Positions 1-57,168 of a stretch of DNA of 57,168 nucleotides are shown here, piece after piece. The DNA is from a virus. Each line of letters opens with the position of its first letter. Positions within the stretch are counted from its first letter, which is position 1. Under the pieces are notes generated by a model. The model did no database searches, was not told where the DNA came from, and saw only the letters and a list, made by a program, of their open reading frames with translations. The translations under genes were made by a program, and so were the position numbers. Location: positions 1 through 57,168 of the IMG/VR virus record IMGVR_UViG_3300037262_000028, one strand, 5' to 3'.

Positions 1-59
1 TGCACAGATGTATGTGCATGGGACTGAGCGTAAAAGTCCTAATTTTATCAAAGAAGTTT
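1..59. repeat. Terminal direct repeat, left copy
   Basis: These 59 bases are identical to the last 59 bases of the window. The open reading frame at the right end continues in frame into position 60, so this is the overlap of a circular assembly rather than an internal duplication. A 59-base overlap looks like an assembler k-mer (inference). The genome is then about 57109 bp, circularly permuted or circular in its replicating form. Confidence 0.95.
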
Positions 60-127
60 ATTGTGAACGGCAAGATAAAATCCAAGCAGCCATTACCAAA
101 CTAACTAATCTGGAGAGTGGATCATGA
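1..127 (+). CDS. Hypothetical protein, 3' part of junction-spanning gene
   Basis: This is the C-terminal part of the gene that begins at 56913. The frame enters with position 2 as a codon start and stops with TGA at 125-127. That stop overlaps the ATG of the next gene (ATGA), which suggests translational coupling. The joined product is about 107 residues, mostly polar and helical. It begins MSNKSEPVAWINNSAL, which resembles small phage proteins that open with a PVAWIN-type motif. No function is recognised. Confidence 0.75.
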   Translation, partial: AQMYVHGTERKSPNFIKEVYCERQDKIQAAITKLTNLESGS

Positions 128-883
128 GTGATCGAATAATTTGTTGGTTCTCGTGTGGTGCAGCCAGTGCAGTTGCAACAAAACTGACGCTTTCCGCATA
201 TCCAGCCGAAAAAATTACGATTGCCCGTTGCATCGTCAAGGAAGAGCACGAAGATAATGAGCGTTTCGCTCTTGATTGCGAAAAATGGTTTAATCATCCG
301 ATCACTAACTTGATAGATGTTGAGCATGGTGGATCAGTCTATGAAGTTATTAGACGAAGAAACTATATCAGTGGAGTGCTTGGCGCACCCTGCACGATGA
401 TTCTCAAAAAAAAGAGTCAGGGAAAATTTTCAGCGTCCGACTGATAAGCATGTTTTCGGATACACAAATGACGGAAATGATATCAAGCGATGGAATAATT
501 TTCTTGACGCAAATAATATTGATGCCGAAGCGCCATTGATTGACAGAGGGTTGACTCACGCTAATTGCCTGTCAATGATTGAGACTGCGGGGATACAGCT
601 GCCAGTCATGTATAAGCTTGGTTATCAGCACAATAATTGCATAGGCTGTGTAAAATCAAGCGGTGCAGGATACTGGAACAAAATACGCGACGATTTTCCA
701 GAGCAGTTTAATCGTATGGCAACGGAATCTCGAAGACTTGGTGTGAGAATGATTAAGGTGAAATCTGAAAGAATATTTCTTGATGAACTAAAACCGGGTA
801 CTGGGAAATACCAAGACGAACCGGAAATACAATGTGGTGCATTTTGCGAAATGGCAAACAAGGAAATGCTGGAGGGGAAATGA
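124..883 (+). pseudogene. PAPS reductase/PP-loop family protein, frameshifted
   Basis: Frame 124-444 holds a PP-loop-like start (WFSCGAASAVATKL, residues 8-21) and a GAPCT motif. The matching C-terminal half lies in another frame, up to 883, with LGYQHNNCIGCVKSSGAGYWNK, GAFCE and conserved cysteines. Removing one A from the run of eight A at 406-413 joins them into one protein of about 252 residues, the normal length for phage phosphoadenosine phosphosulfate reductase-like proteins. Family members activate substrates with ATP or reduce sulfonucleotides; the role in phages is not settled. The shift needed is +1, so canonical -1 slippage would not repair it. A sequencing or assembly indel or a true mutation is more likely. 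It overlaps its neighbours by ATGA on both sides. Confidence 0.8.
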
Positions 884-1083
884 GCTACAACGTAAATAAT
901 CCGCCGAAAAGTGAAAATATTAATTTCATCGGTAAGCGTGTAGGCGCAGCTAAATCAGCAGGAGTTAATTGGCGCACCGCAAAGGTCGATGGAGAATCAC
1001 GATTCCAGACGCAAGATTTTAATTTTAGTCGCTACAACTTTGAAGTTGAGCATGGCGTAATAACTAAACAATGGATGGGCTAA
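880..1083 (+). CDS. Hypothetical protein (67 aa)
   Basis: The start at 880 was chosen because its ATG overlaps the upstream TGA (ATGA) and GGAGGGG lies just before it. A longer reading from 832 would sit inside the PAPS-reductase-like gene. The product is polar, begins MSYNVNNPPKSENINFIGKR and has no membrane segment or recognised domain. It belongs to the rightward operon of small genes crossing the junction. Confidence 0.6.
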   Translation: MSYNVNNPPKSENINFIGKRVGAAKSAGVNWRTAKVDGESRFQTQDFNFSRYNFEVEHGVITKQWMG

Positions 1084-1118
1084 TCGTGCCCCAACTATCA
1101 CCAACTAAAGGAGCTGAA

Positions 1119-1313
1119 ATGAACCAACAACAGAAACAGCAAATATTGGATGCGCTGCGGATTGGTGACCATAGCACAATAGCCCTGTACATGCAGGTTG
1201 ACACTAAAAGCGAAGAATTGGCATTAGTTAGAAATCAAACGCTGATTCACGCAGCCATCAAAGAACTAGAAGCAATGCCGACAGAAGTACAACCTAACGG
1301 AGAAGTGAAATGA
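1119..1313 (+). CDS. Hypothetical protein (64 aa)
   Basis: The ATG at 1119 is preceded by AAAGGAG at good spacing, so it is preferred to an upstream ATG at 1071 that would overlap the previous gene. The product begins with a glutamine-rich stretch (MNQQQKQQILDALRIGD) and looks mostly helical. Its stop overlaps the next ATG at 1310. No function is recognised. Confidence 0.6.
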   Translation: MNQQQKQQILDALRIGDHSTIALYMQVDTKSEELALVRNQTLIHAAIKELEAMPTEVQPNGEVK

Positions 1314-2074
1314 AAATCGAAGCAATTAAATTACTATCAGGAACGCACGCAGATACAGCTACAACTGGTCACGGCTGTTTTATGAATGTCATCAGTTATC
1401 TTAATGGTGAAGCACAAATAACCGATAAATCAACCTGCGTTTGCCCTACGATCAGGCTAATAGCAATCTGGCTAAACGATTTTGCTGATGACGAACTGCG
1501 TCAGCGTATGGTGCCGTTTATTCTACGTGCATTCGGCTCTGCTACAGACAACAAAGTTGAGATGGAGCGTCGATTGAAAGCAGTTGTTAAGTATGCGGAA
1601 TTTAACGCGAGACTGGCAGCATATTTTGCCAAGTCCGCCGGGTACGCCGGGTACGCCGTCGAGTACGCCAAGTCCGCCGTCGGGTACGCCCAGTCCGCCG
1701 TCGGGTACGCCCAGTCCGCCGCCGAGTCCGCCGCCAAGTCCGCCCAGTACGCCGCCCAGTACGCCAAGTCCGCCGGGTACGCCGCCAAGTCCGCCCAGTA
1801 CGCCGCCCAGTACGCCGTCGAGTCCGCCGTCGAGTCCGCCGTCGGGTACGCCCAGTCCGCCGCCGAGTCCGCCGCCAAGTCCGCCGGGTACGCCGCCCAG
1901 TACGCCAAGTCCGCCGGGTACGCCGCCATGAAAGAAGCTAGCTTCCAAGCCGGGTTAGATTTCCTTGATGAAGTATGCCCACCACTGGAAGCATTGGATA
2001 AGGTTATTTTGAGCAGGGTTACGGAGTTGCAGAAGCTGAATGAAGCAATGCCAACTACGGAGGAAGTGAAATGA
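1310..2074 (+). CDS. Alanine-heptad repeat protein (254 aa)
   Basis: Residues 1-105 form a globular N-terminus with a CVCP motif followed by an LND...LRQRMVPFILRAFG segment, resembling a conserved family of phage and bacterial hypothetical proteins. Residues about 107-206 are a run of short units ending in SA or YA, alternating three and four residues (for example KSA-VGYA-QSA-VGYA). A 3+4 spacing gives a heptad, so a long alanine-packed helix or coiled coil is likely (inference). The C-terminal 48 residues are ordinary. The start follows the upstream stop by ATGA overlap. The DNA under the repeat is GC-rich and open in several frames, but only this frame has the conserved flanks. Confidence 0.75.
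   Translation: MKIEAIKLLSGTHADTATTGHGCFMNVISYLNGEAQITDKSTCVCPTIRLIAIWLNDFADDELRQRMVPFILRAFGSATDNKVEMERRLKAVVKYAEFNARLAAYFAKSAGYAGYAVEYAKSAVGYAQSAVGYAQSAAESAAKSAQYAAQYAKSAGYAAKSAQYAAQYAVESAVESAVGYAQSAAESAAKSAGYAAQYAKSAGYAAMKEASFQAGLDFLDEVCPPLEALDKVILSRVTELQKLNEAMPTTEEVK
1631..1927 (+). repeat. Low-complexity GTACGCC/AGTCCGCC repeat tract
   Basis: About 300 bases are built almost only from 6-, 9- and 12-base units ending in TACGCC or TCCGCC. The tract encodes the (x)(S/Y)A repeat of the surrounding gene. All units keep a multiple of three, so expansion or contraction would change helix length without breaking the frame. Confidence 0.9.
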
Positions 2075-2298
2075 ACCGCACAGTCGAAATTTTTAGGTAT
2101 GAATGGATTGATCCAAAAACCTGCAAGGCTAAGCATCTGGTGCCTGATGGTAAGGCAGTATTCCACCGATTCGGCCAAGATTATGAAGAATTCGAATCTG
2201 GTGGTTGCATGTTCCCGATTGCTATTATCGAGCGTGATAATGGCAAGGTTGAGATTGTGCCTGCCAGTCAAATTAAGTTTATTAAGGAACAGCCATGA
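2071..2298 (+). CDS. Hypothetical protein (75 aa)
   Basis: A compact protein, probably mainly beta, beginning MNRTVEIFRYEWIDPKTCKA with a GGCMFPIAIIERDNGKVEIVP segment typical of small phage proteins that use the phrase 'E..NG.V..V'. Its ATG overlaps the upstream stop (ATGA) and its own stop overlaps the next start. No domain is assigned. Confidence 0.65.
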   Translation: MNRTVEIFRYEWIDPKTCKAKHLVPDGKAVFHRFGQDYEEFESGGCMFPIAIIERDNGKVEIVPASQIKFIKEQP

Positions 2299-2387
2299 AC
2301 CAAGCCGATATATTGAAGCTGGCAGAGATTAATCTGGATTCTGAATCAGAATCAGTCATTAAGCTATTACAGGAGAAATTGAAATGA
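2295..2387 (+). CDS. Small hypothetical protein (30 aa)
   Basis: A 30-codon frame linked by ATGA overlaps to the genes on both sides (2295-2298 and 2384-2387), which is the main support. The product is an acidic-then-basic short helix ending LLQEKLK. It is too short for a functional assignment and could be a coupling leader for the next gene. Confidence 0.5.
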   Translation: MNQADILKLAEINLDSESESVIKLLQEKLK

Positions 2388-2620
2388 CCAGAATAGTTGC
2401 TAAATTTCATGTCGGTGATCAGGTAACGCACATTAAAACTGGTCATGGCTACCGGATAGAAGTTGAACCGTCACAATGCTTTATCGAATCAACTGGCGAA
2501 CCAGCGTACGCTTATCGCAGTGCGGACGGGTTGTTGTGGATACGCGGACAAATTCAGATGGAAGATGGGCGGTTTAAGTTAAGCCCGATAAGTACCGCGC
2601 CCGGGCAGCGCACAGATTAA
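2384..2620 (+). CDS. Hypothetical protein (78 aa), KOW/SH3-like
   Basis: The N-terminus reads as a small beta-barrel with FHVGDQVTHIKTGHGYRI, a pattern seen in DUF1653-like and KOW-like small phage proteins. This is a loose resemblance, not an assignment. It overlaps the previous gene by ATGA and is the last gene of the rightward operon. The leftward late operon ends 11 bases beyond it. Confidence 0.6.
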   Translation: MTRIVAKFHVGDQVTHIKTGHGYRIEVEPSQCFIESTGEPAYAYRSADGLLWIRGQIQMEDGRFKLSPISTAPGQRTD

Positions 2621-2631
2621 CTTAACCGCTA

Positions 2632-4056
2632 TCACTGCCCCAGCCCGGATAAAAACGCTTTGGTAAATCCCAGTGTGCCAGCCGTACCGACACTACCGTA
2701 ATTATTACAGGTGTCACTTGACGTGTTAGGTGACGCCTGGGTGGCACAATCAAAATCGCGCGAATAGGCCCAGGGGGTGATCCGGTTTAAGCCATTTGCA
2801 GTGAACCAGGTCGTTATTGTAGCCACATCGGCAATCGTAAGAAAGTCGATCGTACCTCCCACCCAGTCATTGCCGCCTATATACGGATTTACACCAAGAT
2901 TAGCGTAAGGGATTCCGTTGTAGTTATGCGCGTTCTGCATCTCCTGAATAACCGATAACCCCATCTCGCACACGCCGGCCGAAATAACGCACTGATTAGA
3001 TTGCTGTAAAAAATCGCCAGCCTGCAGCACAAATACGTAATTAGTAACCGGATAGACCGCCATAGCTTCCTGAATCCAGACAGCATACTGAGAGAAGCCG
3101 GTAGAGCATCCGACTGAACAGGCGTTGCCGCCAACCTGAAAACTCCATTGCAGACCTGGGTAAGTCGTCTGCGCGTAGTTCATCTCTTCGATAAGATTAA
3201 AGACGTCGTTTTGGGAATAGTTCGGCGTTGACGTGCCAAATACCCCCGATGTTATATTTAAACTGGCCGCTACATTATTCACCTTACCAACTAAATACGT
3301 CCCTGTTCCGCCTGTCCCAGTGCAGGATCCGCAGGCAGTCACCCCGTTTAGCTGGGAACCGCTCATCGCGATGATATAGTACACACCCACTGCCAGACCG
3401 TTATTATATATTTCCTGCCCCAGTGATACCGGCGTAGTGTCGGCGGTCACTGTCAGGATGTTACCCACACCTGTGCAGTCAGAATTACAAATAGTGCCCG
3501 TATAAGAACTGTTGACAATAGTCTGCCCTTCAATGTCAAAGTCAAAACCTAACAAATTAGGACTCACGAACGTATTCACGTAAGTCATGAACGCCGTATT
3601 ATTAGGGCTGGTGCCTGAATTACATTTAAAGGTGTGCCCTGCACCCCCGGCGGAGACAAAATAGGTTTTACCGTTTGCAATGAATGAGGGAATGTTGACA
3701 GCAGCAGCAACAGCAGCCGGAATATTAGGCTCGAAGATGGGCATCGGACAGGTTGTTGATGCCGGGTTGTTAACAGTGAATCCCCAGGTTAGCGTTTTAA
3801 GATCCGGTGGCATTGAGGACCAGACACTTTGCGCAAACTGCGTGGACACAGTTTGCGTAGTCAGCGATGTGATAATTGAATTAGGGTAGATCGCGTAGTG
3901 AGGGTCGTAAGGATAAAGGCCCCCTGACGCATTTGCCGCCGTATTGGACGTATAGGTGTAGTCGTCACTATACAACATGAAAGGGGCAAAAGTGACCTGC
4001 GCACTGGCAACGGAAAACATCAGCGCAAATAAAACAAAAGAAACTAATTTTTTCAT
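2632..4056 (-). CDS. Secreted GH18 chitinase-like protein with inserted Gly/Thr domain
   Basis: A 474-residue protein with a Sec signal peptide at residues 1-19 (MKKLVSFVLFALMFSVASA). Residues 169-176 (LGFDFDIE) match the glycoside hydrolase 18 catalytic motif DGxDxDxE with E176 as acid/base; the first Asp is replaced by Leu. A late PWAYSRDFDC segment fits the last barrel strand. GH18 enzymes cleave beta-1,4-N-acetylglucosamine links in chitin or related glycans. Between the motif and the next helix, about residues 197-268 match the Gly/Thr domain found in the virion proteins. It is the last gene of the late operon, beside the lipase. The substrate could be chitin, a host surface glycan or peptidoglycan; the sequence does not decide. 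Confidence 0.75.
   Translation of the reverse strand: MKKLVSFVLFALMFSVASAQVTFAPFMLYSDDYTYTSNTAANASGGLYPYDPHYAIYPNSIITSLTTQTVSTQFAQSVWSSMPPDLKTLTWGFTVNNPASTTCPMPIFEPNIPAAVAAAVNIPSFIANGKTYFVSAGGAGHTFKCNSGTSPNNTAFMTYVNTFVSPNLLGFDFDIEGQTIVNSSYTGTICNSDCTGVGNILTVTADTTPVSLGQEIYNNGLAVGVYYIIAMSGSQLNGVTACGSCTGTGGTGTYLVGKVNNVAASLNITSGVFGTSTPNYSQNDVFNLIEEMNYAQTTYPGLQWSFQVGGNACSVGCSTGFSQYAVWIQEAMAVYPVTNYVFVLQAGDFLQQSNQCVISAGVCEMGLSVIQEMQNAHNYNGIPYANLGVNPYIGGNDWVGGTIDFLTIADVATITTWFTANGLNRITPWAYSRDFDCATQASPNTSSDTCNNYGSVGTAGTLGFTKAFLSGLGQ
3253..3468 (-). repeat. Gly/Thr insertion domain in GH18 protein
   Basis: Residues about 197-268 contain VGNILTVTADTTPVSLGQ, a GLAVGVYYI turn, GTGGTGTYLV and ASLNIT, the same order of elements as in the virion proteins, though more divergent and with added cysteine pairs (CNSDC, CGSC). 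Confidence 0.65.
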
Positions 4057-4716
4057 TTACTTCTCCGGATGGGCGCTAAATTTTAGCGTGCCCTGATAAT
4101 ACAGTTTAGATGAATGCCAGTGGGCAGGAAGAAAACGTAAAAAACCCGGCGGGTACCGGGTTATAAAAGTGTGCGGATAAGGCGGCCCGTAGGGGTATTC
4201 AGGTACCACTGGTACCAAATCGCCGAACCACTTTAGTTTTTTAAACACGTTACGAAACGATATACCCGGTATGTTTTTTTGCACCCAGCTGCAAAATTGT
4301 TTTTCACCCGCGTTAGGACAGGCGAACAGAATGCAGGACACTTCTTTAAAACCTGCCAGTATCAGTTCCGCTGCGCACAGTACGCCTTCACCTGCGCCTT
4401 TAGAGTGGCCGCTGACAACGATTTTAAAACCCGCAGGAATATCAGGTATCAGGAACTTTAAAATGGCGGGCAGATTCTCGTAGAAGCCACTGTGAACATT
4501 GCCAAACGTCGGGTGCCGGTAAGGTAGCACATCGAAGTCGGCAATCCAGCCGTGCAGATTGGCCGTGCCCTGAAAGCAAATGTGAAACACGCCATCAACG
4601 ATAGCGGTTCCACAGATGGTTTCACCAGCCTGATACAGCTTACTGAATGCGGCTTTATTAATCGGAAAGTAGATATACGTACAAGCCAATTTCGCCGCAT
4701 TAGTTAAATCGCTCAT
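4057..4716 (-). CDS. Lipase class 3-like alpha/beta hydrolase
   Basis: A 219-residue protein with the Lipase_3 layout: FQGTANLHGWIADFD (oxyanion region, residues 48-62), VHSGFYE, and the nucleophile elbow GHSKG with Ser105. D165 (FGDLVP) and a histidine in PAHWHSS near residue 196 complete a likely triad. No signal peptide is visible, so release may follow lysis. It sits between the lysis genes and the chitinase-like gene. A role against host membrane lipids or storage esters is an inference. Confidence 0.75.
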   Translation of the reverse strand: MSDLTNAAKLACTYIYFPINKAAFSKLYQAGETICGTAIVDGVFHICFQGTANLHGWIADFDVLPYRHPTFGNVHSGFYENLPAILKFLIPDIPAGFKIVVSGHSKGAGEGVLCAAELILAGFKEVSCILFACPNAGEKQFCSWVQKNIPGISFRNVFKKLKWFGDLVPVVPEYPYGPPYPHTFITRYPPGFLRFLPAHWHSSKLYYQGTLKFSAHPEK

Positions 4717-4717
4717 A

Positions 4718-5017
4718 TCACGCAGGCTGATGCTGTACTTCAGTTGCCGGTGTGTTGAGTGCTACCCACGCTGTATGCGTAGCCAGCACACCCTGGCCAA
4801 TGGTGGCGAATGTTGACGCCAGTTCAGCCTGCGTCATCAGCCCTGCAGCCTGAATTTGCTGCGCGGCCTGCAAAAACTGCAAAGCCAGCGGTGCCAGCGC
4901 CGCAGCGCTGGATACCGCAGGGTTTGCCGCGACTAAAGCTGGCGCTAAAGCAGTTAGTGTCGATACCAGCGTCGTTTCAATAGTTGACGCTGTACCTGGT
5001 TCGTTAGTTGAGTCCAT
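4718..5017 (-). CDS. Hypothetical alanine-rich protein (99 aa)
   Basis: The start at 5017 was chosen because it forms a TAATG overlap with the stop of the upstream lipoprotein gene. A longer reading would lie wholly over that gene. The product is rich in Ala, Thr and Leu with a middle stretch, AALAPLALQFLQAAQQIQAAGL, that is helical and mildly hydrophobic. Function unknown; lysis or exoenzyme region. Confidence 0.6.
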   Translation of the reverse strand: MDSTNEPGTASTIETTLVSTLTALAPALVAANPAVSSAAALAPLALQFLQAAQQIQAAGLMTQAELASTFATIGQGVLATHTAWVALNTPATEVQHQPA

Positions 5018-5334
5018 TATTTTGCTCCCTGTTGAACTGCAATTGTTGCTGCCAGTGTCGTTACAGCAGCGGTAATCTGCGCCGTCGCTGCGTCCGGACT
5101 CGCCGGTAGTGCTTTTCCCGTACATAGTGGTGTCACCTGGCTGTCCAGCGTGTTGATAGCGCTGATCTGAACTGCTGTCAGCTTGCCTGCGTCCCGTAAC
5201 TGTAAAATGGTGGCGAAACTGGTTTTGTAAGCCGTACATGCCTGAACGAAACCAACTTGCGCCGACTGAGTTGTTGCGCAGGCGGTTAAACCAAGGCACA
5301 ACATAACGGCCAAAAAACTGAATAACTTGCTCAT
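5017..5334 (-). CDS. Phage lipoprotein
   Basis: A 105-residue protein with a clear lipoprotein signal peptide: MSKLFSFLAVMLCLGLTAC gives a lipobox LTAC with Cys19, and no Asp at +2, so outer-membrane sorting is expected. The mature part is helical, Ala/Thr-rich, with two further cysteines. It lies after the endolysin and a small membrane protein, the place where a spanin outer-membrane subunit is often found. It is longer than typical Rz1 and not proline-rich, so a spanin role is only possible. Confidence 0.7.
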   Translation of the reverse strand: MSKLFSFLAVMLCLGLTACATTQSAQVGFVQACTAYKTSFATILQLRDAGKLTAVQISAINTLDSQVTPLCTGKALPASPDAATAQITAAVTTLAATIAVQQGAK

Positions 5335-5546
5335 TTTGTATCCTCATTAAGTGGTGAAGCGGGGCTTTTAGATGAACCTAACGTATTAAAAATACCGAGG
5401 CCGGTTCCCGCCGCGGTTAAACCCATAACGACTAATGATCCGTCATACGTCGGATAAACAACTTTTAAATATTGAATGAACGCCAGACCGCCAATTACGC
5501 CGGCATAACTTAAAAATTTTAATACTGCCGCTAAGTTAGGATTCAT
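5331..5546 (-). CDS. Small membrane protein, holin-like
   Basis: A 71-residue protein with two hydrophobic segments (about residues 8-25 and 37-56) and a charged tail, the shape of class II holins or holin partners. It overlaps the endolysin stop and the lipoprotein start by a few bases. A second holin/antiholin or a membrane anchor is possible. Confidence 0.65.
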   Translation of the reverse strand: MNPNLAAVLKFLSYAGVIGGLAFIQYLKVVYPTYDGSLVVMGLTAAGTGLGIFNTLGSSKSPASPLNEDTK

Positions 5547-6040
5547 GATGTCACCGTATCGTACTGAGTTAAATTACGCGCGCTTATTTCGTCCGTCAGC
5601 ATCGTTGCGTAATTAGGGTTTGTCGAATAACCGGCTGCCGCAATCGCCTGAATAAAATCATTCACATTTGTTGTCTGAAACGCGGCTGCGTAACGTTGAT
5701 TAGTACGCAGAAAATTAGCGTGGTCCTGAATTGATGAAAGCCAGTCAGGATAGCTACGCCAGTTCGCCTGCACAATAATTTTTTTATATCCGCTTGCCGG
5801 ATTAGTTGGGTCAACCAAAACATCTTCGCCAGTAGGCATCGAAAACGTCGCGCCGGTCCAGCCTGAATCCGCCTTGATGCCAAACAGATTGTTAGCTTGC
5901 TGGGTTAGCTCACTGCCGCCCCAGCTCGATTCAAAAATAGCCTGAACGATGACAAAGGAAGGCCAGATGCCTGATGCTGCAAAACCAGATTGCGCAACCG
6001 GGGCTATAGTAGTAATAAAATCAGCCGGCGTCATAGTCAT
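5543..6040 (-). CDS. Endolysin, glucosaminidase (GH73/FlgJ-like)
   Basis: A 165-residue single-domain protein. VQAIFESSWGGSELTQQANNLFGIK (residues 32-56) is the signature of the glucosaminidase/FlgJ family, with Glu37 the likely catalytic acid. Later YPDWLSSIQDHANFL and AIAAAGYSTNPNYA match the family ending. It cleaves the glycan backbone of peptidoglycan. There is no signal peptide, so it depends on a holin. It overlaps the upstream holin gene by 20 bases. Confidence 0.85.
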   Translation of the reverse strand: MTMTPADFITTIAPVAQSGFAASGIWPSFVIVQAIFESSWGGSELTQQANNLFGIKADSGWTGATFSMPTGEDVLVDPTNPASGYKKIIVQANWRSYPDWLSSIQDHANFLRTNQRYAAAFQTTNVNDFIQAIAAAGYSTNPNYATMLTDEISARNLTQYDTVTS

Positions 6041-6311
6041 CCTTATCTGTATGGGTTCTGTCTTCTAATAACCCTTCGCGTTTCTCCCGCAACCGGGTTA
6101 TTTTCAACTCGCTTATTTTTATTTTTAATACGACACACCCGATAAGACAACCCAGAAACAGAGATATCCAGCCCAGCGCATCCTGGCTGACGTGGTATGC
6201 AATTTCAAGGAACCCCATCAGTCCCGTCGATATGGCTGTCGTCGCCGCCGCCGTCGGGGTTTCCAGAATCTCTTTCACTTTCTCGGTGACTATCTGGGTA
6301 AGTATGTTCAT
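6021..6311 (-). CDS. Holin-like membrane protein (96 aa)
   Basis: After an amphipathic N-terminus there are two hydrophobic stretches (about residues 22-40 and 46-66) and a highly charged tail (RLREKREGLLEDRTHTDKDD), typical of phage holins. Position directly before the endolysin, with a 20-base overlap, supports the role of timing and endolysin release at the inner membrane. Confidence 0.7.
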   Translation of the reverse strand: MNILTQIVTEKVKEILETPTAAATTAISTGLMGFLEIAYHVSQDALGWISLFLGCLIGCVVLKIKISELKITRLREKREGLLEDRTHTDKDDYDAG

Positions 6312-6396
6312 TATGAAATTCTTTCACTAAATAAATGGACCAGATTATAATCGCGAGAAAATACAACCCAACGAGGATATCGCTTAAAGTCGCCAT
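6205..6396 (-). CDS. Possible nested small membrane protein
   Basis: An out-of-frame 63-codon reading overlaps the end of the upstream membrane gene and the start of the holin. It has one clear hydrophobic helix (residues 8-24) followed by a charged, Asp/Ser/Gly-rich tail, the shape of nested lysis regulators. The ribosome site is weak (AAGAAAAAC), so it may be spurious. Confidence 0.25.
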   Translation of the reverse strand: MATLSDILVGLYFLAIIIWSIYLVKEFHNEHTYPDSHRESERDSGNPDGGGDDSHIDGTDGVP

Positions 6397-6724
6397 CTGT
6401 TTTTCTTATTAAAAGTAGTCTTAGATAAGTTAATGCGACAATACCGGTGATAGCGTCGTGGTAAAAATAAGGGTAAGCGGGCCATTTTAAAACAAACCAG
6501 GCCACAATTTGAATGCCCATCTGAGCCAGGGCCAAAAGAGAAATATCTTTCATTAACTTAGTCGGCTTCGTTTTAATTAAAAACAGCAGCGCCAGTAAAT
6601 TGAAATTAACACATACAAATAAATAAGCCTCATTCGTTGGAATGAGGCTTAAAATGTGATGCGAAAAGCAGTCAGCCCAAAGCAAAATAAAAAAGGCTGT
6701 TATCCGCGACTGTAGCCCGCGCAC
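6311..6724 (-). CDS. Polytopic membrane protein (137 aa)
   Basis: GTG start at 6724, three bases from the upstream stop. About four hydrophobic helices are visible: residues 8-24, 35-50, 60-82 and 90-105. No motif is recognised. Its place before the holin suggests a lysis-module membrane protein, perhaps an accessory holin. A perfect 12-bp-arm inverted repeat lies within the coding region (6624-6651). Confidence 0.6.
   Translation of the reverse strand: MRGLQSRITAFFILLWADCFSHHILSLIPTNEAYLFVCVNFNLLALLFLIKTKPTKLMKDISLLALAQMGIQIVAWFVLKWPAYPYFYHDAITGIVALTYLRLLLIRKTDGDFKRYPRWVVFSRDYNLVHLFSERIS
6624..6651. repeat. Perfect inverted repeat, 12-bp arms, 4-base loop
   Basis: TAAGCCTCATTC and its exact complement are separated by GTTG, inside the membrane-protein gene. 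On the minus strand it is followed by TTATTTATTTG, a weak U-tract, so it could act as an attenuator before the lysis genes. Chance within coding DNA is unlikely for a perfect 12-bp stem. Confidence 0.5.
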
Positions 6725-6726
6725 GA

Positions 6727-6939
6727 TTAGCCTTTAGGTGGTTCTGGTAAATTGCCGCCAACATCAGGCGTCACTTCGGGCGCTGTTTCAGGTGCCGCTT
6801 CGGGTTGGGTACCAGCGGCTTCAGGTGCAGCGCTGTCTGCACTGTCAGCTTTAAAAAAATTGCCAACTATTTGCTCGACGTCAGTAAGCAGTTTTTCTGC
6901 GTCAGCCTTCAGGTCGCTTTGTGGTTCTGTGTTATCCAT
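6727..6939 (-). CDS. Acidic, proline-rich hypothetical protein (70 aa)
   Basis: The N-terminal half is an acidic helix (DLKADAEKLLTDVEQIVGNFF). The C-terminal half is disordered with PEAAPETAPEV-type repeats. No domain is known. It lies between the fibre-associated gene and the lysis genes. Confidence 0.55.
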   Translation of the reverse strand: MDNTEPQSDLKADAEKLLTDVEQIVGNFFKADSADSAAPEAAGTQPEAAPETAPEVTPDVGGNLPEPPKG

Positions 6940-6986
6940 GATGCTTTCCGTATAAAAGTTTATGCTGCTAAAGACCGTATTTTACT

Positions 6987-7580
6987 TCACCAGTTAATAG
7001 CTTGTACAGCAGCAATTGACGATGCCCTGAATATGGCCGCTTTTTGTGTTTGCTTATGGACGAATAAAGGCTGTGTGCGCAAAAATATAGCGCTTGCCAG
7101 CCCTTGCAGTTGTGAGAAAGTCATCGGTACGGCATTGTCTTTTGTATCATACCAGGCAAACCCGGGCGGGGCATTGCCCATTGCAGCAGCGACGGCGTTA
7201 TTCAATGTAGTCAACGATGTCTGATCTGCGTTAAACGTTGTACCCATATACTCTACAGGCTCGTTAATTGCAGCCAGATAAGCGGCTGTGATAAGTGCTG
7301 TCTGGTTTTCTTGCGCCTGTTTAATCAGCACGTCTTCACTTGGTGCTGTGGTGGTGAGCACGGCGTAAACCGCAACCTGTTCCCCTTCCACTTCGGTAAA
7401 AGGTGAAGTGGGCGCGGTGAAACTGTACGATGAACCGTGCGGCAGATTAACCGCAGTCATGTGGTCAGCATCAGATACCAAAAAAGCATCCGCCGGTGCA
7501 TTGACATCTGTCGCGAAATAAAAACCTTTGTTTGGTACCGTTGTGTTGGCATGCGCCGAAGGGGAGTAAAGCACGTTCAT
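6987..7580 (-). CDS. Tail fibre-associated protein, DUF4376-like
   Basis: A 197-residue protein. The C-terminal half (EYMGTTFNADQTSLTTLNNAVAAA ... AWYDTKDNAVPMTFSQLQGLASAI) fits the DUF4376 pattern common at the ends of phage fibre or fibre-assembly proteins. The N-terminus (MNVLYSPSAHANTTV) is of the kind seen just downstream of fibres. It follows two fibre genes, so a fibre chaperone or tip role is inferred. It has a good Shine-Dalgarno (AAGGACT). Confidence 0.6.
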   Translation of the reverse strand: MNVLYSPSAHANTTVPNKGFYFATDVNAPADAFLVSDADHMTAVNLPHGSSYSFTAPTSPFTEVEGEQVAVYAVLTTTAPSEDVLIKQAQENQTALITAAYLAAINEPVEYMGTTFNADQTSLTTLNNAVAAAMGNAPPGFAWYDTKDNAVPMTFSQLQGLASAIFLRTQPLFVHKQTQKAAIFRASSIAAVQAINW

Positions 7581-7593
7581 GGTAGTCCTTTAA

Positions 7594-8538
7594 TTAATGG
7601 CCGATAGTAATATAAGTTGCGGCAACGGTTCCGGAAGCCGCATAAATCGTGGCCCCCGTTGTTGTCGGTACTGAAGATGACAAGGCCGCGACGGTAGCGC
7701 CGTTCTGCGCTGCCGGCGTACAGGTGTAAGCGCCGGTTGGAAAGGTAATCGCAAAAGTCACGGCGACACCTGCCGTGGTTGCTGACACGGTTCCCCACTG
7801 TATAATCAGTCCGCTAGGCAGCTTAGCGTAGCCTGATGTGCCCAGCGACGCACCGGGGTTAGCAAACGCCGTGGTGGCCAGCGTCGTGTTGCTGGTGTTC
7901 GTCGCTTGCGTTGCGCCTAGCTGGTTATAAATAACCCAGTTGGCCGCTGCTGCCGCTGTAATCGTTTCGCTCCCGACCGTCATCGAGTTTTGCAGGTTAT
8001 ACGTCCCTGTCCCGCCTGATCCTGTACCAAAACTGACAATCTGTGTGCCGGTCGTCACACCCGTACCTGACAAAATGTGACCTAAAACCAGCGTACCTGA
8101 ACCAACAGCGGTCACATTTAAAACTGTACCGGTAATTGTGCCGGTAACAGAGGCTGCTGCCGCATCAGGATTAGAAAAGTTATTATCGGCTGTCGATTTC
8201 CAGAATGTTGTTCCGGCTGCGTTACCTAATACGGCGCCTGATGCATAGCCGCCCACAAACTGGCAAAACGCGGCGTTATAGCTTGAGGTGAAACCCGCCT
8301 GCAGCCACTGTATAGCTGACGTTATTTCGTTTAGCAGCCCGTTAAAATCCTGACCGAAAGGAGGGACCCCGCCGTTAGATACCGATACGAAAGTGAGCGG
8401 GGGAAAACCGTCAGTTAATGATGCCGCCCCTGGTGTTACGTTAATCTGCGAAGCAGTCGGTATGGGCCTTGTGTAAGAACCTCCGGCGGCATTCGCAAAA
8501 GGTATCGGAAAAGGGGTTGGTGCGTTAGAAGCTTGCAT
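7594..8538 (-). CDS. Tail fibre protein B
   Basis: A 314-residue protein. Residues 1-125 are the virion-attachment end shared with the upstream fibre, including [12 protein letters not shown] and [12 protein letters not shown]. Residues 131-194 are the Gly/Thr insertion domain. The C-terminus ([17 protein letters not shown] ... [10 protein letters not shown]) is the gp53-like fibre tip found in many host-recognition proteins. It is shorter than its neighbour because the middle shaft is missing. Likely binds the host surface; specificity unknown. Confidence 0.75.
7957..8148 (-). repeat. Gly/Thr insertion domain in fibre B
   Basis: Residues 131-194 follow the shared pattern: [19 protein letters not shown], then [13 protein letters not shown], then [10 protein letters not shown], then TVGSETIT. 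The same pattern occurs in six proteins of this genome. Confidence 0.85.
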
Positions 8539-8553
8539 GCGTTACCTTTTTAA

Positions 8554-9840
8554 TTAATACCCGATGGCGAAAATAACCGGGGTGACACCATTACCGTTAT
8601 CTGAATTGCTCCGTATCACGGCTGCTGAGCCAACTGCTGATGAATAGAATCCGTAAGTCCCGTACTGAGAAGCGGATGAATATAAGCTCGATACGCACAC
8701 TTTCAGCACTGCGTTGGGGAATGTGATCGGGAAGTTAACAACCTGACTGCCTGCAACTGCCTGATTAGCCCCTTGCGTCCACTGAAAAATAATCCCGCTA
8801 GGCAGTTTTACGTAGCCGTTTGCGCTGATGGAATTGCCAGGATTAGCAAAAGCCGTTGTTGCCAGCTGTGTTGTCGCCGTATTTGATGCTGCTGTCGCCG
8901 CGAAGGCCGCCCCGCCAAAATAAGCTCCCGCTCCCGTGGCATCTATTGTCACTGCACCTGTACTGGCATTCCACTGGAAGGGCCGGTAAGAAGTGTATGA
9001 CGCCGCATTTGCCGCAGCCTGGGATGCCTGTACTGAAGATGACAACAGAAAAATGGCCGATCCTGATACGCCGAAAAAAGATTTGTACCACGCCGTACCA
9101 GATCCTGATACGTTGGTAATACCTAACGCCGTACCCGATGCGTTTAATGCTGATGCGGAAAAACTACCGCTGATAGCAGCGCTAACGGCCGAAAAAGCCT
9201 CAACACTTAAGTTACCTAGTGTCTGAATGAAATACTGCCAGTTCGATGCACCAGCAGCCGTAATCGTCGTGCTGCTATTGGTTTGCGTCGTCTGTACGTT
9301 GTACGTTCCTGTACCGCCAGATCCTGTGCCAAAACTAACAATCTGCGTATTTAAAGTTACGCCGGTGCCAGACAAAAGTTGTCCGATAGCGACAGTACCT
9401 GTACTGATAGCCGTAACAGTCAGAATTGTGCCGGTAATGTACCCTGTAAAGGTGGCGTTAGCTGCGTCTGGATTCGTTAAATTGTTATCCGCTGTCGATA
9501 CCCAGAACGTATTACGCGCAGCATTTGCGATAATTGCGCCGTTTGGGTAGCCTCCGATCGCTTCGCAAAATGTAGGGCTAAAACCGTATATATACCCGGC
9601 CTGCAAACCTTGAATCGCCGCAGTTATTTCCTTCAGTATGCCGTTAAAATCCTGACCGAAAGGAGGTACGCCGCCAGCGGCTGTAGGGTTAAATGTCAGA
9701 GGGGGGAACCCGTCAGTAAGCGATGCCGCCCCTGCTGTGATGCCTATCTGAGAAGCTGTCGGGATTGTTCGTATAAATCCGGCTCCCGCGTTATTAGCGA
9801 AGGGAATCGGGAACCCTGCCGGAACATTTGCTACTTGCAT
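8554..9840 (-). CDS. Tail fibre protein A
   Basis: The ATG at 9840 is preferred to an upstream TTG (9858) because it follows the previous stop by one base and has GAAGGG before it. Product 428 residues. The N-terminal 125 residues are closely related to fibre B; the Gly/Thr insert occupies 131-194, the same place as in B. An Ala/Ser-rich shaft follows and a [16 protein letters not shown] ... NFPITFPNA tip closes it. The pair arose by tandem duplication. Confidence 0.75.
9259..9450 (-). repeat. Gly/Thr insertion domain in fibre A
   Basis: Residues 131-194 repeat the pattern [22 protein letters not shown] and TTIT. Placement is identical to fibre B, so the insertion preceded the duplication of the fibre genes. 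Confidence 0.85.
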
Positions 9841-9841
9841 A

Positions 9842-11338
9842 TTAAGAGTACCCTTCAAAAAGTGTGCCGGTATTAAATCCTGTAGCGCTGCCTAACCCGC
9901 TTAAATATATCGTAATTGGCAAATTATTCGTCATGTTGAATGTTGTTGTAGTACCGTTTCCGGTTCCAAACAGCGCGTTTTGTGCTGTCGCGCTGTCGCC
10001 GCTAACGATGTTACTTTGTGCTGTACCATTCCATGTCAGGGCGACTGTGGCTGCAGGTGCGACACTAAAAGTGACTGTGCTGTTATCCACGCCGGGCGTA
10101 TAATCTGTGACCGTAGCGCCAGACGTGGTTGATGTCGGTATGAAACTGGTCTGCCCTGCCCCCGATTCAAACTGTGAATTAGCAATCCAAAATGTCTGGT
10201 TATCGTTAGCTGAACTGGCGTCTGGCGTGACATAGCATTCGTAACCGTTTGCAGAGCCGCCGGCAAACGTAGCCGTTATGGCGAAGCAATACCAGCCGCC
10301 CGCTAAAGGAGTAACTACAACACCCCCGGCAGCTATATTCGTAATCGCGCCTGTGGCAATATTTACCGTACTGTTAGCCTGCAGCGTTCCGCTGCCGTCA
10401 TTAATGAACAGATCAACCGTGCAGGTTAGTGTGCCAACCAAAACATAAACAGAAAAAGTAGTTGCTAACCCTGAAAAATTAGTGGACGAAAAAGGTGTGC
10501 CTGCTGAAGTCCATCCGCAAACTGGCGCGGTAACTGCTGCGCTTAGTGTGATTAACGTAGCATCAGTTGTACCGTCTGGTGACGTTGCATTATTATAGGT
10601 GGCCGTACATTGTGTCAGCACATTTAATGCTGCATTGTCCAGATAGTTAGTCCGGGGTGTTGTGTACTGTAATTGGTTACCCTGCCACGTCGCGGCGTAA
10701 ATAGAATTAATAACGACGGCAGGAAAAGCTGACCCGCCATCGGCTTCAGCAAAACCAAAAGCAAAAGGCAACTGAACCTGCATAACATCAAACAGAACGC
10801 CGGTCGGTGGTGTAATCGCTCCTGTCTGCTTAATAATCGCTAATTCGTAAGGCTGCAGCGTAAATTCGAAAGTCAGCCTGGCCTGCATGTTACCTAAATT
10901 TGTTACGTAAGCGTTTCCCCTGCCGGGGAATAACGTCATTAAAATCTGGTTGTAGGCAGGTGACGTCGATGTGCTGATATTCATGAGCGCTTTAGCCAGA
11001 ATAAGCGACCTGAACACTGGATCTGACAACACGTAATTACTGGTTGTTTGCGTTCCGTTATAGAAATTGGACTGCCCGAATTCCGCCGCGCTGGCTGTTG
11101 TTGCTTCTTCAAAACCAAATGGCATACCCGCAGGCAAACTCACCGTGTTACCGATATTAACGATACGCCCCCACACCTGCAGACCGTAGCCGGTCGCCGT
11201 TTCAATATTCCATACGTTATTGTAAAAATTATTGATATTAGTTGTTGGGTCTAACTCAGAATTCCATGCCTGAACCACACTATTTAGTGTTGGCGAATTG
11301 GCGTACTGAGCAAGAATTGTTTGTTCTAAATTTTGCAT
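9842..11338 (-). CDS. Baseplate protein, DUF2612-like, with jelly-roll insert
   Basis: A 498-residue protein. Residues 1-210 match the DUF2612 baseplate family ([21 protein letters not shown] ... [10 protein letters not shown] ... [22 protein letters not shown]). About residues 225-415 look like the jelly-roll domain often added to phage proteins: [33 protein letters not shown] and [11 protein letters not shown]. The end ([20 protein letters not shown]) is a fibre-attachment-like tail. It probably links the wedge to the fibres and may bind carbohydrate (inference). Confidence 0.7.
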
Positions 11339-11339
11339 A

Positions 11340-12752
11340 TTAAGAGAAAACTACGGCGATATTCGTTGCTGATAAAGTCGGAACCTGATTCGCTGCCATC
11401 AACACCGAACTTAGCGTCGGTGCTGTAACGCCTAATTCTATTGAGTAAATAACCGCCCACGAACCGAGCGCGGCAATATTAGCGTAGTATCTGCTGGAAT
11501 AAAGAGAACTGCCAATACGCGCCTTAGTGCCGCCGTCTTGCCCTGCAAAAGACTGAATTACCGCAGCCTGAACTAAAGCGATAGCGTTAGAAGGCGTATT
11601 ACTATTTAACTGCATAGAAATACTAAACAGTATTGGTGTGGCCGCCGGTGTTTCAAAAGCAATCTGATAAGACGGGTAGGGCGGGTTATAACCTGAAGCG
11701 GTGTCATACACTGTCACGGTCGTATTTCCGTTGTAGTTACACCCGGGACTGACGTTAGCCCACAAGGCGTTACCGATTGCTTGTGCAACGCCGCCATATA
11801 CAGACGCATAAATTGAGTTGGGCAGCAACTGAACACCGCCTACTGCACAGGTGATGGATTCACTGCCGACAGTCTGTGAAAAATTCAGCGCGTATGTTCC
11901 CGTACTACCTGTGCCTGTACCCAGCGATGTGATATAAGTGCCTTGCGTAATACCGCTTCCTGTCAGCATCTGATTGACCGCAACAGTACCGGATGCTACT
12001 GCAGTAACAGTGAACGTTGTGCCTGAAATACTGCCTGTAACAACAGCGCCGCTCGTAATGGATAGCGGGTTCTGAATAACGTAAACATCTTCCACGCCAG
12101 CTACGGCGAATAAGGCCGACACAACCGCCGGCAGACTACCTTGCGCATTAATCGCGACAGATTGTTCGCGGCGCAATTCGAATGCCTGGGGTGTCTCCGT
12201 GTTGTACCCGACTACACCTGCAGCCGGGTTGTAAATGCTGTTCCAGCCAGGTACCGTTTTGTAAATAGAACTTAAATAGCCGATAGGGCAGGCGATAGGT
12301 CCGGCGGTACTGCATTCAAACGTCAGCGATATACTGCCGCCTGTTGGGATTGTTCCGCCTGCTGTGGCCAGATAGATATTGCCTGCCTGATCGATCGCCG
12401 TAGCGTTAATAGGTATAATTGCCCCGACAGCGCCTATGCAGGTGCAGGTAACGACAGTGGCCTGCGCAGCGATACGGGTCATAAAATAAATGCGCCCGAT
12501 AGCGTCTTGCATCCGCCCGGAAGAAAACGCAGGGTCGACATTATTCATCAGCGTCAAAAACTGACTATTCACGTCGCCAATAATCGCTGTCAGCGATGTC
12601 GCTAACTGACCTTGGGGCGATGTCAGTGCAGGATTAAGATTACCGCCGAAAGCCTGGTTTAAATCCGCCTGAACGCCAGTCAGTATTGCTTCTTCAGTTG
12701 GCGGTACCCAACCGTTCGTGCCTATACTTGGAAATGGTACGTTTGTCGACAT
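11340..12752 (-). CDS. Baseplate J-like protein with Gly/Thr insert
   Basis: A 470-residue protein with Baseplate_J features: [16 protein letters not shown], then [31 protein letters not shown] and [17 protein letters not shown]. It forms the baseplate wedge that triggers sheath contraction. Residues about 237-301 are a Gly/Thr insertion domain placed between VYVIQNP and GGVQLLP, two segments that are nearly adjacent in normal family members. It is followed one base later by the DUF2612-like gene. Confidence 0.85.
11850..12044 (-). repeat. Gly/Thr insertion domain in baseplate J
   Basis: Residues about 237-301 contain [40 protein letters not shown] and QTVGSESIT. The conserved J-family residues resume immediately on both sides. 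Confidence 0.85.
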
Positions 12753-12785
12753 TGAGAATCCTAATTATTAATAGCCTGGTACCAT

Positions 12786-13883
12786 TTAATTCAAAATGAC
12801 GTAATTATAAATACTGGTGTCTGAGGTAGCGCAAATAACAACAAAAGACGTCGCGCTGGTAATCGTTTTAATGTTTGGCGTCCATGAAACAGTACCGCCT
12901 GGGGTATTCGTTGAGATGATAACGTTAGACGTTGATAATATATTCGTGTTTGTGATCGTGATCGATCCCCCCGATGTGCAGGTAAATGTGCCTGCACGCC
13001 CACTGGTCAGTGTTACGCTGTTTGTGCTGACTGATCCGCCGTACACATTAACCGCTGTAGCCGCTAAGGTGGCGTAGCCTGCCGTTAAGCCGGGCACATT
13101 TAAACTGTAGCTTGGTGTGGTACCGCCAACAAGAACGCCTGACCCTGTTGGTAATCTGGTTGGGGTGCCGCTGGCGCCGCCGTAAATCAGATCGCCCGCC
13201 GTCGTCATCGGGTTAGTGAAGCCTCCTGGTGAAGTGCCCCAAATAAAAGATGTGCCGTTCCACTCTAAAAATGTTGATGATGATACCGGCGCCGTGATAT
13301 AGGCCGTCACACCTGGCGCTGTCTGGTAGGAAATAGTATTCGTGGTCCCGCCCGCTGTAGCGGTCGCTTCAGCGGCCAATGTAGTTGTTGCTGCGTTTCC
13401 GCTAATATTACAAGCAGCGCACGTACCTGTCAGATTCGTTATATCGCCTGACGCTGGCATACCCAGCGCAGGGGCGACTAAAGTGCCGCCGTTAGATAAA
13501 ACAACGTTACCTGTTCCGGTTGTAGCGTAAGAAGGAAGCCATGCAGATCCGGACGAATTAGGTATCCCGGCACCTGGGTAAGTAAATGACCCGCCGCCGC
13601 CCGGCGCCCAGTAAGGCGGTACACCAGGACCGTTAGATGTTAGTACGTAGCTACTCAGACCGTAGTTATTAAGCGTCTGGCTGTCGCCGTAACCGTTTCC
13701 CAGCATCACACCGTATTTTAAGAGTGGGCCAGAGGTATAAGTTACGCGTGCAGTAAAAGCATTATTCAGGGATGTCGCTGTTACTGTCTGACCTTCAGAC
13801 CAGGGAAATCCTGTTGTCTGCGAATAAAGCAGTGCGCCCGCCGACAGAAACAGCACAAACACGATAATTTTTTTCATAGTCAT
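12786..13883 (-). CDS. Fibre-like protein with Sec signal peptide
   Basis: A 365-residue protein with an N-terminal signal peptide (KKIIVFVLFLSAGALLYSQ, residues 3-22), then TGFPWSEGQTVTATSLNNAF, a phrase common at the start of phage fibre proteins. The rest is a Gly/Ser/Thr-rich shaft with GDITNLTGTC and MTTAGDLIYGG motifs typical of fibre shafts. A signal peptide is unusual for a virion part. Its start overlaps the gp25-like stop (ATGA), so it belongs to the baseplate operon. It may be an exported appendage or a gene taken from a host exoprotein. Confidence 0.65.
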   Translation of the reverse strand: MTMKKIIVFVLFLSAGALLYSQTTGFPWSEGQTVTATSLNNAFTARVTYTSGPLLKYGVMLGNGYGDSQTLNNYGLSSYVLTSNGPGVPPYWAPGGGGSFTYPGAGIPNSSGSAWLPSYATTGTGNVVLSNGGTLVAPALGMPASGDITNLTGTCAACNISGNAATTTLAAEATATAGGTTNTISYQTAPGVTAYITAPVSSSTFLEWNGTSFIWGTSPGGFTNPMTTAGDLIYGGASGTPTRLPTGSGVLVGGTTPSYSLNVPGLTAGYATLAATAVNVYGGSVSTNSVTLTSGRAGTFTCTSGGSITITNTNILSTSNVIISTNTPGGTVSWTPNIKTITSATSFVVICATSDTSIYNYVILN

Positions 13884-14317
13884 CCTAAAATGTCGCCGCC
13901 GCCTAACACGGATGCATCTAATGTGAATGTTTGCGCGCCCTGTACGCCTTGCCCGCCTGATAGTGGTACAGCCAGAGCTGCTGTTGCGCCGGTTACAGAC
14001 GTCACCTGAAGCTGACCGTATAAACTGCGGTTAACAAGCCCGGTAAAAAACAGTTGTGTCGAAGCGATATCAGGTGTTGTATTCGCTGCTGCAATAGCGT
14101 TAGCGCGGATCAGTTCATAGGGTATAGGGGTGACACCGAAAATCTGAGTGAAATAAGGCAGTCCTTGCGTCGTATCATAATAAACTTCGCCTGCGAATGT
14201 CCTGACGGTACTGGCCGCGTCTTGCACCAGTGAGTAAGGTTCGGTTGCCATTGCGATGTTACCGAAAGCATCTTGCGCTAAATCCCAGGTCGACGGCAGC
14301 AAAAATAATGTGTTCAT
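13880..14317 (-). CDS. Baseplate wedge protein, gp25/W-like
   Basis: A 145-residue protein. WDLAQDAFGNIAMA at residues 11-24, AASTVRTFAGEVYYDTTQGLPYF and an IRANAIAAANTTPDI helix match the small GPW_gp25-type wedge proteins that join baseplate to sheath. It sits between the spike gene and the J-like gene region, the usual place. Confidence 0.75.
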   Translation of the reverse strand: MNTLFLLPSTWDLAQDAFGNIAMATEPYSLVQDAASTVRTFAGEVYYDTTQGLPYFTQIFGVTPIPYELIRANAIAAANTTPDIASTQLFFTGLVNRSLYGQLQVTSVTGATAALAVPLSGGQGVQGAQTFTLDASVLGGGDILG

Positions 14318-15093
14318 TAAACTGTAGTTCCTGTGTTGATAGTTGAACTGCCGGTCTGTACGTTAACCACCTGATGATGGTGCGTAGTTAAACTGTGACC
14401 CCCACCTACTGCTGTTGTTACATCGCCAGTCGCCGCCACGCTGCCTGTCACCACTGCGTTACCGTTAACCGTAAATGTAGGTGTCGTCACTGTGACCGAC
14501 GATGTTGCGTTAAGCTCTATAGTAGGTGCAACTAATTTAATATCCGTTGCCTGCAGCTCGATCAGATTTGGCGATACCAGCGTTATACCGGTCGCACTGA
14601 ACTGAACGTATTGCGTTGGTATCCCATTCAAAAATCCGCCAAAATACACGCCATCTGACATGGAAAACCGACGGTTTGAATCGGGGTTGCTTAGTAACGG
14701 ATTATTAGGTGTGCCTGCCGTAGAGGATGACGCTGACGCGCTATTAGCCACGACCTTACTGATGTCTTTTTCAACAAAAACTGCCAGCCCGATATCGCCT
14801 TTTTGTGGGTCTAAAATTATTGCGTTCGCCCCTCCCTGCATACGGAAATAAGGCACACCACTCAAAATAGAATGAGGTATAGCGTTACCGTATCCATCCG
14901 TCTGATTAATTAGGGGCTGTACGCTAACGAATCCAACCGCGGCGTCTGTGCCCGTATTAGTGACTGAAACAACCTGCACTAATGTTGCTGTGTGTTTGCG
15001 ATTTAGTATTTGGGTTATTGTGTAGATCAGCGCGTTATAGTCGCCCTGCATATTAGCTGCAGTCGCCGTACTCTGATAAGCATCATCATCCAA
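14317..15093 (-). CDS. Membrane-puncturing spike, Gp138/gpV-like
   Basis: A 258-residue protein. An OB-like N-terminus (VQVVSVTNTG ... VSVQPLINQTDGYG, then GVPYFRMQGG and GDIGLAVFVEKDIS) leads to a beta-helical stalk (TGITLVSPNLIELQATDIKLVAP) and a tip with HSLTTHHHQVVN. Histidine triplets at the apex hold iron in P2 gpV and phi92 gp138, so a metal tip is expected. It pierces the host outer membrane. TAATG coupling to the gp25-like gene. Confidence 0.85.
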   Translation of the reverse strand: MDDDAYQSTATAANMQGDYNALIYTITQILNRKHTATLVQVVSVTNTGTDAAVGFVSVQPLINQTDGYGNAIPHSILSGVPYFRMQGGANAIILDPQKGDIGLAVFVEKDISKVVANSASASSSTAGTPNNPLLSNPDSNRRFSMSDGVYFGGFLNGIPTQYVQFSATGITLVSPNLIELQATDIKLVAPTIELNATSSVTVTTPTFTVNGNAVVTGSVAATGDVTTAVGGGHSLTTHHHQVVNVQTGSSTINTGTTV

Positions 15094-15976
15094 CCCATAT
15101 CCCCTTTAATACTGTGAACCACGCGCCGCCCGGCGTTTCGCTTTCCAGCGTATGTACAGCAGAAGCAATGGTCCAGGTGTTATTAGCCAGTGTTAATGCG
15201 CTGTCAGTTACCGTAAATCGGTTGCCCTGACTCAGATTCGGTAAAAATACAGTTTTTATATCAACCCCCTGTTGTGAAAAAGTAGGGTAACTAACCAGAC
15301 CGTTACTAGGCGATATGATAGGTATTAACCCTATATTCGGGATAAAACCCTTCACTGGCCATATCGTCAATACGCCTAATTCTATTTTATAATTTACACC
15401 TGCCGCCGCCGCGCATTCACGGATCTGATCTAAGCCTGACCCTGGAAGATACATATTAGTCAGTGTCGTAGCAATATTTTGCGGATTGGAATAAGTCAGA
15501 TTAAGTGAAGGCACCGCATTATTCATACCTGCTACGATAGCCTGAAATATCGTATTTATGGACGTTGTACCAGGAAAACTTGTGGCGTTCACCGGCAACA
15601 CTGCGTGCCATAAATAGGCTATCGCGGTAATATTCAATGCTGAATCGGGCGGCGACGCAAAGTCACCCCAAGCGGTGATAATCGAGCCTGTAAAAATAGT
15701 TGTCAATGCTGAACCGCTATTTCCGACCGCAACCCGTACTGTATTACCGCCTTTGTACTGGCCTAAAATTTGGCCAAGACATGTTAACTGGTTAATTAGC
15801 GGAAGCGTTACCCCGGATATACGCAACTGTACGGCGGCGCCAGCATCGCCGCCATAAATCTGACAATCGCACCGGACACGATAACCTGACAACGTTACGC
15901 TACTACCAAGACCGTTTCCAAAATCGCCTGTACCTAATGTGAGCGTGACTTCAATGACACGTTTAACGAAACTCAT
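15086..15976 (-). CDS. Baseplate hub protein
   Basis: The start at 15976 overlaps the upstream stop (TGATG) and is preferred to a TTG one codon earlier. The 296-residue protein starts FVKRVIEVTLTLGTG and contains a run typical of hub proteins of the Pam3/Bcep type (LSGYRVRCDCQIYGGDAGA ... GSIITAWGDF). It forms the axial hub beneath the tube, above the spike. Confidence 0.65.
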   Translation of the reverse strand: MSFVKRVIEVTLTLGTGDFGNGLGSSVTLSGYRVRCDCQIYGGDAGAAVQLRISGVTLPLINQLTCLGQILGQYKGGNTVRVAVGNSGSALTTIFTGSIITAWGDFASPPDSALNITAIAYLWHAVLPVNATSFPGTTSINTIFQAIVAGMNNAVPSLNLTYSNPQNIATTLTNMYLPGSGLDQIRECAAAAGVNYKIELGVLTIWPVKGFIPNIGLIPIISPSNGLVSYPTFSQQGVDIKTVFLPNLSQGNRFTVTDSALTLANNTWTIASAVHTLESETPGGAWFTVLKGIWVG

Positions 15977-16287
15977 CAACCTGCCCCGTTCAAATCAGAT
16001 ACCTGTAAATAATAAAGAAGATATCGCGCACCGAGTCCCGGACTACTTGGGGGATTTGTTCCCTGCGTATCGTAAAAAGCCAGATCACCCAGAAAACCGA
16101 GATAGGTATTCTGGACTATTTTGGTCCAGTTATTGCACAGTACGCCGCCCACAATAAGTGTGCCGCCTACATACAGATCGCAAAAGAATCCGGTCGACTT
16201 CTGGTATAAATTAATTGTGCAATTCTGGCCGCCTAACCCTACCGTGATCGTTTGTGCATATTCATCAATCAGCGGGATAGTTTGCAT
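15976..16287 (-). CDS. Baseplate plug-like protein
   Basis: A 103-residue, all-beta protein: MQTIPLIDEYAQTITVGLGG, TKIVQNTYLGFLGDLAFYDTQG and PGLGARYLLYYL. This pattern is that of the small plug proteins between Dit-like and hub genes in Pam3-like phages. The start overlaps the upstream TAG region closely. Confidence 0.65.
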   Translation of the reverse strand: MQTIPLIDEYAQTITVGLGGQNCTINLYQKSTGFFCDLYVGGTLIVGGVLCNNWTKIVQNTYLGFLGDLAFYDTQGTNPPSSPGLGARYLLYYLQVSDLNGAG

Positions 16288-16289
16288 AG

Positions 16290-16979
16290 CTATTTTCCTA
16301 AAACAGTCGAGGCCGCCGGGGCGTTAACCGGCGGTGGTTGGGGTGTTACCTGATTTGGCTGGGCCGCAGCACCATCAGGTTGCGCCGTATTGCTAAATGC
16401 TGCAGAAGTACTAACCCTGATTTCGACCAGCGAAATATCAGCGACAATCATACCGGCACCCTGACCAGATGTGCGCCGGTAATCAAACCCGGTGATATTC
16501 GCATTCAGGTATGTTTTTTCTGGCGTGACAATATCATACAGATCGAAACTGGCTTCCAATGTTTCTAAATCATCTAAAAAAAATGCCCTGTTAGCCGACC
16601 CGTCAGGTCCGTTGCTGCCAACAGCCATCTGTATCCGTGCCTCATAGGGTTTTGCAATTTTATTGTACTGCCCAAAGGAGCCGCCTTCAACTGGATAATC
16701 TGGTACGCTCGATTCTTTATGGTATTCAAGTGACAGCACTGTATCTGGCTGCAAGACCGGTACACCATTAAGATAAATACCCCACTGCAGTTTAATCGGC
16801 GTTTGAGTGATACCTGCGTATATGCCGTTATAAATTGCCTGATTAACGCCCTGATTATTGGCTTGCTGCGCGGAGTTAACTAAACCGTTAGCGCCGATAA
16901 TAATATCGGAAGTCAGCAAAACCGCAACGTCGACGGCTAAACCGATATCGTTAACCAGTTGGGGGATACCTGAACCCAT
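16290..16979 (-). CDS. Tail/baseplate protein, Dit-like
   Basis: A 229-residue protein with a middle beta region (PIKLQWGIYLNGVPVLQPDTVLSLEYHKESSVPDYPVEGGSFGQYNKI) typical of the myophage proteins that follow the tape measure, and a proline-rich disordered tail. It likely connects the tube to the hub. It ends in TAG, showing TAG is a true stop in this genome. TAATG coupling to the tape measure gene. Confidence 0.6.
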   Translation of the reverse strand: MGSGIPQLVNDIGLAVDVAVLLTSDIIIGANGLVNSAQQANNQGVNQAIYNGIYAGITQTPIKLQWGIYLNGVPVLQPDTVLSLEYHKESSVPDYPVEGGSFGQYNKIAKPYEARIQMAVGSNGPDGSANRAFFLDDLETLEASFDLYDIVTPEKTYLNANITGFDYRRTSGQGAGMIVADISLVEIRVSTSAAFSNTAQPDGAAAQPNQVTPQPPPVNAPAASTVLGK

Positions 16980-18595
16980 TAGTGCACTCCAGTCGTCGCC
17001 ATCGCCACATGAATCGCAGGTTTAATCGTCCCTGCAATACCTGGTGCATCGGTTGCTGCTGTTTTTATATTAACTGAATCGATATTCACCGTAGTTGATG
17101 ACGAATTACTGGCGCTCTTGCCCACTGCTGTTGCATTCGCCCCGAGCGCCCCCGCATATCCTAAGCGCTTATTTAGCGAGGCTGATAAATCCGTGGCGCT
17201 GGGCGCTTCATAAATTCGCGCGAACGCTTCAGTCATTTCACCTACTGACGATCCTGACAAGGCGTTTTTATATCCTGGGTTCGTATCCAACTCAGATTTC
17301 AGAAACTTAAGCTGTTCGTCTTCTGTTCCTTTGTCCAAACCGTGTCCAAACATTGCTTTAAAAGCGTCTTGCCGCGCACCGCGCCAGTTAGCTAATCCTC
17401 TCGCGCCTTGGCCGCCACCTTTCGGGTTATAGGACCCGGGGTTCAGGCTGCTCTCAGCTTGCAAATTACCCGTAATGGCTTTTGCCTGGTCTGTCGTAAA
17501 ACCCATCGCTTTCAATTTATTGATAATGCGTAACTTAGCTTCTTTCTGTTCGCCCGTTGATAGAGGCCCTGTCGGTGTTGCGGATGGTTGAGTTGAACTG
17601 TCGCCAAAAATATCATAGCTGCGATCTTTATGCCTGCTAGCCCCCCATCTGCTGATCCAACCTAAGCTATTACCTATCGCTTTGCCGACCAGATTAAATA
17701 GCTTAGCGACCCATTCTACTACAGTAGCCAAAGTCCCGACGCCGTCTGAAAAACTAATCAGATCCTGTTTGAATTGATCCGTCACCAACCATGCAGCCAA
17801 ATCTTGCAAAGGCTTCATAAAATGGTTCAACACTTCAATGCCTGCTGCGGCTAATTCATTACTGACTTTATTCCAGGCTTTACGCAATTCTTCTGAATCG
17901 CCAGCCAGTTTCATCTGTTCATTAACAAGTTCTGCATTCGCGCGCAGTAATTTTTTGGCTGCTTCCGGGCCGTCTTTCAAAATCGGGTATAGACTAGCGG
18001 CGATACCGAGTTCGGAAGAGGCTAAATTACCGGCCGCTTCAGCATCTGTCTGCGTCCCGCCTTTTTCCAGAACATTGCGGCGTACACGTGCGATCGCTTC
18101 AGATTTTTTAAGTAGCAAATCAAGGCCACTCGTCGCCGACGATATATCGACCCCGTTGACCATCACGCCCTGACTTACTTCACGGTACTTACGAAATCGG
18201 GCAAACTCTTCATTCGCTTTAGAAATCGCCGAAGTTGCATCTTCAGCAGTACCGCCTGCCTGTTCGGCCGCAGCGCGCCATTCGAAAATTTCTTTCTTGT
18301 TTATAGCGAAATTATCCGACAAACGCTGTACGGAAGCTGTCGAATCCAGCATATTGCTGACAAACGTCTTAATGCCTGATACGGACGCGTAAATTCCTAC
18401 GATAGAAATCAATTCACGTTTCAGTTTACTGAACGCCTCTGCGGCTGATGACCCTGATTTATGAAGGCTTTGGCCGGTCTTGCCTGACTGACCTTCTATA
18501 TTTTTCAGATGCTTTACGGCCGCTTGCTGTTCAGTAGTGAACTGAGTCGTATCGAGCGACAAAGAAACAACAAGACTTTCAATAACGGTTGGCAT
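16979..18595 (-). CDS. Tape measure protein with tail-lysozyme domain
   Basis: A 538-residue protein with a helical N-terminus (LSLDTTQFTTEQQAAVKHLKNIEGQ) of tape-measure type. A region at about residues 350-450 (MGFTTDQAKAITGNLQAESSLNPGSYNP, GARGLANWRGAR) matches the phage tail lysozyme fold, with the glutamate in QAESSLNP as catalytic candidate. The tape sets tail length and the enzyme opens peptidoglycan during DNA entry. About 80 nm of tail would fit this length at 1.5 angstrom per residue (inference). TAATG overlaps at both ends. Confidence 0.85.
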   Translation of the reverse strand: MPTVIESLVVSLSLDTTQFTTEQQAAVKHLKNIEGQSGKTGQSLHKSGSSAAEAFSKLKRELISIVGIYASVSGIKTFVSNMLDSTASVQRLSDNFAINKKEIFEWRAAAEQAGGTAEDATSAISKANEEFARFRKYREVSQGVMVNGVDISSATSGLDLLLKKSEAIARVRRNVLEKGGTQTDAEAAGNLASSELGIAASLYPILKDGPEAAKKLLRANAELVNEQMKLAGDSEELRKAWNKVSNELAAAGIEVLNHFMKPLQDLAAWLVTDQFKQDLISFSDGVGTLATVVEWVAKLFNLVGKAIGNSLGWISRWGASRHKDRSYDIFGDSSTQPSATPTGPLSTGEQKEAKLRIINKLKAMGFTTDQAKAITGNLQAESSLNPGSYNPKGGGQGARGLANWRGARQDAFKAMFGHGLDKGTEDEQLKFLKSELDTNPGYKNALSGSSVGEMTEAFARIYEAPSATDLSASLNKRLGYAGALGANATAVGKSASNSSSTTVNIDSVNIKTAATDAPGIAGTIKPAIHVAMATTGVH

Positions 18596-19193
18596 TAATC
18601 ATCTCTGCTTAAATGTTCATTGTAATTATCAACCAGGATAATTTCAATCATGTCATATACGTCTTCGATGCTGTACACCGTATCAAGCTCAGCCATTGTG
18701 GCTTTATCATGAGAGATGACCATTCCTAAAGTCCGCGGTACATTAAGATAGTTAATGCACCGCTTATCGGGGATGCCGCCGAATTTTACTGAGAACTTCC
18801 GGCGGCCGGCGAAAAATTTACGTGCAGTAGCAAAATCTCTTTACGCAAGACCAATCTGGTTTTCACTTCTTCGATGTCATCTTCAATCAGATTGCGAAGC
18901 ACCGCTGGTTTACCCGGGTCGGGCATAGCCTGCACGCACTGGAACATTTCATCCATCAGCGGTTCCACATCGTAATAGTTCATACCAGCTAAAGCTTTGA
19001 ATCCAATTGCGGCGATGCCCGCCATACCAGATTGCATGACATCTTCTGGAATATCGACTCCGCTTTTAGCTAAAGCCAGAAAAACTTTCATCGCCCAACG
19101 TTCAGCTTGTGAAGCAGGCATTTCTTTCAGCTGAAATACTTTGCCTTTATCCCGTCCTTCCGCCGCGATCGTAATGGTTGCGGTTTTACGCAT
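18595..19193 (-). CDS. Tail assembly chaperone, frameshifted long form (GT-like)
   Basis: A -1 shift at the heptamer A AAT TTT (18819-18813) takes ribosomes into an open frame ending with TAA at 18597-18595. That stop overlaps the tape measure ATG (TAATG). The transframe protein is 199 residues: 127 shared codons and 72 new ones (TTC GCC onward) containing KFGGIPDKRCINYLNVP and VYDMIEIILVDNYNEHL. Frame, stop position and slippery site all agree. Such -1 frameshifting between tube and tape measure is widely conserved in tailed phages. Confidence 0.8.
18786..19193 (-). CDS. Tail assembly chaperone, short form (G-like)
   Basis: The 135-residue zero-frame product starts at 19193, where TAATG overlaps the tube gene stop, rather than at an earlier codon inside that gene. 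It begins MRKTATITIAAEGRDKGKVFQL, then an alpha-helical body (AERWAMKVFLALAKSGVDIP). Chaperones of this class coat the tape measure before tube assembly. The position between tube and tape measure is diagnostic. Confidence 0.8.
   Translation of the reverse strand: MRKTATITIAAEGRDKGKVFQLKEMPASQAERWAMKVFLALAKSGVDIPEDVMQSGMAGIAAIGFKALAGMNYYDVEPLMDEMFQCVQAMPDPGKPAVLRNLIEDDIEEVKTRLVLRKEILLLHVNFSPAAGSSQ
18813..18819 (-). promoter_or_regulatory. Slippery heptamer A AAT TTT for -1 frameshifting
   Basis: X XXY YYZ form with X=A, Y=T, in the zero frame of the chaperone gene near its 3' end and followed by a GC-rich stretch (CGCCGGCCGCCGG) that could pause ribosomes. Confidence 0.8.
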
Positions 19194-19621
19194 TATGCAG
19201 GTGCTCCTAAGATTGTTTGCCATTTGATCTGAAACCGGCGCGGTGCCAGCACTTTCTTACCCGCAGCTAAAGGCGTGTAATTAGCCAGAACTCCATTCGT
19301 TAACGCGTATGCCCGTGAGATGCCAGGCTGATATATCGTACCGAATGCCTGATAAATTTCACGTTGCGCTTCCTGCGATGCGTACCACGCCTCGAAAAAG
19401 ACATTCGACACACTATCCGGTTGCAGGGTGACGTGCATAATTTTAATCTGCGGCACCCAGCCAGTCGACATAATTCCGTCAACGCCGATCAGGGCTTCGA
19501 CAGGATCTACCGCGTCAACCTCATAGGCGTCATCTTGTGCGAAGCCTATCATTTGTTGCGGGGTGTTAAACAAACTTGTTACGCCCAGATAAAGGGTACT
19601 GTTTGCTGAAGTAATGCTCAT
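19193..19621 (-). CDS. Tail tube protein
   Basis: A 142-residue protein directly after the sheath gene. The pattern SVSNVFFEAWYASQEAQREIYQAFGTI, and APRRFQIKWQTIL near the end, fit short myophage tube proteins. It forms the inner tube through which DNA passes. It is coupled to the chaperone gene by TAATG. Confidence 0.75.
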   Translation of the reverse strand: MSITSANSTLYLGVTSLFNTPQQMIGFAQDDAYEVDAVDPVEALIGVDGIMSTGWVPQIKIMHVTLQPDSVSNVFFEAWYASQEAQREIYQAFGTIYQPGISRAYALTNGVLANYTPLAAGKKVLAPRRFQIKWQTILGAPA

Positions 19622-19636
19622 GGTGAATATCCTTTA

Positions 19637-21574
19637 TTATTGAGCTTCGACTGAGGCTAAATTCATGCTTTGTACTGATCCGCCATCCATGTACCAAAAA
19701 GTCATCGGCGGAGAACCGCGGGCCCCCCGCACCTGCGCAGTGGCAGGCAAAATCTGCAAATAATACCCTTGTGAAAACAAAATCGCATCGATCGGCGTGC
19801 CTGCCGCCGTATTGACTTCGGCAATCTGCAAAGCAGATAACTGAACGCCTGGCTGAAATACGCCGAAGTTACCCGCTTGCGTAATCACTGTGCTTAACGC
19901 TGCGCGAATTAAAGCGTAACCTTGCGAGTTGTAAGGAATAGATTTCACGCTGGTCAGCAGTGTCATTAACACTAGCTGGAACGCTGAATTCATCCATATC
20001 TGATTAACGTAGCTATCCGCCCACTGAAACTGACCTGAAATCTGGCCTGGATTAAAAAACTGGAAACCCTGATTGGCTGTCGCGTAAGAGCCGTAAAAAT
20101 TGTATCCGTTAGCGATCAGATTAGAAGATACAGTCTGTGACGAGACAGTTGACGTAAATCCGGACTGCGATTTAAACGCCAGTGTCGAACGTCCGTTTAA
20201 CTGCGTGAAATCGATCGATGCAATAGAACCTGAAGTAAAAGCTGCCAGTCCGGTGTTATTTGGGTCGTAAACGCAAATAGTTCCCGAAGTTGAGTTATTT
20301 TTAAGAATATAGCCGAGACTGTTTGTTGCTGCGTTCGATTGCGTCGGAGTGATATCGAGATCCCACGCAACATAAGCGAATTCGCTATTTTGCAAGCCGT
20401 CCCAGTTAGCGAACGCCTGTTTATTCACGTTGCCGTAACCATTATCAGGATCGAACAGGGTAAAGAAAGTTGCCCAGTTAGTTGTCTGCGCGACGATGCC
20501 CGCCATGAAGGCTGCAGGTGTTGCAGGTGCCGCGCCTTGCGACAATGCGGCCCCGGTCGCCGAAGTCATCGACAAAGCAGTAGCCAGTGTGCCGGTACAG
20601 TAACCAATCGTACCTGCTGCACCGGGGGTGCCGCCGGTTAAAACGAAGTTACCGGAAACGCTATCATAAGTACAGGTGAGCGGACCTGAACTGATTGTGG
20701 TTGCAGATACTGTTTGCGCGCCGCCTGACGTAATATATGTACCTGCTGCACCTGTACCGGTACCCAGAGCTGTAATGGTTGTACCGGCTGCAGTAGTACC
20801 TCCTGATATGACTGATCCGACATACAGAGTACCTGACGACATCGCTGCAACAGTCATCAACCCGTATGATTGCGTAATCGTGGTTGATGTTGTTGTCTGA
20901 TTAAGGCTGACAGTATAAGTGCCAATACCTCCCGTCGTGCCAGTAAGTTGTGCCGTAATCGCTGTACCTGTCGTAACGCCTGTGCCAGACAGTACGCCGC
21001 CGACAACTAAAGCGCCTGAACCGACAGCAGTCACTGTCAGGGTATAGCCGGTGATTGAGCCTGTTACGCTGGTTGTCGTGCCTGTAGCGATAGTTGTCGC
21101 GGCGCTGGTAACACCGTCGTACGCGCCGAATGCTGTGGTAATGATCGTCGCAGCGTTTGCGGGGCTGGTAGCCGCAGATAAAGTGATCGCCCCCGACGTT
21201 TTCTGTACGCCTTCTACAGTGACGATTAACGTGCCGCTAAGAACCTGTAACGCTGTCAGTGATAAAGCCGCTGTTGCACCGCCGCGGATATATGCAGGTA
21301 CGGCGTTTTGGTTGTATTGCGCAAACAATAATGCGCCAGGCTTAATGTTCGAACCTTGAAAACCCGCGAAATATATAAGAGCGTTAGCGTAGTGTACTGA
21401 AGCTAATCCGTAATATGCACCGACAGCGGGTGCTGAAGGAAATGAAGGAACTGTTCCGATTGGTGTGCGAGTGCCGTTATCCAGACATAGCCCGGATAAA
21501 TCTAAGCCAGAACCGCCGGCCGATAAAACACTGGGGTTGACCTGGACAATGGCCGATGCTGGTATTGTACTCAT
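19637..21574 (-). CDS. Contractile tail sheath, DUF3383-like, with two Gly/Thr inserts
   Basis: A 645-residue protein. The N-terminus ([54 protein letters not shown]) and the C-terminal half ([13 protein letters not shown] ... [22 protein letters not shown]) match DUF3383 sheath proteins. About residues 170-294 are two Gly/Thr domains in tandem, enlarging the protein beyond the usual 450-500 residues. The inserts should face outward on the sheath (inference). Sheath presence makes this a myovirus. Confidence 0.85.
20693..21067 (-). repeat. Tandem Gly/Thr insertion domains in the sheath
   Basis: Two copies, residues about 170-234 and 239-294, carry [32 protein letters not shown], then [22 protein letters not shown] and QTVSATTI. 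Confidence 0.85.
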
Positions 21575-21620
21575 GCGTTACTCCATATAAAAGCTGCTAA
21601 AAGCAAGCTGTGAAATTAAA

Positions 21621-22166
21621 TTAAGGGTGATACACCGCTTCTACAGAAACCAGTTCAACGTCCAGTGCTGCAGCGAATTGTTGGGTGATTGTGACAACAG
21701 CGTTTACCTGCATATGAAAGTCCACAGTCCAGCGCGTTTCAATCTGCTGTTCTGCATTTAAAAAAGGTGCCTGAACCGGAGTGCTGCACCATAGCGGTGT
21801 AATATCGAATCCAGATGTGGCGAACTGATCACACCCCCAGCCTGACCAGAACAATGTTGTCAGTATCTGTAAATTATCGGCCGCCAGCGGACCGTGAATA
21901 TCTAACTGAACTGACACGTCAGTAGGCGCGTTATCTGTTTGCACTGAGGCTGTACTTGGGTACCCGTCGCTAAATTCAGTCCAGTTAAATCCTAAACGTT
22001 GTCGTAACGATGGTGTCATCGTGACAAAATTAGTGTTTGCTGGTTCTGCCACGCGGTTTGTCTGCGCTTTTACGACAGGCGTCCCGGAGGGTAGTACGTA
22101 AGTTAAAAAATTGCCGAGAGTCTGAAACAGATCGGCTTCAGTAATGCTAATCGTCGCCGTCACCAC
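21621..22166 (-). CDS. Tail terminator/neck protein
   Basis: GTG start four bases after the upstream stop with GGGAG before it. A 181-residue protein with TEADLFQTLGNFLTYVLPSGTPVVKAQTNRV, like the LIC_12616-type neck proteins found before myophage sheath genes, and an IETRWTVDFHMQVNAVVTI strand region. It probably caps the tail. Confidence 0.65.
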   Translation of the reverse strand: MVTATISITEADLFQTLGNFLTYVLPSGTPVVKAQTNRVAEPANTNFVTMTPSLRQRLGFNWTEFSDGYPSTASVQTDNAPTDVSVQLDIHGPLAADNLQILTTLFWSGWGCDQFATSGFDITPLWCSTPVQAPFLNAEQQIETRWTVDFHMQVNAVVTITQQFAAALDVELVSVEAVYHP

Positions 22167-22169
22167 TAT

Positions 22170-22553
22170 TTAACTCCCGTTTTGCAAAACGCACGCTACT
22201 TTTGTCCATCCGTCCGTCGAATACCAGTTTTCAAGTGGCATAATAACCAGCCAGACAGTGCCATCCGGCAGCGTAACTAAATCGCCGCCTTTACTGGCTG
22301 GTCGTGATACGCCTTGCCAGTTACCGCTAACATACATCACGCATTTTTCGCCGACTAAATTCAGTCCGCTAACTTGCTGTAAATCTTTCCACTGAAGCGG
22401 TTGCTTTTGCACCTGAACATTTACTGCCGGCAAATATCCTGGTGTCTGCGTAAAATCGATGCCAATTGTAGGTGTTGTGGACTGCTGATAAGAAGCGGTA
22501 AGCCACGGGTTAATTGCGGCTATAACTGGCGCTACGATATTGTGCAAGTTCAT
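22170..22553 (-). CDS. Neck/head-tail connector protein (127 aa)
   Basis: A small beta-rich protein with LVGEKCVMYVSGNWQGVSRPASKGGDLVTLPDGTVWLVIMPLE, a pattern of conserved neck proteins between the gp10-like and terminator genes of Bcep-type phages. It overlaps the upstream gene by 4 bases. The exact role, stopper or adaptor, is not decided. Confidence 0.6.
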   Translation of the reverse strand: MNLHNIVAPVIAAINPWLTASYQQSTTPTIGIDFTQTPGYLPAVNVQVQKQPLQWKDLQQVSGLNLVGEKCVMYVSGNWQGVSRPASKGGDLVTLPDGTVWLVIMPLENWYSTDGWTKVACVLQNGS

Positions 22554-23107
22554 TCCGGGTCTACCTCGTAATCCACGCTATTCAGCATGTGCCCTGAATC
22601 TATCAGTGGTTTTTCTGATACCCCATTTGTGCTTTCGCCTGCCGCAACCCTGGCACGCGCTTCATTTACTGTCGCGTACGATATCGGGTTTCCGTTATCG
22701 CCTAACGTTGGGTCTGCAGCGCGCATGGCGCGCAGCATAATTGTTGTGCGCGATAAGGGCGGTGCGACCAGATCGATAATCGATGTCTGCAATTCGGCTT
22801 TTATTTCCTGCCCCATCTGATCTAATGACTGTTTAGCATTGTAATTAGTAGCCAATAACTTTTTCGCTATATCCTGCCCCCAATGGTTTTTTTCATTCGC
22901 AATCATCGTGCGGAAAAAAGGTCGGGGAGGGCTGCCCGAACCTGGATCGCCGAACTCCTGTATCGCCGCAATGTAAGCAACAGGCTTATTTTCGTAGGTT
23001 GCTGATTCCAAAAACCCTACGTGGACTTTTTGGGCTGCCTTTAAATTCGTCGCTAACTCTGCTAATCTCGCGTTCAGTGTTCCTGAACTTTTAAATGACG
23101 CGCTCAT
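22550..23107 (-). CDS. Virion morphogenesis protein, HK97 gp10-like
   Basis: A 185-residue protein with KVHVGFLESATYENKPVAYIAAIQEFGDPGSGSPPRPFFRTMI, the typical core of gp10/minor tail morphogenesis proteins, and LIDSGHMLNSVDYEV at the end. It acts at head-tail joining. It overlaps both neighbours by 4 bases. Confidence 0.75.
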   Translation of the reverse strand: MSASFKSSGTLNARLAELATNLKAAQKVHVGFLESATYENKPVAYIAAIQEFGDPGSGSPPRPFFRTMIANEKNHWGQDIAKKLLATNYNAKQSLDQMGQEIKAELQTSIIDLVAPPLSRTTIMLRAMRAADPTLGDNGNPISYATVNEARARVAAGESTNGVSEKPLIDSGHMLNSVDYEVDPE

Positions 23108-23526
23108 GATGGCCAGAAATTACGTGGGCGGGTTACAACGTACAATGCGTTGCGATATTGATTCGACATCGCCCAGTAGCTAGAGCCCGGCTGCGTTTGC
23201 TGCCACCACTGCGCTGTACCTTCCTGATATTTATTCTCAAGCTGTACGGTAACAGTTCCTTCAGTCGCACTATTAATGCGGCCTACGATGCCTGTAGCAG
23301 GTTGCGCCGCAGTACCTGAATTTAATGTGGCTATGTGCGCCGTTATTAAATTTAAAAATGTCTCGCGTTGCCCGCCAATACTGTCATCTGTAACCAGACT
23401 GCATCCGGTGTTATCACAATATTGACAGGCTTCATTAAAATAAAGTTGCGCCAGCGTTTCTGGTACGTTCGCCGCAAGAGCCGGAAAACGAAGTGCCCAT
23501 GTGGAGTAGTTAAATACGACTGACAT
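23104..23526 (-). CDS. Head-tail adaptor, DUF4054-like
   Basis: A 140-residue protein. FPALAANVPETLAQLYFNEACQYCDNTGCSLV and RETFLNLITAHIATLN are typical of DUF4054 head-completion proteins downstream of DUF2184 capsid genes. It overlaps the next gene by ATGA. Confidence 0.8.
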   Translation of the reverse strand: MSVVFNYSTWALRFPALAANVPETLAQLYFNEACQYCDNTGCSLVTDDSIGGQRETFLNLITAHIATLNSGTAAQPATGIVGRINSATEGTVTVQLENKYQEGTAQWWQQTQPGSSYWAMSNQYRNALYVVTRPRNFWPS

Positions 23527-23541
23527 TATTACGCCTTTAAA

Positions 23542-23910
23542 TTAATCTGCCACGGTGAATTTTTTTAAGTCTTTACCAGGCTTATCAGGATCTAAAGGTT
23601 CAAACCCGTTCTTTTCCGCTTTCATCTCAGTTGCTCTGGCTTCGGCATCGTTTGTTTTATTCATTGAAAAAATAAAACCATTCACAACCGCCGGGTGTTC
23701 TGCATTCAGCCGCATCCACTCGTCAAAAAATTCTTTCGGTACGTTTTCAGTAATACCAAAACCTCCTATAACGCGCGATGCGTTTGTACCGCGTAAAGTA
23801 ACGCGGCGAAGAGGTTTGCCAGGTGTCAGAAAATCCATGTGGATCCCGTTAGGAATCTTGCATCCAACACTGACTGTATTGCCGGATGATAGCTTGGGGA
23901 GTTCGGCCAT
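23542..23910 (-). CDS. Conserved phage structural-region protein (122 aa)
   Basis: A protein with TVSVGCKIPNGIHMDF and GGFGITENVPKEFFDEWMRLNAEHPAVVNGFIF. Proteins with this phrase stand between capsid and DUF4054 genes in several myophages. No function is established. A strong terminator lies immediately before its start, so expression may be lower than that of the capsid. Confidence 0.65.
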   Translation of the reverse strand: MAELPKLSSGNTVSVGCKIPNGIHMDFLTPGKPLRRVTLRGTNASRVIGGFGITENVPKEFFDEWMRLNAEHPAVVNGFIFSMNKTNDAEARATEMKAEKNGFEPLDPDKPGKDLKKFTVAD

Positions 23911-23928
23911 TTTAAATCTCCATAAAAT

Positions 23929-23956
23929 AAAAAGGCATTCATAAGAATGCCTTTTT
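23929..23956 (-). terminator. Rho-independent terminator after major capsid gene
   Basis: Perfect 12-bp stem (AAAAAGGCATTC and complement) with loop ATAA, ending in TTTTT on both strands. It lies 30 bases after the capsid stop in the leftward operon and would reduce downstream transcription, giving excess capsid. Confidence 0.85.
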
Positions 23957-23985
23957 CGTCTTGCGATTAAACTACAAAATACTAC

Positions 23986-25041
23986 TTATACGCCTACCAT
24001 CGAGCTGATTGCAAAAGGTTGGAAAATAATAGCGCCCCAACTTCCCTGCGACTTTTTCTGTTCGAAACTAGACATTTTAACGACCATCTTGTGTGCCCTC
24101 ATTTTTTCAGTGAATGCACAGAAGCCGGTTTTTTGCCCGTCAAGTTCATCAACAATCAACTGAACCATATTTCCTGCTGACGTATTTAAATACTGCTGTG
24201 CAGTTTCAATACGCAGTTTAGGGAAGTTCTTTTTCAGTAAATCTTCAACGTTGACGTTGTACTGATTAGTGGTGGTTAAAGCAACACTGGACGCTGGTGA
24301 CATTGCTAAAGTCATCGGCGAATCCATTTCAACCAGGCCACCGGATTGCGATACAACTAAACTGAATAGCGACTGAATATCTGTGTAGATTTCATTCGCT
24401 GTCGCTGTTACTGCACCGTTGGTAATCCACGGCCCTGACGTTCCTGAGTTGTATGCTTTCACACCTGGCGCAAGTGAAGGAAGTAAATCAGGAGAATTTA
24501 ACAACCCGTAATTTTGCAAACCTTGCACGCCGTAAAAATAAGTATTGTTCTGGTATTTATCCAACACGATTGCAGAAGCAATATTTAAACGCGCCGCCCA
24601 GTCGATTTTAGCTAAAGCCGCCATTTCCAGTTGTTTTTCACCCCATTGCGTAATCGTCTGATAATGGTACGATTGACGTTGCGGGAAGGTGGCGTTTGCT
24701 GTGACGGTACCGTTTTCAGAGTAGTCGCCGTAGCTCGATACTTCACCGCCGTTTTCAATGGTCGGGAACATCGCTGTAGCCATAGTCCAGTCGCCTTTTT
24801 TCGCTTCGCCCAAAATAGCGGCGGCGCGGTTTGGGGTGACTAAAACACGGACCAGGTTAGGGTCAAGGTAGTTAGCCAGGAAGGAGGGGATACCGGAGTT
24901 GCTGACGGTAACCAACGCGGGCTGTGCATCCAACGCCATACGTTCTGCAGCACCTTCTGGCAAATAGTCAAACAATTCGCCAGCGGGTCCCACAATACCG
25001 TACCGCGATTCGAGCATCGCTAATTCTAAATTTCGTTTCAT
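23986..25041 (-). CDS. Major capsid protein, DUF2184-like
   Basis: A 351-residue protein of HK97-fold DUF2184 type. Characteristic runs are PSFLANYLDPNLVRVL, RQSYHYQTITQWGEKQLEMAAL, MDSPMTLAMSPASSVAL and QGSWGAIIFQPFAISSM. Position between the cement-like and neck genes, with a good ribosome site (AAAGGAAAT), supports it. It forms the icosahedral shell. Confidence 0.9.
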   Translation of the reverse strand: MKRNLELAMLESRYGIVGPAGELFDYLPEGAAERMALDAQPALVTVSNSGIPSFLANYLDPNLVRVLVTPNRAAAILGEAKKGDWTMATAMFPTIENGGEVSSYGDYSENGTVTANATFPQRQSYHYQTITQWGEKQLEMAALAKIDWAARLNIASAIVLDKYQNNTYFYGVQGLQNYGLLNSPDLLPSLAPGVKAYNSGTSGPWITNGAVTATANEIYTDIQSLFSLVVSQSGGLVEMDSPMTLAMSPASSVALTTTNQYNVNVEDLLKKNFPKLRIETAQQYLNTSAGNMVQLIVDELDGQKTGFCAFTEKMRAHKMVVKMSSFEQKKSQGSWGAIIFQPFAISSMVGV

Positions 25042-25067
25042 GTTATTTCCTTTTTTAAATTAGCAGA

Positions 25068-26237
25068 TTAGCCGATAGCCCATGAACTCATCTTAATGAG
25101 TTCACCGACCGCGCCGGGGGACATCGCAAACCACTTAGTTTCAGTGGCGCCCAAGACTGTCACAGTACCGCTTGTTGATGCGGTAGATGTATTAGTCAGA
25201 TAACTGCCAACGCCGCCTGTAGCACCAGAAACCTGTGCTGTGACCTGCGTATTTGCGGCGATAGTGCCGCCAGTAATCGTGTCATTAATACTGATCGTGC
25301 CGGAACCAACAGCAGAAACAACCAAAGTACCGCCTGATGCTGAAATGGTTGTTGATGTGGTGGTTTGGCTGATACTGACAGCATAAGTACCCAGACCGCC
25401 TGAACCTGAAATAAAGGCAGTGATGGTTGTTCCTGCCGATACGCCCGTTCCTGATAATGTCTGCCCGACAGCAAACGTACCTGACAATGCAGAGCCGGCG
25501 GTAAACATGCCGCCTGATGCAGTAATCGTGGTACTAGGTACTGTCTGACTAATATTTACCTGGAAGGTAGCGCCAGCAGAACCGCCAGCGGTACCTGTCA
25601 ACTGCGCAACGATCGTTGTACCTGCAGCTACACCGGTGCCAGTCAGAGTCTGACCTGCAACAAAACCGCCGCTGGATAACGCACCCATAGTGAGTGTGGT
25701 ACCTGCAATAGTGCTGGTTGTTGCTGTATTAACCGCAATGGTTGATGTCGCAGCGCTATTGGCTACCAAAGAAGCAGTTACTGATGCTGCTGTTGGCGGA
25801 GAGCCTGTAGCCGCAAAACTAATCTGGCCTGTAGCGTTATTCGCGTAGGCTTTCATGTTTGCCGTTACGGCGGTAGTTCCGTTATTAGTTACCCAGAAGT
25901 CGCCAGCCTGATGCACTGTGACAGGGTATCCTGGAGGTACCAGCTGGGTGTTAGATCCAAGGAACTTAGTAATCAGAGCTTGCTGTTCGCGGTGGATAAA
26001 ACCGAGAGGTGTACCAGCTCCGGTATTGTTAACCTGCGACCACGGATCGACTTCGCCTGAAACGTTGTCGTAACCTTGCGGCGATCCCCAGCAGAAGTAC
26101 CCTACCGTAACGCCGTTAGGTCCTGCTACAGGATCACCAGGCCCGTTCAACACCGACGCGCGGGGGTTGGCCGAGCAAAAATCGCCCGCCACGCCTGGTG
26201 CGGGCATAATATTTACTTGCTGTTGAAATTGTGACAT
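25068..26237 (-). CDS. Capsid decoration/cement-like protein with three Gly/Thr inserts
   Basis: A 389-residue protein. The N-terminal 160 residues ([51 protein letters not shown]) resemble head decoration or cement proteins next to DUF2184 capsids. Residues about 178-361 are three tandem Gly/Thr domains inserted before the normal ending [20 protein letters not shown]. On the capsid surface they would add protruding domains (inference). Confidence 0.75.
25155..25706 (-). repeat. Three tandem Gly/Thr insertion domains in cement-like protein
   Basis: Copies at about residues 178-240, 243-300 and 303-361 carry [24 protein letters not shown] and [12 protein letters not shown] respectively, each followed by a GxGGxGTY-like turn and a Thr-rich strand. 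Confidence 0.85.
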
Positions 26238-26249
26238 AACTTTCTCCTA

Positions 26250-27719
26250 TTAACCTAATTGAATAACTGGACCCGCAGTTGGGAACCGGGACGCGAAGCT
26301 TGCTACGGCTGCACTGTCATGGGCCAAATGGGTTTTAGTGGTTTGGGTGGTTTGCTCTTTAACCAGCATCTTCACCATCGCTTTATACGCAGCCGGCGGA
26401 ACATCAGTTAAATCTACGCCAGCAGCATCCAGCGCCATTTTATATACCGCTTCAGCGCTATCAAATGCCACACGTAATTCGCCAACATGCGGCCGGACGG
26501 CTTCGCGTGCTTCAGCGATGTCATTCAGTCGTTTTGTTGTGTTTTGTTCGGAATTTTTGACTGCGGCGGCAATCGCTGCATCCATGGCAGTTTTATCTGA
26601 TGCACCCATAGGTTTTTCCTTTTCGGATGTAGGTTTTTTAGGTTTGCCAGGGAATTCTGGCGGCTCATCTGCAGCTCCACCTTCAAGTTGAGCTAATAGC
26701 GCCTTTAGTTTAGTAAGTATTTCAGCCTTATCATTTTCAGCATCGGCTGTCACTTTTTCAGCTTTGGCACCATCAAGGTCTGCGTCTGGATTTTCGTCTG
26801 ATGCTTCTTCATCATCATCCTCATCTTCAGCACCCTCTTCCGTTCCTTTTGGATCTGTAGCGCCGTCTTTATCTGCGTCTGGCGACTCGTCCGTACCGTC
26901 GTTATCAGATGCTGAAAACATATCCAATAAACCCATCAGGTCTTTCAGACTCGCATCCTGTGCCAGTTTGCCTTTAGTCGCGATTTTAATCGCTTCAGCA
27001 ATCTGCACTTTTTTCTTTTCCCAGTTAGCATGAGTTACCCCATCCAAAATCGGGTTTAAATCGATTTTTGCGTCGTTAGCCAGTTTGGGCTTGAGGAAGA
27101 CCACTAGGGCACCTTTCGCCATCGCTGCTTTGCGCGATAATGTAAAATTTCGTGACATAGAAGTCTCCAATTGTGAATCCCCGACAACGACATCGCTGCC
27201 GGCCCTGCCCTCTGTAACCAGTGCTACGTGGTTAAAACTGATATCCCGCATAACACCGTCGTATGCAACTCCTTCGTATGTGCCGGGTGTCATGTCCGCC
27301 CTGTAACGGTACCCGCACGATAATTCAACCTGATCTTCGCTTTCAATACCCGCTATAGCAACAGCGTCCCATACGATGAGACTGTTTTGCAAATAGGGTT
27401 TTTTAAAAACGGCGTCGGTGCCAATGCTACCGACAACATCCATCTTTTTAGGGTCTTCAGGCGATACAGCAATGTGTTTTATCATCAGCTGCACCCCATT
27501 CGACGTCGGTGCTGCTTTTTCCAGTTCGCCCGGGTCGCGTAATAGCTGATAGACTTTTTTTGGATCCAGATTTAACGTGCCGTCCGGGTCTGGAATTTCG
27601 TGGCCGATATATGGGCACACATTAGCTTTAGATATATTTGAAACTGCTACGCGCAACCGCCCTTCAATGTCGTATGTTCGCGCACTGTTTTTATCAAGCG
27701 CGAGTCTTATTTCGGCCAT
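26250..27719 (-). CDS. Prohead protease with scaffold tail, DUF2213-like
   Basis: The ATG at 27719 (MAEIRLALDKNSARTYD) is preferred to a TTG at 27752 because GAGGGT precedes it. The 489-residue product has the DUF2213 domain at residues 10-190 (IEGRLRVAVSNISKANVCPYIG, ELSCGYRYRADMTPG, ISFNHVALVTEGRAG). After that come an acidic Asp/Glu-rich linker and a coiled region, like a fused scaffold. It matures the head. It overlaps the upstream small gene by 26 bases. Confidence 0.8.
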   Translation of the reverse strand: MAEIRLALDKNSARTYDIEGRLRVAVSNISKANVCPYIGHEIPDPDGTLNLDPKKVYQLLRDPGELEKAAPTSNGVQLMIKHIAVSPEDPKKMDVVGSIGTDAVFKKPYLQNSLIVWDAVAIAGIESEDQVELSCGYRYRADMTPGTYEGVAYDGVMRDISFNHVALVTEGRAGSDVVVGDSQLETSMSRNFTLSRKAAMAKGALVVFLKPKLANDAKIDLNPILDGVTHANWEKKKVQIAEAIKIATKGKLAQDASLKDLMGLLDMFSASDNDGTDESPDADKDGATDPKGTEEGAEDEDDDEEASDENPDADLDGAKAEKVTADAENDKAEILTKLKALLAQLEGGAADEPPEFPGKPKKPTSEKEKPMGASDKTAMDAAIAAAVKNSEQNTTKRLNDIAEAREAVRPHVGELRVAFDSAEAVYKMALDAAGVDLTDVPPAAYKAMVKMLVKEQTTQTTKTHLAHDSAAVASFASRFPTAGPVIQLG

Positions 27720-27900
27720 GTCGACCCTCAAGTAGTTGTTCCAGCACGTCAATAAGTGCCAGCATTAATTTTGTGTCATCGTCGCCTGTAAAACCGTTAG
27801 CATGCGCAGCGGCTGCCTGGCGTTCAGCATCTTTACGTGAAGAATAAACAGTGCCGTGGTTGCCCCATTTATACCCACCTGTTACTTTTCGGATCGGCAT
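27694..27900 (-). CDS. Small conserved phage protein (68 aa)
   Basis: Begins MPIRKVTGGYKWGNHGTVYSSRKDAERQAAAAHANGF, a pattern repeated in small proteins downstream of MuF-like genes in many phages. The last 26 bases overlap the protease start. Function unknown; head region. Confidence 0.7.
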   Translation of the reverse strand: MPIRKVTGGYKWGNHGTVYSSRKDAERQAAAAHANGFTGDDDTKLMLALIDVLEQLLEGRHGRNKTRA

Positions 27901-27903
27901 AAG

Positions 27904-28707
27904 CTACCTTAAATGATAAGACAGCCCCGGTATGACCGGCCTTGATATACACCGGCAGTTAGGCCGTTCACCCGGATAGATAAATTTACCTTCAACTTCG
28001 GAATACATACCTTCGTCAATCTTGTATGTTTTTTTGGCAGCACCCCACTTAACGTGTTCCTGCCGCGGTTCATTACCGCCGTTACTGTGCATCCAGACGG
28101 CTTCGGTAATTCCCGCTTCTTTTTGCCTCACTTTTGTTATTGCTGCCGTAGCTTTGTTATTCTGGTCCCTGCTAATAAATTGTGCGCGCCGGCGCGTTAC
28201 CCCAAAATTTGCCTGTAACTCTTTACTTAACGTACCCAGATCGCGACCTGTCTGCACGCTGCGCATGACGATGCCTTCGACTTCAGCTAAATGCCGTTGG
28301 GGGATGCTTTTAATAAGAGCGACATTAGCGTTCACGGTGGCTTGTGCCACATCGTTCATGGCAGCCGTCATTTTGAACTCGATCGCAAAACCTGCCTGCT
28401 TTAACGAATCCATAAAAGCCCGCGTCGTGTAGTCGCCTGACTGTTTAGTGAAACTTTTAGCCAGATCAGGTGCGCGGTCTGAAAACTTTTTAAGCCAGTA
28501 ACGGCTCAGTCGTTTCATTAAGACGCGCATTAAAAATGCCGGGCTTGCATCCATCGCGATTTCAGGCGCGTTTGTTTTATATGCCTGCAACACCCAAAAA
28601 TTAACGCTCTTATTCATCTGATCAATCAGCGCCAGTAACTGGCGGCTATACGCTGCTTCGATACCTGCGTTAGGATGAACAGGCTTAAATGTTTTAAGTG
28701 CTCCCAT
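27904..28707 (-). CDS. Minor head protein, Mu gpF-like
   Basis: A 267-residue protein whose C-terminal part (RRRAQFISRDQNNKATAAITKVRQKEAG, AVWMHSNGGNEPRQEHVKWG, YPGERPNCRCISRPVIP) is the phage_Mu_F head morphogenesis domain. It probably sits inside the head near the portal. It is four bases from the next gene. Confidence 0.85.
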   Translation of the reverse strand: MGALKTFKPVHPNAGIEAAYSRQLLALIDQMNKSVNFWVLQAYKTNAPEIAMDASPAFLMRVLMKRLSRYWLKKFSDRAPDLAKSFTKQSGDYTTRAFMDSLKQAGFAIEFKMTAAMNDVAQATVNANVALIKSIPQRHLAEVEGIVMRSVQTGRDLGTLSKELQANFGVTRRRAQFISRDQNNKATAAITKVRQKEAGITEAVWMHSNGGNEPRQEHVKWGAAKKTYKIDEGMYSEVEGKFIYPGERPNCRCISRPVIPGLSYHLR

Positions 28708-28716
28708 ACAAATAAA

Positions 28717-31158
28717 TTAATATACTGACGGGAAGGATGCGGGTGTGACGGAGTAAGACACAAGCACATTACCTTCGCTGTTAGGGTGTGTTCCTTCGGT
28801 GGTTGCATACCAGGGGTTCCCGTTGACAACAAATAGCCCTGTGGTGCCTGATCCGCCGTATTCCAAATAAGTGTTAGGGTCAATCAACGTGTTTATTTGC
28901 AGCAAAGATTTAATGCTGGCCGTATTTAATGCTGTATATACAGTCATTCGTGTCGACGCAGCCCCGCCAGACCATCCGCCTAATGTAACTGTCTGGTTAG
29001 CCGTTGTTTCATACATGTCTGTTGTTGTAGCAACGTCAGGTGTTGGTAGTTTCTGAATGATATTTGCGCCGGGGCAGCAATTTTTTATCAGTCTGTTTAC
29101 AGCAAACATCTCACCTAAAATAAGCGTGGCGCCCTCCCGGTTGCCCGTTGCTGAATGAGGTCCAATGTATTGCCAAACCATCGTGCCATCAACAATATTT
29201 GCACCATACGTTGTACCGGAAAGATTGGTTAGTCCGGTAGTGCCGCTTACGTCACCTGGGACAGTTACGCCAACAGCGACATAATCGCTCGTTGCGCTTG
29301 TTCCTGATACCACATCACCAATAGTGTGTGAAGCTAATGAAGCCCAAACGGTAGGCGATAAATTACAGGAATGAGAGATATCATTGTGAACCATTCCGCA
29401 TACAACATGTGTCGGATTTCCCAGTGTCAGTAAACTCTGGCGGAATTGAGAATAGGCTGAGTTCATCCAGTAAATATTTGCGTCGCCGCCCTTCGATAAA
29501 TTGAACATCGAATAGCCGGCGAGCTCATTTACGCCGCGCTCTAACCAGCCTGAATTACCTAAAGCAGAACCAAATGCGTCACCGGCATTACCGGAAGGTG
29601 AAAAATAAATCGTAATAGGTGAACCACTGCTACCGATATTCGCTGCCGCGGTGTTCCATGTTGACCCGTTAGTTGAGCCGCCGGAGATATTAGTGCCTAT
29701 GGTCCCTACATTCGTTGACCCGTTTGTCCACATCGTTTCGCCGGTCGCCATAACGACGCCGCCCAGCCCACTCACTACATTGATGATGTTGCTGGCAATA
29801 TAACCGGTAAATGATGCCATACCCCCGCCCTCAAGCGACCCGAATTCAATTGAATCGCCGACTGCAGCAATAAAAGGGGTTGGCGCATTTGTCAAAATTT
29901 GCATTTGACAAGGCGTCATGTACGTTGTAGAGCCTACAGGACTTGTGGTGTAGGCTGTGTATGTCGCGCCTGACCGTGCCTGATCACTATGGATATAGGA
30001 GAGAATGCCTGTACAGGCGCCAGAAACGGTCACCGCATTGTTTAAAGTAAGTGTTACCGATCCCGTCGCCCCCGTAGTATCTACTACGTAAGTACCGTTT
30101 GGCACAGTCGAACCTGATGGCCCCTGGAACATCTGGCCCCTGGCCCAGGCAGTACCGCTGGTAATAGTTACGGTACTGGATGCTGTAGCAGACCCGGTAC
30201 CAGTAGCCGCCGTTGTGGTGTTAAGTACGCCGAGATAGCGTTGTAAGAAGTTACTGGCGGGTTTGCAGTAAGGAAGGGCCTGTCCGTATGCCGTCACAGT
30301 TGCGCCATTAGACGCGGCGTTTGCTGCCAGGGTATAGGATGTTCCGGCAGAAACGACAGTGGCTATCGTGCCGACTTGCGCATTATTATAGAAAACCGGG
30401 CTGCCAACGCCGAAGCCGTTACCGCTTACGCTGGTGCAAGTAAGCGTATTGCCCGTAGTAGCGAATACCGCCCCAGCGATAATTATCTGGGTCGGATTCT
30501 CCATGGTGGTATGCAAGCCAAAGAAATTCGGTGACGCCAGCGGTCCTGGTGTGTAATAAGCGCCTGGATCTAATATGTCTGTTTCAATGTAGCCGGCCTG
30601 TTGTGTTGGCCCGTTGTTACTTGTGCAGGTTACGTTAGATAAAGTGTTTCCGGTATAGGGAGATGCCAGGGTGATTCCGGTCGTACCAGAATAGGTTTGA
30701 ATAATCCCTACGACAGATGTTCCGTTAAACAGAGGCTGCCCGGCCGCGATTGTCCCGAGAATATTAGAGCAGGTAACTGCGGATGAGCCCTGGCTAACTG
30801 ATACCCCTGGAATAATCGCGTAAGTAGCTGTATTCGCACCGTTAAACGTGTATTGCTGACGCGGAGTTAATCCTGTAACCGCATTTGTGAAACTCAGCTC
30901 GAATGCTACTTGAAAATTTAGCCCGAAAGGTATCTGCACTTCCTGTACTGCCCCGGATACGGTTAGCAGCATAAAAAGCGGAATTACTTGCCGGTGCTGA
31001 CGAAAACGGGTGTTCAAATAGTGGCGTGAGCGCACTGTCTGTGAAATACCGCCGCCGACATTATAGCCTTGTAAAACAGGTGTCATCGAAGGCCCGACAC
31101 CGCGCCATGTGCTGTAAGGTAATACCTGTTTGACTGAGCTTGGTGGGATAGATAGCAT
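28717..31158 (-). CDS. Large head-region protein with SGNH/GDSL hydrolase domain
   Basis: An 813-residue protein. The C-terminal part carries the SGNH blocks: GDSIEFG (Ser436, residues 434-440), KGGDAN (557-561), GMVHNDI (Asn592) and EGTHPNSEGN (His791). This is a family of esterases that remove acyl groups from glycans and lipids. N-terminal residues 85-390 are repeated Thr/Gly beta units of the kind found in the fibres. A basic stretch then VIPLFMLLTVSGA (59-70) resembles a signal sequence or membrane segment. It sits between the portal and MuF-like genes. A surface depolymerising appendage is inferred. Confidence 0.7.
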   Translation of the reverse strand: MLSIPPSSVKQVLPYSTWRGVGPSMTPVLQGYNVGGGISQTVRSRHYLNTRFRQHRQVIPLFMLLTVSGAVQEVQIPFGLNFQVAFELSFTNAVTGLTPRQQYTFNGANTATYAIIPGVSVSQGSSAVTCSNILGTIAAGQPLFNGTSVVGIIQTYSGTTGITLASPYTGNTLSNVTCTSNNGPTQQAGYIETDILDPGAYYTPGPLASPNFFGLHTTMENPTQIIIAGAVFATTGNTLTCTSVSGNGFGVGSPVFYNNAQVGTIATVVSAGTSYTLAANAASNGATVTAYGQALPYCKPASNFLQRYLGVLNTTTAATGTGSATASSTVTITSGTAWARGQMFQGPSGSTVPNGTYVVDTTGATGSVTLTLNNAVTVSGACTGILSYIHSDQARSGATYTAYTTSPVGSTTYMTPCQMQILTNAPTPFIAAVGDSIEFGSLEGGGMASFTGYIASNIINVVSGLGGVVMATGETMWTNGSTNVGTIGTNISGGSTNGSTWNTAAANIGSSGSPITIYFSPSGNAGDAFGSALGNSGWLERGVNELAGYSMFNLSKGGDANIYWMNSAYSQFRQSLLTLGNPTHVVCGMVHNDISHSCNLSPTVWASLASHTIGDVVSGTSATSDYVAVGVTVPGDVSGTTGLTNLSGTTYGANIVDGTMVWQYIGPHSATGNREGATLILGEMFAVNRLIKNCCPGANIIQKLPTPDVATTTDMYETTANQTVTLGGWSGGAASTRMTVYTALNTASIKSLLQINTLIDPNTYLEYGGSGTTGLFVVNGNPWYATTEGTHPNSEGNVLVSYSVTPASFPSVY

Positions 31159-31160
31159 AG

Positions 31161-31613
31161 TTAATTTACGTAATAGTCAAAGGAATCGCCAGCAGTACCG
31201 TTAACCCAGTTATTATTTAAGTTTGTCCCGGCAATAACCGAAATCGCGTCGCCCGGATTAAGCCGGTACCCGCCGCCCGCTGTGGGGTACACTGCATTAG
31301 TTACCCCCGCATTGCCTATGAACCCAACGCCCACATTGCCGATATTAGCGCGGATAAAACCGCCTTGCGTAATAGTCCCCGAAGGAAAATTAACCGCTGT
31401 GCCATTTGTACCTATGCCCAGCTGGCCTGAAATTACCGTTGCAGGGCCTGGTGCGCTGGATGTAGGTACTGGGTTTGCTATTCCCAGAGCTTGCGGACTG
31501 CCATTCACGTCCAGCGCCATTAGTTGCACACCTGTTACCGTTTTACCTGTAGGCGTTCCTGTCGCAGTGGCTATTTCAAATTCGGACTGGGACGTAGTGT
31601 TAATAATTGTCAT
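31161..31613 (-). CDS. Structural-region protein (150 aa)
   Basis: A Gly/Asn-rich beta protein (MTIINTTSQSEFEIATATGTPTGKTVTGVQ ... GGYRLNPGDAISVIAGTNLNNNW). It follows the portal gene at 14 bases and precedes the SGNH gene by three. It probably forms a small virion domain. No family is recognised. Confidence 0.55.
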   Translation of the reverse strand: MTIINTTSQSEFEIATATGTPTGKTVTGVQLMALDVNGSPQALGIANPVPTSSAPGPATVISGQLGIGTNGTAVNFPSGTITQGGFIRANIGNVGVGFIGNAGVTNAVYPTAGGGYRLNPGDAISVIAGTNLNNNWVNGTAGDSFDYYVN

Positions 31614-31626
31614 AGCGGCTCTTTAA

Positions 31627-33219
31627 TTAGTTACTGGTGCCATTAGAATGTAACCCTTCAGTGTGGGGTTCATATTCCCCTGGTCCTTCTTCGTCTGACA
31701 TATCTGCATCTGGCGGTGTAATCTCTTTATTCACGTCGATCGAGGCGTATTTCGAATCTTCGTCAGTAGCGATACGTTCGCGCGATTCCTGCGGGGCTAT
31801 CACGCCTGCGTTAATCAAAATCGCATCTGTATCAGCTTCAACTTTACGCACATTAGCTTGTGCGCTGGCATTCATCACGCCTAGTGGTTCAAACTTAAAC
31901 CCTAACGACGGGTCGATTTCGCCGTACAGTGATAATTGCACCAGGTTAAATATTTTAGTGACGTGCGGACGCACTTGCGATTCCTGCCTGGCTTCAATGG
32001 TCGCGTTAAATGACTCAAATTCACCTTCGCTGGATGCATTCAGACCGCTAGGCGTAATCCCCAGCAGTTTAATTAACGGGATGCACGTTACCGAGCTCAT
32101 GTGTTCTTGTGCCTGCGCCTGCAAATGGTCCAGACCTGCCAGTGACGCTGACACGTTCATGAAGTCTTCGCGATCTTTATCGATCATCATGATATTGCGG
32201 TTGTCACGGAATTTATTAAACACTTCCGCGCGCGCAATCATCATATCAGCAGCCCCGCCGTTCAGAATTGTGCTCATGTCCGTTTTCAGAACCATGACTG
32301 AAAAACTATGCAACAAATCAGATACGGACTGGCGTGTGCGCAACCAGTTGTCGACGTACGGCTTAGCAATTTGCGATAAACTTAAGCCGCCAAATGAATA
32401 GGCTGCTTTTAACAGATCCGGTACCGGATGCCCGATAAATGTCAGCAGACGTGACTGATGTACAGTCGTCGCCATCACATACCATGAATCAGGCTTGTAA
32501 TAATTATTTTTTAACGGGTTAATTGAGTTGTACGCAGAAGGGTAAGTCCACATCGGCTCAACAACAATCAGTTCTTTTAACGGGTGTTTTTTGGTGACTT
32601 TGGCTTTAGACAGTTCGTTTGATGTGTCGCCTAAAGGTAGTTTCAATTCGTCTGGCGTATCTGTGTCGCCTGTATCGATGTAGATGTGACCGCGACCGAA
32701 AAACCCGTCCAGTTCCAGTACATGCCGTATTTTATTCTGTACATCTAGCCGGTTGAATTCGCGTTCAATTTCCTGTATCTTTTTCGATTTATCGTCATCC
32801 CCTTTTGAGGTAAACCGAATCCAGCGCCGTGTCATCTCCTGCGCAATAATTTCAGTTATCTGACGATATTCAGGGCGCTGTGATAATTCTGCCAGATAAG
32901 GGTAACCTAAGAAACCGATCCCTTCCTGAAAATTACCCGCGCGCGCCCATTCGTATGCCTGCCCTAAATATTCATCAAGCGCCAGTTTTTCGCCTGCCGG
33001 CACGACGCCTGGTGCGATACTAGGCAGCTCAAAGGCTGAATTAAACGTGGGGTGTGCCGGTTCGCTCGTTAAACGTATCTTTGCCACCGCTTCAGCACTA
33101 ATATGCATCGCTTTAATGAGCTTTTCAATATGCTCCGGCCCTGGTTCAGACGCTTTTTGGGTGACTTCCTGCGCCTTATTTTTAGGGAGAAAACGGCGAA
33201 AAAAAGCAAAAATAGTCAT
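31627..33219 (-). CDS. Portal protein, DUF1073-like
   Basis: The start at 33219 overlaps the upstream stop (TAATG), so a reading from 33288 is rejected. The 530-residue protein has the DUF1073 portal runs FLGYPYLAELSQRPEYRQITEIIAQEMTRRWIR, DGFFGRGHIYIDTGD, and MSSVTCIPLIKLLGITPSGLNASSEGEFESF. It forms the DNA-entry ring at one capsid vertex. Confidence 0.9.
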   Translation of the reverse strand: MTIFAFFRRFLPKNKAQEVTQKASEPGPEHIEKLIKAMHISAEAVAKIRLTSEPAHPTFNSAFELPSIAPGVVPAGEKLALDEYLGQAYEWARAGNFQEGIGFLGYPYLAELSQRPEYRQITEIIAQEMTRRWIRFTSKGDDDKSKKIQEIEREFNRLDVQNKIRHVLELDGFFGRGHIYIDTGDTDTPDELKLPLGDTSNELSKAKVTKKHPLKELIVVEPMWTYPSAYNSINPLKNNYYKPDSWYVMATTVHQSRLLTFIGHPVPDLLKAAYSFGGLSLSQIAKPYVDNWLRTRQSVSDLLHSFSVMVLKTDMSTILNGGAADMMIARAEVFNKFRDNRNIMMIDKDREDFMNVSASLAGLDHLQAQAQEHMSSVTCIPLIKLLGITPSGLNASSEGEFESFNATIEARQESQVRPHVTKIFNLVQLSLYGEIDPSLGFKFEPLGVMNASAQANVRKVEADTDAILINAGVIAPQESRERIATDEDSKYASIDVNKEITPPDADMSDEEGPGEYEPHTEGLHSNGTSN

Positions 33220-33497
33220 TAAAATGTACTTTGATTTACCAAAAACTGGCTGACAGACGCTACCTGGGCTACGCCGGTACCGATCCACTCATACTGATGC
33301 AGCCCGACTTGCACCGGGTTAAACTGCGCGTAATATACGCCAGTCGACACTACAAGCACTGAACTGGAGTAATCAGTGACGACACCATCGGGAGTTTGTA
33401 TCTTAAATGTGACCGTTGTCGGACTTATCGGGCTACCTGCTGGCGTTGTAACGGCCAAATTTAACTGGATCAGTGTGCCTGCTGTGTACGTGTTCAT
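33219..33497 (-). CDS. Ig-like small virion protein (92 aa)
   Basis: A beta-sandwich pattern: TAGTLIQLNLAVTTPAGSPISPTTVTFKIQTPDG, then GVYYAQFNPVQVGLHQYEWIGTG. Small proteins of this kind stand before portal genes in several phages. It overlaps both neighbours (ATGA, TAATG). Role unknown. Confidence 0.6.
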   Translation of the reverse strand: MNTYTAGTLIQLNLAVTTPAGSPISPTTVTFKIQTPDGVVTDYSSSVLVVSTGVYYAQFNPVQVGLHQYEWIGTGVAQVASVSQFLVNQSTF

Positions 33498-34585
33498 GTG
33501 TCGCCCGTAATTGCTGTTGTGACGGCGTAATCGCCTGTCGCTGAGTTGTACACCCGGTTGTCGTTTGTAACAGCAATCATCGTCACGGCAGCAGCGTAAT
33601 CGCCTACTGCTAAATTATATGCCCCATGGTCATTTGCGGCGGTGATAAACGCTGCGTAATCCGTGGCTGCCAGCTTGCCGATATTGGACCCGTGAATTAC
33701 GACGGTAACAAAACCTGCCTCTGTTAGCCCCTGCACCCCGCTGACATTAATAGTCCAGACAGGTGTACCGGTAACAACCCCCGCGGCGCTGTTTCCCTGT
33801 TTGCCTGCTAATCCTGTTCGCACCGCGCTTATTACATTACCTGCGGTAGTGGTGCCCTGAACACCTGCTGCATAAAGCCCGTCGTTCGCCGCCATCAGGC
33901 CCGCGGCGCAAGTGGCCTGTGCGCCGCTTAATGCTGCGCGTACTGCAGGTATTACTGAACCTGATGCTGACGCAGCCTGAACGCCTGCCAGTGTGCCTGT
34001 ATTAATTAAATCAGAAGTGCTGCCGGCGGCTGATGTGCCCTGAACCCCTGACACGGTGGTCTTGCCTCCCGCTGCCAGACTGCCCGGAGAAGCGGCCCCT
34101 TGCGCACCAGTTACCTGCACACTGATGCCAGGAACCAGGCTGCCGGCACCCGATACCCCTTGTGCACCGGTTAATGTTACGGCTACGGCAAGGGAGGTCG
34201 TGCCCGCACCTGATACCCCCTGCACACCTGTGGCTTGTGCCCCGCTAAAAACGACACTGCCTGCCGAAGTCGTCCCCTGGACGCCCGTTACATTAACTGC
34301 AATGACTGACGACACGGTGCCAGCGGAACTGGTTGCCTGAACCCCCGCCGTAGTTACAGCGGTCGTTACGCTGACATTTCCCGCGGCAGATGTGCCTGCA
34401 GCGCCGGTAATTGCTTGTAGCAGCGCAGGTATGGTGGTGCCTGCGGAACTGGTTGCCTGAACACCGCCAACCTGATACTGAATACGGACTGACAGAACCC
34501 CGGCAACAGAGTTCGCCTGAACTCCGGTGACGGCATAACTGACAGACCCGCCGGCTGAACCGGAAAAAAGGAGCAGCATGGACAT
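33494..34585 (-). CDS. GVQ-repeat virion protein (363 aa)
   Basis: Fourteen repeats of a nine-residue core of type G(V/A)QxTSxAG (for example GVQATSSAG, GVQGTTSAG, GAQGVSGAG), spaced about 18-22 residues. After that are two or three DYA-type repeats at the C-terminus (ATDYAAFITAANDHGAYN, VGDYAAAVT). A beta-solenoid or chain of small beta-units is likely. Such GVS/GVQ repeats are common in phage head fibres. Located in the head module. Confidence 0.65.
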   Translation of the reverse strand: MSMLLLFSGSAGGSVSYAVTGVQANSVAGVLSVRIQYQVGGVQATSSAGTTIPALLQAITGAAGTSAAGNVSVTTAVTTAGVQATSSAGTVSSVIAVNVTGVQGTTSAGSVVFSGAQATGVQGVSGAGTTSLAVAVTLTGAQGVSGAGSLVPGISVQVTGAQGAASPGSLAAGGKTTVSGVQGTSAAGSTSDLINTGTLAGVQAASASGSVIPAVRAALSGAQATCAAGLMAANDGLYAAGVQGTTTAGNVISAVRTGLAGKQGNSAAGVVTGTPVWTINVSGVQGLTEAGFVTVVIHGSNIGKLAATDYAAFITAANDHGAYNLAVGDYAAAVTMIAVTNDNRVYNSATGDYAVTTAITGDT

Positions 34586-34608
34586 AGTGCTGTCCTTTTA
34601 ATTAACTA

Positions 34609-35250
34609 TTAAACTGGTACTTCTTCCCAGGAAAATGAAGCTAAAAAGCCTGATGCGGCCATCACTGCAGAGGTGTAGATGAGCGCATAGCCGCCTGGGG
34701 GTAAAATAATTTCACCTTTTATATCGTAAATACCAGGCATCGATTCCGTTGTGGTTACTGCGCCGGTTCCCAGCGCACCTAAAATAGTGTCTACGGTAGG
34801 TACGACAGGCAGCGTGATCGTGGCTGAAGAGTATAACTGGGCAACAGGCTGTGCACCCGAGCCTATATTTTTTGACTTAGGATTCAGCGATGTCAGAGTT
34901 CCGCTCAGTGCTGCAATGCCGTAACCGGTGGCCAGACCAAATACCAGCGGTGCTGCTGGTGCAACAATAAAACCGATGCCGACACGTTCAATCGCGACGT
35001 TTACTGCCGAACCGACCGGGTTGTAAAGCACTACCGTACCTGTTACCGTGGTGCTTAACCCGGCGATAGTTGCTGTCGCTAAGGCTGCCTGCATCGCGCC
35101 ACCAAAACGGGACTTACGATACGTACCTTCATAACAAGGCCCGTGTAGTTCTGAAACAATTACGTCGTTCATGTTGCCGGAACGGACAACGGGCTGCGAC
35201 CCGGACGGCGAGGAAGCCGCTGGTGCGCCGGTTTGCGTAGTAATTTGCAT
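34609..35250 (-). CDS. Virion structural-region protein (213 aa)
   Basis: A protein with MNDVIVSELHGPCYEGTYRKSRFGGAMQAALATATIAGL, a phrase shared with conserved phage structural proteins upstream of DUF1073 portals, and a beta C-terminus ending LASFSWEEVPV. The role may be head decoration. It has a Shine-Dalgarno (AAGGG). Confidence 0.55.
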   Translation of the reverse strand: MQITTQTGAPAASSPSGSQPVVRSGNMNDVIVSELHGPCYEGTYRKSRFGGAMQAALATATIAGLSTTVTGTVVLYNPVGSAVNVAIERVGIGFIVAPAAPLVFGLATGYGIAALSGTLTSLNPKSKNIGSGAQPVAQLYSSATITLPVVPTVDTILGALGTGAVTTTESMPGIYDIKGEIILPPGGYALIYTSAVMAASGFLASFSWEEVPV

Positions 35251-35262
35251 AGTTATAACCCT

Positions 35263-36861
35263 TTAAATATAAGTAGCACTGACGCTACAAGTCGATGCGG
35301 TGATCGCTGTTGCATCCAACACGGCGATAGCGCCAGTGACTGCCCAAATTATGCCTGATGAAAACGACATACCAACAGAGGGTATCGGTAGTGCATAAGA
35401 AGCTGTTGGCGGTATATAAACGTTATAAACCGGTGTCGTCGTGCCTACCGTTGCCGTAGATGCGTTAAATAGTTTTAGCCAGACCCCTGTACTGTTGGAG
35501 TTAGATACCGACATCGACATCAGCCGGCCCCCCGAATTTTTAATTAGTTGACTTACAGGTGTTGCTGGTGCCAGCACTACTGTGGCAAATGACGTCCCGC
35601 TAGGTGTTACTGTTATGCCCAGGGCTATTTGCCCGGCTGCGGCGGCTGAAGCTGTTCCCCCTATTTGATTTATGTTAACAGGGGCGGGCGCTACGTACCC
35701 CGACGCCCAGGGTTGCGCACGTAAATAGGCTGTCGCGTTACCGGCACCCGTTACCGTTAACTTTATCCAGCGTGCTAAACAAGGGAAACTGTAAGAACCA
35801 CTCGAAATGGTGGTTACGTACCCGTTTATTATTAGCGCCGCCGTCCCGGATAACGCTGACCAGTTTACAAGGTCATTAGAACAGCTCACCGTGGCTTGCA
35901 TAACATAAGTTGTTATATTTAAGCTTTGGTACCCTGTCGTATCTATGACGAGCTGGCCGTTAACTACACCGTTTAACGGGATTGGTACTGGCGCATCTGA
36001 AACAAGTATCCGGCCATTTACATCGACCGCTGGCTGATTAACTATCTTAAAGCGTGCCGCAAGACCTAACGTATCATCAAATAAGGCAGACATAAAATCG
36101 ACGTTGGCAAAATCGCCAGCCGGGTCGCCCGTTATTGCCTGAAATAGCGGCCCGTCAGATGATGTTGCTGCTAACGTGGCCGGGTCGGGAACACTGCTGC
36201 TGCTAATAACGGTGACTGGCAGTCCTGCGCCCGGTGCGATAGCCACACCGTTGATTTCGTTTAATGCGACGGGCAGGTTACCTAAATTAGTCACCGGCAT
36301 AATAGCGCCGTATGCCACATTCAAATTAAACAGGGTGGTCGTGTTGGGACCGACATTTTGCGCCGTTACTTTGACGTAGTTACCGTTCAAAATGCGTGAG
36401 ATATTAACCGCGTTGTCCGGCGTGACTAAATACGTCCACACATCGGCCAGATTTACCCCGAGAATATCGACATATTGCAAAACAGTTAGTATAAGCGGCT
36501 GATCTGATGTACATAAAAACGTGATAGCCGGTTCCGCTTCCGCTGTTTCAATCGCGCCGGGAAATATTTGCCCGGGGGCTAATTGTGCGGTGCTGGTATT
36601 AACTGTACTGTAAAAAAAATTAGTCGCGCCCAGCGCAACCATCAGCCCGTTTTGGCCGGCACCGGCTGATAAACTGTTAATCGGGGAACCGGAACCGTCA
36701 TTACTGTTAACGCTTCCGGTCCATGCCGATTCGCTGCTACCGTCAGCCCCACCCCCTACGTCGAGGATGGTCATCGGTGTTTTAACACCTGCGTTGACCG
36801 TTTTTGCTACCGTACGGATTATATCGCCGGCCCCGCCGCTTGATGCGCTATTGTCACTCAT
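35263..36861 (-). CDS. Large beta-rich virion protein (532 aa)
   Basis: Mostly Ser/Thr/Val-rich strands. NGVVNGQLVIDTTGYQSLNITTY followed by ARWIKLTVTGAGNATAYLRAQPW resembles the beta-sandwich appearing in several phage head fibre proteins. No enzyme motif is visible. It probably belongs to the head decoration set with its neighbours. Confidence 0.55.
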   Translation of the reverse strand: MSDNSASSGGAGDIIRTVAKTVNAGVKTPMTILDVGGGADGSSESAWTGSVNSNDGSGSPINSLSAGAGQNGLMVALGATNFFYSTVNTSTAQLAPGQIFPGAIETAEAEPAITFLCTSDQPLILTVLQYVDILGVNLADVWTYLVTPDNAVNISRILNGNYVKVTAQNVGPNTTTLFNLNVAYGAIMPVTNLGNLPVALNEINGVAIAPGAGLPVTVISSSSVPDPATLAATSSDGPLFQAITGDPAGDFANVDFMSALFDDTLGLAARFKIVNQPAVDVNGRILVSDAPVPIPLNGVVNGQLVIDTTGYQSLNITTYVMQATVSCSNDLVNWSALSGTAALIINGYVTTISSGSYSFPCLARWIKLTVTGAGNATAYLRAQPWASGYVAPAPVNINQIGGTASAAAAGQIALGITVTPSGTSFATVVLAPATPVSQLIKNSGGRLMSMSVSNSNSTGVWLKLFNASTATVGTTTPVYNVYIPPTASYALPIPSVGMSFSSGIIWAVTGAIAVLDATAITASTCSVSATYI

Positions 36862-36867
36862 GACTTA

Positions 36868-37548
36868 TTAAGCGATACGAATTAAAGAGGTGGTTGAGCC
36901 TACTGTGGGCAGGAGTATAGTAAATGTGCCAGCCGTTACGGTTTGTGTACCGCCAAAGCTGCCGATATAAGCGCAATAAGTCTGGTTACTCGCGTTATAA
37001 ATCATGCATCCTGATGTGCTAAACGTAGCCGATGTCCAGCTCGGGTTTGTTGTGGGCTGCGTGACAGCGACCAGCGTGTTCAGCACCGGTGTGGTATTTA
37101 ATGCGCCGCCGCACGCCTGTCCGCCCTGTATATATCCGCCCGATCCGGCTAATTCATCGGTGCCTAAGTTGGTTGTTGTGGGCGACCCTGAACTTGACCC
37201 CCACTGAACCGACCCCGCGCCATATGTTCCTGTCACCGTCGCAATCATCAGGGCACAATTAAAATTATGCCCGACGAAGGTTAATGTAGGTGACCCGGCA
37301 CCTGTGCATGCCTGGGTGATATAGCAAGACGTGGTACTGTCGATCGCACCCACAAAACTGTTTGCCGGTACGTTGGTGCCTGATACGCTGCAACCGATAG
37401 CTACGTTGGCCAGCGACGACAGTGCTGTGATATGTGTGCTTGTGTTAGCCGTTGTGCCGGTCGCTGTACCCGAACCGTTAAAGCAGTGGCCGCCCTGTAA
37501 GACGCTGACCTTAAACTGAGAGGGGAGTGCGGTAGTAATACCAGCCAT
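36868..37548 (-). CDS. Virion protein with divergent Gly/Thr module (226 aa)
   Basis: Residues about 28-92 (THITALSSLANVAIGCSVSGTNVPANSFVGAID, then TGAGSPTLTF) are a distant form of the insertion domain, here with the VSGTxVPA turn. The rest is beta-rich with two cysteine pairs (QACGG, GCMIYNASN). Function unknown; head region. Confidence 0.55.
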   Translation of the reverse strand: MAGITTALPSQFKVSVLQGGHCFNGSGTATGTTANTSTHITALSSLANVAIGCSVSGTNVPANSFVGAIDSTTSCYITQACTGAGSPTLTFVGHNFNCALMIATVTGTYGAGSVQWGSSSGSPTTTNLGTDELAGSGGYIQGGQACGGALNTTPVLNTLVAVTQPTTNPSWTSATFSTSGCMIYNASNQTYCAYIGSFGGTQTVTAGTFTILLPTVGSTTSLIRIA

Positions 37549-37550
37549 GG

Positions 37551-38054
37551 TTATTCTCCGGTCGTGATCGTCGCGCTGTCACCAGCAGGGGTAACAGCCG
37601 GTGCCAGTGTGGCTTTAAATTCGATACTGTGACCAAGGTCAGGATTGCGGTCTGCGTGCCAGCTTCGTTCAATTTGCATACTTGTCTGAAAATGCGATAT
37701 TAGTGTGGCGCGAATACGGTCAGGCATTGCCGGGTCGCTAAAATCGGGCGCCCACTGGGTGGCCTGGCCTGCGGCGATAATCGCCGCTACAGCAGCGTCT
37801 AAATCGGTATGGTCAGACGGGCTGCCGTCAGCGACCAGCCGGCTGCTGTCGTTAGCGATAAACAACCGTTCCCCGGCTTGTACCTCGTCGTGGTGCTTTT
37901 CCAGAATATCGACAATAGCGCCCATTAGCTTAATACCTACGCCGCGTTTTTCCGGTGCGATGTCATCAGCGATAGCCAGAATATGGGTGGCTGTGGCTTC
38001 TGCCCAGGCTGCGCCGGAGTGCGGGCCGCCGTTAGTGATCAGGATACCTTGCAT
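37551..38054 (-). CDS. Hypothetical protein next to terminase (167 aa)
   Basis: The N-terminal half (GILITNGGPHSGAAWAEATATHILAIADDI ... HHDEVQAGERLFIANDSSRLVAD) is mixed alpha/beta; the tail is Thr/Ala-rich. Twenty bases separate it from the large terminase stop. No function is recognised. Confidence 0.55.
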   Translation of the reverse strand: MQGILITNGGPHSGAAWAEATATHILAIADDIAPEKRGVGIKLMGAIVDILEKHHDEVQAGERLFIANDSSRLVADGSPSDHTDLDAAVAAIIAAGQATQWAPDFSDPAMPDRIRATLISHFQTSMQIERSWHADRNPDLGHSIEFKATLAPAVTPAGDSATITTGE

Positions 38055-38073
38055 GATAAGCCTTTTAAATAAT

Positions 38074-39675
38074 TTAGATCGCCGCTACAGCATACTGACT
38101 GATCGTGATAGGTTTTCGTGCGGTCACCGAAAAAGCGATCATAACCGCGTCGGCTAAATTTGGCGACTTGGTATTGTCTGGTGCTTTGTTCACCACGATC
38201 TTACCGATATCGTTAGTGACATAAGTTGGCTGGCTCAGTTCGCCAACCAGTTTGCTATGATGTTTAATGGCTGAGCTGATCGAAATAATATCGTCCGGAT
38301 CGCATACGCGTCCTTCGACCACCCACCCGTACGTTTTCTCGAACCGGCGGCGCAACGCCCACCAGGCCTGCGCTTTACGGTCCCGGAAATAATCTTTATT
38401 CTTGCGTCCTTTAACGTCTTCGCCTTCAGGGTTAAAGACGGCTTCAGAACCGCGGAAGGCTTCGGCTTCAATGGGCCGCTGACCGTTGTCGGTGCGCCGC
38501 TGGGCAATGATACGCGCGTCGCCGCGCACGCCCGCGCCCAGTCCGTCACTATCGTACTTAAATAATTCGTATCCCATCGCGTCGCAGATATCGTGGGCTT
38601 TAAAAGCTGTCCTGAAAATATCGCTGCCTTTACCGGACCATTCATCGACGTATTCCAGAACAATGCCGTGACGTCCGCAGAACGCGTTCATATCTTTACC
38701 TTCGTCGGCCACGTCCAGTCCGCCGGATTTCATGCCTGACGGAGGTATTTGCAATCGCAGGTGCGCGTCAACCGACGCTTTAATCCAGCTGACAGGGATC
38801 AAAACGCCTTCCACTGAGGCTGCGAAGTCGCAATCTATTTCCTGCGCGACGGTGACCGGATCAAGTTCTTCGCACTGGCGGTTGTACCACGCGATATCTT
38901 TCCTGGGATCGTCCTGCCAGTGAAAGGTAAAAAGTTTAATTTTGCCGCCATTGCATTTATCTGCGAATGGATTGCCGTACCCGTTCGGTGTCGAAATATC
39001 GATACGGCAATTCGTTGTCTGTGACAGCGAAGCCTCCACCAGATGCGGCCTTTCAAGAAACGCCGATTCATCCACAAGGTAAATGGATGTCGTATTTCCG
39101 CGGCCAATATTGTCTCCTGCTTCGCCCGTAATTGTGGCGCCCGTTTCCGGGAAAATCAGCCGCATATGCGGCGCGTGCTTACCCGCTTCCCACCCCGCCC
39201 GAAACTCAACGGGCAGGTTGGCCATAAATGTGCGCCCTTTGTGAAAGAGCGATTTCGGGTCGCCCACCGAGTCCACGTAAATCTCTTTACGTGACCCGAC
39301 GCCGATGGCCATCCCTTCATTAAAAATACTGAGCGAACAACCGACGGCCATGGCCAGCCAGGAGAAACCCATCTGCCGCGTTTTCAGCGTCATCATCGGT
39401 TTCTGGTTATGCCAGCACCAGATAACATCGTTAATCCAGTCTTCCTGTTTCGGAAACAGGATGAACGGAATCAGGCTGGGCAGACCGCGCTCCACATTTT
39501 TTGGATCCACCGTCACGCCCCAGTCCATAATAAACTGCGGGATGTGTTCTTTGTAGTACGCTTTAATCCCAGGGAGCTCACCAGGGTTGTTACGGATGAA
39601 TGTTAATGCGTCAGCGCGCATCTGGAACACGGCGTTGTAATCCGGGTTCATGTAATCGAAATTAAGAGGGCGCAT
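38074..39675 (-). CDS. terL: Terminase large subunit
   Basis: A 533-residue protein. Walker A-like TLKTRQMGFSW (residues 96-106, K98), Walker B SIYLVDESAF with D202-E203, then the nuclease half with GLDVADEGKD and FKYDSDGLGAGVRGDA. It translocates and cuts DNA for packaging at the portal. The small subunit lies upstream with a 40-residue gene between. Confidence 0.92.
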   Translation of the reverse strand: MRPLNFDYMNPDYNAVFQMRADALTFIRNNPGELPGIKAYYKEHIPQFIMDWGVTVDPKNVERGLPSLIPFILFPKQEDWINDVIWCWHNQKPMMTLKTRQMGFSWLAMAVGCSLSIFNEGMAIGVGSRKEIYVDSVGDPKSLFHKGRTFMANLPVEFRAGWEAGKHAPHMRLIFPETGATITGEAGDNIGRGNTTSIYLVDESAFLERPHLVEASLSQTTNCRIDISTPNGYGNPFADKCNGGKIKLFTFHWQDDPRKDIAWYNRQCEELDPVTVAQEIDCDFAASVEGVLIPVSWIKASVDAHLRLQIPPSGMKSGGLDVADEGKDMNAFCGRHGIVLEYVDEWSGKGSDIFRTAFKAHDICDAMGYELFKYDSDGLGAGVRGDARIIAQRRTDNGQRPIEAEAFRGSEAVFNPEGEDVKGRKNKDYFRDRKAQAWWALRRRFEKTYGWVVEGRVCDPDDIISISSAIKHHSKLVGELSQPTYVTNDIGKIVVNKAPDNTKSPNLADAVMIAFSVTARKPITISQYAVAAI

Positions 39676-39681
39676 AAACGC

Positions 39682-39804
39682 TTATTTCTTAGGCTGTTTT
39701 GGCTTTAAAGCCAACAGCCCCCAGCCCAACTGTCGCCTGATCTGATCGGCTGTCAGCGGTGCAGTCTTTGGTTCGGGCCGGGGGTGCTTGGGTAGTTCAG
39801 ACAC
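39682..39804 (-). CDS. Small basic protein (40 aa) between terminase genes
   Basis: GTG start at 39804 preceded by AAAGGAAGGTGATCA, a strong ribosome site, and the stop lies six bases before the large terminase ATG. The product MSELPKHPRPEPKTAPLTAD ... LALKPKQPKK is proline- and lysine-rich. The strong ribosome site and tight fit in the operon support it as a real gene. Confidence 0.6.
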   Translation of the reverse strand: MSELPKHPRPEPKTAPLTADQIRRQLGWGLLALKPKQPKK

Positions 39805-39827
39805 TGATCACCTTCCTTTCCAAACAA

Positions 39828-40523
39828 CTAACTGCCAGACAACATCCTCTGATAGGCTCTGCTGGCGTCGATCGCATTAATTCCTGCAAAGTCGACATTC
39901 GCCGTGATATCCTGCAGGGCTTTTGCAGACGCTTCCTTATTGCCGGCCAGTACCGCTAAAGCCGGTTCCAGCGCTTTATTCGCTGCTGTGGAGAGGGCCA
40001 TCACGTTGCGCGCCACTAAGTGGTTGTTCGCATCGGGGTCTTCCATGTTCAGTTTTTCGACTTCCTTATTCGCCGCCTGCGCCAGTACGTGCGCCGTTTT
40101 GGCACCGTAATTCGCCGCGCCGACAACTTCTGTCGTCATGGAACGCAACTGATCAATTAATTTTTTCGTGCTCTCCTGATGTTCTTTCGGGAGCTTTTCC
40201 AGTGTTGCCCGCGCCTTGTCGGCGGCAGCAGTGGCTTCCGGCGACGCGTCAGTCTCCGCCGAAAATAAATCTTTAGCGACGGTTGTGATCATTTTGATTT
40301 TCTGGGAAACGTTACGGCTGATCGTGGATTGGTTTACCTGATGCTTGTCGGCTAATTCCGTCGTGGTTGCGCCTTGCAAATACTCCAGCTCGATCGTCGT
40401 CCATTCTTCCGGCGTTTTCGCGCGCGGCATTCCGCGGCGTTCACCATGGTGCACTATTTTCTTCGGCCGTATCTTAGGCCGCAAATAATCGTGACTGTCG
40501 CTGGTATCGGGAACATAAGCCAT
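39828..40523 (-). CDS. Terminase small subunit-like
   Basis: A 231-residue protein with a helix-turn-helix (EYLQGATTTELADKHQVNQSTISRNVSQKI, about residues 48-77) and then a helical body. DNA-binding proteins of this shape directly upstream of terL act as small terminase, choosing the packaging start. First gene of the late operon. Confidence 0.75.
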   Translation of the reverse strand: MAYVPDTSDSHDYLRPKIRPKKIVHHGERRGMPRAKTPEEWTTIELEYLQGATTTELADKHQVNQSTISRNVSQKIKMITTVAKDLFSAETDASPEATAAADKARATLEKLPKEHQESTKKLIDQLRSMTTEVVGAANYGAKTAHVLAQAANKEVEKLNMEDPDANNHLVARNVMALSTAANKALEPALAVLAGNKEASAKALQDITANVDFAGINAIDASRAYQRMLSGS

Positions 40524-40538
40524 AAACCACCCGCAAAT

Positions 40539-40563
40539 AAAAAACGGTCCTGTTTAGGAACCG
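40539..40563 (-). terminator. Terminator-like hairpin before terminase genes
   Basis: On the minus strand CGGTTCCT-AAAC-AGGACCG followed by TTTTTT: a 7-bp stem with one bulge, ending 15 bases before the small terminase ATG. It would block late transcription unless antiterminated. Confidence 0.65.
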
Positions 40564-40611
40564 CGAAGACCATGACGCACGCTAAGATCATGGCCGGAGA
40601 TTGTTGGATGC

Positions 40612-40631
40612 AGGGGTTGCTTTGGCAACCC
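40612..40631 (-). other. Perfect hairpin GGGGTTGC/GCAACCCC in late leader
   Basis: Eight-base stem with loop CAAA on the minus strand, without a U-tract. In a late leader it may be a pause or antiterminator-related structure. Confidence 0.5.
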
Positions 40632-40669
40632 CGCGCTCACCCACCGAAGCGAATGAGGGGGAGTACAAA

Positions 40670-40705
40670 GAAAAAAGCCGGCTCGCGTGCGGCACAGCTT
40701 TTTTC
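40670..40705 (-). terminator. Terminator-like hairpin in late leader
   Basis: On the minus strand AAAAAAGC and GCTTTTTTC flank a GC-rich inner region with GTGCCGCAC. The final T run and position about 110 bases after the presumed late promoter recall lambda tR'. The inner stem is imperfect. Confidence 0.5.
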
Positions 40706-40809
40706 AGAGCGAGTTAAGCAATCAAGTGAAGCGTCTAAGGTAAGACGGTGCCCCGCTTTCGCCCTGATTATGCATTTCGGATTGTGAAACCGGATCTGCA
40801 GTGATGTGG

Positions 40810-40838
40810 AATATACACCTTAGTTTTCTATCGCGCAA
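40810..40838 (-). promoter_or_regulatory. Predicted late promoter
   Basis: Minus strand TTGCGC (40838-40833), 17-base spacer, TATATT (40815-40810). It lies just after the Q-like gene and points to the terminase operon. The region 40524-40846 otherwise holds hairpins but no credible gene. Confidence 0.55.
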
Positions 40839-40846
40839 CTTATTTT

Positions 40847-41353
40847 TTACGCCGCCATTTTTCGTGCCAGTTTCTTCACCGCCATATTGCCGGCATACCG
40901 TTCCAGTTCCGCCAGCGTTTCAACCATATCCTTCACGTGGTTCAGAATGCGCGCCTCGGCGGCTACCGGTTTCGTGCCGGACCCGCTGCAGGGTTTGCAT
41001 GTCGCTTCATACGCGCCTGTCTGATTAAACTTAGGATGGAATCCTCGCCCCTGACAGGCCGGGCACACCGGATTTAACCAGTACGTCATCGCCGCATTCG
41101 CGACAATAACCGGGTTGATGTGTTCGGGCCAGTGCCGTAATTCCGCTTTGTTTTTTACAATCGCTATCCACTTGACGCTTAACGTTTTGTACGAGGTTGC
41201 ATCGTTGCAATATTTCACCCGGTACATGTCGGTAGCCAGTCTGACAGGGGAGAGGGCTAACGCAATTAACGCGTCGGTGGCGAAGTGCCGGTCGTCATCC
41301 CTCAGATTACTGCTGTTCACGGATCGTGCGTACTTTTCGGCTATTTCTGTCAT
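40847..41353 (-). CDS. Lambda Q-like antiterminator (putative)
   Basis: A 168-residue protein. Two knuckles CPACQGRG and CKPCSGSG (about residues 96-127) are followed by an Ala-rich helix, the same order as in lambda Q (CRDCHGTG ... CGRCKGVG). Q binds DNA at the late promoter and modifies RNA polymerase to read through terminators. Here a promoter and two terminator-like hairpins stand directly downstream, before the late operon. The N-terminus shows no clear similarity that I can see, and DnaJ-like zinc knuckles occur in other proteins, so the call rests on both motif and place. Confidence 0.6.
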   Translation of the reverse strand: MTEIAEKYARSVNSSNLRDDDRHFATDALIALALSPVRLATDMYRVKYCNDATSYKTLSVKWIAIVKNKAELRHWPEHINPVIVANAAMTYWLNPVCPACQGRGFHPKFNQTGAYEATCKPCSGSGTKPVAAEARILNHVKDMVETLAELERYAGNMAVKKLARKMAA

Positions 41354-41400
41354 GCTGGCTCTCCCGGGCGGCTTTGTTTTTGCATCGCGAACACGGCGCG

Positions 41401-41429
41401 AGTGTACCGCACACCGGTCTGTATGGCAA
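41401..41429 (-). promoter_or_regulatory. Predicted promoter for the Q-like gene
   Basis: Minus strand TTGCCA (41429-41424), 17-base spacer, TACACT (41406-41401), about 48 bases before the ATG at 41353 which has GGGAGAG before it. Confidence 0.45.
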
Positions 41430-41546
41430 CACTTTTTGCATAGAGACGAAAAATTTTGCTGCGCGGGAACGCGTTTTAGAAAATAAAACGGCTAGTTGCA
41501 TACGGTAAGGGGGTGGGCGTTGTGGTTTGACTATTTGACTATTTAA

Positions 41547-42155
41547 CTATTCCTGATCGTCAAACAGAGAGGGTGCGGGGATCAGCTGCCGGGTAAGATG
41601 CTTCCATGTTTTAAAGTTGCGGATATGCGATACCGCTGCCTGGCTGATGCCATACTCTTTCGCCAGTACTTTCTGTTTTTCGTTTCCGTAACGAATACGA
41701 ATCACAGCATCTTCGTCTAGTTTCGATGCTGGATGGTCTTCACCCTCAGTCTGCGTTCCGTGTCGTCGTTTATCCCGCATATTCTGCAGATGGTTGCCCA
41801 GGTACAGATTCGTTATCGCATTATCGAGATGATTTCCGTCCTTGTGCAATACGTGCGCGCCTTCAGGTATTTCGCCGTGAAAAGCCGCATAGACCAGCCG
41901 GTGAACCTGATAGCGTTTAATTCCCGGCGTTTCAGACAGCCACACCGGTTTAGACAATATCACGCCTAAACGCCCTTGCTTATTGGTCCCTGGTTTCAGT
42001 AGCGTTTTATGAATACGCAACCCCTCATCGATCGAAGACTGCAACAGCCGGGCCACACTGCGTACGCGCCCGTGACTGCTTGCCTGGTATAGTCCGACAT
42101 ACCCCGGGATATCGCGCCATTCTTCGTATTCATCTAAAGCGTTCCAATTTTCCAT
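41547..42155 (-). CDS. HNH homing endonuclease with NUMOD4 domain
   Basis: A 202-residue protein. NUMOD4 (EEWRDIPGYVGLYQASSHGRVRS, about residues 11-33), then HNH_3 core VHRLVYAAFHG ... HVLHKDGNHLDNAITNLYLG, and a C-terminal helix-turn-helix (VLAKEYGISQAAVSHIRN). Free-standing homing nucleases of this type spread between phage genomes at conserved sites. It lies at the end of the non-coding block and may have landed there. Copies of GACTATT flank its 3' end. Confidence 0.9.
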   Translation of the reverse strand: MENWNALDEYEEWRDIPGYVGLYQASSHGRVRSVARLLQSSIDEGLRIHKTLLKPGTNKQGRLGVILSKPVWLSETPGIKRYQVHRLVYAAFHGEIPEGAHVLHKDGNHLDNAITNLYLGNHLQNMRDKRRHGTQTEGEDHPASKLDEDAVIRIRYGNEKQKVLAKEYGISQAAVSHIRNFKTWKHLTRQLIPAPSLFDDQE

Positions 42156-42185
42156 AATATACCTTCAAGTCTGTTTTACGTCCTT

Positions 42186-42214
42186 ATTATATTTATTTTT
42201 TAGTTAGGGTGCAA
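42186..42214 (-). promoter_or_regulatory. Predicted strong promoter upstream of HNH gene
   Basis: Minus strand TTGCAC (42214-42209), 17-base spacer, perfect TATAAT (42191-42186). Transcription would begin near 42179, 24 bases before the HNH ATG. Confidence 0.6.
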
Positions 42215-42362
42215 GCGTTTTTACCGGGGGGTGTCTGCTTAGGCTGGGGGCTAAAAGCTTGTAGTTGTAAGGTTGACAACTATTTGTAAAAAAGTGCCGC
42301 GCGGCTAAATAGGTACCCCTGTGGTCAGTCGGCCAAAAGTGTCCGATGGGGGCCTGTTTGAC

Positions 42363-42417
42363 AACATTTCTCAGTAGTAATGTTAGCTAACAGATAACAT
42401 TACTACTGAGAAATGTT
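42363..42417. repeat. Perfect inverted repeat, 23-bp arms, 9-base loop
   Basis: Arms 42363-42385 and 42395-42417 are exact complements with a GCTAACAGA loop. It can form a long hairpin or cruciform and contains a TGTTAGCTAACA palindrome (42381-42392), repeated at 42421-42432. Confidence 0.85.
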
Positions 42418-42432
42418 ATCTGTTAGCTAACA
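42381..42432. repeat. Two copies of palindrome TGTTAGCTAACA
   Basis: Perfect 12-bp palindromes at 42381-42392 and 42421-42432, centres 40 bases apart. Further GTTAGC half-sites lie at 42554, 42561, 42733 and 42740. A dimeric DNA-binding protein could use them. Confidence 0.75.
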
Positions 42433-42748
42433 ATTGTTAGTTAAAATATATCGAATTACGATTATAAGTGTATGTTAGTGTTATTTGTCGAAATAATGAT
42501 TATGCGAAATTGAAAATAATAGTGTTAATAATCAATGACTTATATAGTAGATTGTTAGCTGTTAGCTAGTCAGTTGTCAGAATTGACGGTCAACTACTAG
42601 ATATAGTGTTGTCCGTTATCGATCGATGCTGGCGTTTTATGCGCCGTGTTAGCGCCTGGGGATTATGGTGTTGTCAGCTTGCATACACTTTTGACTGCCC
42701 CGCTTGCTAACTGCCGAAGCTGTTGTTCAACCGTTAGCCGTTAGCAGA

Positions 42749-42789
42749 CAGTCAATAGCCAACTACTAGATGTAGTTGGCTATTGACTG
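42749..42789. repeat. Perfect inverted repeat, 18-bp arms, 5-base loop
   Basis: Arms CAGTCAATAGCCAACTAC and complement surround TAGAT, directly before the tandem repeats. A partial relative of this centre (CAACTACTAGATATAGTGTTG) occurs near 42591. Confidence 0.85.
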
Positions 42790-42968
42790 CCAGGACGCTG
42801 CCAGCCAGGACGCTGCAAGCCAGGACATTGCCAGCCAGGACATTGCCAGCCAGGACGCTGCCAGCTGCCAGCCAGGACGCTGCAAGCCAGGACATTGCAA
42901 GCCAGGGCATTGCCAGCTGCAAGCCAGGACATTGCCAGCCAGGACATTGCCAGCCAGGACGCTGCAAG
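42790..42968. repeat. Eleven tandem repeats of 15/22 bp (CCAGGAC core)
   Basis: Nine 15-bp units and two 22-bp units share CCAGGAC followed by (GC/AT)TGC(C/A)AG; one unit has CCAGGGC. No spacers are present, so it is not CRISPR. Iterons of this size often bind initiators or partition proteins. Confidence 0.9.
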
Positions 42969-43469
42969 CCGGCGCTATTTTCATCGCATTTTGTGGGACT
43001 TGGAAATAGTCAAATAAAGCCGAAAAACAGAATAGTTAAATAGTCATAGTCATTTTCAAAAAACTTTTTTCCCGGCCCAGCATTTGTGTAGGATTATATG
43101 TATATGTATAATATTCCTTTATTATAAAAGGGTATATGACTATTTAACTATTTACTTAACTTTAGCAGGGGAAAACCGCAAAAATCACAAAACTATTATT
43201 CGACTATCAGTTGACTATTCCATGTCTTATTTTGACTATTTTCGTTTAGCCTAAAAAGTCAAAAATACCGCGCGCGTAAAAAATACACGAAAACAGCACA
43301 AAAACAGGCAAAAACGCGTTTCCAAAAACGTCGAAAAACGCACGAAAAAAACACGAAAAGCCACTAAAAACAGGTATTACAAAATAAATTGAAAACGACT
43401 ATTCGACTATTCCCGTTTTCAAGCCTGGCAGTGCGCGGTTAAAACCGGGATGCGCAAAACCACAAGATA

Positions 43470-43498
43470 TTAGCAAATTAGAGTAAATACTCTATAAA
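43470..43498 (+). promoter_or_regulatory. Predicted promoter with inverted-repeat operator
   Basis: TTAGCA (43470-43475), 17-base spacer, TATAAA (43493-43498). The spacer contains AGAGTA-AA-TACTCT (43480-43493), a likely operator. It drives the rightward operon starting at 43592. Confidence 0.55.
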
Positions 43499-43591
43499 TA
43501 ATGCTTGCATAGCGTAAGGAAATTATTTACAGTGGAGTCACTGAGCAAACAAAGCTCAGCCAGATAAACGAAACGACATTGGAGAAAAATC

Positions 43592-43720
43592 ATGAATGCA
43601 ACTACTTACACAAGCTCACGCGCTGTTATAACTGATGATGCAAAACGTATTGCGCTGATCAAAGCACGCATTGCTGCCTTGCTGGCTGTCGAAAGCGCTA
43701 AGCTTGGCCTGTCAAACTAA
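43592..43720 (+). CDS. Small hypothetical protein (42 aa)
   Basis: ATG preceded by GGAGAAAAATC. Product begins MNATTYTSSRAVITDDAKRI with a helical Ala-rich end. It is the first gene of the operon. Function unknown; abundance of such leader-type small proteins in early phage operons is common. Confidence 0.55.
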   Translation: MNATTYTSSRAVITDDAKRIALIKARIAALLAVESAKLGLSN

Positions 43721-43734
43721 ATCGGCGAAATAAA

Positions 43735-43908
43735 ATGAAAACGCAATTTATGCCAAACGTAGAAGACGCCCAATACGACACTTTTGCCGAAAACCTAGGG
43801 CAAGCTTACGACCTGATGCCATGGGCTGCCATAGTCGTTGCAGTCGAAGATGGATACCGTGGTTTTGAGAGTGTTGACGACCATAAAACACGGGGGAACC
43901 AAAAATGA
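43735..43908 (+). CDS. Small hypothetical protein (57 aa)
   Basis: ATG at 43735, stop TGA overlapping the next ATG (43905). Product begins MKTQFMPNVEDAQYDTFAE, mixed and acidic. No domain recognised. The ATGA link supports it. Confidence 0.5.
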   Translation: MKTQFMPNVEDAQYDTFAENLGQAYDLMPWAAIVVAVEDGYRGFESVDDHKTRGNQK

Positions 43909-44171
43909 AAAACAATTTATTAAACAATTCAGAGAAAATCATGCAAACCGCAATCAACCCGTTTTCTATCCTGGCAGCCCGTCCACTAATACAGGACGCT
44001 TACGACACACTATCGCGCGTCTGGTCATTTGCCCACATTACCGGCCTGGCTGCAGCACTGCATCGCGATACAGGTCTAAATAAGCGGGTTATTGCGGCAT
44101 GCCTTGATGATGACCAGTTTTGTTTTCACCTTATCGACTATCGCCGGTTCAAAAACGGCTATCCAGACTAA
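43905..44171 (+). CDS. Hypothetical protein (88 aa)
   Basis: Starts with ATGA overlap. Contains a helical middle (HITGLAAALHRDTGLNKRVIAACLDDDQ). No membrane segment or known domain. A possible internal start at 43941 (MQTAINPF) is preceded by GAGAAAATC and may also be used. Confidence 0.55.
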   Translation: MKNNLLNNSEKIMQTAINPFSILAARPLIQDAYDTLSRVWSFAHITGLAAALHRDTGLNKRVIAACLDDDQFCFHLIDYRRFKNGYPD

Positions 44172-44194
44172 TTAACTAAAAGGAGCTATTTATC

Positions 44195-44590
44195 ATGGCA
44201 CGCATTACAAAAGCACAGATAAACGCCGAATTAAAAGCCAGCTGCAAAGCTGAATTACTGAAAATGTTGCAACCAGGTAGCGAAATTTATACCGTGTTGA
44301 AACACGTTTCAGTGTCCGGCATGAGTCGCGAAATTCAGCTGTTGGCCACTGAAAACGGCCATATCCGCAACATCAGTCATCTTGCCGCGCAGGTCATGGG
44401 CGACAAAATAGGCAACCACGACGGCATAAAAATACCGGGTTGCGGTATGGATATGGGTTTTGCCCTGGTCTATAACCTGGGCCGTTGCTTGTTCCCTGAT
44501 GGTTTTAAAATCGACGGGCGCGGGCGTAATGGCGACACAAGCGACCATGATAACGACGGCGGATACGCACTTAAACACCGTTGGATATAA
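44195..44590 (+). CDS. Conserved phage protein (131 aa)
   Basis: Contains VLKHVSVSGMSREIQLLATENG and IPGCGMDMGFALVYNLGRCLFPDGF, then GGYALKHRWI. This pattern is widely conserved in phage hypothetical proteins, where the GCGMDMGF run is a hallmark. The function is not known. A good ribosome site (AAAGGAG) precedes it. Confidence 0.75.
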   Translation: MARITKAQINAELKASCKAELLKMLQPGSEIYTVLKHVSVSGMSREIQLLATENGHIRNISHLAAQVMGDKIGNHDGIKIPGCGMDMGFALVYNLGRCLFPDGFKIDGRGRNGDTSDHDNDGGYALKHRWI

Positions 44591-44603
44591 GGAGACTGAC
44601 ATC

Positions 44604-44735
44604 ATGAGAACCATAGAAACGACAGTATATAAATTCGGTGAGCTATCAGACGAAGCCAAACAAAAAGCGCTTAATGCCTAGCGCGATTTAGGCAATTTTG
44701 ACGACGAAGGCGCTATCCACGGGGAGCTAACATGA
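44604..44735 (+). pseudogene. Truncated conserved small protein, amber stop at 44679
   Basis: The first 25 codons (MRTIETTVYKFGELSDEAKQ...) match a family of longer phage proteins with 'VY.F.ELSDEAK.KA'. A TAG at 44679 interrupts it; the same frame then continues RDLGNFDDEGAIHGELT to a TGA that overlaps the next ATG (44732). A nonsense change, recoding or a much reduced gene are all possible. TAG is a normal stop elsewhere (16290, 54288). Confidence 0.55.
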
Positions 44736-44914
44736 ACCACGAGATAAAAGTAGCAACCAATATCGCGACCGGCCAGAAAACCTATTTTGTCGACGGTCGC
44801 AAAAAACCGCGCGAATACGTGCAATTTTTAGAACGCCTGGCAGAGCGCACCGAATGCATGTTTACGCGCGCAACGAAAACGCACCAGTACAACTACAAAA
44901 CTTTAAGGGGGTAA
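44732..44914 (+). CDS. Small hypothetical protein (60 aa)
   Basis: Begins MNHEIKVATNIATGQKTYFV, basic C-terminus (RATKTHQYNYKTLRG). It overlaps the previous frame by ATGA. No domain recognised. Confidence 0.55.
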   Translation: MNHEIKVATNIATGQKTYFVDGRKKPREYVQFLERLAERTECMFTRATKTHQYNYKTLRG

Positions 44915-44915
44915 C

Positions 44916-45305
44916 GTGAACACAATCAATATGGAAGCCGTACAGAGCGCGGTTGCTATTGCAGATACATTTTTTGCCGCACGCCTTACCAATTCACACG
45001 TGCACAACCCGGCGCAAGCCTGGAGTAACTTAACAGGTGAGGGCATCATAGAACTGTATGATGAAATAGCAAAATTCGGCGCCCTATCAGCTAAATTTAG
45101 CGCGCAGCAAAGCCAAAAATACGCCAGTGGTGTTTATGCGTATCGTGTAGATAACGACTTCGGCACCTATTTTTCTGCCAGGCTATTTGATAAAACGTAC
45201 GATTTTGAAAAGGCAAGCCGCTATTTGCAAAACCTTGTCATTGCGTTTTATCGCTGCCCAACGAAAACGCAAAGTATCGATAATATGACGAGGGCGCGGC
45301 CATGA
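44916..45305 (+). CDS. Hypothetical protein (129 aa)
   Basis: GTG start just after the previous stop with AAGGGGG before it. Mixed alpha/beta product with TFFAARLTNSHVHNPAQAW and ASGVYAYRVDNDFGTYFSARL. Stop overlaps the next ATG (45302). Function unknown. Confidence 0.6.
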   Translation: MNTINMEAVQSAVAIADTFFAARLTNSHVHNPAQAWSNLTGEGIIELYDEIAKFGALSAKFSAQQSQKYASGVYAYRVDNDFGTYFSARLFDKTYDFEKASRYLQNLVIAFYRCPTKTQSIDNMTRARP

Positions 45306-45463
45306 AAGCACTAATAAAACCGGTTTTATTGGCAGCGAAAGTCGTCACATTACCCGTGCTTGCTTTGCTAATAATCGCGCTATTCTTCGCGCTCATGATG
45401 ATCGAATTTTTCCTTGAATGCGTCGAAGACATCGCACAAGGAAACGAAACGAAAGGAAAATAA
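45302..45463 (+). CDS. Small membrane protein (53 aa)
   Basis: Starts with ATGA overlap. A hydrophobic helix of about 25 residues (VVTLPVLALLIIALFFALMM) follows a short basic start; the tail is charged (EDIAQGNETKGK). A single-pass inner-membrane protein is expected. Role unknown. Confidence 0.6.
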   Translation: MKALIKPVLLAAKVVTLPVLALLIIALFFALMMIEFFLECVEDIAQGNETKGK

Positions 45464-45464
45464 A

Positions 45465-45648
45465 ATGGATCACGGTATAACTTTAGACTACCTGCGCACA
45501 ATGGCGGACAAGGCCGAAACAACCGAAGAGCTAAAAAACATCAATCGACGCTTCTTTTAAATACGGCTTGATTAGCCTAAAAGACTATAAGCGCCTTTTC
45601 AATAAATGGCTTGAAATTCAATGCAATAAAGAAGGGACCTTACCATGA
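45465..45648 (+). pseudogene. Small protein gene with frameshift near 45543-45555
   Basis: Frame from 45465 (MDHGITLDYLRTMADKAETT) stops at 45560, but a neighbouring frame continues ASFKYGLISLKDYKRLFNKW to a TGA overlapping the next ATG at 45645. One base removed around 45543-45552 would give about 60 residues. The coupling at both ends supports one original gene. Confidence 0.45.
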
Positions 45649-45701
45649 AAAAAGGCGATTACATTATTCTGGTCGACGCTATTCGATGCTTTCGACTATG
45701 A
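45645..45701 (+). pseudogene. Truncated copy of the MxKGDYIILVD protein
   Basis: Eighteen codons beginning MKKGDYIILVDAI then a premature stop. The first 12 residues match those of the intact gene at 46128, so it looks like a broken paralogue. Ribosome site AAGGGACC precedes it. Confidence 0.4.
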
Positions 45702-45756
45702 GCAGTCTGACGAATATATCTATGATCTATCCACCCACCGAAGGAAAGGAATAACT

Positions 45757-46107
45757 ATGTGCCTGACAAATTTGGAAGCATTAAAATTGGGGCGTTTGAC
45801 AGCCGAAAGTATAGAAAAACTCGTGTATTTTGAACATGCTGCACTAACTGATTTACCCGCGATAATTGATAAGATAGCCGATTTAAGGACTAACGCTATT
45901 AGCCTAAAAATTGCTGAAATTAAAGAGTGCTTAGTTAAAATAAAATCAGACGGATTTGATGCGCAAGAGTTCATAATGAGCAAAACCACGTTAGGACAAG
46001 ATTTAAACGAATTAGTCGATGAAATAGAAGATATCGAAAACGAATTAAATTCGTCGCTACACGATATCGAAGACCGTATTTTTATGCTGACTTATGGAGA
46101 CGAATAA
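45757..46107 (+). CDS. Coiled-coil protein (116 aa)
   Basis: ATG with strong AAGGAAAGGAATAACT before it. The product is rich in Glu, Ile, Lys and Leu with two long helices (residues 15-75 and 80-110), e.g. ELVDEIEDIENELNSSLHDIED, a probable coiled coil. Function unknown. Confidence 0.65.
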   Translation: MCLTNLEALKLGRLTAESIEKLVYFEHAALTDLPAIIDKIADLRTNAISLKIAEIKECLVKIKSDGFDAQEFIMSKTTLGQDLNELVDEIEDIENELNSSLHDIEDRIFMLTYGDE

Positions 46108-46127
46108 AATGAACGGGCAGGTATATC

Positions 46128-46304
46128 ATGCGTAAAGGCGATTATATTATTCTGGTCGACGTGATTAAAAAACATATGGCATTAGCTGCGCTACGCCAGG
46201 ACAAAAACGCTATGCTGGAATTGCGCACCCTGGCCGTTGAACTGTCTGAAAAATTGCATGTTGACCGTGAAAAATTTTTGACAGCATGCGAATTAAAGTA
46301 CTAA
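46128..46304 (+). CDS. Small hypothetical protein (58 aa)
   Basis: ATG at 46128, GGGCAGG upstream. Begins MRKGDYIILVDVIKKHMALA and continues as an amphipathic helix. It is the intact relative of the broken gene at 45645. No function known. Confidence 0.55.
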   Translation: MRKGDYIILVDVIKKHMALAALRQDKNAMLELRTLAVELSEKLHVDREKFLTACELKY

Positions 46305-46387
46305 AAAACCGCTTGCAATTCGTGACAGAAAGTTTTAATCTGTAATTCTTGATTCACCCGGATACCAGTACCGGAATACCAAAACTG

Positions 46388-46439
46388 AAAAGCCTAGGGG
46401 CCATAACGCTAATTCGCGTTATGGCCCCTAGGCTTTTTT
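46388..46439. terminator. Strong bidirectional terminator
   Basis: 22-bp perfect stem (46388-46409 and 46416-46437), loop TAATTC, with TTTTTT after the right arm and AAAA before the left arm. It closes the rightward operon. Confidence 0.9.
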
Positions 46440-46463
46440 GTTTTCAGTATGCATTAGGCAACT

Positions 46464-46661
46464 ATGAACATGACGCCAGAACAGTGTGAAGAGTACATCA
46501 GGGGCCAGATTAATAGCGCGCTGACAGATTGTTTAAACAGCGCGCAACCGATTTACCACAGTGAAACCGGCTGGAAGTTACTAGCCGAATGCGCACAGAG
46601 ACACTTTGAAAAGTACGGACTGCCTTCAGGATGGATACCCGGCAACACCAAAATAGAGTAA
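46464..46661 (+). CDS. Hypothetical protein (65 aa)
   Basis: Starts 24 bases after the strong terminator, MNMTPEQCEEYIRGQINSAL, then HSETGWKLLAECAQRHFEKYG. Codon use and composition look genuine, but no promoter is seen after the terminator, so expression may rely on read-through. Function unknown. Confidence 0.5.
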   Translation: MNMTPEQCEEYIRGQINSALTDCLNSAQPIYHSETGWKLLAECAQRHFEKYGLPSGWIPGNTKIE

Positions 46662-46854
46662 AAAGTCCATAATCAGACAATCGAATAGGAAGCGAATACA
46701 GGCCCATTGTAAGGTTTTATTTTACAGTCAATACCCTACAGCCAGCTAGAATCAAATTGAATACAGGCCCCCTCAAGCCTTAAGATATCAAACAGACAAC
46801 TTAACAAAAAAACAACAAAAAAATCCCCGCCAACCCATCTTACCGGTAGTAAAG

Positions 46855-46890
46855 AAAAACCCCGTTAGCACAATGCTGACGGGGTTTTTT
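46855..46890. terminator. Bidirectional terminator between convergent operons
   Basis: AACCCCGTTAGCA / TGCTGACGGGGTT stem (one wobble) with loop CAA, T-tract on both strands (TTTTTTT on plus, TTTTTCTTT on minus). The bases 46662-46854 hold no gene; GAATACAGGCCC occurs twice there (46694, 46757). Confidence 0.85.
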
Positions 46891-46914
46891 TGATTCTTAA
46901 TATACCAGTGTAAG

Positions 46915-47088
46915 TCACTTTGCTTTTGGCTTACCGCCTTTAAGCCCGTTTGATCTGGAAGAAGTTGCTTTCGTTTCTGATTTAGCGAGACCCCCTTTAG
47001 TACCTAACTGCACAGCAGCGGCTGATAAACCAGTCGATTTTTTACCTTATGCGACCGGTGCAGTTTTTCCTTTTGATGCTGTTGCCAT
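46915..47088 (-). pseudogene. Small basic protein gene with in-frame TAA
   Basis: Minus strand ATG at 47088 with AAGGAAATATC upstream; MATASKGKTAPVA is followed by TAA (47049-47047), and the same frame continues GKKSTGLSAAAVQLGTKGGL ... KGGKPKAK to a TGA at 46917. The two halves read as one 57-residue Lys/Gly-rich protein with one stop. A mutation of a Lys or Gln codon is the simple view; read-through is possible. Confidence 0.55.
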
Positions 47089-47124
47089 GATATTTCCTTT
47101 CAGTTGAAAGCCCCAGGCAGGAAA

Positions 47125-47138
47125 CCTGAGCGCTTAGG
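47125..47138. promoter_or_regulatory. Operator-like palindrome CCTGAGCGCTTAGG
   Basis: Near-perfect 14-bp palindrome, one of a pair with 31-bp centre spacing, in the 99-base gap before the small basic gene. Confidence 0.6.
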
Positions 47139-47154
47139 TTAGCAGCATACCCCA

Positions 47155-47170
47155 CCCTAAGCGCTTAGGG
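47155..47170. promoter_or_regulatory. Operator-like palindrome CCCTAAGCGCTTAGGG
   Basis: Perfect 16-bp palindrome, second of the pair; both lie between 47088 and the primase-helicase stop at 47188. Three helical turns between centres suit two dimers on one DNA face. Confidence 0.65.
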
Positions 47171-47187
47171 GATAATTTCTGCGCCTA

Positions 47188-49542
47188 TCATTTTCCGACA
47201 GCGCGAAGCCCGGTCACTTTCGACGGGCCGATTTCTTCAACCAGATTGCGCAATGCCGATTTTCTGCGTGCCTCCACCATGTCAGGCGCGGCGAACAGAT
47301 GGCGTTTATTCAGATTGTCTTTACTGCAGACCAGTCCCAGGTCTTTCCAGCCGGCTTCTTTAAGACTATGCAACAGCGCTGCTTTGGGCACTTTGCTGCC
47401 ATTCGGTGCAGACAGCGCTAACCGTTCACATAAGCTGTTGAAGGGGCCACCGATCACACCTTTAGCAAACTCGCCCTGGCGTAACGTGATCATGTCGAGA
47501 ATAAACGACTCGGACATTGACCGGCCATTTTCGATCAGATTGGCTTTGTAGTCGGTCATGGAGGGCGCTTCTGCCGGATTGAATTTACTCACATCGCGTT
47601 GTGACAACCACAGGGCGATCTGGCCAAAGCCACCACCCGTATACCAGGCCCAGATACGGTTCGCTTCTTCCGGCGTCATGCGCGGTGCCTGCGAGTTAAG
47701 GCAGAACCAGCGCCGGTCCTGCGACGCTAACGAAATAGGGATCTGTTCATTGGAGTAAGCTAACACAAACAACCGGTTAGCCATCTGGTAAGGCGCTTCA
47801 TGCTTACGTTGAATATCCAGCATTTCAGGCGGGGCGGCGATGATTGGTTTGAGTTTATTCGCCATGGCGCGCCGCGCTGACGCATCGGGCTCTTTTAATT
47901 CGTTGATGATTAGTATTTCGGACTCCAGTGCGTAACCCCATTGCGAATCGATCGTGTCACTATCCATGTAACCGCGGTTGCGTAAGCCTGACCCGCAGAC
48001 AGACCAGATAAACGGCGCCCACATCGTATCTTTGCCGCACCCTTCATCGCCCACATGCAGTACAGCATGATTGATTTTGATCGTCGGCTTTTGCAATTTG
48101 AACGCCATGATGTCCAGCACATGTTCACGCTCCTGGACAACCGGAATAAGCCGCTCTGTCAGACCGAGCCAGAGTGAGATGTCCCCCATTATCACATCAG
48201 ACAAGTCAGGCCGCGCGTCAACCCATCTGTTGCCGTACAAATTATCGGCGTCGCCCCGTTCAACAACAGGCGGATCGCCCGCAGCATAAGTCAGATTAAT
48301 CAGAAAAGACGCGCCTTGCGCGACGCGCAGTTCGTCAAACGCGACGGATGCTTCTATCTTGCGTTTATTATGAATGGATTTGCAGTGGGTGCCACGCATC
48401 AACGCGTTGAACGATGCGCGTGACAACATGCGCCGGTTAGTCATATCGAAGTAGGCATCATTTTGCTGCACATACATAAAACGGGTGTACCACTCATCCC
48501 GGGATACCCGGTCTAACTCTTTACGCTCTTCGCGCGCGTCTATTTCTTTAACGGCGTCTGCCGGCGATGAAAAAAGGGGGGAGGGTTTTAATTTGGACAG
48601 CGCTGACGCCATCCTGCCGGACACGGCTTCGTCTTTTAATCCCACAACATGTTCAGGACCACCATTATCAGCAATCAGCTTTAAGTAGTACGCTGAATCC
48701 AGTGTCGTACAGTGCTCATGCAGACAGCAGAACGACCGGTTGACGGGATGGTAGCGCGCCATGGGATTACCATCGCTGTGATTTTCATGGTTGGGGCAGA
48801 TCACACCCCACCATCCGGCACCGTTACCAGGTTCCAGTATCTGCTGATTGGCATGAAGGAATTCGAGAACGTCATCGTCACCAGTATCGGCAAGCGTAAC
48901 GTGAGAGAAAGATGCGGTGCTGGATTCGCCTGGCACGACGCTTAACGCAGTCAGTATTTGTTCCAGCGTAAATAACCGGTCAGGATGGAATTCAACTAAG
49001 ACGGAAGCGAAATTGTTTTTGCCAGGCTTTAAGTTAGGGGAACCCGGCAGCCGGAAGTTGCGCACTTCATTGGTGGCGCCAGCGTCCGTGAATCCTGCAG
49101 CAGCAATCGCCTCGATCGCCGCACAAAAGTCTGCTTTCTTTGGTTGGTGGTCGAAGTTAAATGCATAACCCCACTGAAAATTGCCTGGCGACGTTTCCAT
49201 CTTCCAGGTGGGTTCTAACGGCGGCACTGCTGATTTGGTACCGATGTCATCTAACACCATCACTAGTACGTATTCGCAATTAACTTTGGACGCGGATACT
49301 TTACCGCGCGGCATCCGGTCCAGCATAAAGCTGCCCGTGTTACCGTACCAGGAACCGTGAGCTTTAATCTTTTCCGGCATGGACGCCGGCCAGGTATATT
49401 TGAGAGAACCATCCTTGTGCACCGCCTGGATGCCATCCACCATCACGGGTTTCTGGCAGACGAAAAGCGTTGTTTCGTCTTCAGGAGCTAAACTAATAAG
49501 GAATTGAAGAAAGGGGCTTTGTGCTATAATCTCGTTCGCCAT
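47188..49542 (-). CDS. Primase-helicase
   Basis: A 784-residue protein. N-terminal primase-like half with VLDDIGTK (D98, D99) and RNFRLPGSPNLK; a zinc-like cluster with CPNH (249-252) and CCLHEHC (272-278); then an SF3/D5-like ATPase with Walker A GDEGCGKDT (498-506), Walker B-like ILIINELKEPD, and a DUF5906-type LFVLAYSNEQIP segment. It primes and unwinds the phage DNA. It is the last large gene of the replication operon. Confidence 0.85.
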   Translation of the reverse strand: MANEIIAQSPFLQFLISLAPEDETTLFVCQKPVMVDGIQAVHKDGSLKYTWPASMPEKIKAHGSWYGNTGSFMLDRMPRGKVSASKVNCEYVLVMVLDDIGTKSAVPPLEPTWKMETSPGNFQWGYAFNFDHQPKKADFCAAIEAIAAAGFTDAGATNEVRNFRLPGSPNLKPGKNNFASVLVEFHPDRLFTLEQILTALSVVPGESSTASFSHVTLADTGDDDVLEFLHANQQILEPGNGAGWWGVICPNHENHSDGNPMARYHPVNRSFCCLHEHCTTLDSAYYLKLIADNGGPEHVVGLKDEAVSGRMASALSKLKPSPLFSSPADAVKEIDAREERKELDRVSRDEWYTRFMYVQQNDAYFDMTNRRMLSRASFNALMRGTHCKSIHNKRKIEASVAFDELRVAQGASFLINLTYAAGDPPVVERGDADNLYGNRWVDARPDLSDVIMGDISLWLGLTERLIPVVQEREHVLDIMAFKLQKPTIKINHAVLHVGDEGCGKDTMWAPFIWSVCGSGLRNRGYMDSDTIDSQWGYALESEILIINELKEPDASARRAMANKLKPIIAAPPEMLDIQRKHEAPYQMANRLFVLAYSNEQIPISLASQDRRWFCLNSQAPRMTPEEANRIWAWYTGGGFGQIALWLSQRDVSKFNPAEAPSMTDYKANLIENGRSMSESFILDMITLRQGEFAKGVIGGPFNSLCERLALSAPNGSKVPKAALLHSLKEAGWKDLGLVCSKDNLNKRHLFAAPDMVEARRKSALRNLVEEIGPSKVTGLRAVGK

Positions 49543-49570
49543 GAGAACAGGTCCTTTTGTTATTTTGGTA

Positions 49571-49605
49571 GAAACGGAGCCGCTGTGTAAGCAGGGCTCC
49601 GTTTC
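49571..49605. other. 11-bp stem hairpin between polymerase and primase genes
   Basis: GAAACGGAGCC and complement enclose 13 bases, with no U-tract. A second pair TTACGGCA/TGCCGTAA lies at 49620-49653. These may be RNA processing or attenuation structures in the 122-base gap. Confidence 0.5.
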
Positions 49606-49664
49606 GCTATTGTAGTGCTTTACGGCACGCGGCGTAACGGTAAATTTGCCGTAATGTAAAATTG

Positions 49665-51683
49665 CTATTTACTATACCGGTCCATGATATCGCCTTCAAC
49701 GGCAAGCGGTAAGTCTTCAGCCCAGTCTGGTCTTTCTAACATGATTTCTTTCAGTAAAGCCGCTTCCTGTTCAGCGATACCGGTATCGGCTTCGGCTACA
49801 ATTTCGTCATGGGTGTGAAGCACAGTAAACAAGTCTTCAGCATCGCATTCGCGTAATGCACGGCGCAACAGACAGTTTGCTGTTGCTTGTGTGCAATTTT
49901 CCGAAGCCAGGCCGCCGTAGAGATGCGCGCGGGGCCATAAAATAACGTCTGCAGCCGGTTTCCAGGAGGCTTTGGCGTAGGTGACTTCACCCTTTTCCAA
50001 TTTGGCGTAGGGGTAACACAGAACGCGTCCGGATGGCAGGGCGTACCATAAGTGTTCGCCATCGTACAGATAAGTGATCCGCCCTGCGCTATACTCGGCT
50101 CCCGGATTACGCATCGCTGACATATAAGCAAGTTCCAGATCCTGCCAGAACTGCACAGCCCACGGATTAGCACGGCGCCAGCCAGCAACGATTTTACGCA
50201 CTTCGGATTCCGGCAGCACCACACCGTAGTTTTTACCCATGGAAGTAAAGGCTTTGACCGAACCTTGAAACCCTAAGGCCAAAACAGCAACTTTTCCAAT
50301 CTGACGCATCGTGACATATTCCTGATCTTTCTCTTTAACGCCAGCGATAATTTTGGCTTCTGGAATGTGATAAATACCGGCCGCTTCCCGGATATACAGA
50401 TCTTCATTGCGTCGGAATACATCCAATTTTTTCTCGGCAGATGGCTGTTGCGATAACCAGGGGAGAACCCGCGCCTCAATACCAGACCAGTCGTAGACGA
50501 TCAATTTTTTACCGGGCGGCGCGATGAGAGAAGGGCGTAACATTCCTTTCAGTACATCAGTAACACGCTTGCCATATTCAGGCACGATCGAGCGGTTAGC
50601 AATGGTTGCTTTACGCACCGCAAGCGGGTCTTCGGCGCACTTGCGCGGAAAATTATGAACCTGGAGCCCGTAACTGGCCGCCCGGCCTGTCGCTGCACCG
50701 CCGGCGAAAGCAAATGCACCCCGCACGCGGTTATCTTCCACATCGGCCAGTTCATCCATGCGTTTGAATTTGGCGACAGATGAAGACCATAAGTCATCGG
50801 CGCACTGAATTACTTCAACGACTTCGGCAGGTACGTGTTCATAATCATCGACAGCTAACAAGTTAAAGCGCACTGTTTTATCGAAGCTGAATTTTTTCTC
50901 GCCGTCTTCATACCGTTCCATCAGTTTGATTGCTTCAGGACTAATGCGGTCCATCACCCATTTTTTTAATTTTTGTGAGCGTACAGAAGTGATTTCACCT
51001 TTGGTGATTTCAGTAACGATTGCCTGGACATCTTCGATTTCTTCTGTCGAATAGCGAAACGCTGATTGCGCGAAAGCACGATCAACCAGCACACCGCGGT
51101 CATTAACGCGCTCATTCACGTGGTAGTCGTGCAGCTCTTCATCAGATAAAGGTCGCATCGATTTACTGACTTCACGCATCACCAGGCAGTCATCGATACA
51201 ATAGACGCCCATCTCATGCATCAGTTCAGGATTATCGTCGAAAGTACCATCAGCACGAGGGAGTGAAAGCGCGCGGATGAGTTGCGCACCCCGGTAATTT
51301 TTACGCGCTTTTGACCCGGCGAACCGCCCCACATCTTCTAATGAACTCGGCCCACAATTGGCGCGCGACTGGACTGCCGTGCAGTACCACGATTCCAAAG
51401 GCGGTTCTGGCACATCGTAATCGGGACAGATAACATACCAGGTAATGAGCCGGTCGAACGCCGCATTGTGAGCGTAGACACGACGACCATGACGGAAGTG
51501 TTCTTTGATCCGTAGAGGAAAAGGTTCATGCGGCCACCACAGAACGAACTCTTCATCGTTGAATGCGTAGCCTAAACAGAGCGGCTTAGTGCTCGGATCC
51601 AAGGCGTAATTATAGGCTCCGCGCTTGGGAAGATCGCAGCGGGATTTTGTTTCGAAATCAAGCCAGAGAACGTCCTCAGTCAT
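49665..51683 (-). CDS. DNA polymerase, family A with 3'-5' exonuclease
   Basis: A 672-residue protein. Exonuclease motif I WLDFETKS (D9, E11), motif II around AHNAAFDRL, motif III YCIDDCLVMREV. Polymerase motif A VYDWSGIEARVL (D398), motif B MRQIGKVAVLALGFQG (459-474), motif C VLHTHDEIVAE (D626). It is the replicative polymerase and lacks the 5'-3' exonuclease of bacterial Pol I. ATGA overlap with the upstream gene. Confidence 0.92.
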   Translation of the reverse strand: MTEDVLWLDFETKSRCDLPKRGAYNYALDPSTKPLCLGYAFNDEEFVLWWPHEPFPLRIKEHFRHGRRVYAHNAAFDRLITWYVICPDYDVPEPPLESWYCTAVQSRANCGPSSLEDVGRFAGSKARKNYRGAQLIRALSLPRADGTFDDNPELMHEMGVYCIDDCLVMREVSKSMRPLSDEELHDYHVNERVNDRGVLVDRAFAQSAFRYSTEEIEDVQAIVTEITKGEITSVRSQKLKKWVMDRISPEAIKLMERYEDGEKKFSFDKTVRFNLLAVDDYEHVPAEVVEVIQCADDLWSSSVAKFKRMDELADVEDNRVRGAFAFAGGAATGRAASYGLQVHNFPRKCAEDPLAVRKATIANRSIVPEYGKRVTDVLKGMLRPSLIAPPGKKLIVYDWSGIEARVLPWLSQQPSAEKKLDVFRRNEDLYIREAAGIYHIPEAKIIAGVKEKDQEYVTMRQIGKVAVLALGFQGSVKAFTSMGKNYGVVLPESEVRKIVAGWRRANPWAVQFWQDLELAYMSAMRNPGAEYSAGRITYLYDGEHLWYALPSGRVLCYPYAKLEKGEVTYAKASWKPAADVILWPRAHLYGGLASENCTQATANCLLRRALRECDAEDLFTVLHTHDEIVAEADTGIAEQEAALLKEIMLERPDWAEDLPLAVEGDIMDRYSK

Positions 51684-52066
51684 ACGCCTCCAACCTGAAT
51701 TTTTAAATTACTTAGTTCGCGCGACGCCAACATTAAGGCTTTACAAAATGAACGGCGGATTTCTTTGACGATTATTTTGGGTGTTTCAGCTGAAAGCGCA
51801 GGTAAATAATCTGCGATTTCCAGCAATTTTAAACACAAGTCCAGATCGTGAAACTCAGCGCGAACCATACCCCCAGTTTCAGAAGTGACACTGAAACTCC
51901 ATGCAGTAAGAATGCCGTTCTTTTTCACGCCGCCTTCAGCGATATTATCGCTCATCGCTTTACAGGTTGCATCGTAATGATGATTTGAACAGTATCGCAG
52001 TATAGCAAGCTGAGAGCTGGTCATTTCTACCCAAAATATCGGTTGCGCGGTGATATCGATTTTCAT
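51680..52066 (-). CDS. Hypothetical protein (128 aa)
   Basis: Coupled to both neighbours by ATGA overlaps. Contains MTSSQLAILRYCSNHHYDATCKAM and FHDLDLCLKLLEIADYLPAL, mixed alpha/beta. It travels with the polymerase, perhaps in replication, but no domain is recognised. Confidence 0.6.
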   Translation of the reverse strand: MKIDITAQPIFWVEMTSSQLAILRYCSNHHYDATCKAMSDNIAEGGVKKNGILTAWSFSVTSETGGMVRAEFHDLDLCLKLLEIADYLPALSAETPKIIVKEIRRSFCKALMLASRELSNLKIQVGGV

Positions 52067-52251
52067 TTCGCTTCCCCGTTATTTTCGCCAGGCTTTTTCC
52101 ACACTAACTCCACTTTCACCAGATAGCGCCGTGCAAGAAACGTCGCTAACTTTCTGAATTTTAGCCAAAACAAAACAGCACAGACGTGCATCAGCCAGCG
52201 ACGGTCATAACGCAGTGTGATGTTGCAGGAAGGTGTGAAATGATCAGCCAT
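52063..52251 (-). CDS. Small hypothetical protein (62 aa)
   Basis: ATGA overlap with the next gene. A hydrophobic stretch (WLMHVCAVLFWLKF) is flanked by basic residues, so a membrane-associated or basic helix protein is possible. Function unknown. Confidence 0.5.
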   Translation of the reverse strand: MADHFTPSCNITLRYDRRWLMHVCAVLFWLKFRKLATFLARRYLVKVELVWKKPGENNGEAK

Positions 52252-52272
52252 AATAGTTTTTCAAAGAGTAGA

Positions 52273-52297
52273 CCGGACATCGGGTCAACGTGTCCGG
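52273..52297. other. Hairpin in 96-base gap (CCGGACA/TGTCCGG)
   Basis: Seven-bp stem with 11-base loop, plus a TGCAGC-TCACC-GCTGCA hairpin at 52314-52330, between the SSB-like gene and the 62-residue gene. Neither has a U-tract, so message stability or translation control is more likely than termination. Confidence 0.4.
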
Positions 52298-52347
52298 CAA
52301 CCGTTTCTAGAATGCAGCTCACCGCTGCAAGCAGACCCTAACAACGA

Positions 52348-53055
52348 TTACTGCGCGCGACGACGGCGACCTGTCGCTACCGGCTCAGTTGCGGCAACTG
52401 GTGCAGCTGCCGTTTCCTGTTTCGGTTCTTCTTTCGTTGCACCGCGACGCCGGGTTGTGACCGGTTCTTCTGCTGCAGCCGGTTCATCGCCTCCCATCGG
52501 AATCCATTTCAGTACGTTAAATACCGGCGTGAAAATTTTACCGTACTGTTTATGGATATAATGCTCTTTACCGAGTTTAACGATCGGCACGGGCTTGGAT
52601 TCGTCCTTATCGATTTGTTCAGCAATCGTCAGACCGAGCTCCTGGACTGCGCGCTTGCCGCCGACAGAAGTAGCCGCATACCGCACTTCCATGCCTTCGT
52701 CTTCACCAGACATACATAACAGTGAAAGACTGACCTGGGCTTCCCAGCCGCGTTTCGCGCCGGCCGGTTCGGCAGGCATATCAGGTAACGGTTCACTGAT
52801 TGCTACCATCTTTTCCCCCAGGACAACAGCGTCTCCCCACGCAATAAAGCCGTGAAGGAAACCCAGAGGGTTAATAGCCCAGGTCGCATCATCAGTAATT
52901 TCGGTTTGATCTGCACCAAACACCCACGACCCGGTTTTGTCCATTTTGAGAATGGTGCCGCCGCCGGACGTATCGACCCGAATGTTACTCAATGCTACTG
53001 ACATCGATTTGACTGAAGGTAGATTAGCCCCTTTGAATACTTGTAGATTTGTCAT
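52348..53055 (-). CDS. Single-stranded DNA-binding protein-like
   Basis: A 235-residue protein with a beta-rich N-terminal 185 residues (GGTILKMDKTGSWVFGADQTEI ... GWEAQVSLSLLCMSGEDEGMEVRYAATSVGG) and a disordered basic/acidic tail with RRRGA and GRRRRAQ ends. Proteins of this form lie next to RecB-like DUF2800 genes and are thought to bind single-stranded DNA. No canonical OB motif is provable by eye. Confidence 0.55.
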   Translation of the reverse strand: MTNLQVFKGANLPSVKSMSVALSNIRVDTSGGGTILKMDKTGSWVFGADQTEITDDATWAINPLGFLHGFIAWGDAVVLGEKMVAISEPLPDMPAEPAGAKRGWEAQVSLSLLCMSGEDEGMEVRYAATSVGGKRAVQELGLTIAEQIDKDESKPVPIVKLGKEHYIHKQYGKIFTPVFNVLKWIPMGGDEPAAAEEPVTTRRRGATKEEPKQETAAAPVAATEPVATGRRRRAQ

Positions 53056-53073
53056 AATGTAATTCCTTTAAGT

Positions 53074-54198
53074 TTAGTTTAGTTTTTCCAGTGCAGCGCG
53101 CATTTGCATGCCTAACTGCATAATCGATGGCCTCGGATCGGATTCTTCGGCCATCGTATTGCCCGATGAAATTGAAACGATTAAGTCTTCAGGCAAGGCA
53201 ATCTTGTGTTTTTTAAGCACCTTCTCAGCTTGTGCTGGTGACAGTAATGAAGTCTCAGTCACTTCGTCTTCGGCGACAAGTTCGGCGAGCCGTTTTTTGG
53301 CTTCCGCTTCGTCCCGCCATTTTCTGGTACCGCGCTTTGCAACCAACTTATAGCCCGGCACCGGAACACTATTTTCTAACATCTGATTAGCCAGATCACG
53401 TAAATCTTTAATCCAGCCTTCCAGCAATACGGCATTGCCCAGATACGCAGCAATTAGTTCTGGACTAATCGCTTTCAAATCTGTTTTTAATGCGCGCTCC
53501 ATTGCACCGGTCATCTTAGGGCACGTCGGTTTGGCAGCACACCATTTGCAATGAGAGCCCGCTTTAAGTGGCGGATTATCACTTTCTGCTAGTTTCAGAG
53601 CGATGTCAAGTTCTAGCTCAAACTGCGCTATACGTTCGAATGTAGTAACCCATCGGCGCATTTCCGGCGGTTGAATAATGACTAATTCAATCTCTTTTGC
53701 GCCGTCGAAAATCCATTTCGCTTCTTCCGTGCGCATGGCCGCCGCAGCATAAAACATCAACTGATAGTTTTCTTCAGCATCGACGATTATTCCCGACCCC
53801 ATCTTGTAATCAGCAACAATAGCGCGTTTACCAAGTCGCCCCATTAAATCAGTCGACCCAAATACGCCAGGTAAAAAATCACCGAAATGGACTCTGGTTT
53901 CAGTCATGTATTCCATCTCGCGATCTGGATCTAATTCATCGATCAATGCGAGAGTAGGGTATATTTTTTCATCGAGCAAGCCCTGCGTCAAAGTAGCCTC
54001 TTCGTATCTCACACCTAAAAGCGCTTCAGGCTTTTTACCGCTACCCATTATTTCGTCCATAACACCGTGAAGTAACGTACCCTCATCGGCATACGAACTC
54101 GAGGGCTTAGGAGGCGCTTTAGCGCATAGATTTACTGACCCCGGACACTGAATTACGCGACTGGCGGAGGACCCGCCAACGATACTGGAATGGTTCAT
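53074..54198 (-). CDS. RecB/Cas4-like exonuclease, DUF2800
   Basis: A 374-residue protein with the DUF2800 start (SSASRVIQCPGSVNL ... EGTLLHGVMDEI) and the PD-(D/E)xK core GSTDLMGRLGKRAIVADYKMG. Cysteine 18 and HCKWCAAKPTCPKM (about 217-230) likely bind an iron-sulfur cluster, as in Cas4/AddB-type nucleases. It probably processes DNA ends in recombination with the SSB-like protein. Confidence 0.8.
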   Translation of the reverse strand: MNHSSIVGGSSASRVIQCPGSVNLCAKAPPKPSSSYADEGTLLHGVMDEIMGSGKKPEALLGVRYEEATLTQGLLDEKIYPTLALIDELDPDREMEYMTETRVHFGDFLPGVFGSTDLMGRLGKRAIVADYKMGSGIIVDAEENYQLMFYAAAAMRTEEAKWIFDGAKEIELVIIQPPEMRRWVTTFERIAQFELELDIALKLAESDNPPLKAGSHCKWCAAKPTCPKMTGAMERALKTDLKAISPELIAAYLGNAVLLEGWIKDLRDLANQMLENSVPVPGYKLVAKRGTRKWRDEAEAKKRLAELVAEDEVTETSLLSPAQAEKVLKKHKIALPEDLIVSISSGNTMAEESDPRPSIMQLGMQMRAALEKLN

Positions 54199-54284
54199 GG
54201 TTTCACCTTAATATTTATGTTATTAATACGGCAGTATTCAGCCCATTGTTCAGCGACTTTAGGGACTTTTATTGAACGAGCCAC
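54195..54284 (-). CDS. Small protein (29 aa) upstream of DUF2800 gene
   Basis: GTG start three bases after the upstream TAG with GGAGG before it; the TGA stop overlaps the next ATG. Product MARSIKVPKVAEQWAEYCRI... Coupling at both ends and the ribosome site support it; function unknown. Confidence 0.45.
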   Translation of the reverse strand: MARSIKVPKVAEQWAEYCRINNINIKVKP

Positions 54285-54287
54285 AAC

Positions 54288-54818
54288 CTAATCATCCTCC
54301 GTGCAGTTATTTTTATGAACGTATTCGTTATGCGCAATCTTCGTGAACGGTGTCCGTAGAAAGCCCCATTTCTGCTGATATTTTCCCGTTATGAATAACG
54401 TCCAGCACCCTTCGCCGGCAGTATTCACTTCGAGCCGGTGCCAGGATTTTGCAGGCCGCCACAGAATTGAGCCTGGACCATAAAACCGGCGCCGTTCACC
54501 TAAGAACAAACCCGACTTGTCATAGTCAAGAGTGACCTCAGTGTAGCCGCCTTTGAGAATAACTGTCAGGTAAGCCCAGGGATGGTCGTGGTGTTCTCTT
54601 GCATTATCAGAGCGCAGGATATGGTGAACGCGGATAGCGATATCGAATGTTTGCAGAAAACGGATGAGGGGGTTTTTGAACCAGGATACTTTCCCGCAAC
54701 CTGGACCAGCCTTCTCGCTGGCATACGGCACAAGCCAGAACCGCTCCATGTAACCTTCCAGATGGAAGTACGGTGTTTGTTTGGCACGGTTGATTAGGTA
54801 ATCGGCAATGTTTGGCAT
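54288..54818 (-). CDS. Cupin-like protein (176 aa)
   Basis: Start at 54818 follows the previous stop with ACGGAG upstream, preferred to 54854. The core REHHDHPWAYLTVILKGGYTEV ... GSILWRPAKSWHRLEV ... CWTLFITGKYQQKWGFL is the double-stranded beta-helix metal site pattern (H-x-H, then H) of small cupins in phage early operons. Substrate unknown; perhaps a nucleotide or sugar modification step. Confidence 0.7.
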   Translation of the reverse strand: MPNIADYLINRAKQTPYFHLEGYMERFWLVPYASEKAGPGCGKVSWFKNPLIRFLQTFDIAIRVHHILRSDNAREHHDHPWAYLTVILKGGYTEVTLDYDKSGLFLGERRRFYGPGSILWRPAKSWHRLEVNTAGEGCWTLFITGKYQQKWGFLRTPFTKIAHNEYVHKNNCTEDD

Positions 54819-54819
54819 G

Positions 54820-55080
54820 TCAGCTCCGTAGCAAGTCGTCATCGGTGCGGTCATCTAGCTCCCAACTACGCAGTGAGGCAATTTCTAGTTTCGTTTTCGT
54901 AGGCAATTCGACGGCTTCTATTAGTGCAGCCAACATTTCGGCTAAAAGCTCGACTTTTACTAGTATGTGAGAACGTTCATAAGCATCCCCGCAAGCATCT
55001 GCTAATGTATTGTTAATAACGTCGTTAAAATTGACGCCACGCATGACGCGATTATCTTCAAAACTATTTTTCAAATTCAT
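54820..55080 (-). CDS. Hypothetical protein (86 aa), first gene of replication operon
   Basis: Helical protein MNLKNSFEDNRVMRGVNFND ... LTKT-like middle, acidic end (ELDDRTDDDLLRS). It follows the perfect TTGACA promoter by about 30 bases. Regulatory or structural role unknown. Confidence 0.55.
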   Translation of the reverse strand: MNLKNSFEDNRVMRGVNFNDVINNTLADACGDAYERSHILVKVELLAEMLAALIEAVELPTKTKLEIASLRSWELDDRTDDDLLRS

Positions 55081-55116
55081 AATCTATCTCCAGTTAAATT
55101 AATTTTGCGAATTTGC

Positions 55117-55145
55117 AGAATACAACAAAATTTTATTTGTGTCAA
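55117..55145 (-). promoter_or_regulatory. Promoter of the replication operon
   Basis: Minus strand perfect TTGACA (55145-55140), 17-base spacer, TATTCT (55122-55117), 37 bases from the first ATG. It overlaps the region of the rightward promoter. Confidence 0.75.
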
Positions 55146-55155
55146 AAAGTTTTTG

Positions 55156-55164
55156 TGCTATATT
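55156..55164 (+). promoter_or_regulatory. Extended -10 promoter for the rightward operon
   Basis: TGCTATATT gives an extended -10 (TGN plus TATATT at 55159-55164) with a weak TTGTGT -35. Together with the leftward promoter it forms a 121-base divergent control region (55081-55201). Confidence 0.6.
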
Positions 55165-55201
55165 TGCGTTAAAGCTGAAAATAACATGAGGAGAAATTAA
55201 C

Positions 55202-55666
55202 ATGCCTAGAATCGATAGCGTTATCAAACAACTTGAAGTCGACATTAACCGCTTACTGCTTAAAGATATCAAGGTTGGCGACTTTATCCGCTTCGAAGAA
55301 GAAGGTAAAAAATACGAAATCCAGGCACGCAGTGGCGACTTTCTGGTGCTAAATAAGCCTTTTGCACGCCGGCGAAGAAGGGGCATGTCTTGTATTAAAA
55401 CGGTGATTTATACAATAATCGATCTGGAAAGACAAATTCGCGGAGTGACGATTTATACAATAGACGATCTGAACAGACAGCTTAGTGAACCGGGAGACCT
55501 GTTATACAGGTCCGTCGCCGAAACGCGATTACAGTGTGAAGAGATGCTGGAACGGTTATTGGCTGGCGACACAGAAGTGAGCCACCGCAATAACGTGCCA
55601 CTACGTATGAAGAAAATTATTAAAGCTGAAGATGCACGTAAAAGAACATATAAGGTGAACAAATGA
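55202..55666 (+). CDS. Hypothetical protein (154 aa)
   Basis: Preceded by GAGGAG. The N-terminus reads SVIKQLEVDINRLLLKDIKVGDFIRFEEEGKKYEIQ (SH3-like), then two similar halves with VIYTIIDLERQIRGV / TIYTIDDLNRQLSEP, and a helical end. First gene of the rightward operon. No function is known. Confidence 0.65.
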   Translation: MPRIDSVIKQLEVDINRLLLKDIKVGDFIRFEEEGKKYEIQARSGDFLVLNKPFARRRRRGMSCIKTVIYTIIDLERQIRGVTIYTIDDLNRQLSEPGDLLYRSVAETRLQCEEMLERLLAGDTEVSHRNNVPLRMKKIIKAEDARKRTYKVNK

Positions 55667-55860
55667 TGAATACTGACTACCGCAATTACACTGACGCTCA
55701 GCTTTTGGCGGCCTACGCGCATTTATGTTCTGCGCACGCAGAAGTGACAGATAAGTTAAGCAATTATTTTTCGCAAACCCTTATAGACAAGTATGACCGT
55801 AACATCGACGATTTTCAGGAACTACACTCCGAATTAATTTTGCGAAGTATAGGATATTAA
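55663..55860 (+). CDS. Hypothetical protein (65 aa)
   Basis: ATGA overlap with upstream; two adjacent ATG codons. A helical protein beginning MMNTDYRNYTDAQLLAAYAH. Function unknown. Confidence 0.6.
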   Translation: MMNTDYRNYTDAQLLAAYAHLCSAHAEVTDKLSNYFSQTLIDKYDRNIDDFQELHSELILRSIGY

Positions 55861-56133
55861 ATGCGCGAATCCGAAATAGAACGCTATTTTATCTGGGCTG
55901 TCGCCATGAAAGGCGGCAAGACATATAAGTTTCGTTCTGTCACGCAGAACGGTGTGGCTGACCGGATCGCCTGTTTGCCAAATGGTGATACGTGGTACGT
56001 CGAGCTAAAGGCTCCCGGCGGCAAGATGGAACCGTTACAGATCGAATTCCAGAATGAAATGCGCCGGTTGAATCAGTTGCATGCATGCTTGTCGACAAAA
56101 GAGGAGATTGACCAATGGATGAAGAATCTTTAG
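55861..56133 (+). CDS. VRR-NUC domain nuclease
   Basis: A 90-residue protein with NGVADRIACLPNGDTWYVELKAPGGKMEPLQIEFQ, the VRR-NUC core (D..., E-x-K) of restriction-like nucleases. Single-domain members occur in phages and may cut Holliday junctions or flaps. It starts right after the previous stop and overlaps the next gene. Confidence 0.8.
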   Translation: MRESEIERYFIWAVAMKGGKTYKFRSVTQNGVADRIACLPNGDTWYVELKAPGGKMEPLQIEFQNEMRRLNQLHACLSTKEEIDQWMKNL

Positions 56134-56456
56134 AAAATAAACTGTACGCTTTTTTGGTCAGCAGAACGCCTCAATCTTATTCAGTCCAATGGCTGTCTAA
56201 ACGGTTTAACGTAACGACAGTCGACCTGCGCGCTGTGCTGAACTCGCTGGTAAATGACCCGTATATTCAGCAAGCTAATCAGCGCCAGATACGATATTAC
56301 GTGCCAGAAGTGTCAACAACGCCAGGGCGCTACGTTCCGCCGTTCAGACCGCTGAAACTAGACCCGCGAATGGGCGAACGATGCAAAGAGTTGTATAGCG
56401 AAGGCCATAGCGTAAAGTCAATGGCTTCGTCAGTATTAAACCGCAGAGAGGATTGA
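56115..56456 (+). CDS. Winged-helix-like protein (113 aa)
   Basis: Overlaps the VRR-NUC gene by 19 bases. Residues 5-60 (LYAFLVSRTPQSYSVQWLSKRFNVTTVDLRAVLNSLVND) look like a winged helix and RQIRYYVPE like its wing. A C-terminal helix RCKELYSEGHSVKSMAS follows. DNA-binding is inferred. Confidence 0.6.
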   Translation: MDEESLENKLYAFLVSRTPQSYSVQWLSKRFNVTTVDLRAVLNSLVNDPYIQQANQRQIRYYVPEVSTTPGRYVPPFRPLKLDPRMGERCKELYSEGHSVKSMASSVLNRRED

Positions 56457-56460
56457 AATT

Positions 56461-56709
56461 ATGATATTCAACTGCTTGAAACACGGAATTTCGTATGGCG
56501 GTGTTTGCATGCTGTGTCTGAATGAAGCGCTTGCTATGGTCCAGCAGCCGCTATACCCTCCGACACGACGCCAGTATTACGCAGCGAAAGCGATGCAAGG
56601 AATTATCACAGCTAACGCCGGTTTGAATTATGACGAAATTTCCGTGGCACGAAATTCTTTCGCTATGGCTGATGCCATGATCAAATTCGAACAGAATGAA
56701 CAATCGTGA
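56461..56709 (+). CDS. Zinc-finger-like small protein (82 aa)
   Basis: Begins MIFNCLKHGISYGGVCMLCLNEA: C-x2-H ... C-x2-C suggests a small zinc site. The rest is helical. Next gene starts with GTG over its stop. Function unknown. Confidence 0.55.
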   Translation: MIFNCLKHGISYGGVCMLCLNEALAMVQQPLYPPTRRQYYAAKAMQGIITANAGLNYDEISVARNSFAMADAMIKFEQNEQS

Positions 56710-56909
56710 GTACTGAAATGATTGCTTATCTCGGCTTTAAACGAGAAACCGAAGTTGTATGTAACCCGGTCGATTTAGGTTGCGGTGCTGGCCAGGTAGA
56801 CTGTTTCGAATGTGGCGGCGATGGCGACTGGACAAAATTTTTCCCTGAATTGGGACCGCAGAAATGCGTCCAATGTAAGGGAACCGGAAAACAATTAATT
56901 GGGATATAA
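56706..56909 (+). CDS. Zinc-knuckle protein (67 aa)
   Basis: GTG at 56706 overlaps the upstream stop; ATG at 56718 is an alternative. CFECGGDGDW and CVQCKGTGKQ form two CxxCxGxG knuckles, as in DnaJ zinc domains and the Q-like protein of this genome. Role may be RNA or DNA binding. Confidence 0.6.
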   Translation: MSTEMIAYLGFKRETEVVCNPVDLGCGAGQVDCFECGGDGDWTKFFPELGPQKCVQCKGTGKQLIGI

Positions 56910-56912
56910 ATC

Positions 56913-57168
56913 ATGAGCAATAAATCGGAGCCTGTGGCGTGGATCAACAATAGTGCCTTGCGCACGCTTAAAATTGGTCTGGCTGACCTTGCCACGGTAA
57001 GCCCTCAAGAAACTCAGATGTTCACTAACGCGCTTTATTTGCATCCAGCACCAGCCTTAACCGCCGATCTGAAAGCGGAGTTGATTGAATGCTTAAAAAT
57101 GGGACTGGCTGCACAGATGTATGTGCATGGGACTGAGCGTAAAAGTCCTAATTTTATCAAAGAAGTTT
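56913..57168 (+). CDS. Hypothetical protein, 5' part of junction-spanning gene
   Basis: ATG at 56913 shortly after the previous stop. It runs open to the window end and continues from base 60 at the left, giving 107 residues in all. It begins MSNKSEPVAWINNSALRTLK. The gene links the right and left parts of the rightward operon, which proves circular continuity. Confidence 0.75.
   Translation, partial: MSNKSEPVAWINNSALRTLKIGLADLATVSPQETQMFTNALYLHPAPALTADLKAELIECLKMGLAAQMYVHGTERKSPNFIKEV
57110..57168. repeat. Terminal direct repeat, right copy
   Basis: Second copy of the 59-base terminal overlap, identical to positions 1-59. Collapsing the two copies restores a single gene of 107 codons plus stop across the junction. 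Confidence 0.95.

Follow-up and report, generated by a model that had tools for sequence, protein, structure and literature searches.

A GC-rich repeat array beside the candidate iterons of a probable PrimPol-helicase origin in an uncultured phage

The window, meaning the whole stretch of 57,168 nucleotides that was analysed, is a 57-kb phage contig from a virus record. Its first 59 bases recur at its end (1-59 and 57110-57168, in 50-base tests), as expected of a circularly assembled genome, and the contig therefore looks complete. A 1.4-kb noncoding region (42156-43591) is bordered on the left by a minus-strand gene for an HNH endonuclease with NUMOD4 and HNH_3 domains (41547-42155). This is the first gene of a leftward late block that runs on to a DnaJ/Q-like protein, an HTH protein (39828-40523) and the large terminase. 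To the right lies a rightward block of small genes, the first of which (43592-43720, plus strand) encodes a protein of 42 amino acids without a family, and beyond it are leftward genes for a PrimPol-helicase, a family A DNA polymerase and a PD-(D/E)XK exonuclease. No tRNA and no known RNA family was found, and the noncoding region had no blastn match in phages or plasmids.

Several features elsewhere in the window were also recorded. The small plus-strand block at 44605-46300 looks decayed by eye, with an in-frame TAG in the ORF starting at 44605, broken ORFs around 45450-45740, and near-duplicate starts at 45644 and 46127. Two adjacent plus-strand ORFs (124-444 and 536-883), for which no Pfam match was found, appear by eye to be halves of one interrupted gene. 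The protein encoded at 1310-2074 has a weak alanine-zipper match and carries coding repeats of 12, 21 and 33 bp at 1635-1916; 12-bp arrays are also found in several contigs reached via the protein encoded at 44195-44590 (L095, L096, L099, L105 and L106). A search via a small plus-strand protein gave 25 loci, which were left unused because no other window protein matched in them, except for one HNH match in L104. Between convergent gene blocks, a long inverted repeat (46381-46444) with 32-nt arms (91%) and T-rich ends on both strands is probably a bidirectional terminator.

Within the noncoding region, a GC-rich array of 11 tandem units (nine of 15 bp and two of 22 bp) occupies 42790-42968 on the plus strand, with unit starts spaced 15, 15, 15, 15, 22, 15, 15, 22, 15 and 15 bp apart. 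Allowing up to two mismatches, the array unit was seen 11 times in the whole window against 0.58 expected, and the maximum in 100 shuffles was 3. The array directly abuts a perfect hairpin (42749-42766 and 42772-42789), in which a 5-nt loop separates two 18-nt arms of 100% complementarity. GC content is 0.65 in the array, 0.37 in the left flank and 0.33 in the right. The original prediction had described the units, the hairpin and the AT-rich surroundings correctly, and had given CCAGGAC as common to all units; this word is present in 10 of the 11, the eighth (42902) reading CCAGGGC. By our own parsing, the array consists of 7-mers (GCTGCCA, GCTGCAA, ATTGCCA and ATTGCAA) alternating with 8-mers (GCCAGGAC), so that a 15-bp unit is 7+8 and a 22-bp unit 7+8+7. 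Lags of 7, 15 and 22 are all present in the array, as are internal higher-order repeats of 22, 37 and 52 bp. A coding repeat was considered and rejected, as the frames are open throughout, yet by inspection no single peptide repeat spans the array because two 7-bp insertions shift the frame.

Further repeats lie to the left of the array. Two 7-bp tandem doublets were found on the plus strand, one of GTTAGCT at 42553-42568, belonging to the class II heptads of the GCTAACA family, and a second, GTTAGCC GTTAGCA, read from the sequence at 42733-42746, and this part of the window has an excess of lag-7 repeats. A large inverted repeat at 42360-42420, absent from the original prediction, has 29-nt arms (93%) and overlaps a second at 42381-42432 that contains TGTTAGCTAACA.

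The array is narrowly distributed. In the viral and genome contigs searched, its word was found only in one sister contig (L085), and no sequence homologue of the array was found beyond that contig. At least four copies of CCAGGAC within 500 bp were present only in the window's own stretches (L001 and L002) among the relative loci compared, and with the sole exception of the sister contig the word is neither common to nor covarying with related initiators in the contigs searched. A terminase-based search gave three near-identical contigs; two stop short of the array, and L085 ends two units into it. L085 is identical to the window at 12096 of 12156 positions over 30000-42155, and at 606 of 664 from 42156 to its end. 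Its hairpin arms are imperfect and no longer match, the 42360-42420 inverted repeat is rearranged, and its first two array units have TGTCAG where the window has TGCCAG or TGCAAG. Together these differences indicate that the region changes faster than its surroundings, probably through local duplication and arm conversion.

Tandem direct repeats adjoining an inverted repeat can be centromeres, and the array and hairpin have this arrangement. Partition, the other function put forward in the original prediction, would here mean a site of a plasmid-like prophage. This is nevertheless extremely improbable, since no ParA/ParB-type partition protein was found among the subset of window proteins searched and the region did not match plasmids.

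A different set of repeats lies directly to the right of the array in AT-rich DNA. Seven TGACTATT-type repeats containing GACTATT, which we refer to as class I iterons, are found at 43005-43411. Two are on the minus strand at 43005 and 43039 (43005-43045) and five are on the plus strand at 43138, 43213, 43234, 43397 and 43405 (43138-43411), so that an AT-rich core (43062-43130, GC 0.29), flanked by arms at 43031-43061 and 43122-43152, separates two sets that point away from it. The seven copies of GACTATT in 42971-43420 compare with a mean of 0.05 and a maximum of 1 in 1000 shuffles. The repeats are 3.8 to 4.2 kb downstream of the PrimPol-helicase gene, with a plus-strand gene block between.

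In order to compare this arrangement with that of relatives, loci encoding related PrimPol-helicases were collected, and 80 were kept of 484 confirmed, 70 of them with at least 3.4 kb downstream of the gene. A 7-mer recurring at least six times in 700 bp was present 1.2 to 5.5 kb from the gene in 65 of the 70, and was absent or unclear in the other five; a count of six was reached in 2 of 70 shuffled controls (best of five shuffles) and in 4 of 38 upstream segments. The clustered words include TGACCCAA, TTGACCTA, TGACAATT, GTCCACA and TGACCGAA. Among repeated 6-mers, the most frequent distance between copies is 9 bp (984 pairs, from 60 of the 65 loci), and the clusters are mostly 9-bp tandems. 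In the common layout, copies that face left come first and are followed, across an AT-rich gap, by copies that face right; the window matches this layout at a comparable distance from the gene. A like layout is found in GenBank MW202483, whose primase is 49% identical, with TTGGTAGTG / CACTACCAA followed by TGTTTACATAAACA palindromes. The window differs in its iteron lag, which is 8 instead of 9, and its word clusters in none of the relative loci compared; TGACTAT is one base off the TGACAAT of L006, L008 and L011.

Other elements were seen in or near the origin zones of relatives. A LexA-box-like palindrome, CTGT-N8-ACAG (e.g. CTGTATATATATACAG), is present in the zones of 22 of the 70 relatives, for example L006, L013, L031, L049 and L065, at 0.31 per kb compared to 0.005 per kb elsewhere in the loci, and there is none in the window. 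Where present, it may link the SOS response to the firing of the origin or to a promoter. Tandem repeats of 23-24 bp (AAAAACGGGAGCGTYGCCCTG) follow directly after the PrimPol-helicase gene in L012 (12301-12417), L013 (2691-2769), L016/L017 (12304-12411) and L079 (12301-12417), where they form a second repeat site adjoining the initiator gene. A homing-type endonuclease gene directly adjoins the origin region both in the window (the HNH gene) and in MW202483, where it is annotated (L121, 10712-11158), and the origin-directed nuclease Odn of ICP1 is a suggested comparison for these genes. In the relatives, an HNH gene was matched in three loci, none of them with the gene beside the origin zone.

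The conserved position and layout of these clusters indicate that the noncoding region is very probably a replication origin. The comparison thus agrees with the location in the original prediction, which had also read the array itself as the iterons and had proposed a turn in cumulative GC skew near 42.5 kb as a check. No such turn was found at the noncoding region; in the detrended cumulative skew of the circularised sequence, the maximum is at 14.4 kb and the minimum at 54.5 kb. As for the iterons, the conserved set is the TGACTATT-type at 43005-43411, and the CCAGGAC word extends to the sister contig only. The array is thus probably not the iteron set of the initiator. Eleven copies adjoining a hairpin and AT-rich DNA would suit that role, but the iterons of relatives are 9-bp words of TGAC or GTCC type in AT-rich DNA, such a set is found right beside the array, and the likeness of GGACATTG in the array to GGACAATG, a word of the GTCCAC class, is loose and judged by eye. 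That the array serves as the iterons is therefore very unlikely.

The proposed initiator is the 784-amino acid PrimPol-helicase (47188-49542, minus strand), an SF3 helicase (DUF5906) with a RepB-type primase N-terminus. The DUF5906 profile match was above the cut-off, and the RepB_primase match was below it. A model of the whole protein was of middling quality (mean pLDDT 72, pTM 0.42). Its nearest solved structures are those of the C-terminal region of the NrS-1 polymerase (6k9c and others, Foldseek E 1.2e-12), with lower matches to the S-2L PrimPol, the SaPI5 primase-helicase and PriRep1; the sequence match to NrS-1 is weak (E 0.004). In a model of the C-terminal domain (pLDDT 76), a helix at about 720-730 is followed by a strand (733-738), a loop (739-746) and another strand (747-751), which places residues 739, 741 and 744 in the predicted wing of a winged helix. 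This domain alone gave weak matches to winged-helix-type folds, with no Foldseek E value under 0.001 and a best Z of 7.0, and none of the matches listed was an NrS-1 or SaPI chain. The codons of residues 739-744, the proposed iteron reader, are at 47311-47328 on the minus strand.

The choice of iteron word in relatives is associated with three residues in this predicted wing. Word classes, GTCCAC versus GACCCAA/GACCTAA, were defined by us after seeing the words. On the primase tree they fall in clades, with eight changes. When all alignment columns were scanned, only 739, 741 and 744 (window numbering) fully separated the 24 GTCCAC loci from the 33 GACCCAA/GACCTAA loci (24/24 vs 0/33); L019, which carries both words, was left out. 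The GTCCAC loci have K739, R741 and D744 (hereafter K-R-D), whereas the GACC loci have A at 739, G, S, N or A at 741, and P, Q, T or A at 744. Over the same rows, the best column of the DNA polymerase reached a separation of 0.67 and that of the exonuclease 0.73, compared to 1.0 for the three primase columns. In the closest contrast, between L056, L066, L074, L077 and L082 on one side and L030, L040, L025, L032, L034, L036 and L031 on the other, 11 of 12 fixed protein differences are at 735-763. L056 exemplifies the K-R-D type and L030 the A type. The initiator and its iterons are thus matched as a pair in relatives.

A prediction was written before further loci were fetched. Among 144 new loci, 21 had a primase of the training set, and 107 distinct loci were left. 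GTCCACA was more frequent than TGACCYAW in 15 of the 17 K-R-D loci with enough sequence, versus 4 of 43 loci with A739 and without D744 (Fisher p 8e-9, relatedness ignored). In the first tabulation of this hold-out set, GTCCAC outnumbered the other two words compared in 14 of the 17 K-R-D loci, and it reached at least seven copies in 10 of the 17. In the L054-like part of the hold-out set, each of the 21 A-type loci has more TGACC than GTCCAC. The prediction thus largely held. Without a 4-copy threshold, the counts were 23/24 vs 2/45 in the discovery set and 15/17 vs 4/43 in the hold-out set.

The combined sets comprised 160 loci in which the sequence downstream extends for 2.5 kb or more, and a tree of these was built without the code columns. 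Seventy of these had neither word at four copies and were dropped from the main table; in the 90 that were clearly classed, the GTCC word was found in 32 of 32 K-R-D loci and in 0 of 58 others. All seven phylogenetically independent pairs agreed with the code (sign test 0.016). The misfits of the hold-out set (L127, L132 and L234) have words such as TGACCCACA and TGGCCCACA, which end in CCACA, and at least eight copies of CCACA were present in 38 of 41 K-R-D loci versus 2 of 119 others. As an explanation after the fact, the K-R-D wing may therefore read the CCACA half of the word. Clusters of TGCCGA type are found in four D739 loci, and in the L061 clade the majority of loci have neither class of iteron.

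This covariation suggests that residues 739, 741 and 744 read the iterons. The initiator of the window has C739, K741 and L744, a combination found in no other relative listed. No other locus of the set pairs TGACTATT with C739/K741/L744, so the case for this coupling comes from the relatives; a unique word accompanied by a unique trio of residues is consistent with the code.

From the computed repeats, the conserved position and layout, and the link between word and residues, we infer binding, melting, priming and a role for the array, in a joint reading that we consider moderately probable. In this reading, 42156-43591 would be the origin, and the PrimPol-helicase would bind the TGACTATT-type iterons at 43005-43411 via the wing of its C-terminal winged helix, assembling on both iteron sets, which face opposite ways. 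It would melt the AT-rich DNA that separates the sets and prime there. The CCAGGAC array would be another block of repeats in this origin, specific to the lineage and placed towards the late genes. Most likely it would act as an accessory origin element or a late-side regulatory site, gaining and losing units by slippage.

The role given to the array draws on the nearest relatives. In L003-L008 and L010, the seven nearest relatives that reach the region, a second class of repeats is interspersed with the iterons or follows them, in the form of 7-bp tandems (GCTAATA, GCTAACA or AGCTAGG) or multiples of 14 bp. A lag-7 excess is present in six of the seven, two of these six being near-identical, and a lag-14 excess in the remaining one. 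The array modules resemble the GCTAACA, GCTAATA and AGCTAGG heptads of these relatives by our own parsing, which is a likeness without statistical homology. In L011, an unrelated and independent GC-rich array with the same 15/22 spacing is located at the matching place, between iteron groups. The heptad arrays of the nearest relatives, the doublets of the window and the L011 array together lead us to take the CCAGGAC array for the form that a fast-changing late-side repeat block of the origin has in this lineage. GC-rich islands are present in only 25 of 65 origin zones, and such a block is thus not a constant part of the origin.

Two other accounts of the array bear on this role. It could be a minisatellite, neutral or selfish, that slippage created in noncoding DNA and that has no function. 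Its presence only here and in the sister contig would fit that origin, as would the higher-order repeats of 22, 37 and 52 bp, which are typical of slippage, and the TGTCAG difference in the first two L085 units despite near-identity over 30000-42155. For the array itself, this accounts for the observations nearly as well as an accessory block does, yet the array is placed exactly in the origin region, where the nearest relatives carry heptad arrays, and an independent 15/22-bp array occupies the matching place in L011. We therefore regard a functionless array as possible, if fairly doubtful. Alternatively, the array may be a late-side control or packaging site, bound by a small terminase or a late regulator, beside the leftward late operon. 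It does lie between the origin core and the leftward genes that lead to the DnaJ/Q-like protein, the HTH protein and the large terminase, and in the relatives inspected a small terminase-like gene (assigned by eye) starts about 100-370 bases past the origin zone. However, the HTH and terminase genes of the window are 2.3-3 kb away with two genes between, and the array word occurs in no relative, making a packaging or late-control site unlikely. On balance, an accessory block of heptads that evolves quickly and has a putative function is the most likely identity of the array.

An accessory block of this kind would sit beside an origin that has parallels in known systems. The origin of phage P4 carries iterons. 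Its alpha protein combines primase and helicase in one initiator (PMC7145576), and the PrimPol-helicase of the window resembles it in this fusion. SaPI Rep and SCCmec Cch2 are described as self-loading helicases that recognise the short direct repeats of a noncoding origin through the C-terminal domain (PMC7581432). The window would share with SaPI Rep a self-loading helicase and an iteron origin, and the SaPI5 primase-helicase and PriRep1 are structural matches to the model of its PrimPol-helicase. The SaPI origin is directly downstream of the gene, whereas the probable origin of the window is 3.8-4.2 kb away past genes on the opposite strand, and the reading residues of the window are proposed from covariation. 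The NrS-1 PrimPol-helicase, the best structural match, is proposed to begin replicating the genome at a recognition site of 8 nt (PMC8718748, PMC7102993), of which the genome has two copies (PMC7102993). It differs from the window in having these two sites and no iteron cluster, and its priming specificity is assigned to its N-terminal part. In the PLE satellite of Vibrio, the DNA-binding domain of the initiator RepA covaries with the origin iterons and has switched several times (PMC8263062). The window's relatives show a comparable covariation of initiator and iterons, although RepA belongs to another initiator family (RepA_N) and its iterons are semi-palindromes of about 30 bp. A further paper (PMC5862659) also belongs to this literature.

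Here the AEP primase and SF3 helicase are phage-encoded, with NrS-1, the S-2L PrimPol and SaPI5 as structural matches. The system of the window probably belongs with the iteron origins of primase-SF3 helicase initiators of the SaPI Rep, P4 alpha and NrS-1 kind. In the literature searched, which was covered partially through titles and the openings of abstracts, no description of the origin of this phage group or of such a residue code was found; with such coverage, this is weak evidence of novelty.

More broadly, a large group of uncultured phages might share one origin design, in which the PrimPol-helicase reads 9-bp iterons with three wing residues and lineages repeatedly swap the whole word, in its ten or so copies, together with the wing, the 15/22-bp array then being a second, separately read class of heptad site. 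As a whole we hold this idea to be doubtful. Such swaps of word and wing could perhaps serve to escape origin-directed nucleases or satellites, the HNH gene beside the origin being one candidate.

To our knowledge, the origins of most uncultured phages are unknown, and in this phage GC skew fails to reveal the origin. The layout, with 9-bp iterons facing both ways round an AT-rich core at a set distance from the PrimPol-helicase gene, would in combination with the three-residue code allow origins to be called from sequence in hundreds of contigs. The code also makes the co-evolution of initiator and origin testable with short oligonucleotides, and the window illustrates that the most eye-catching repeat of an origin region need not be the functional iteron.
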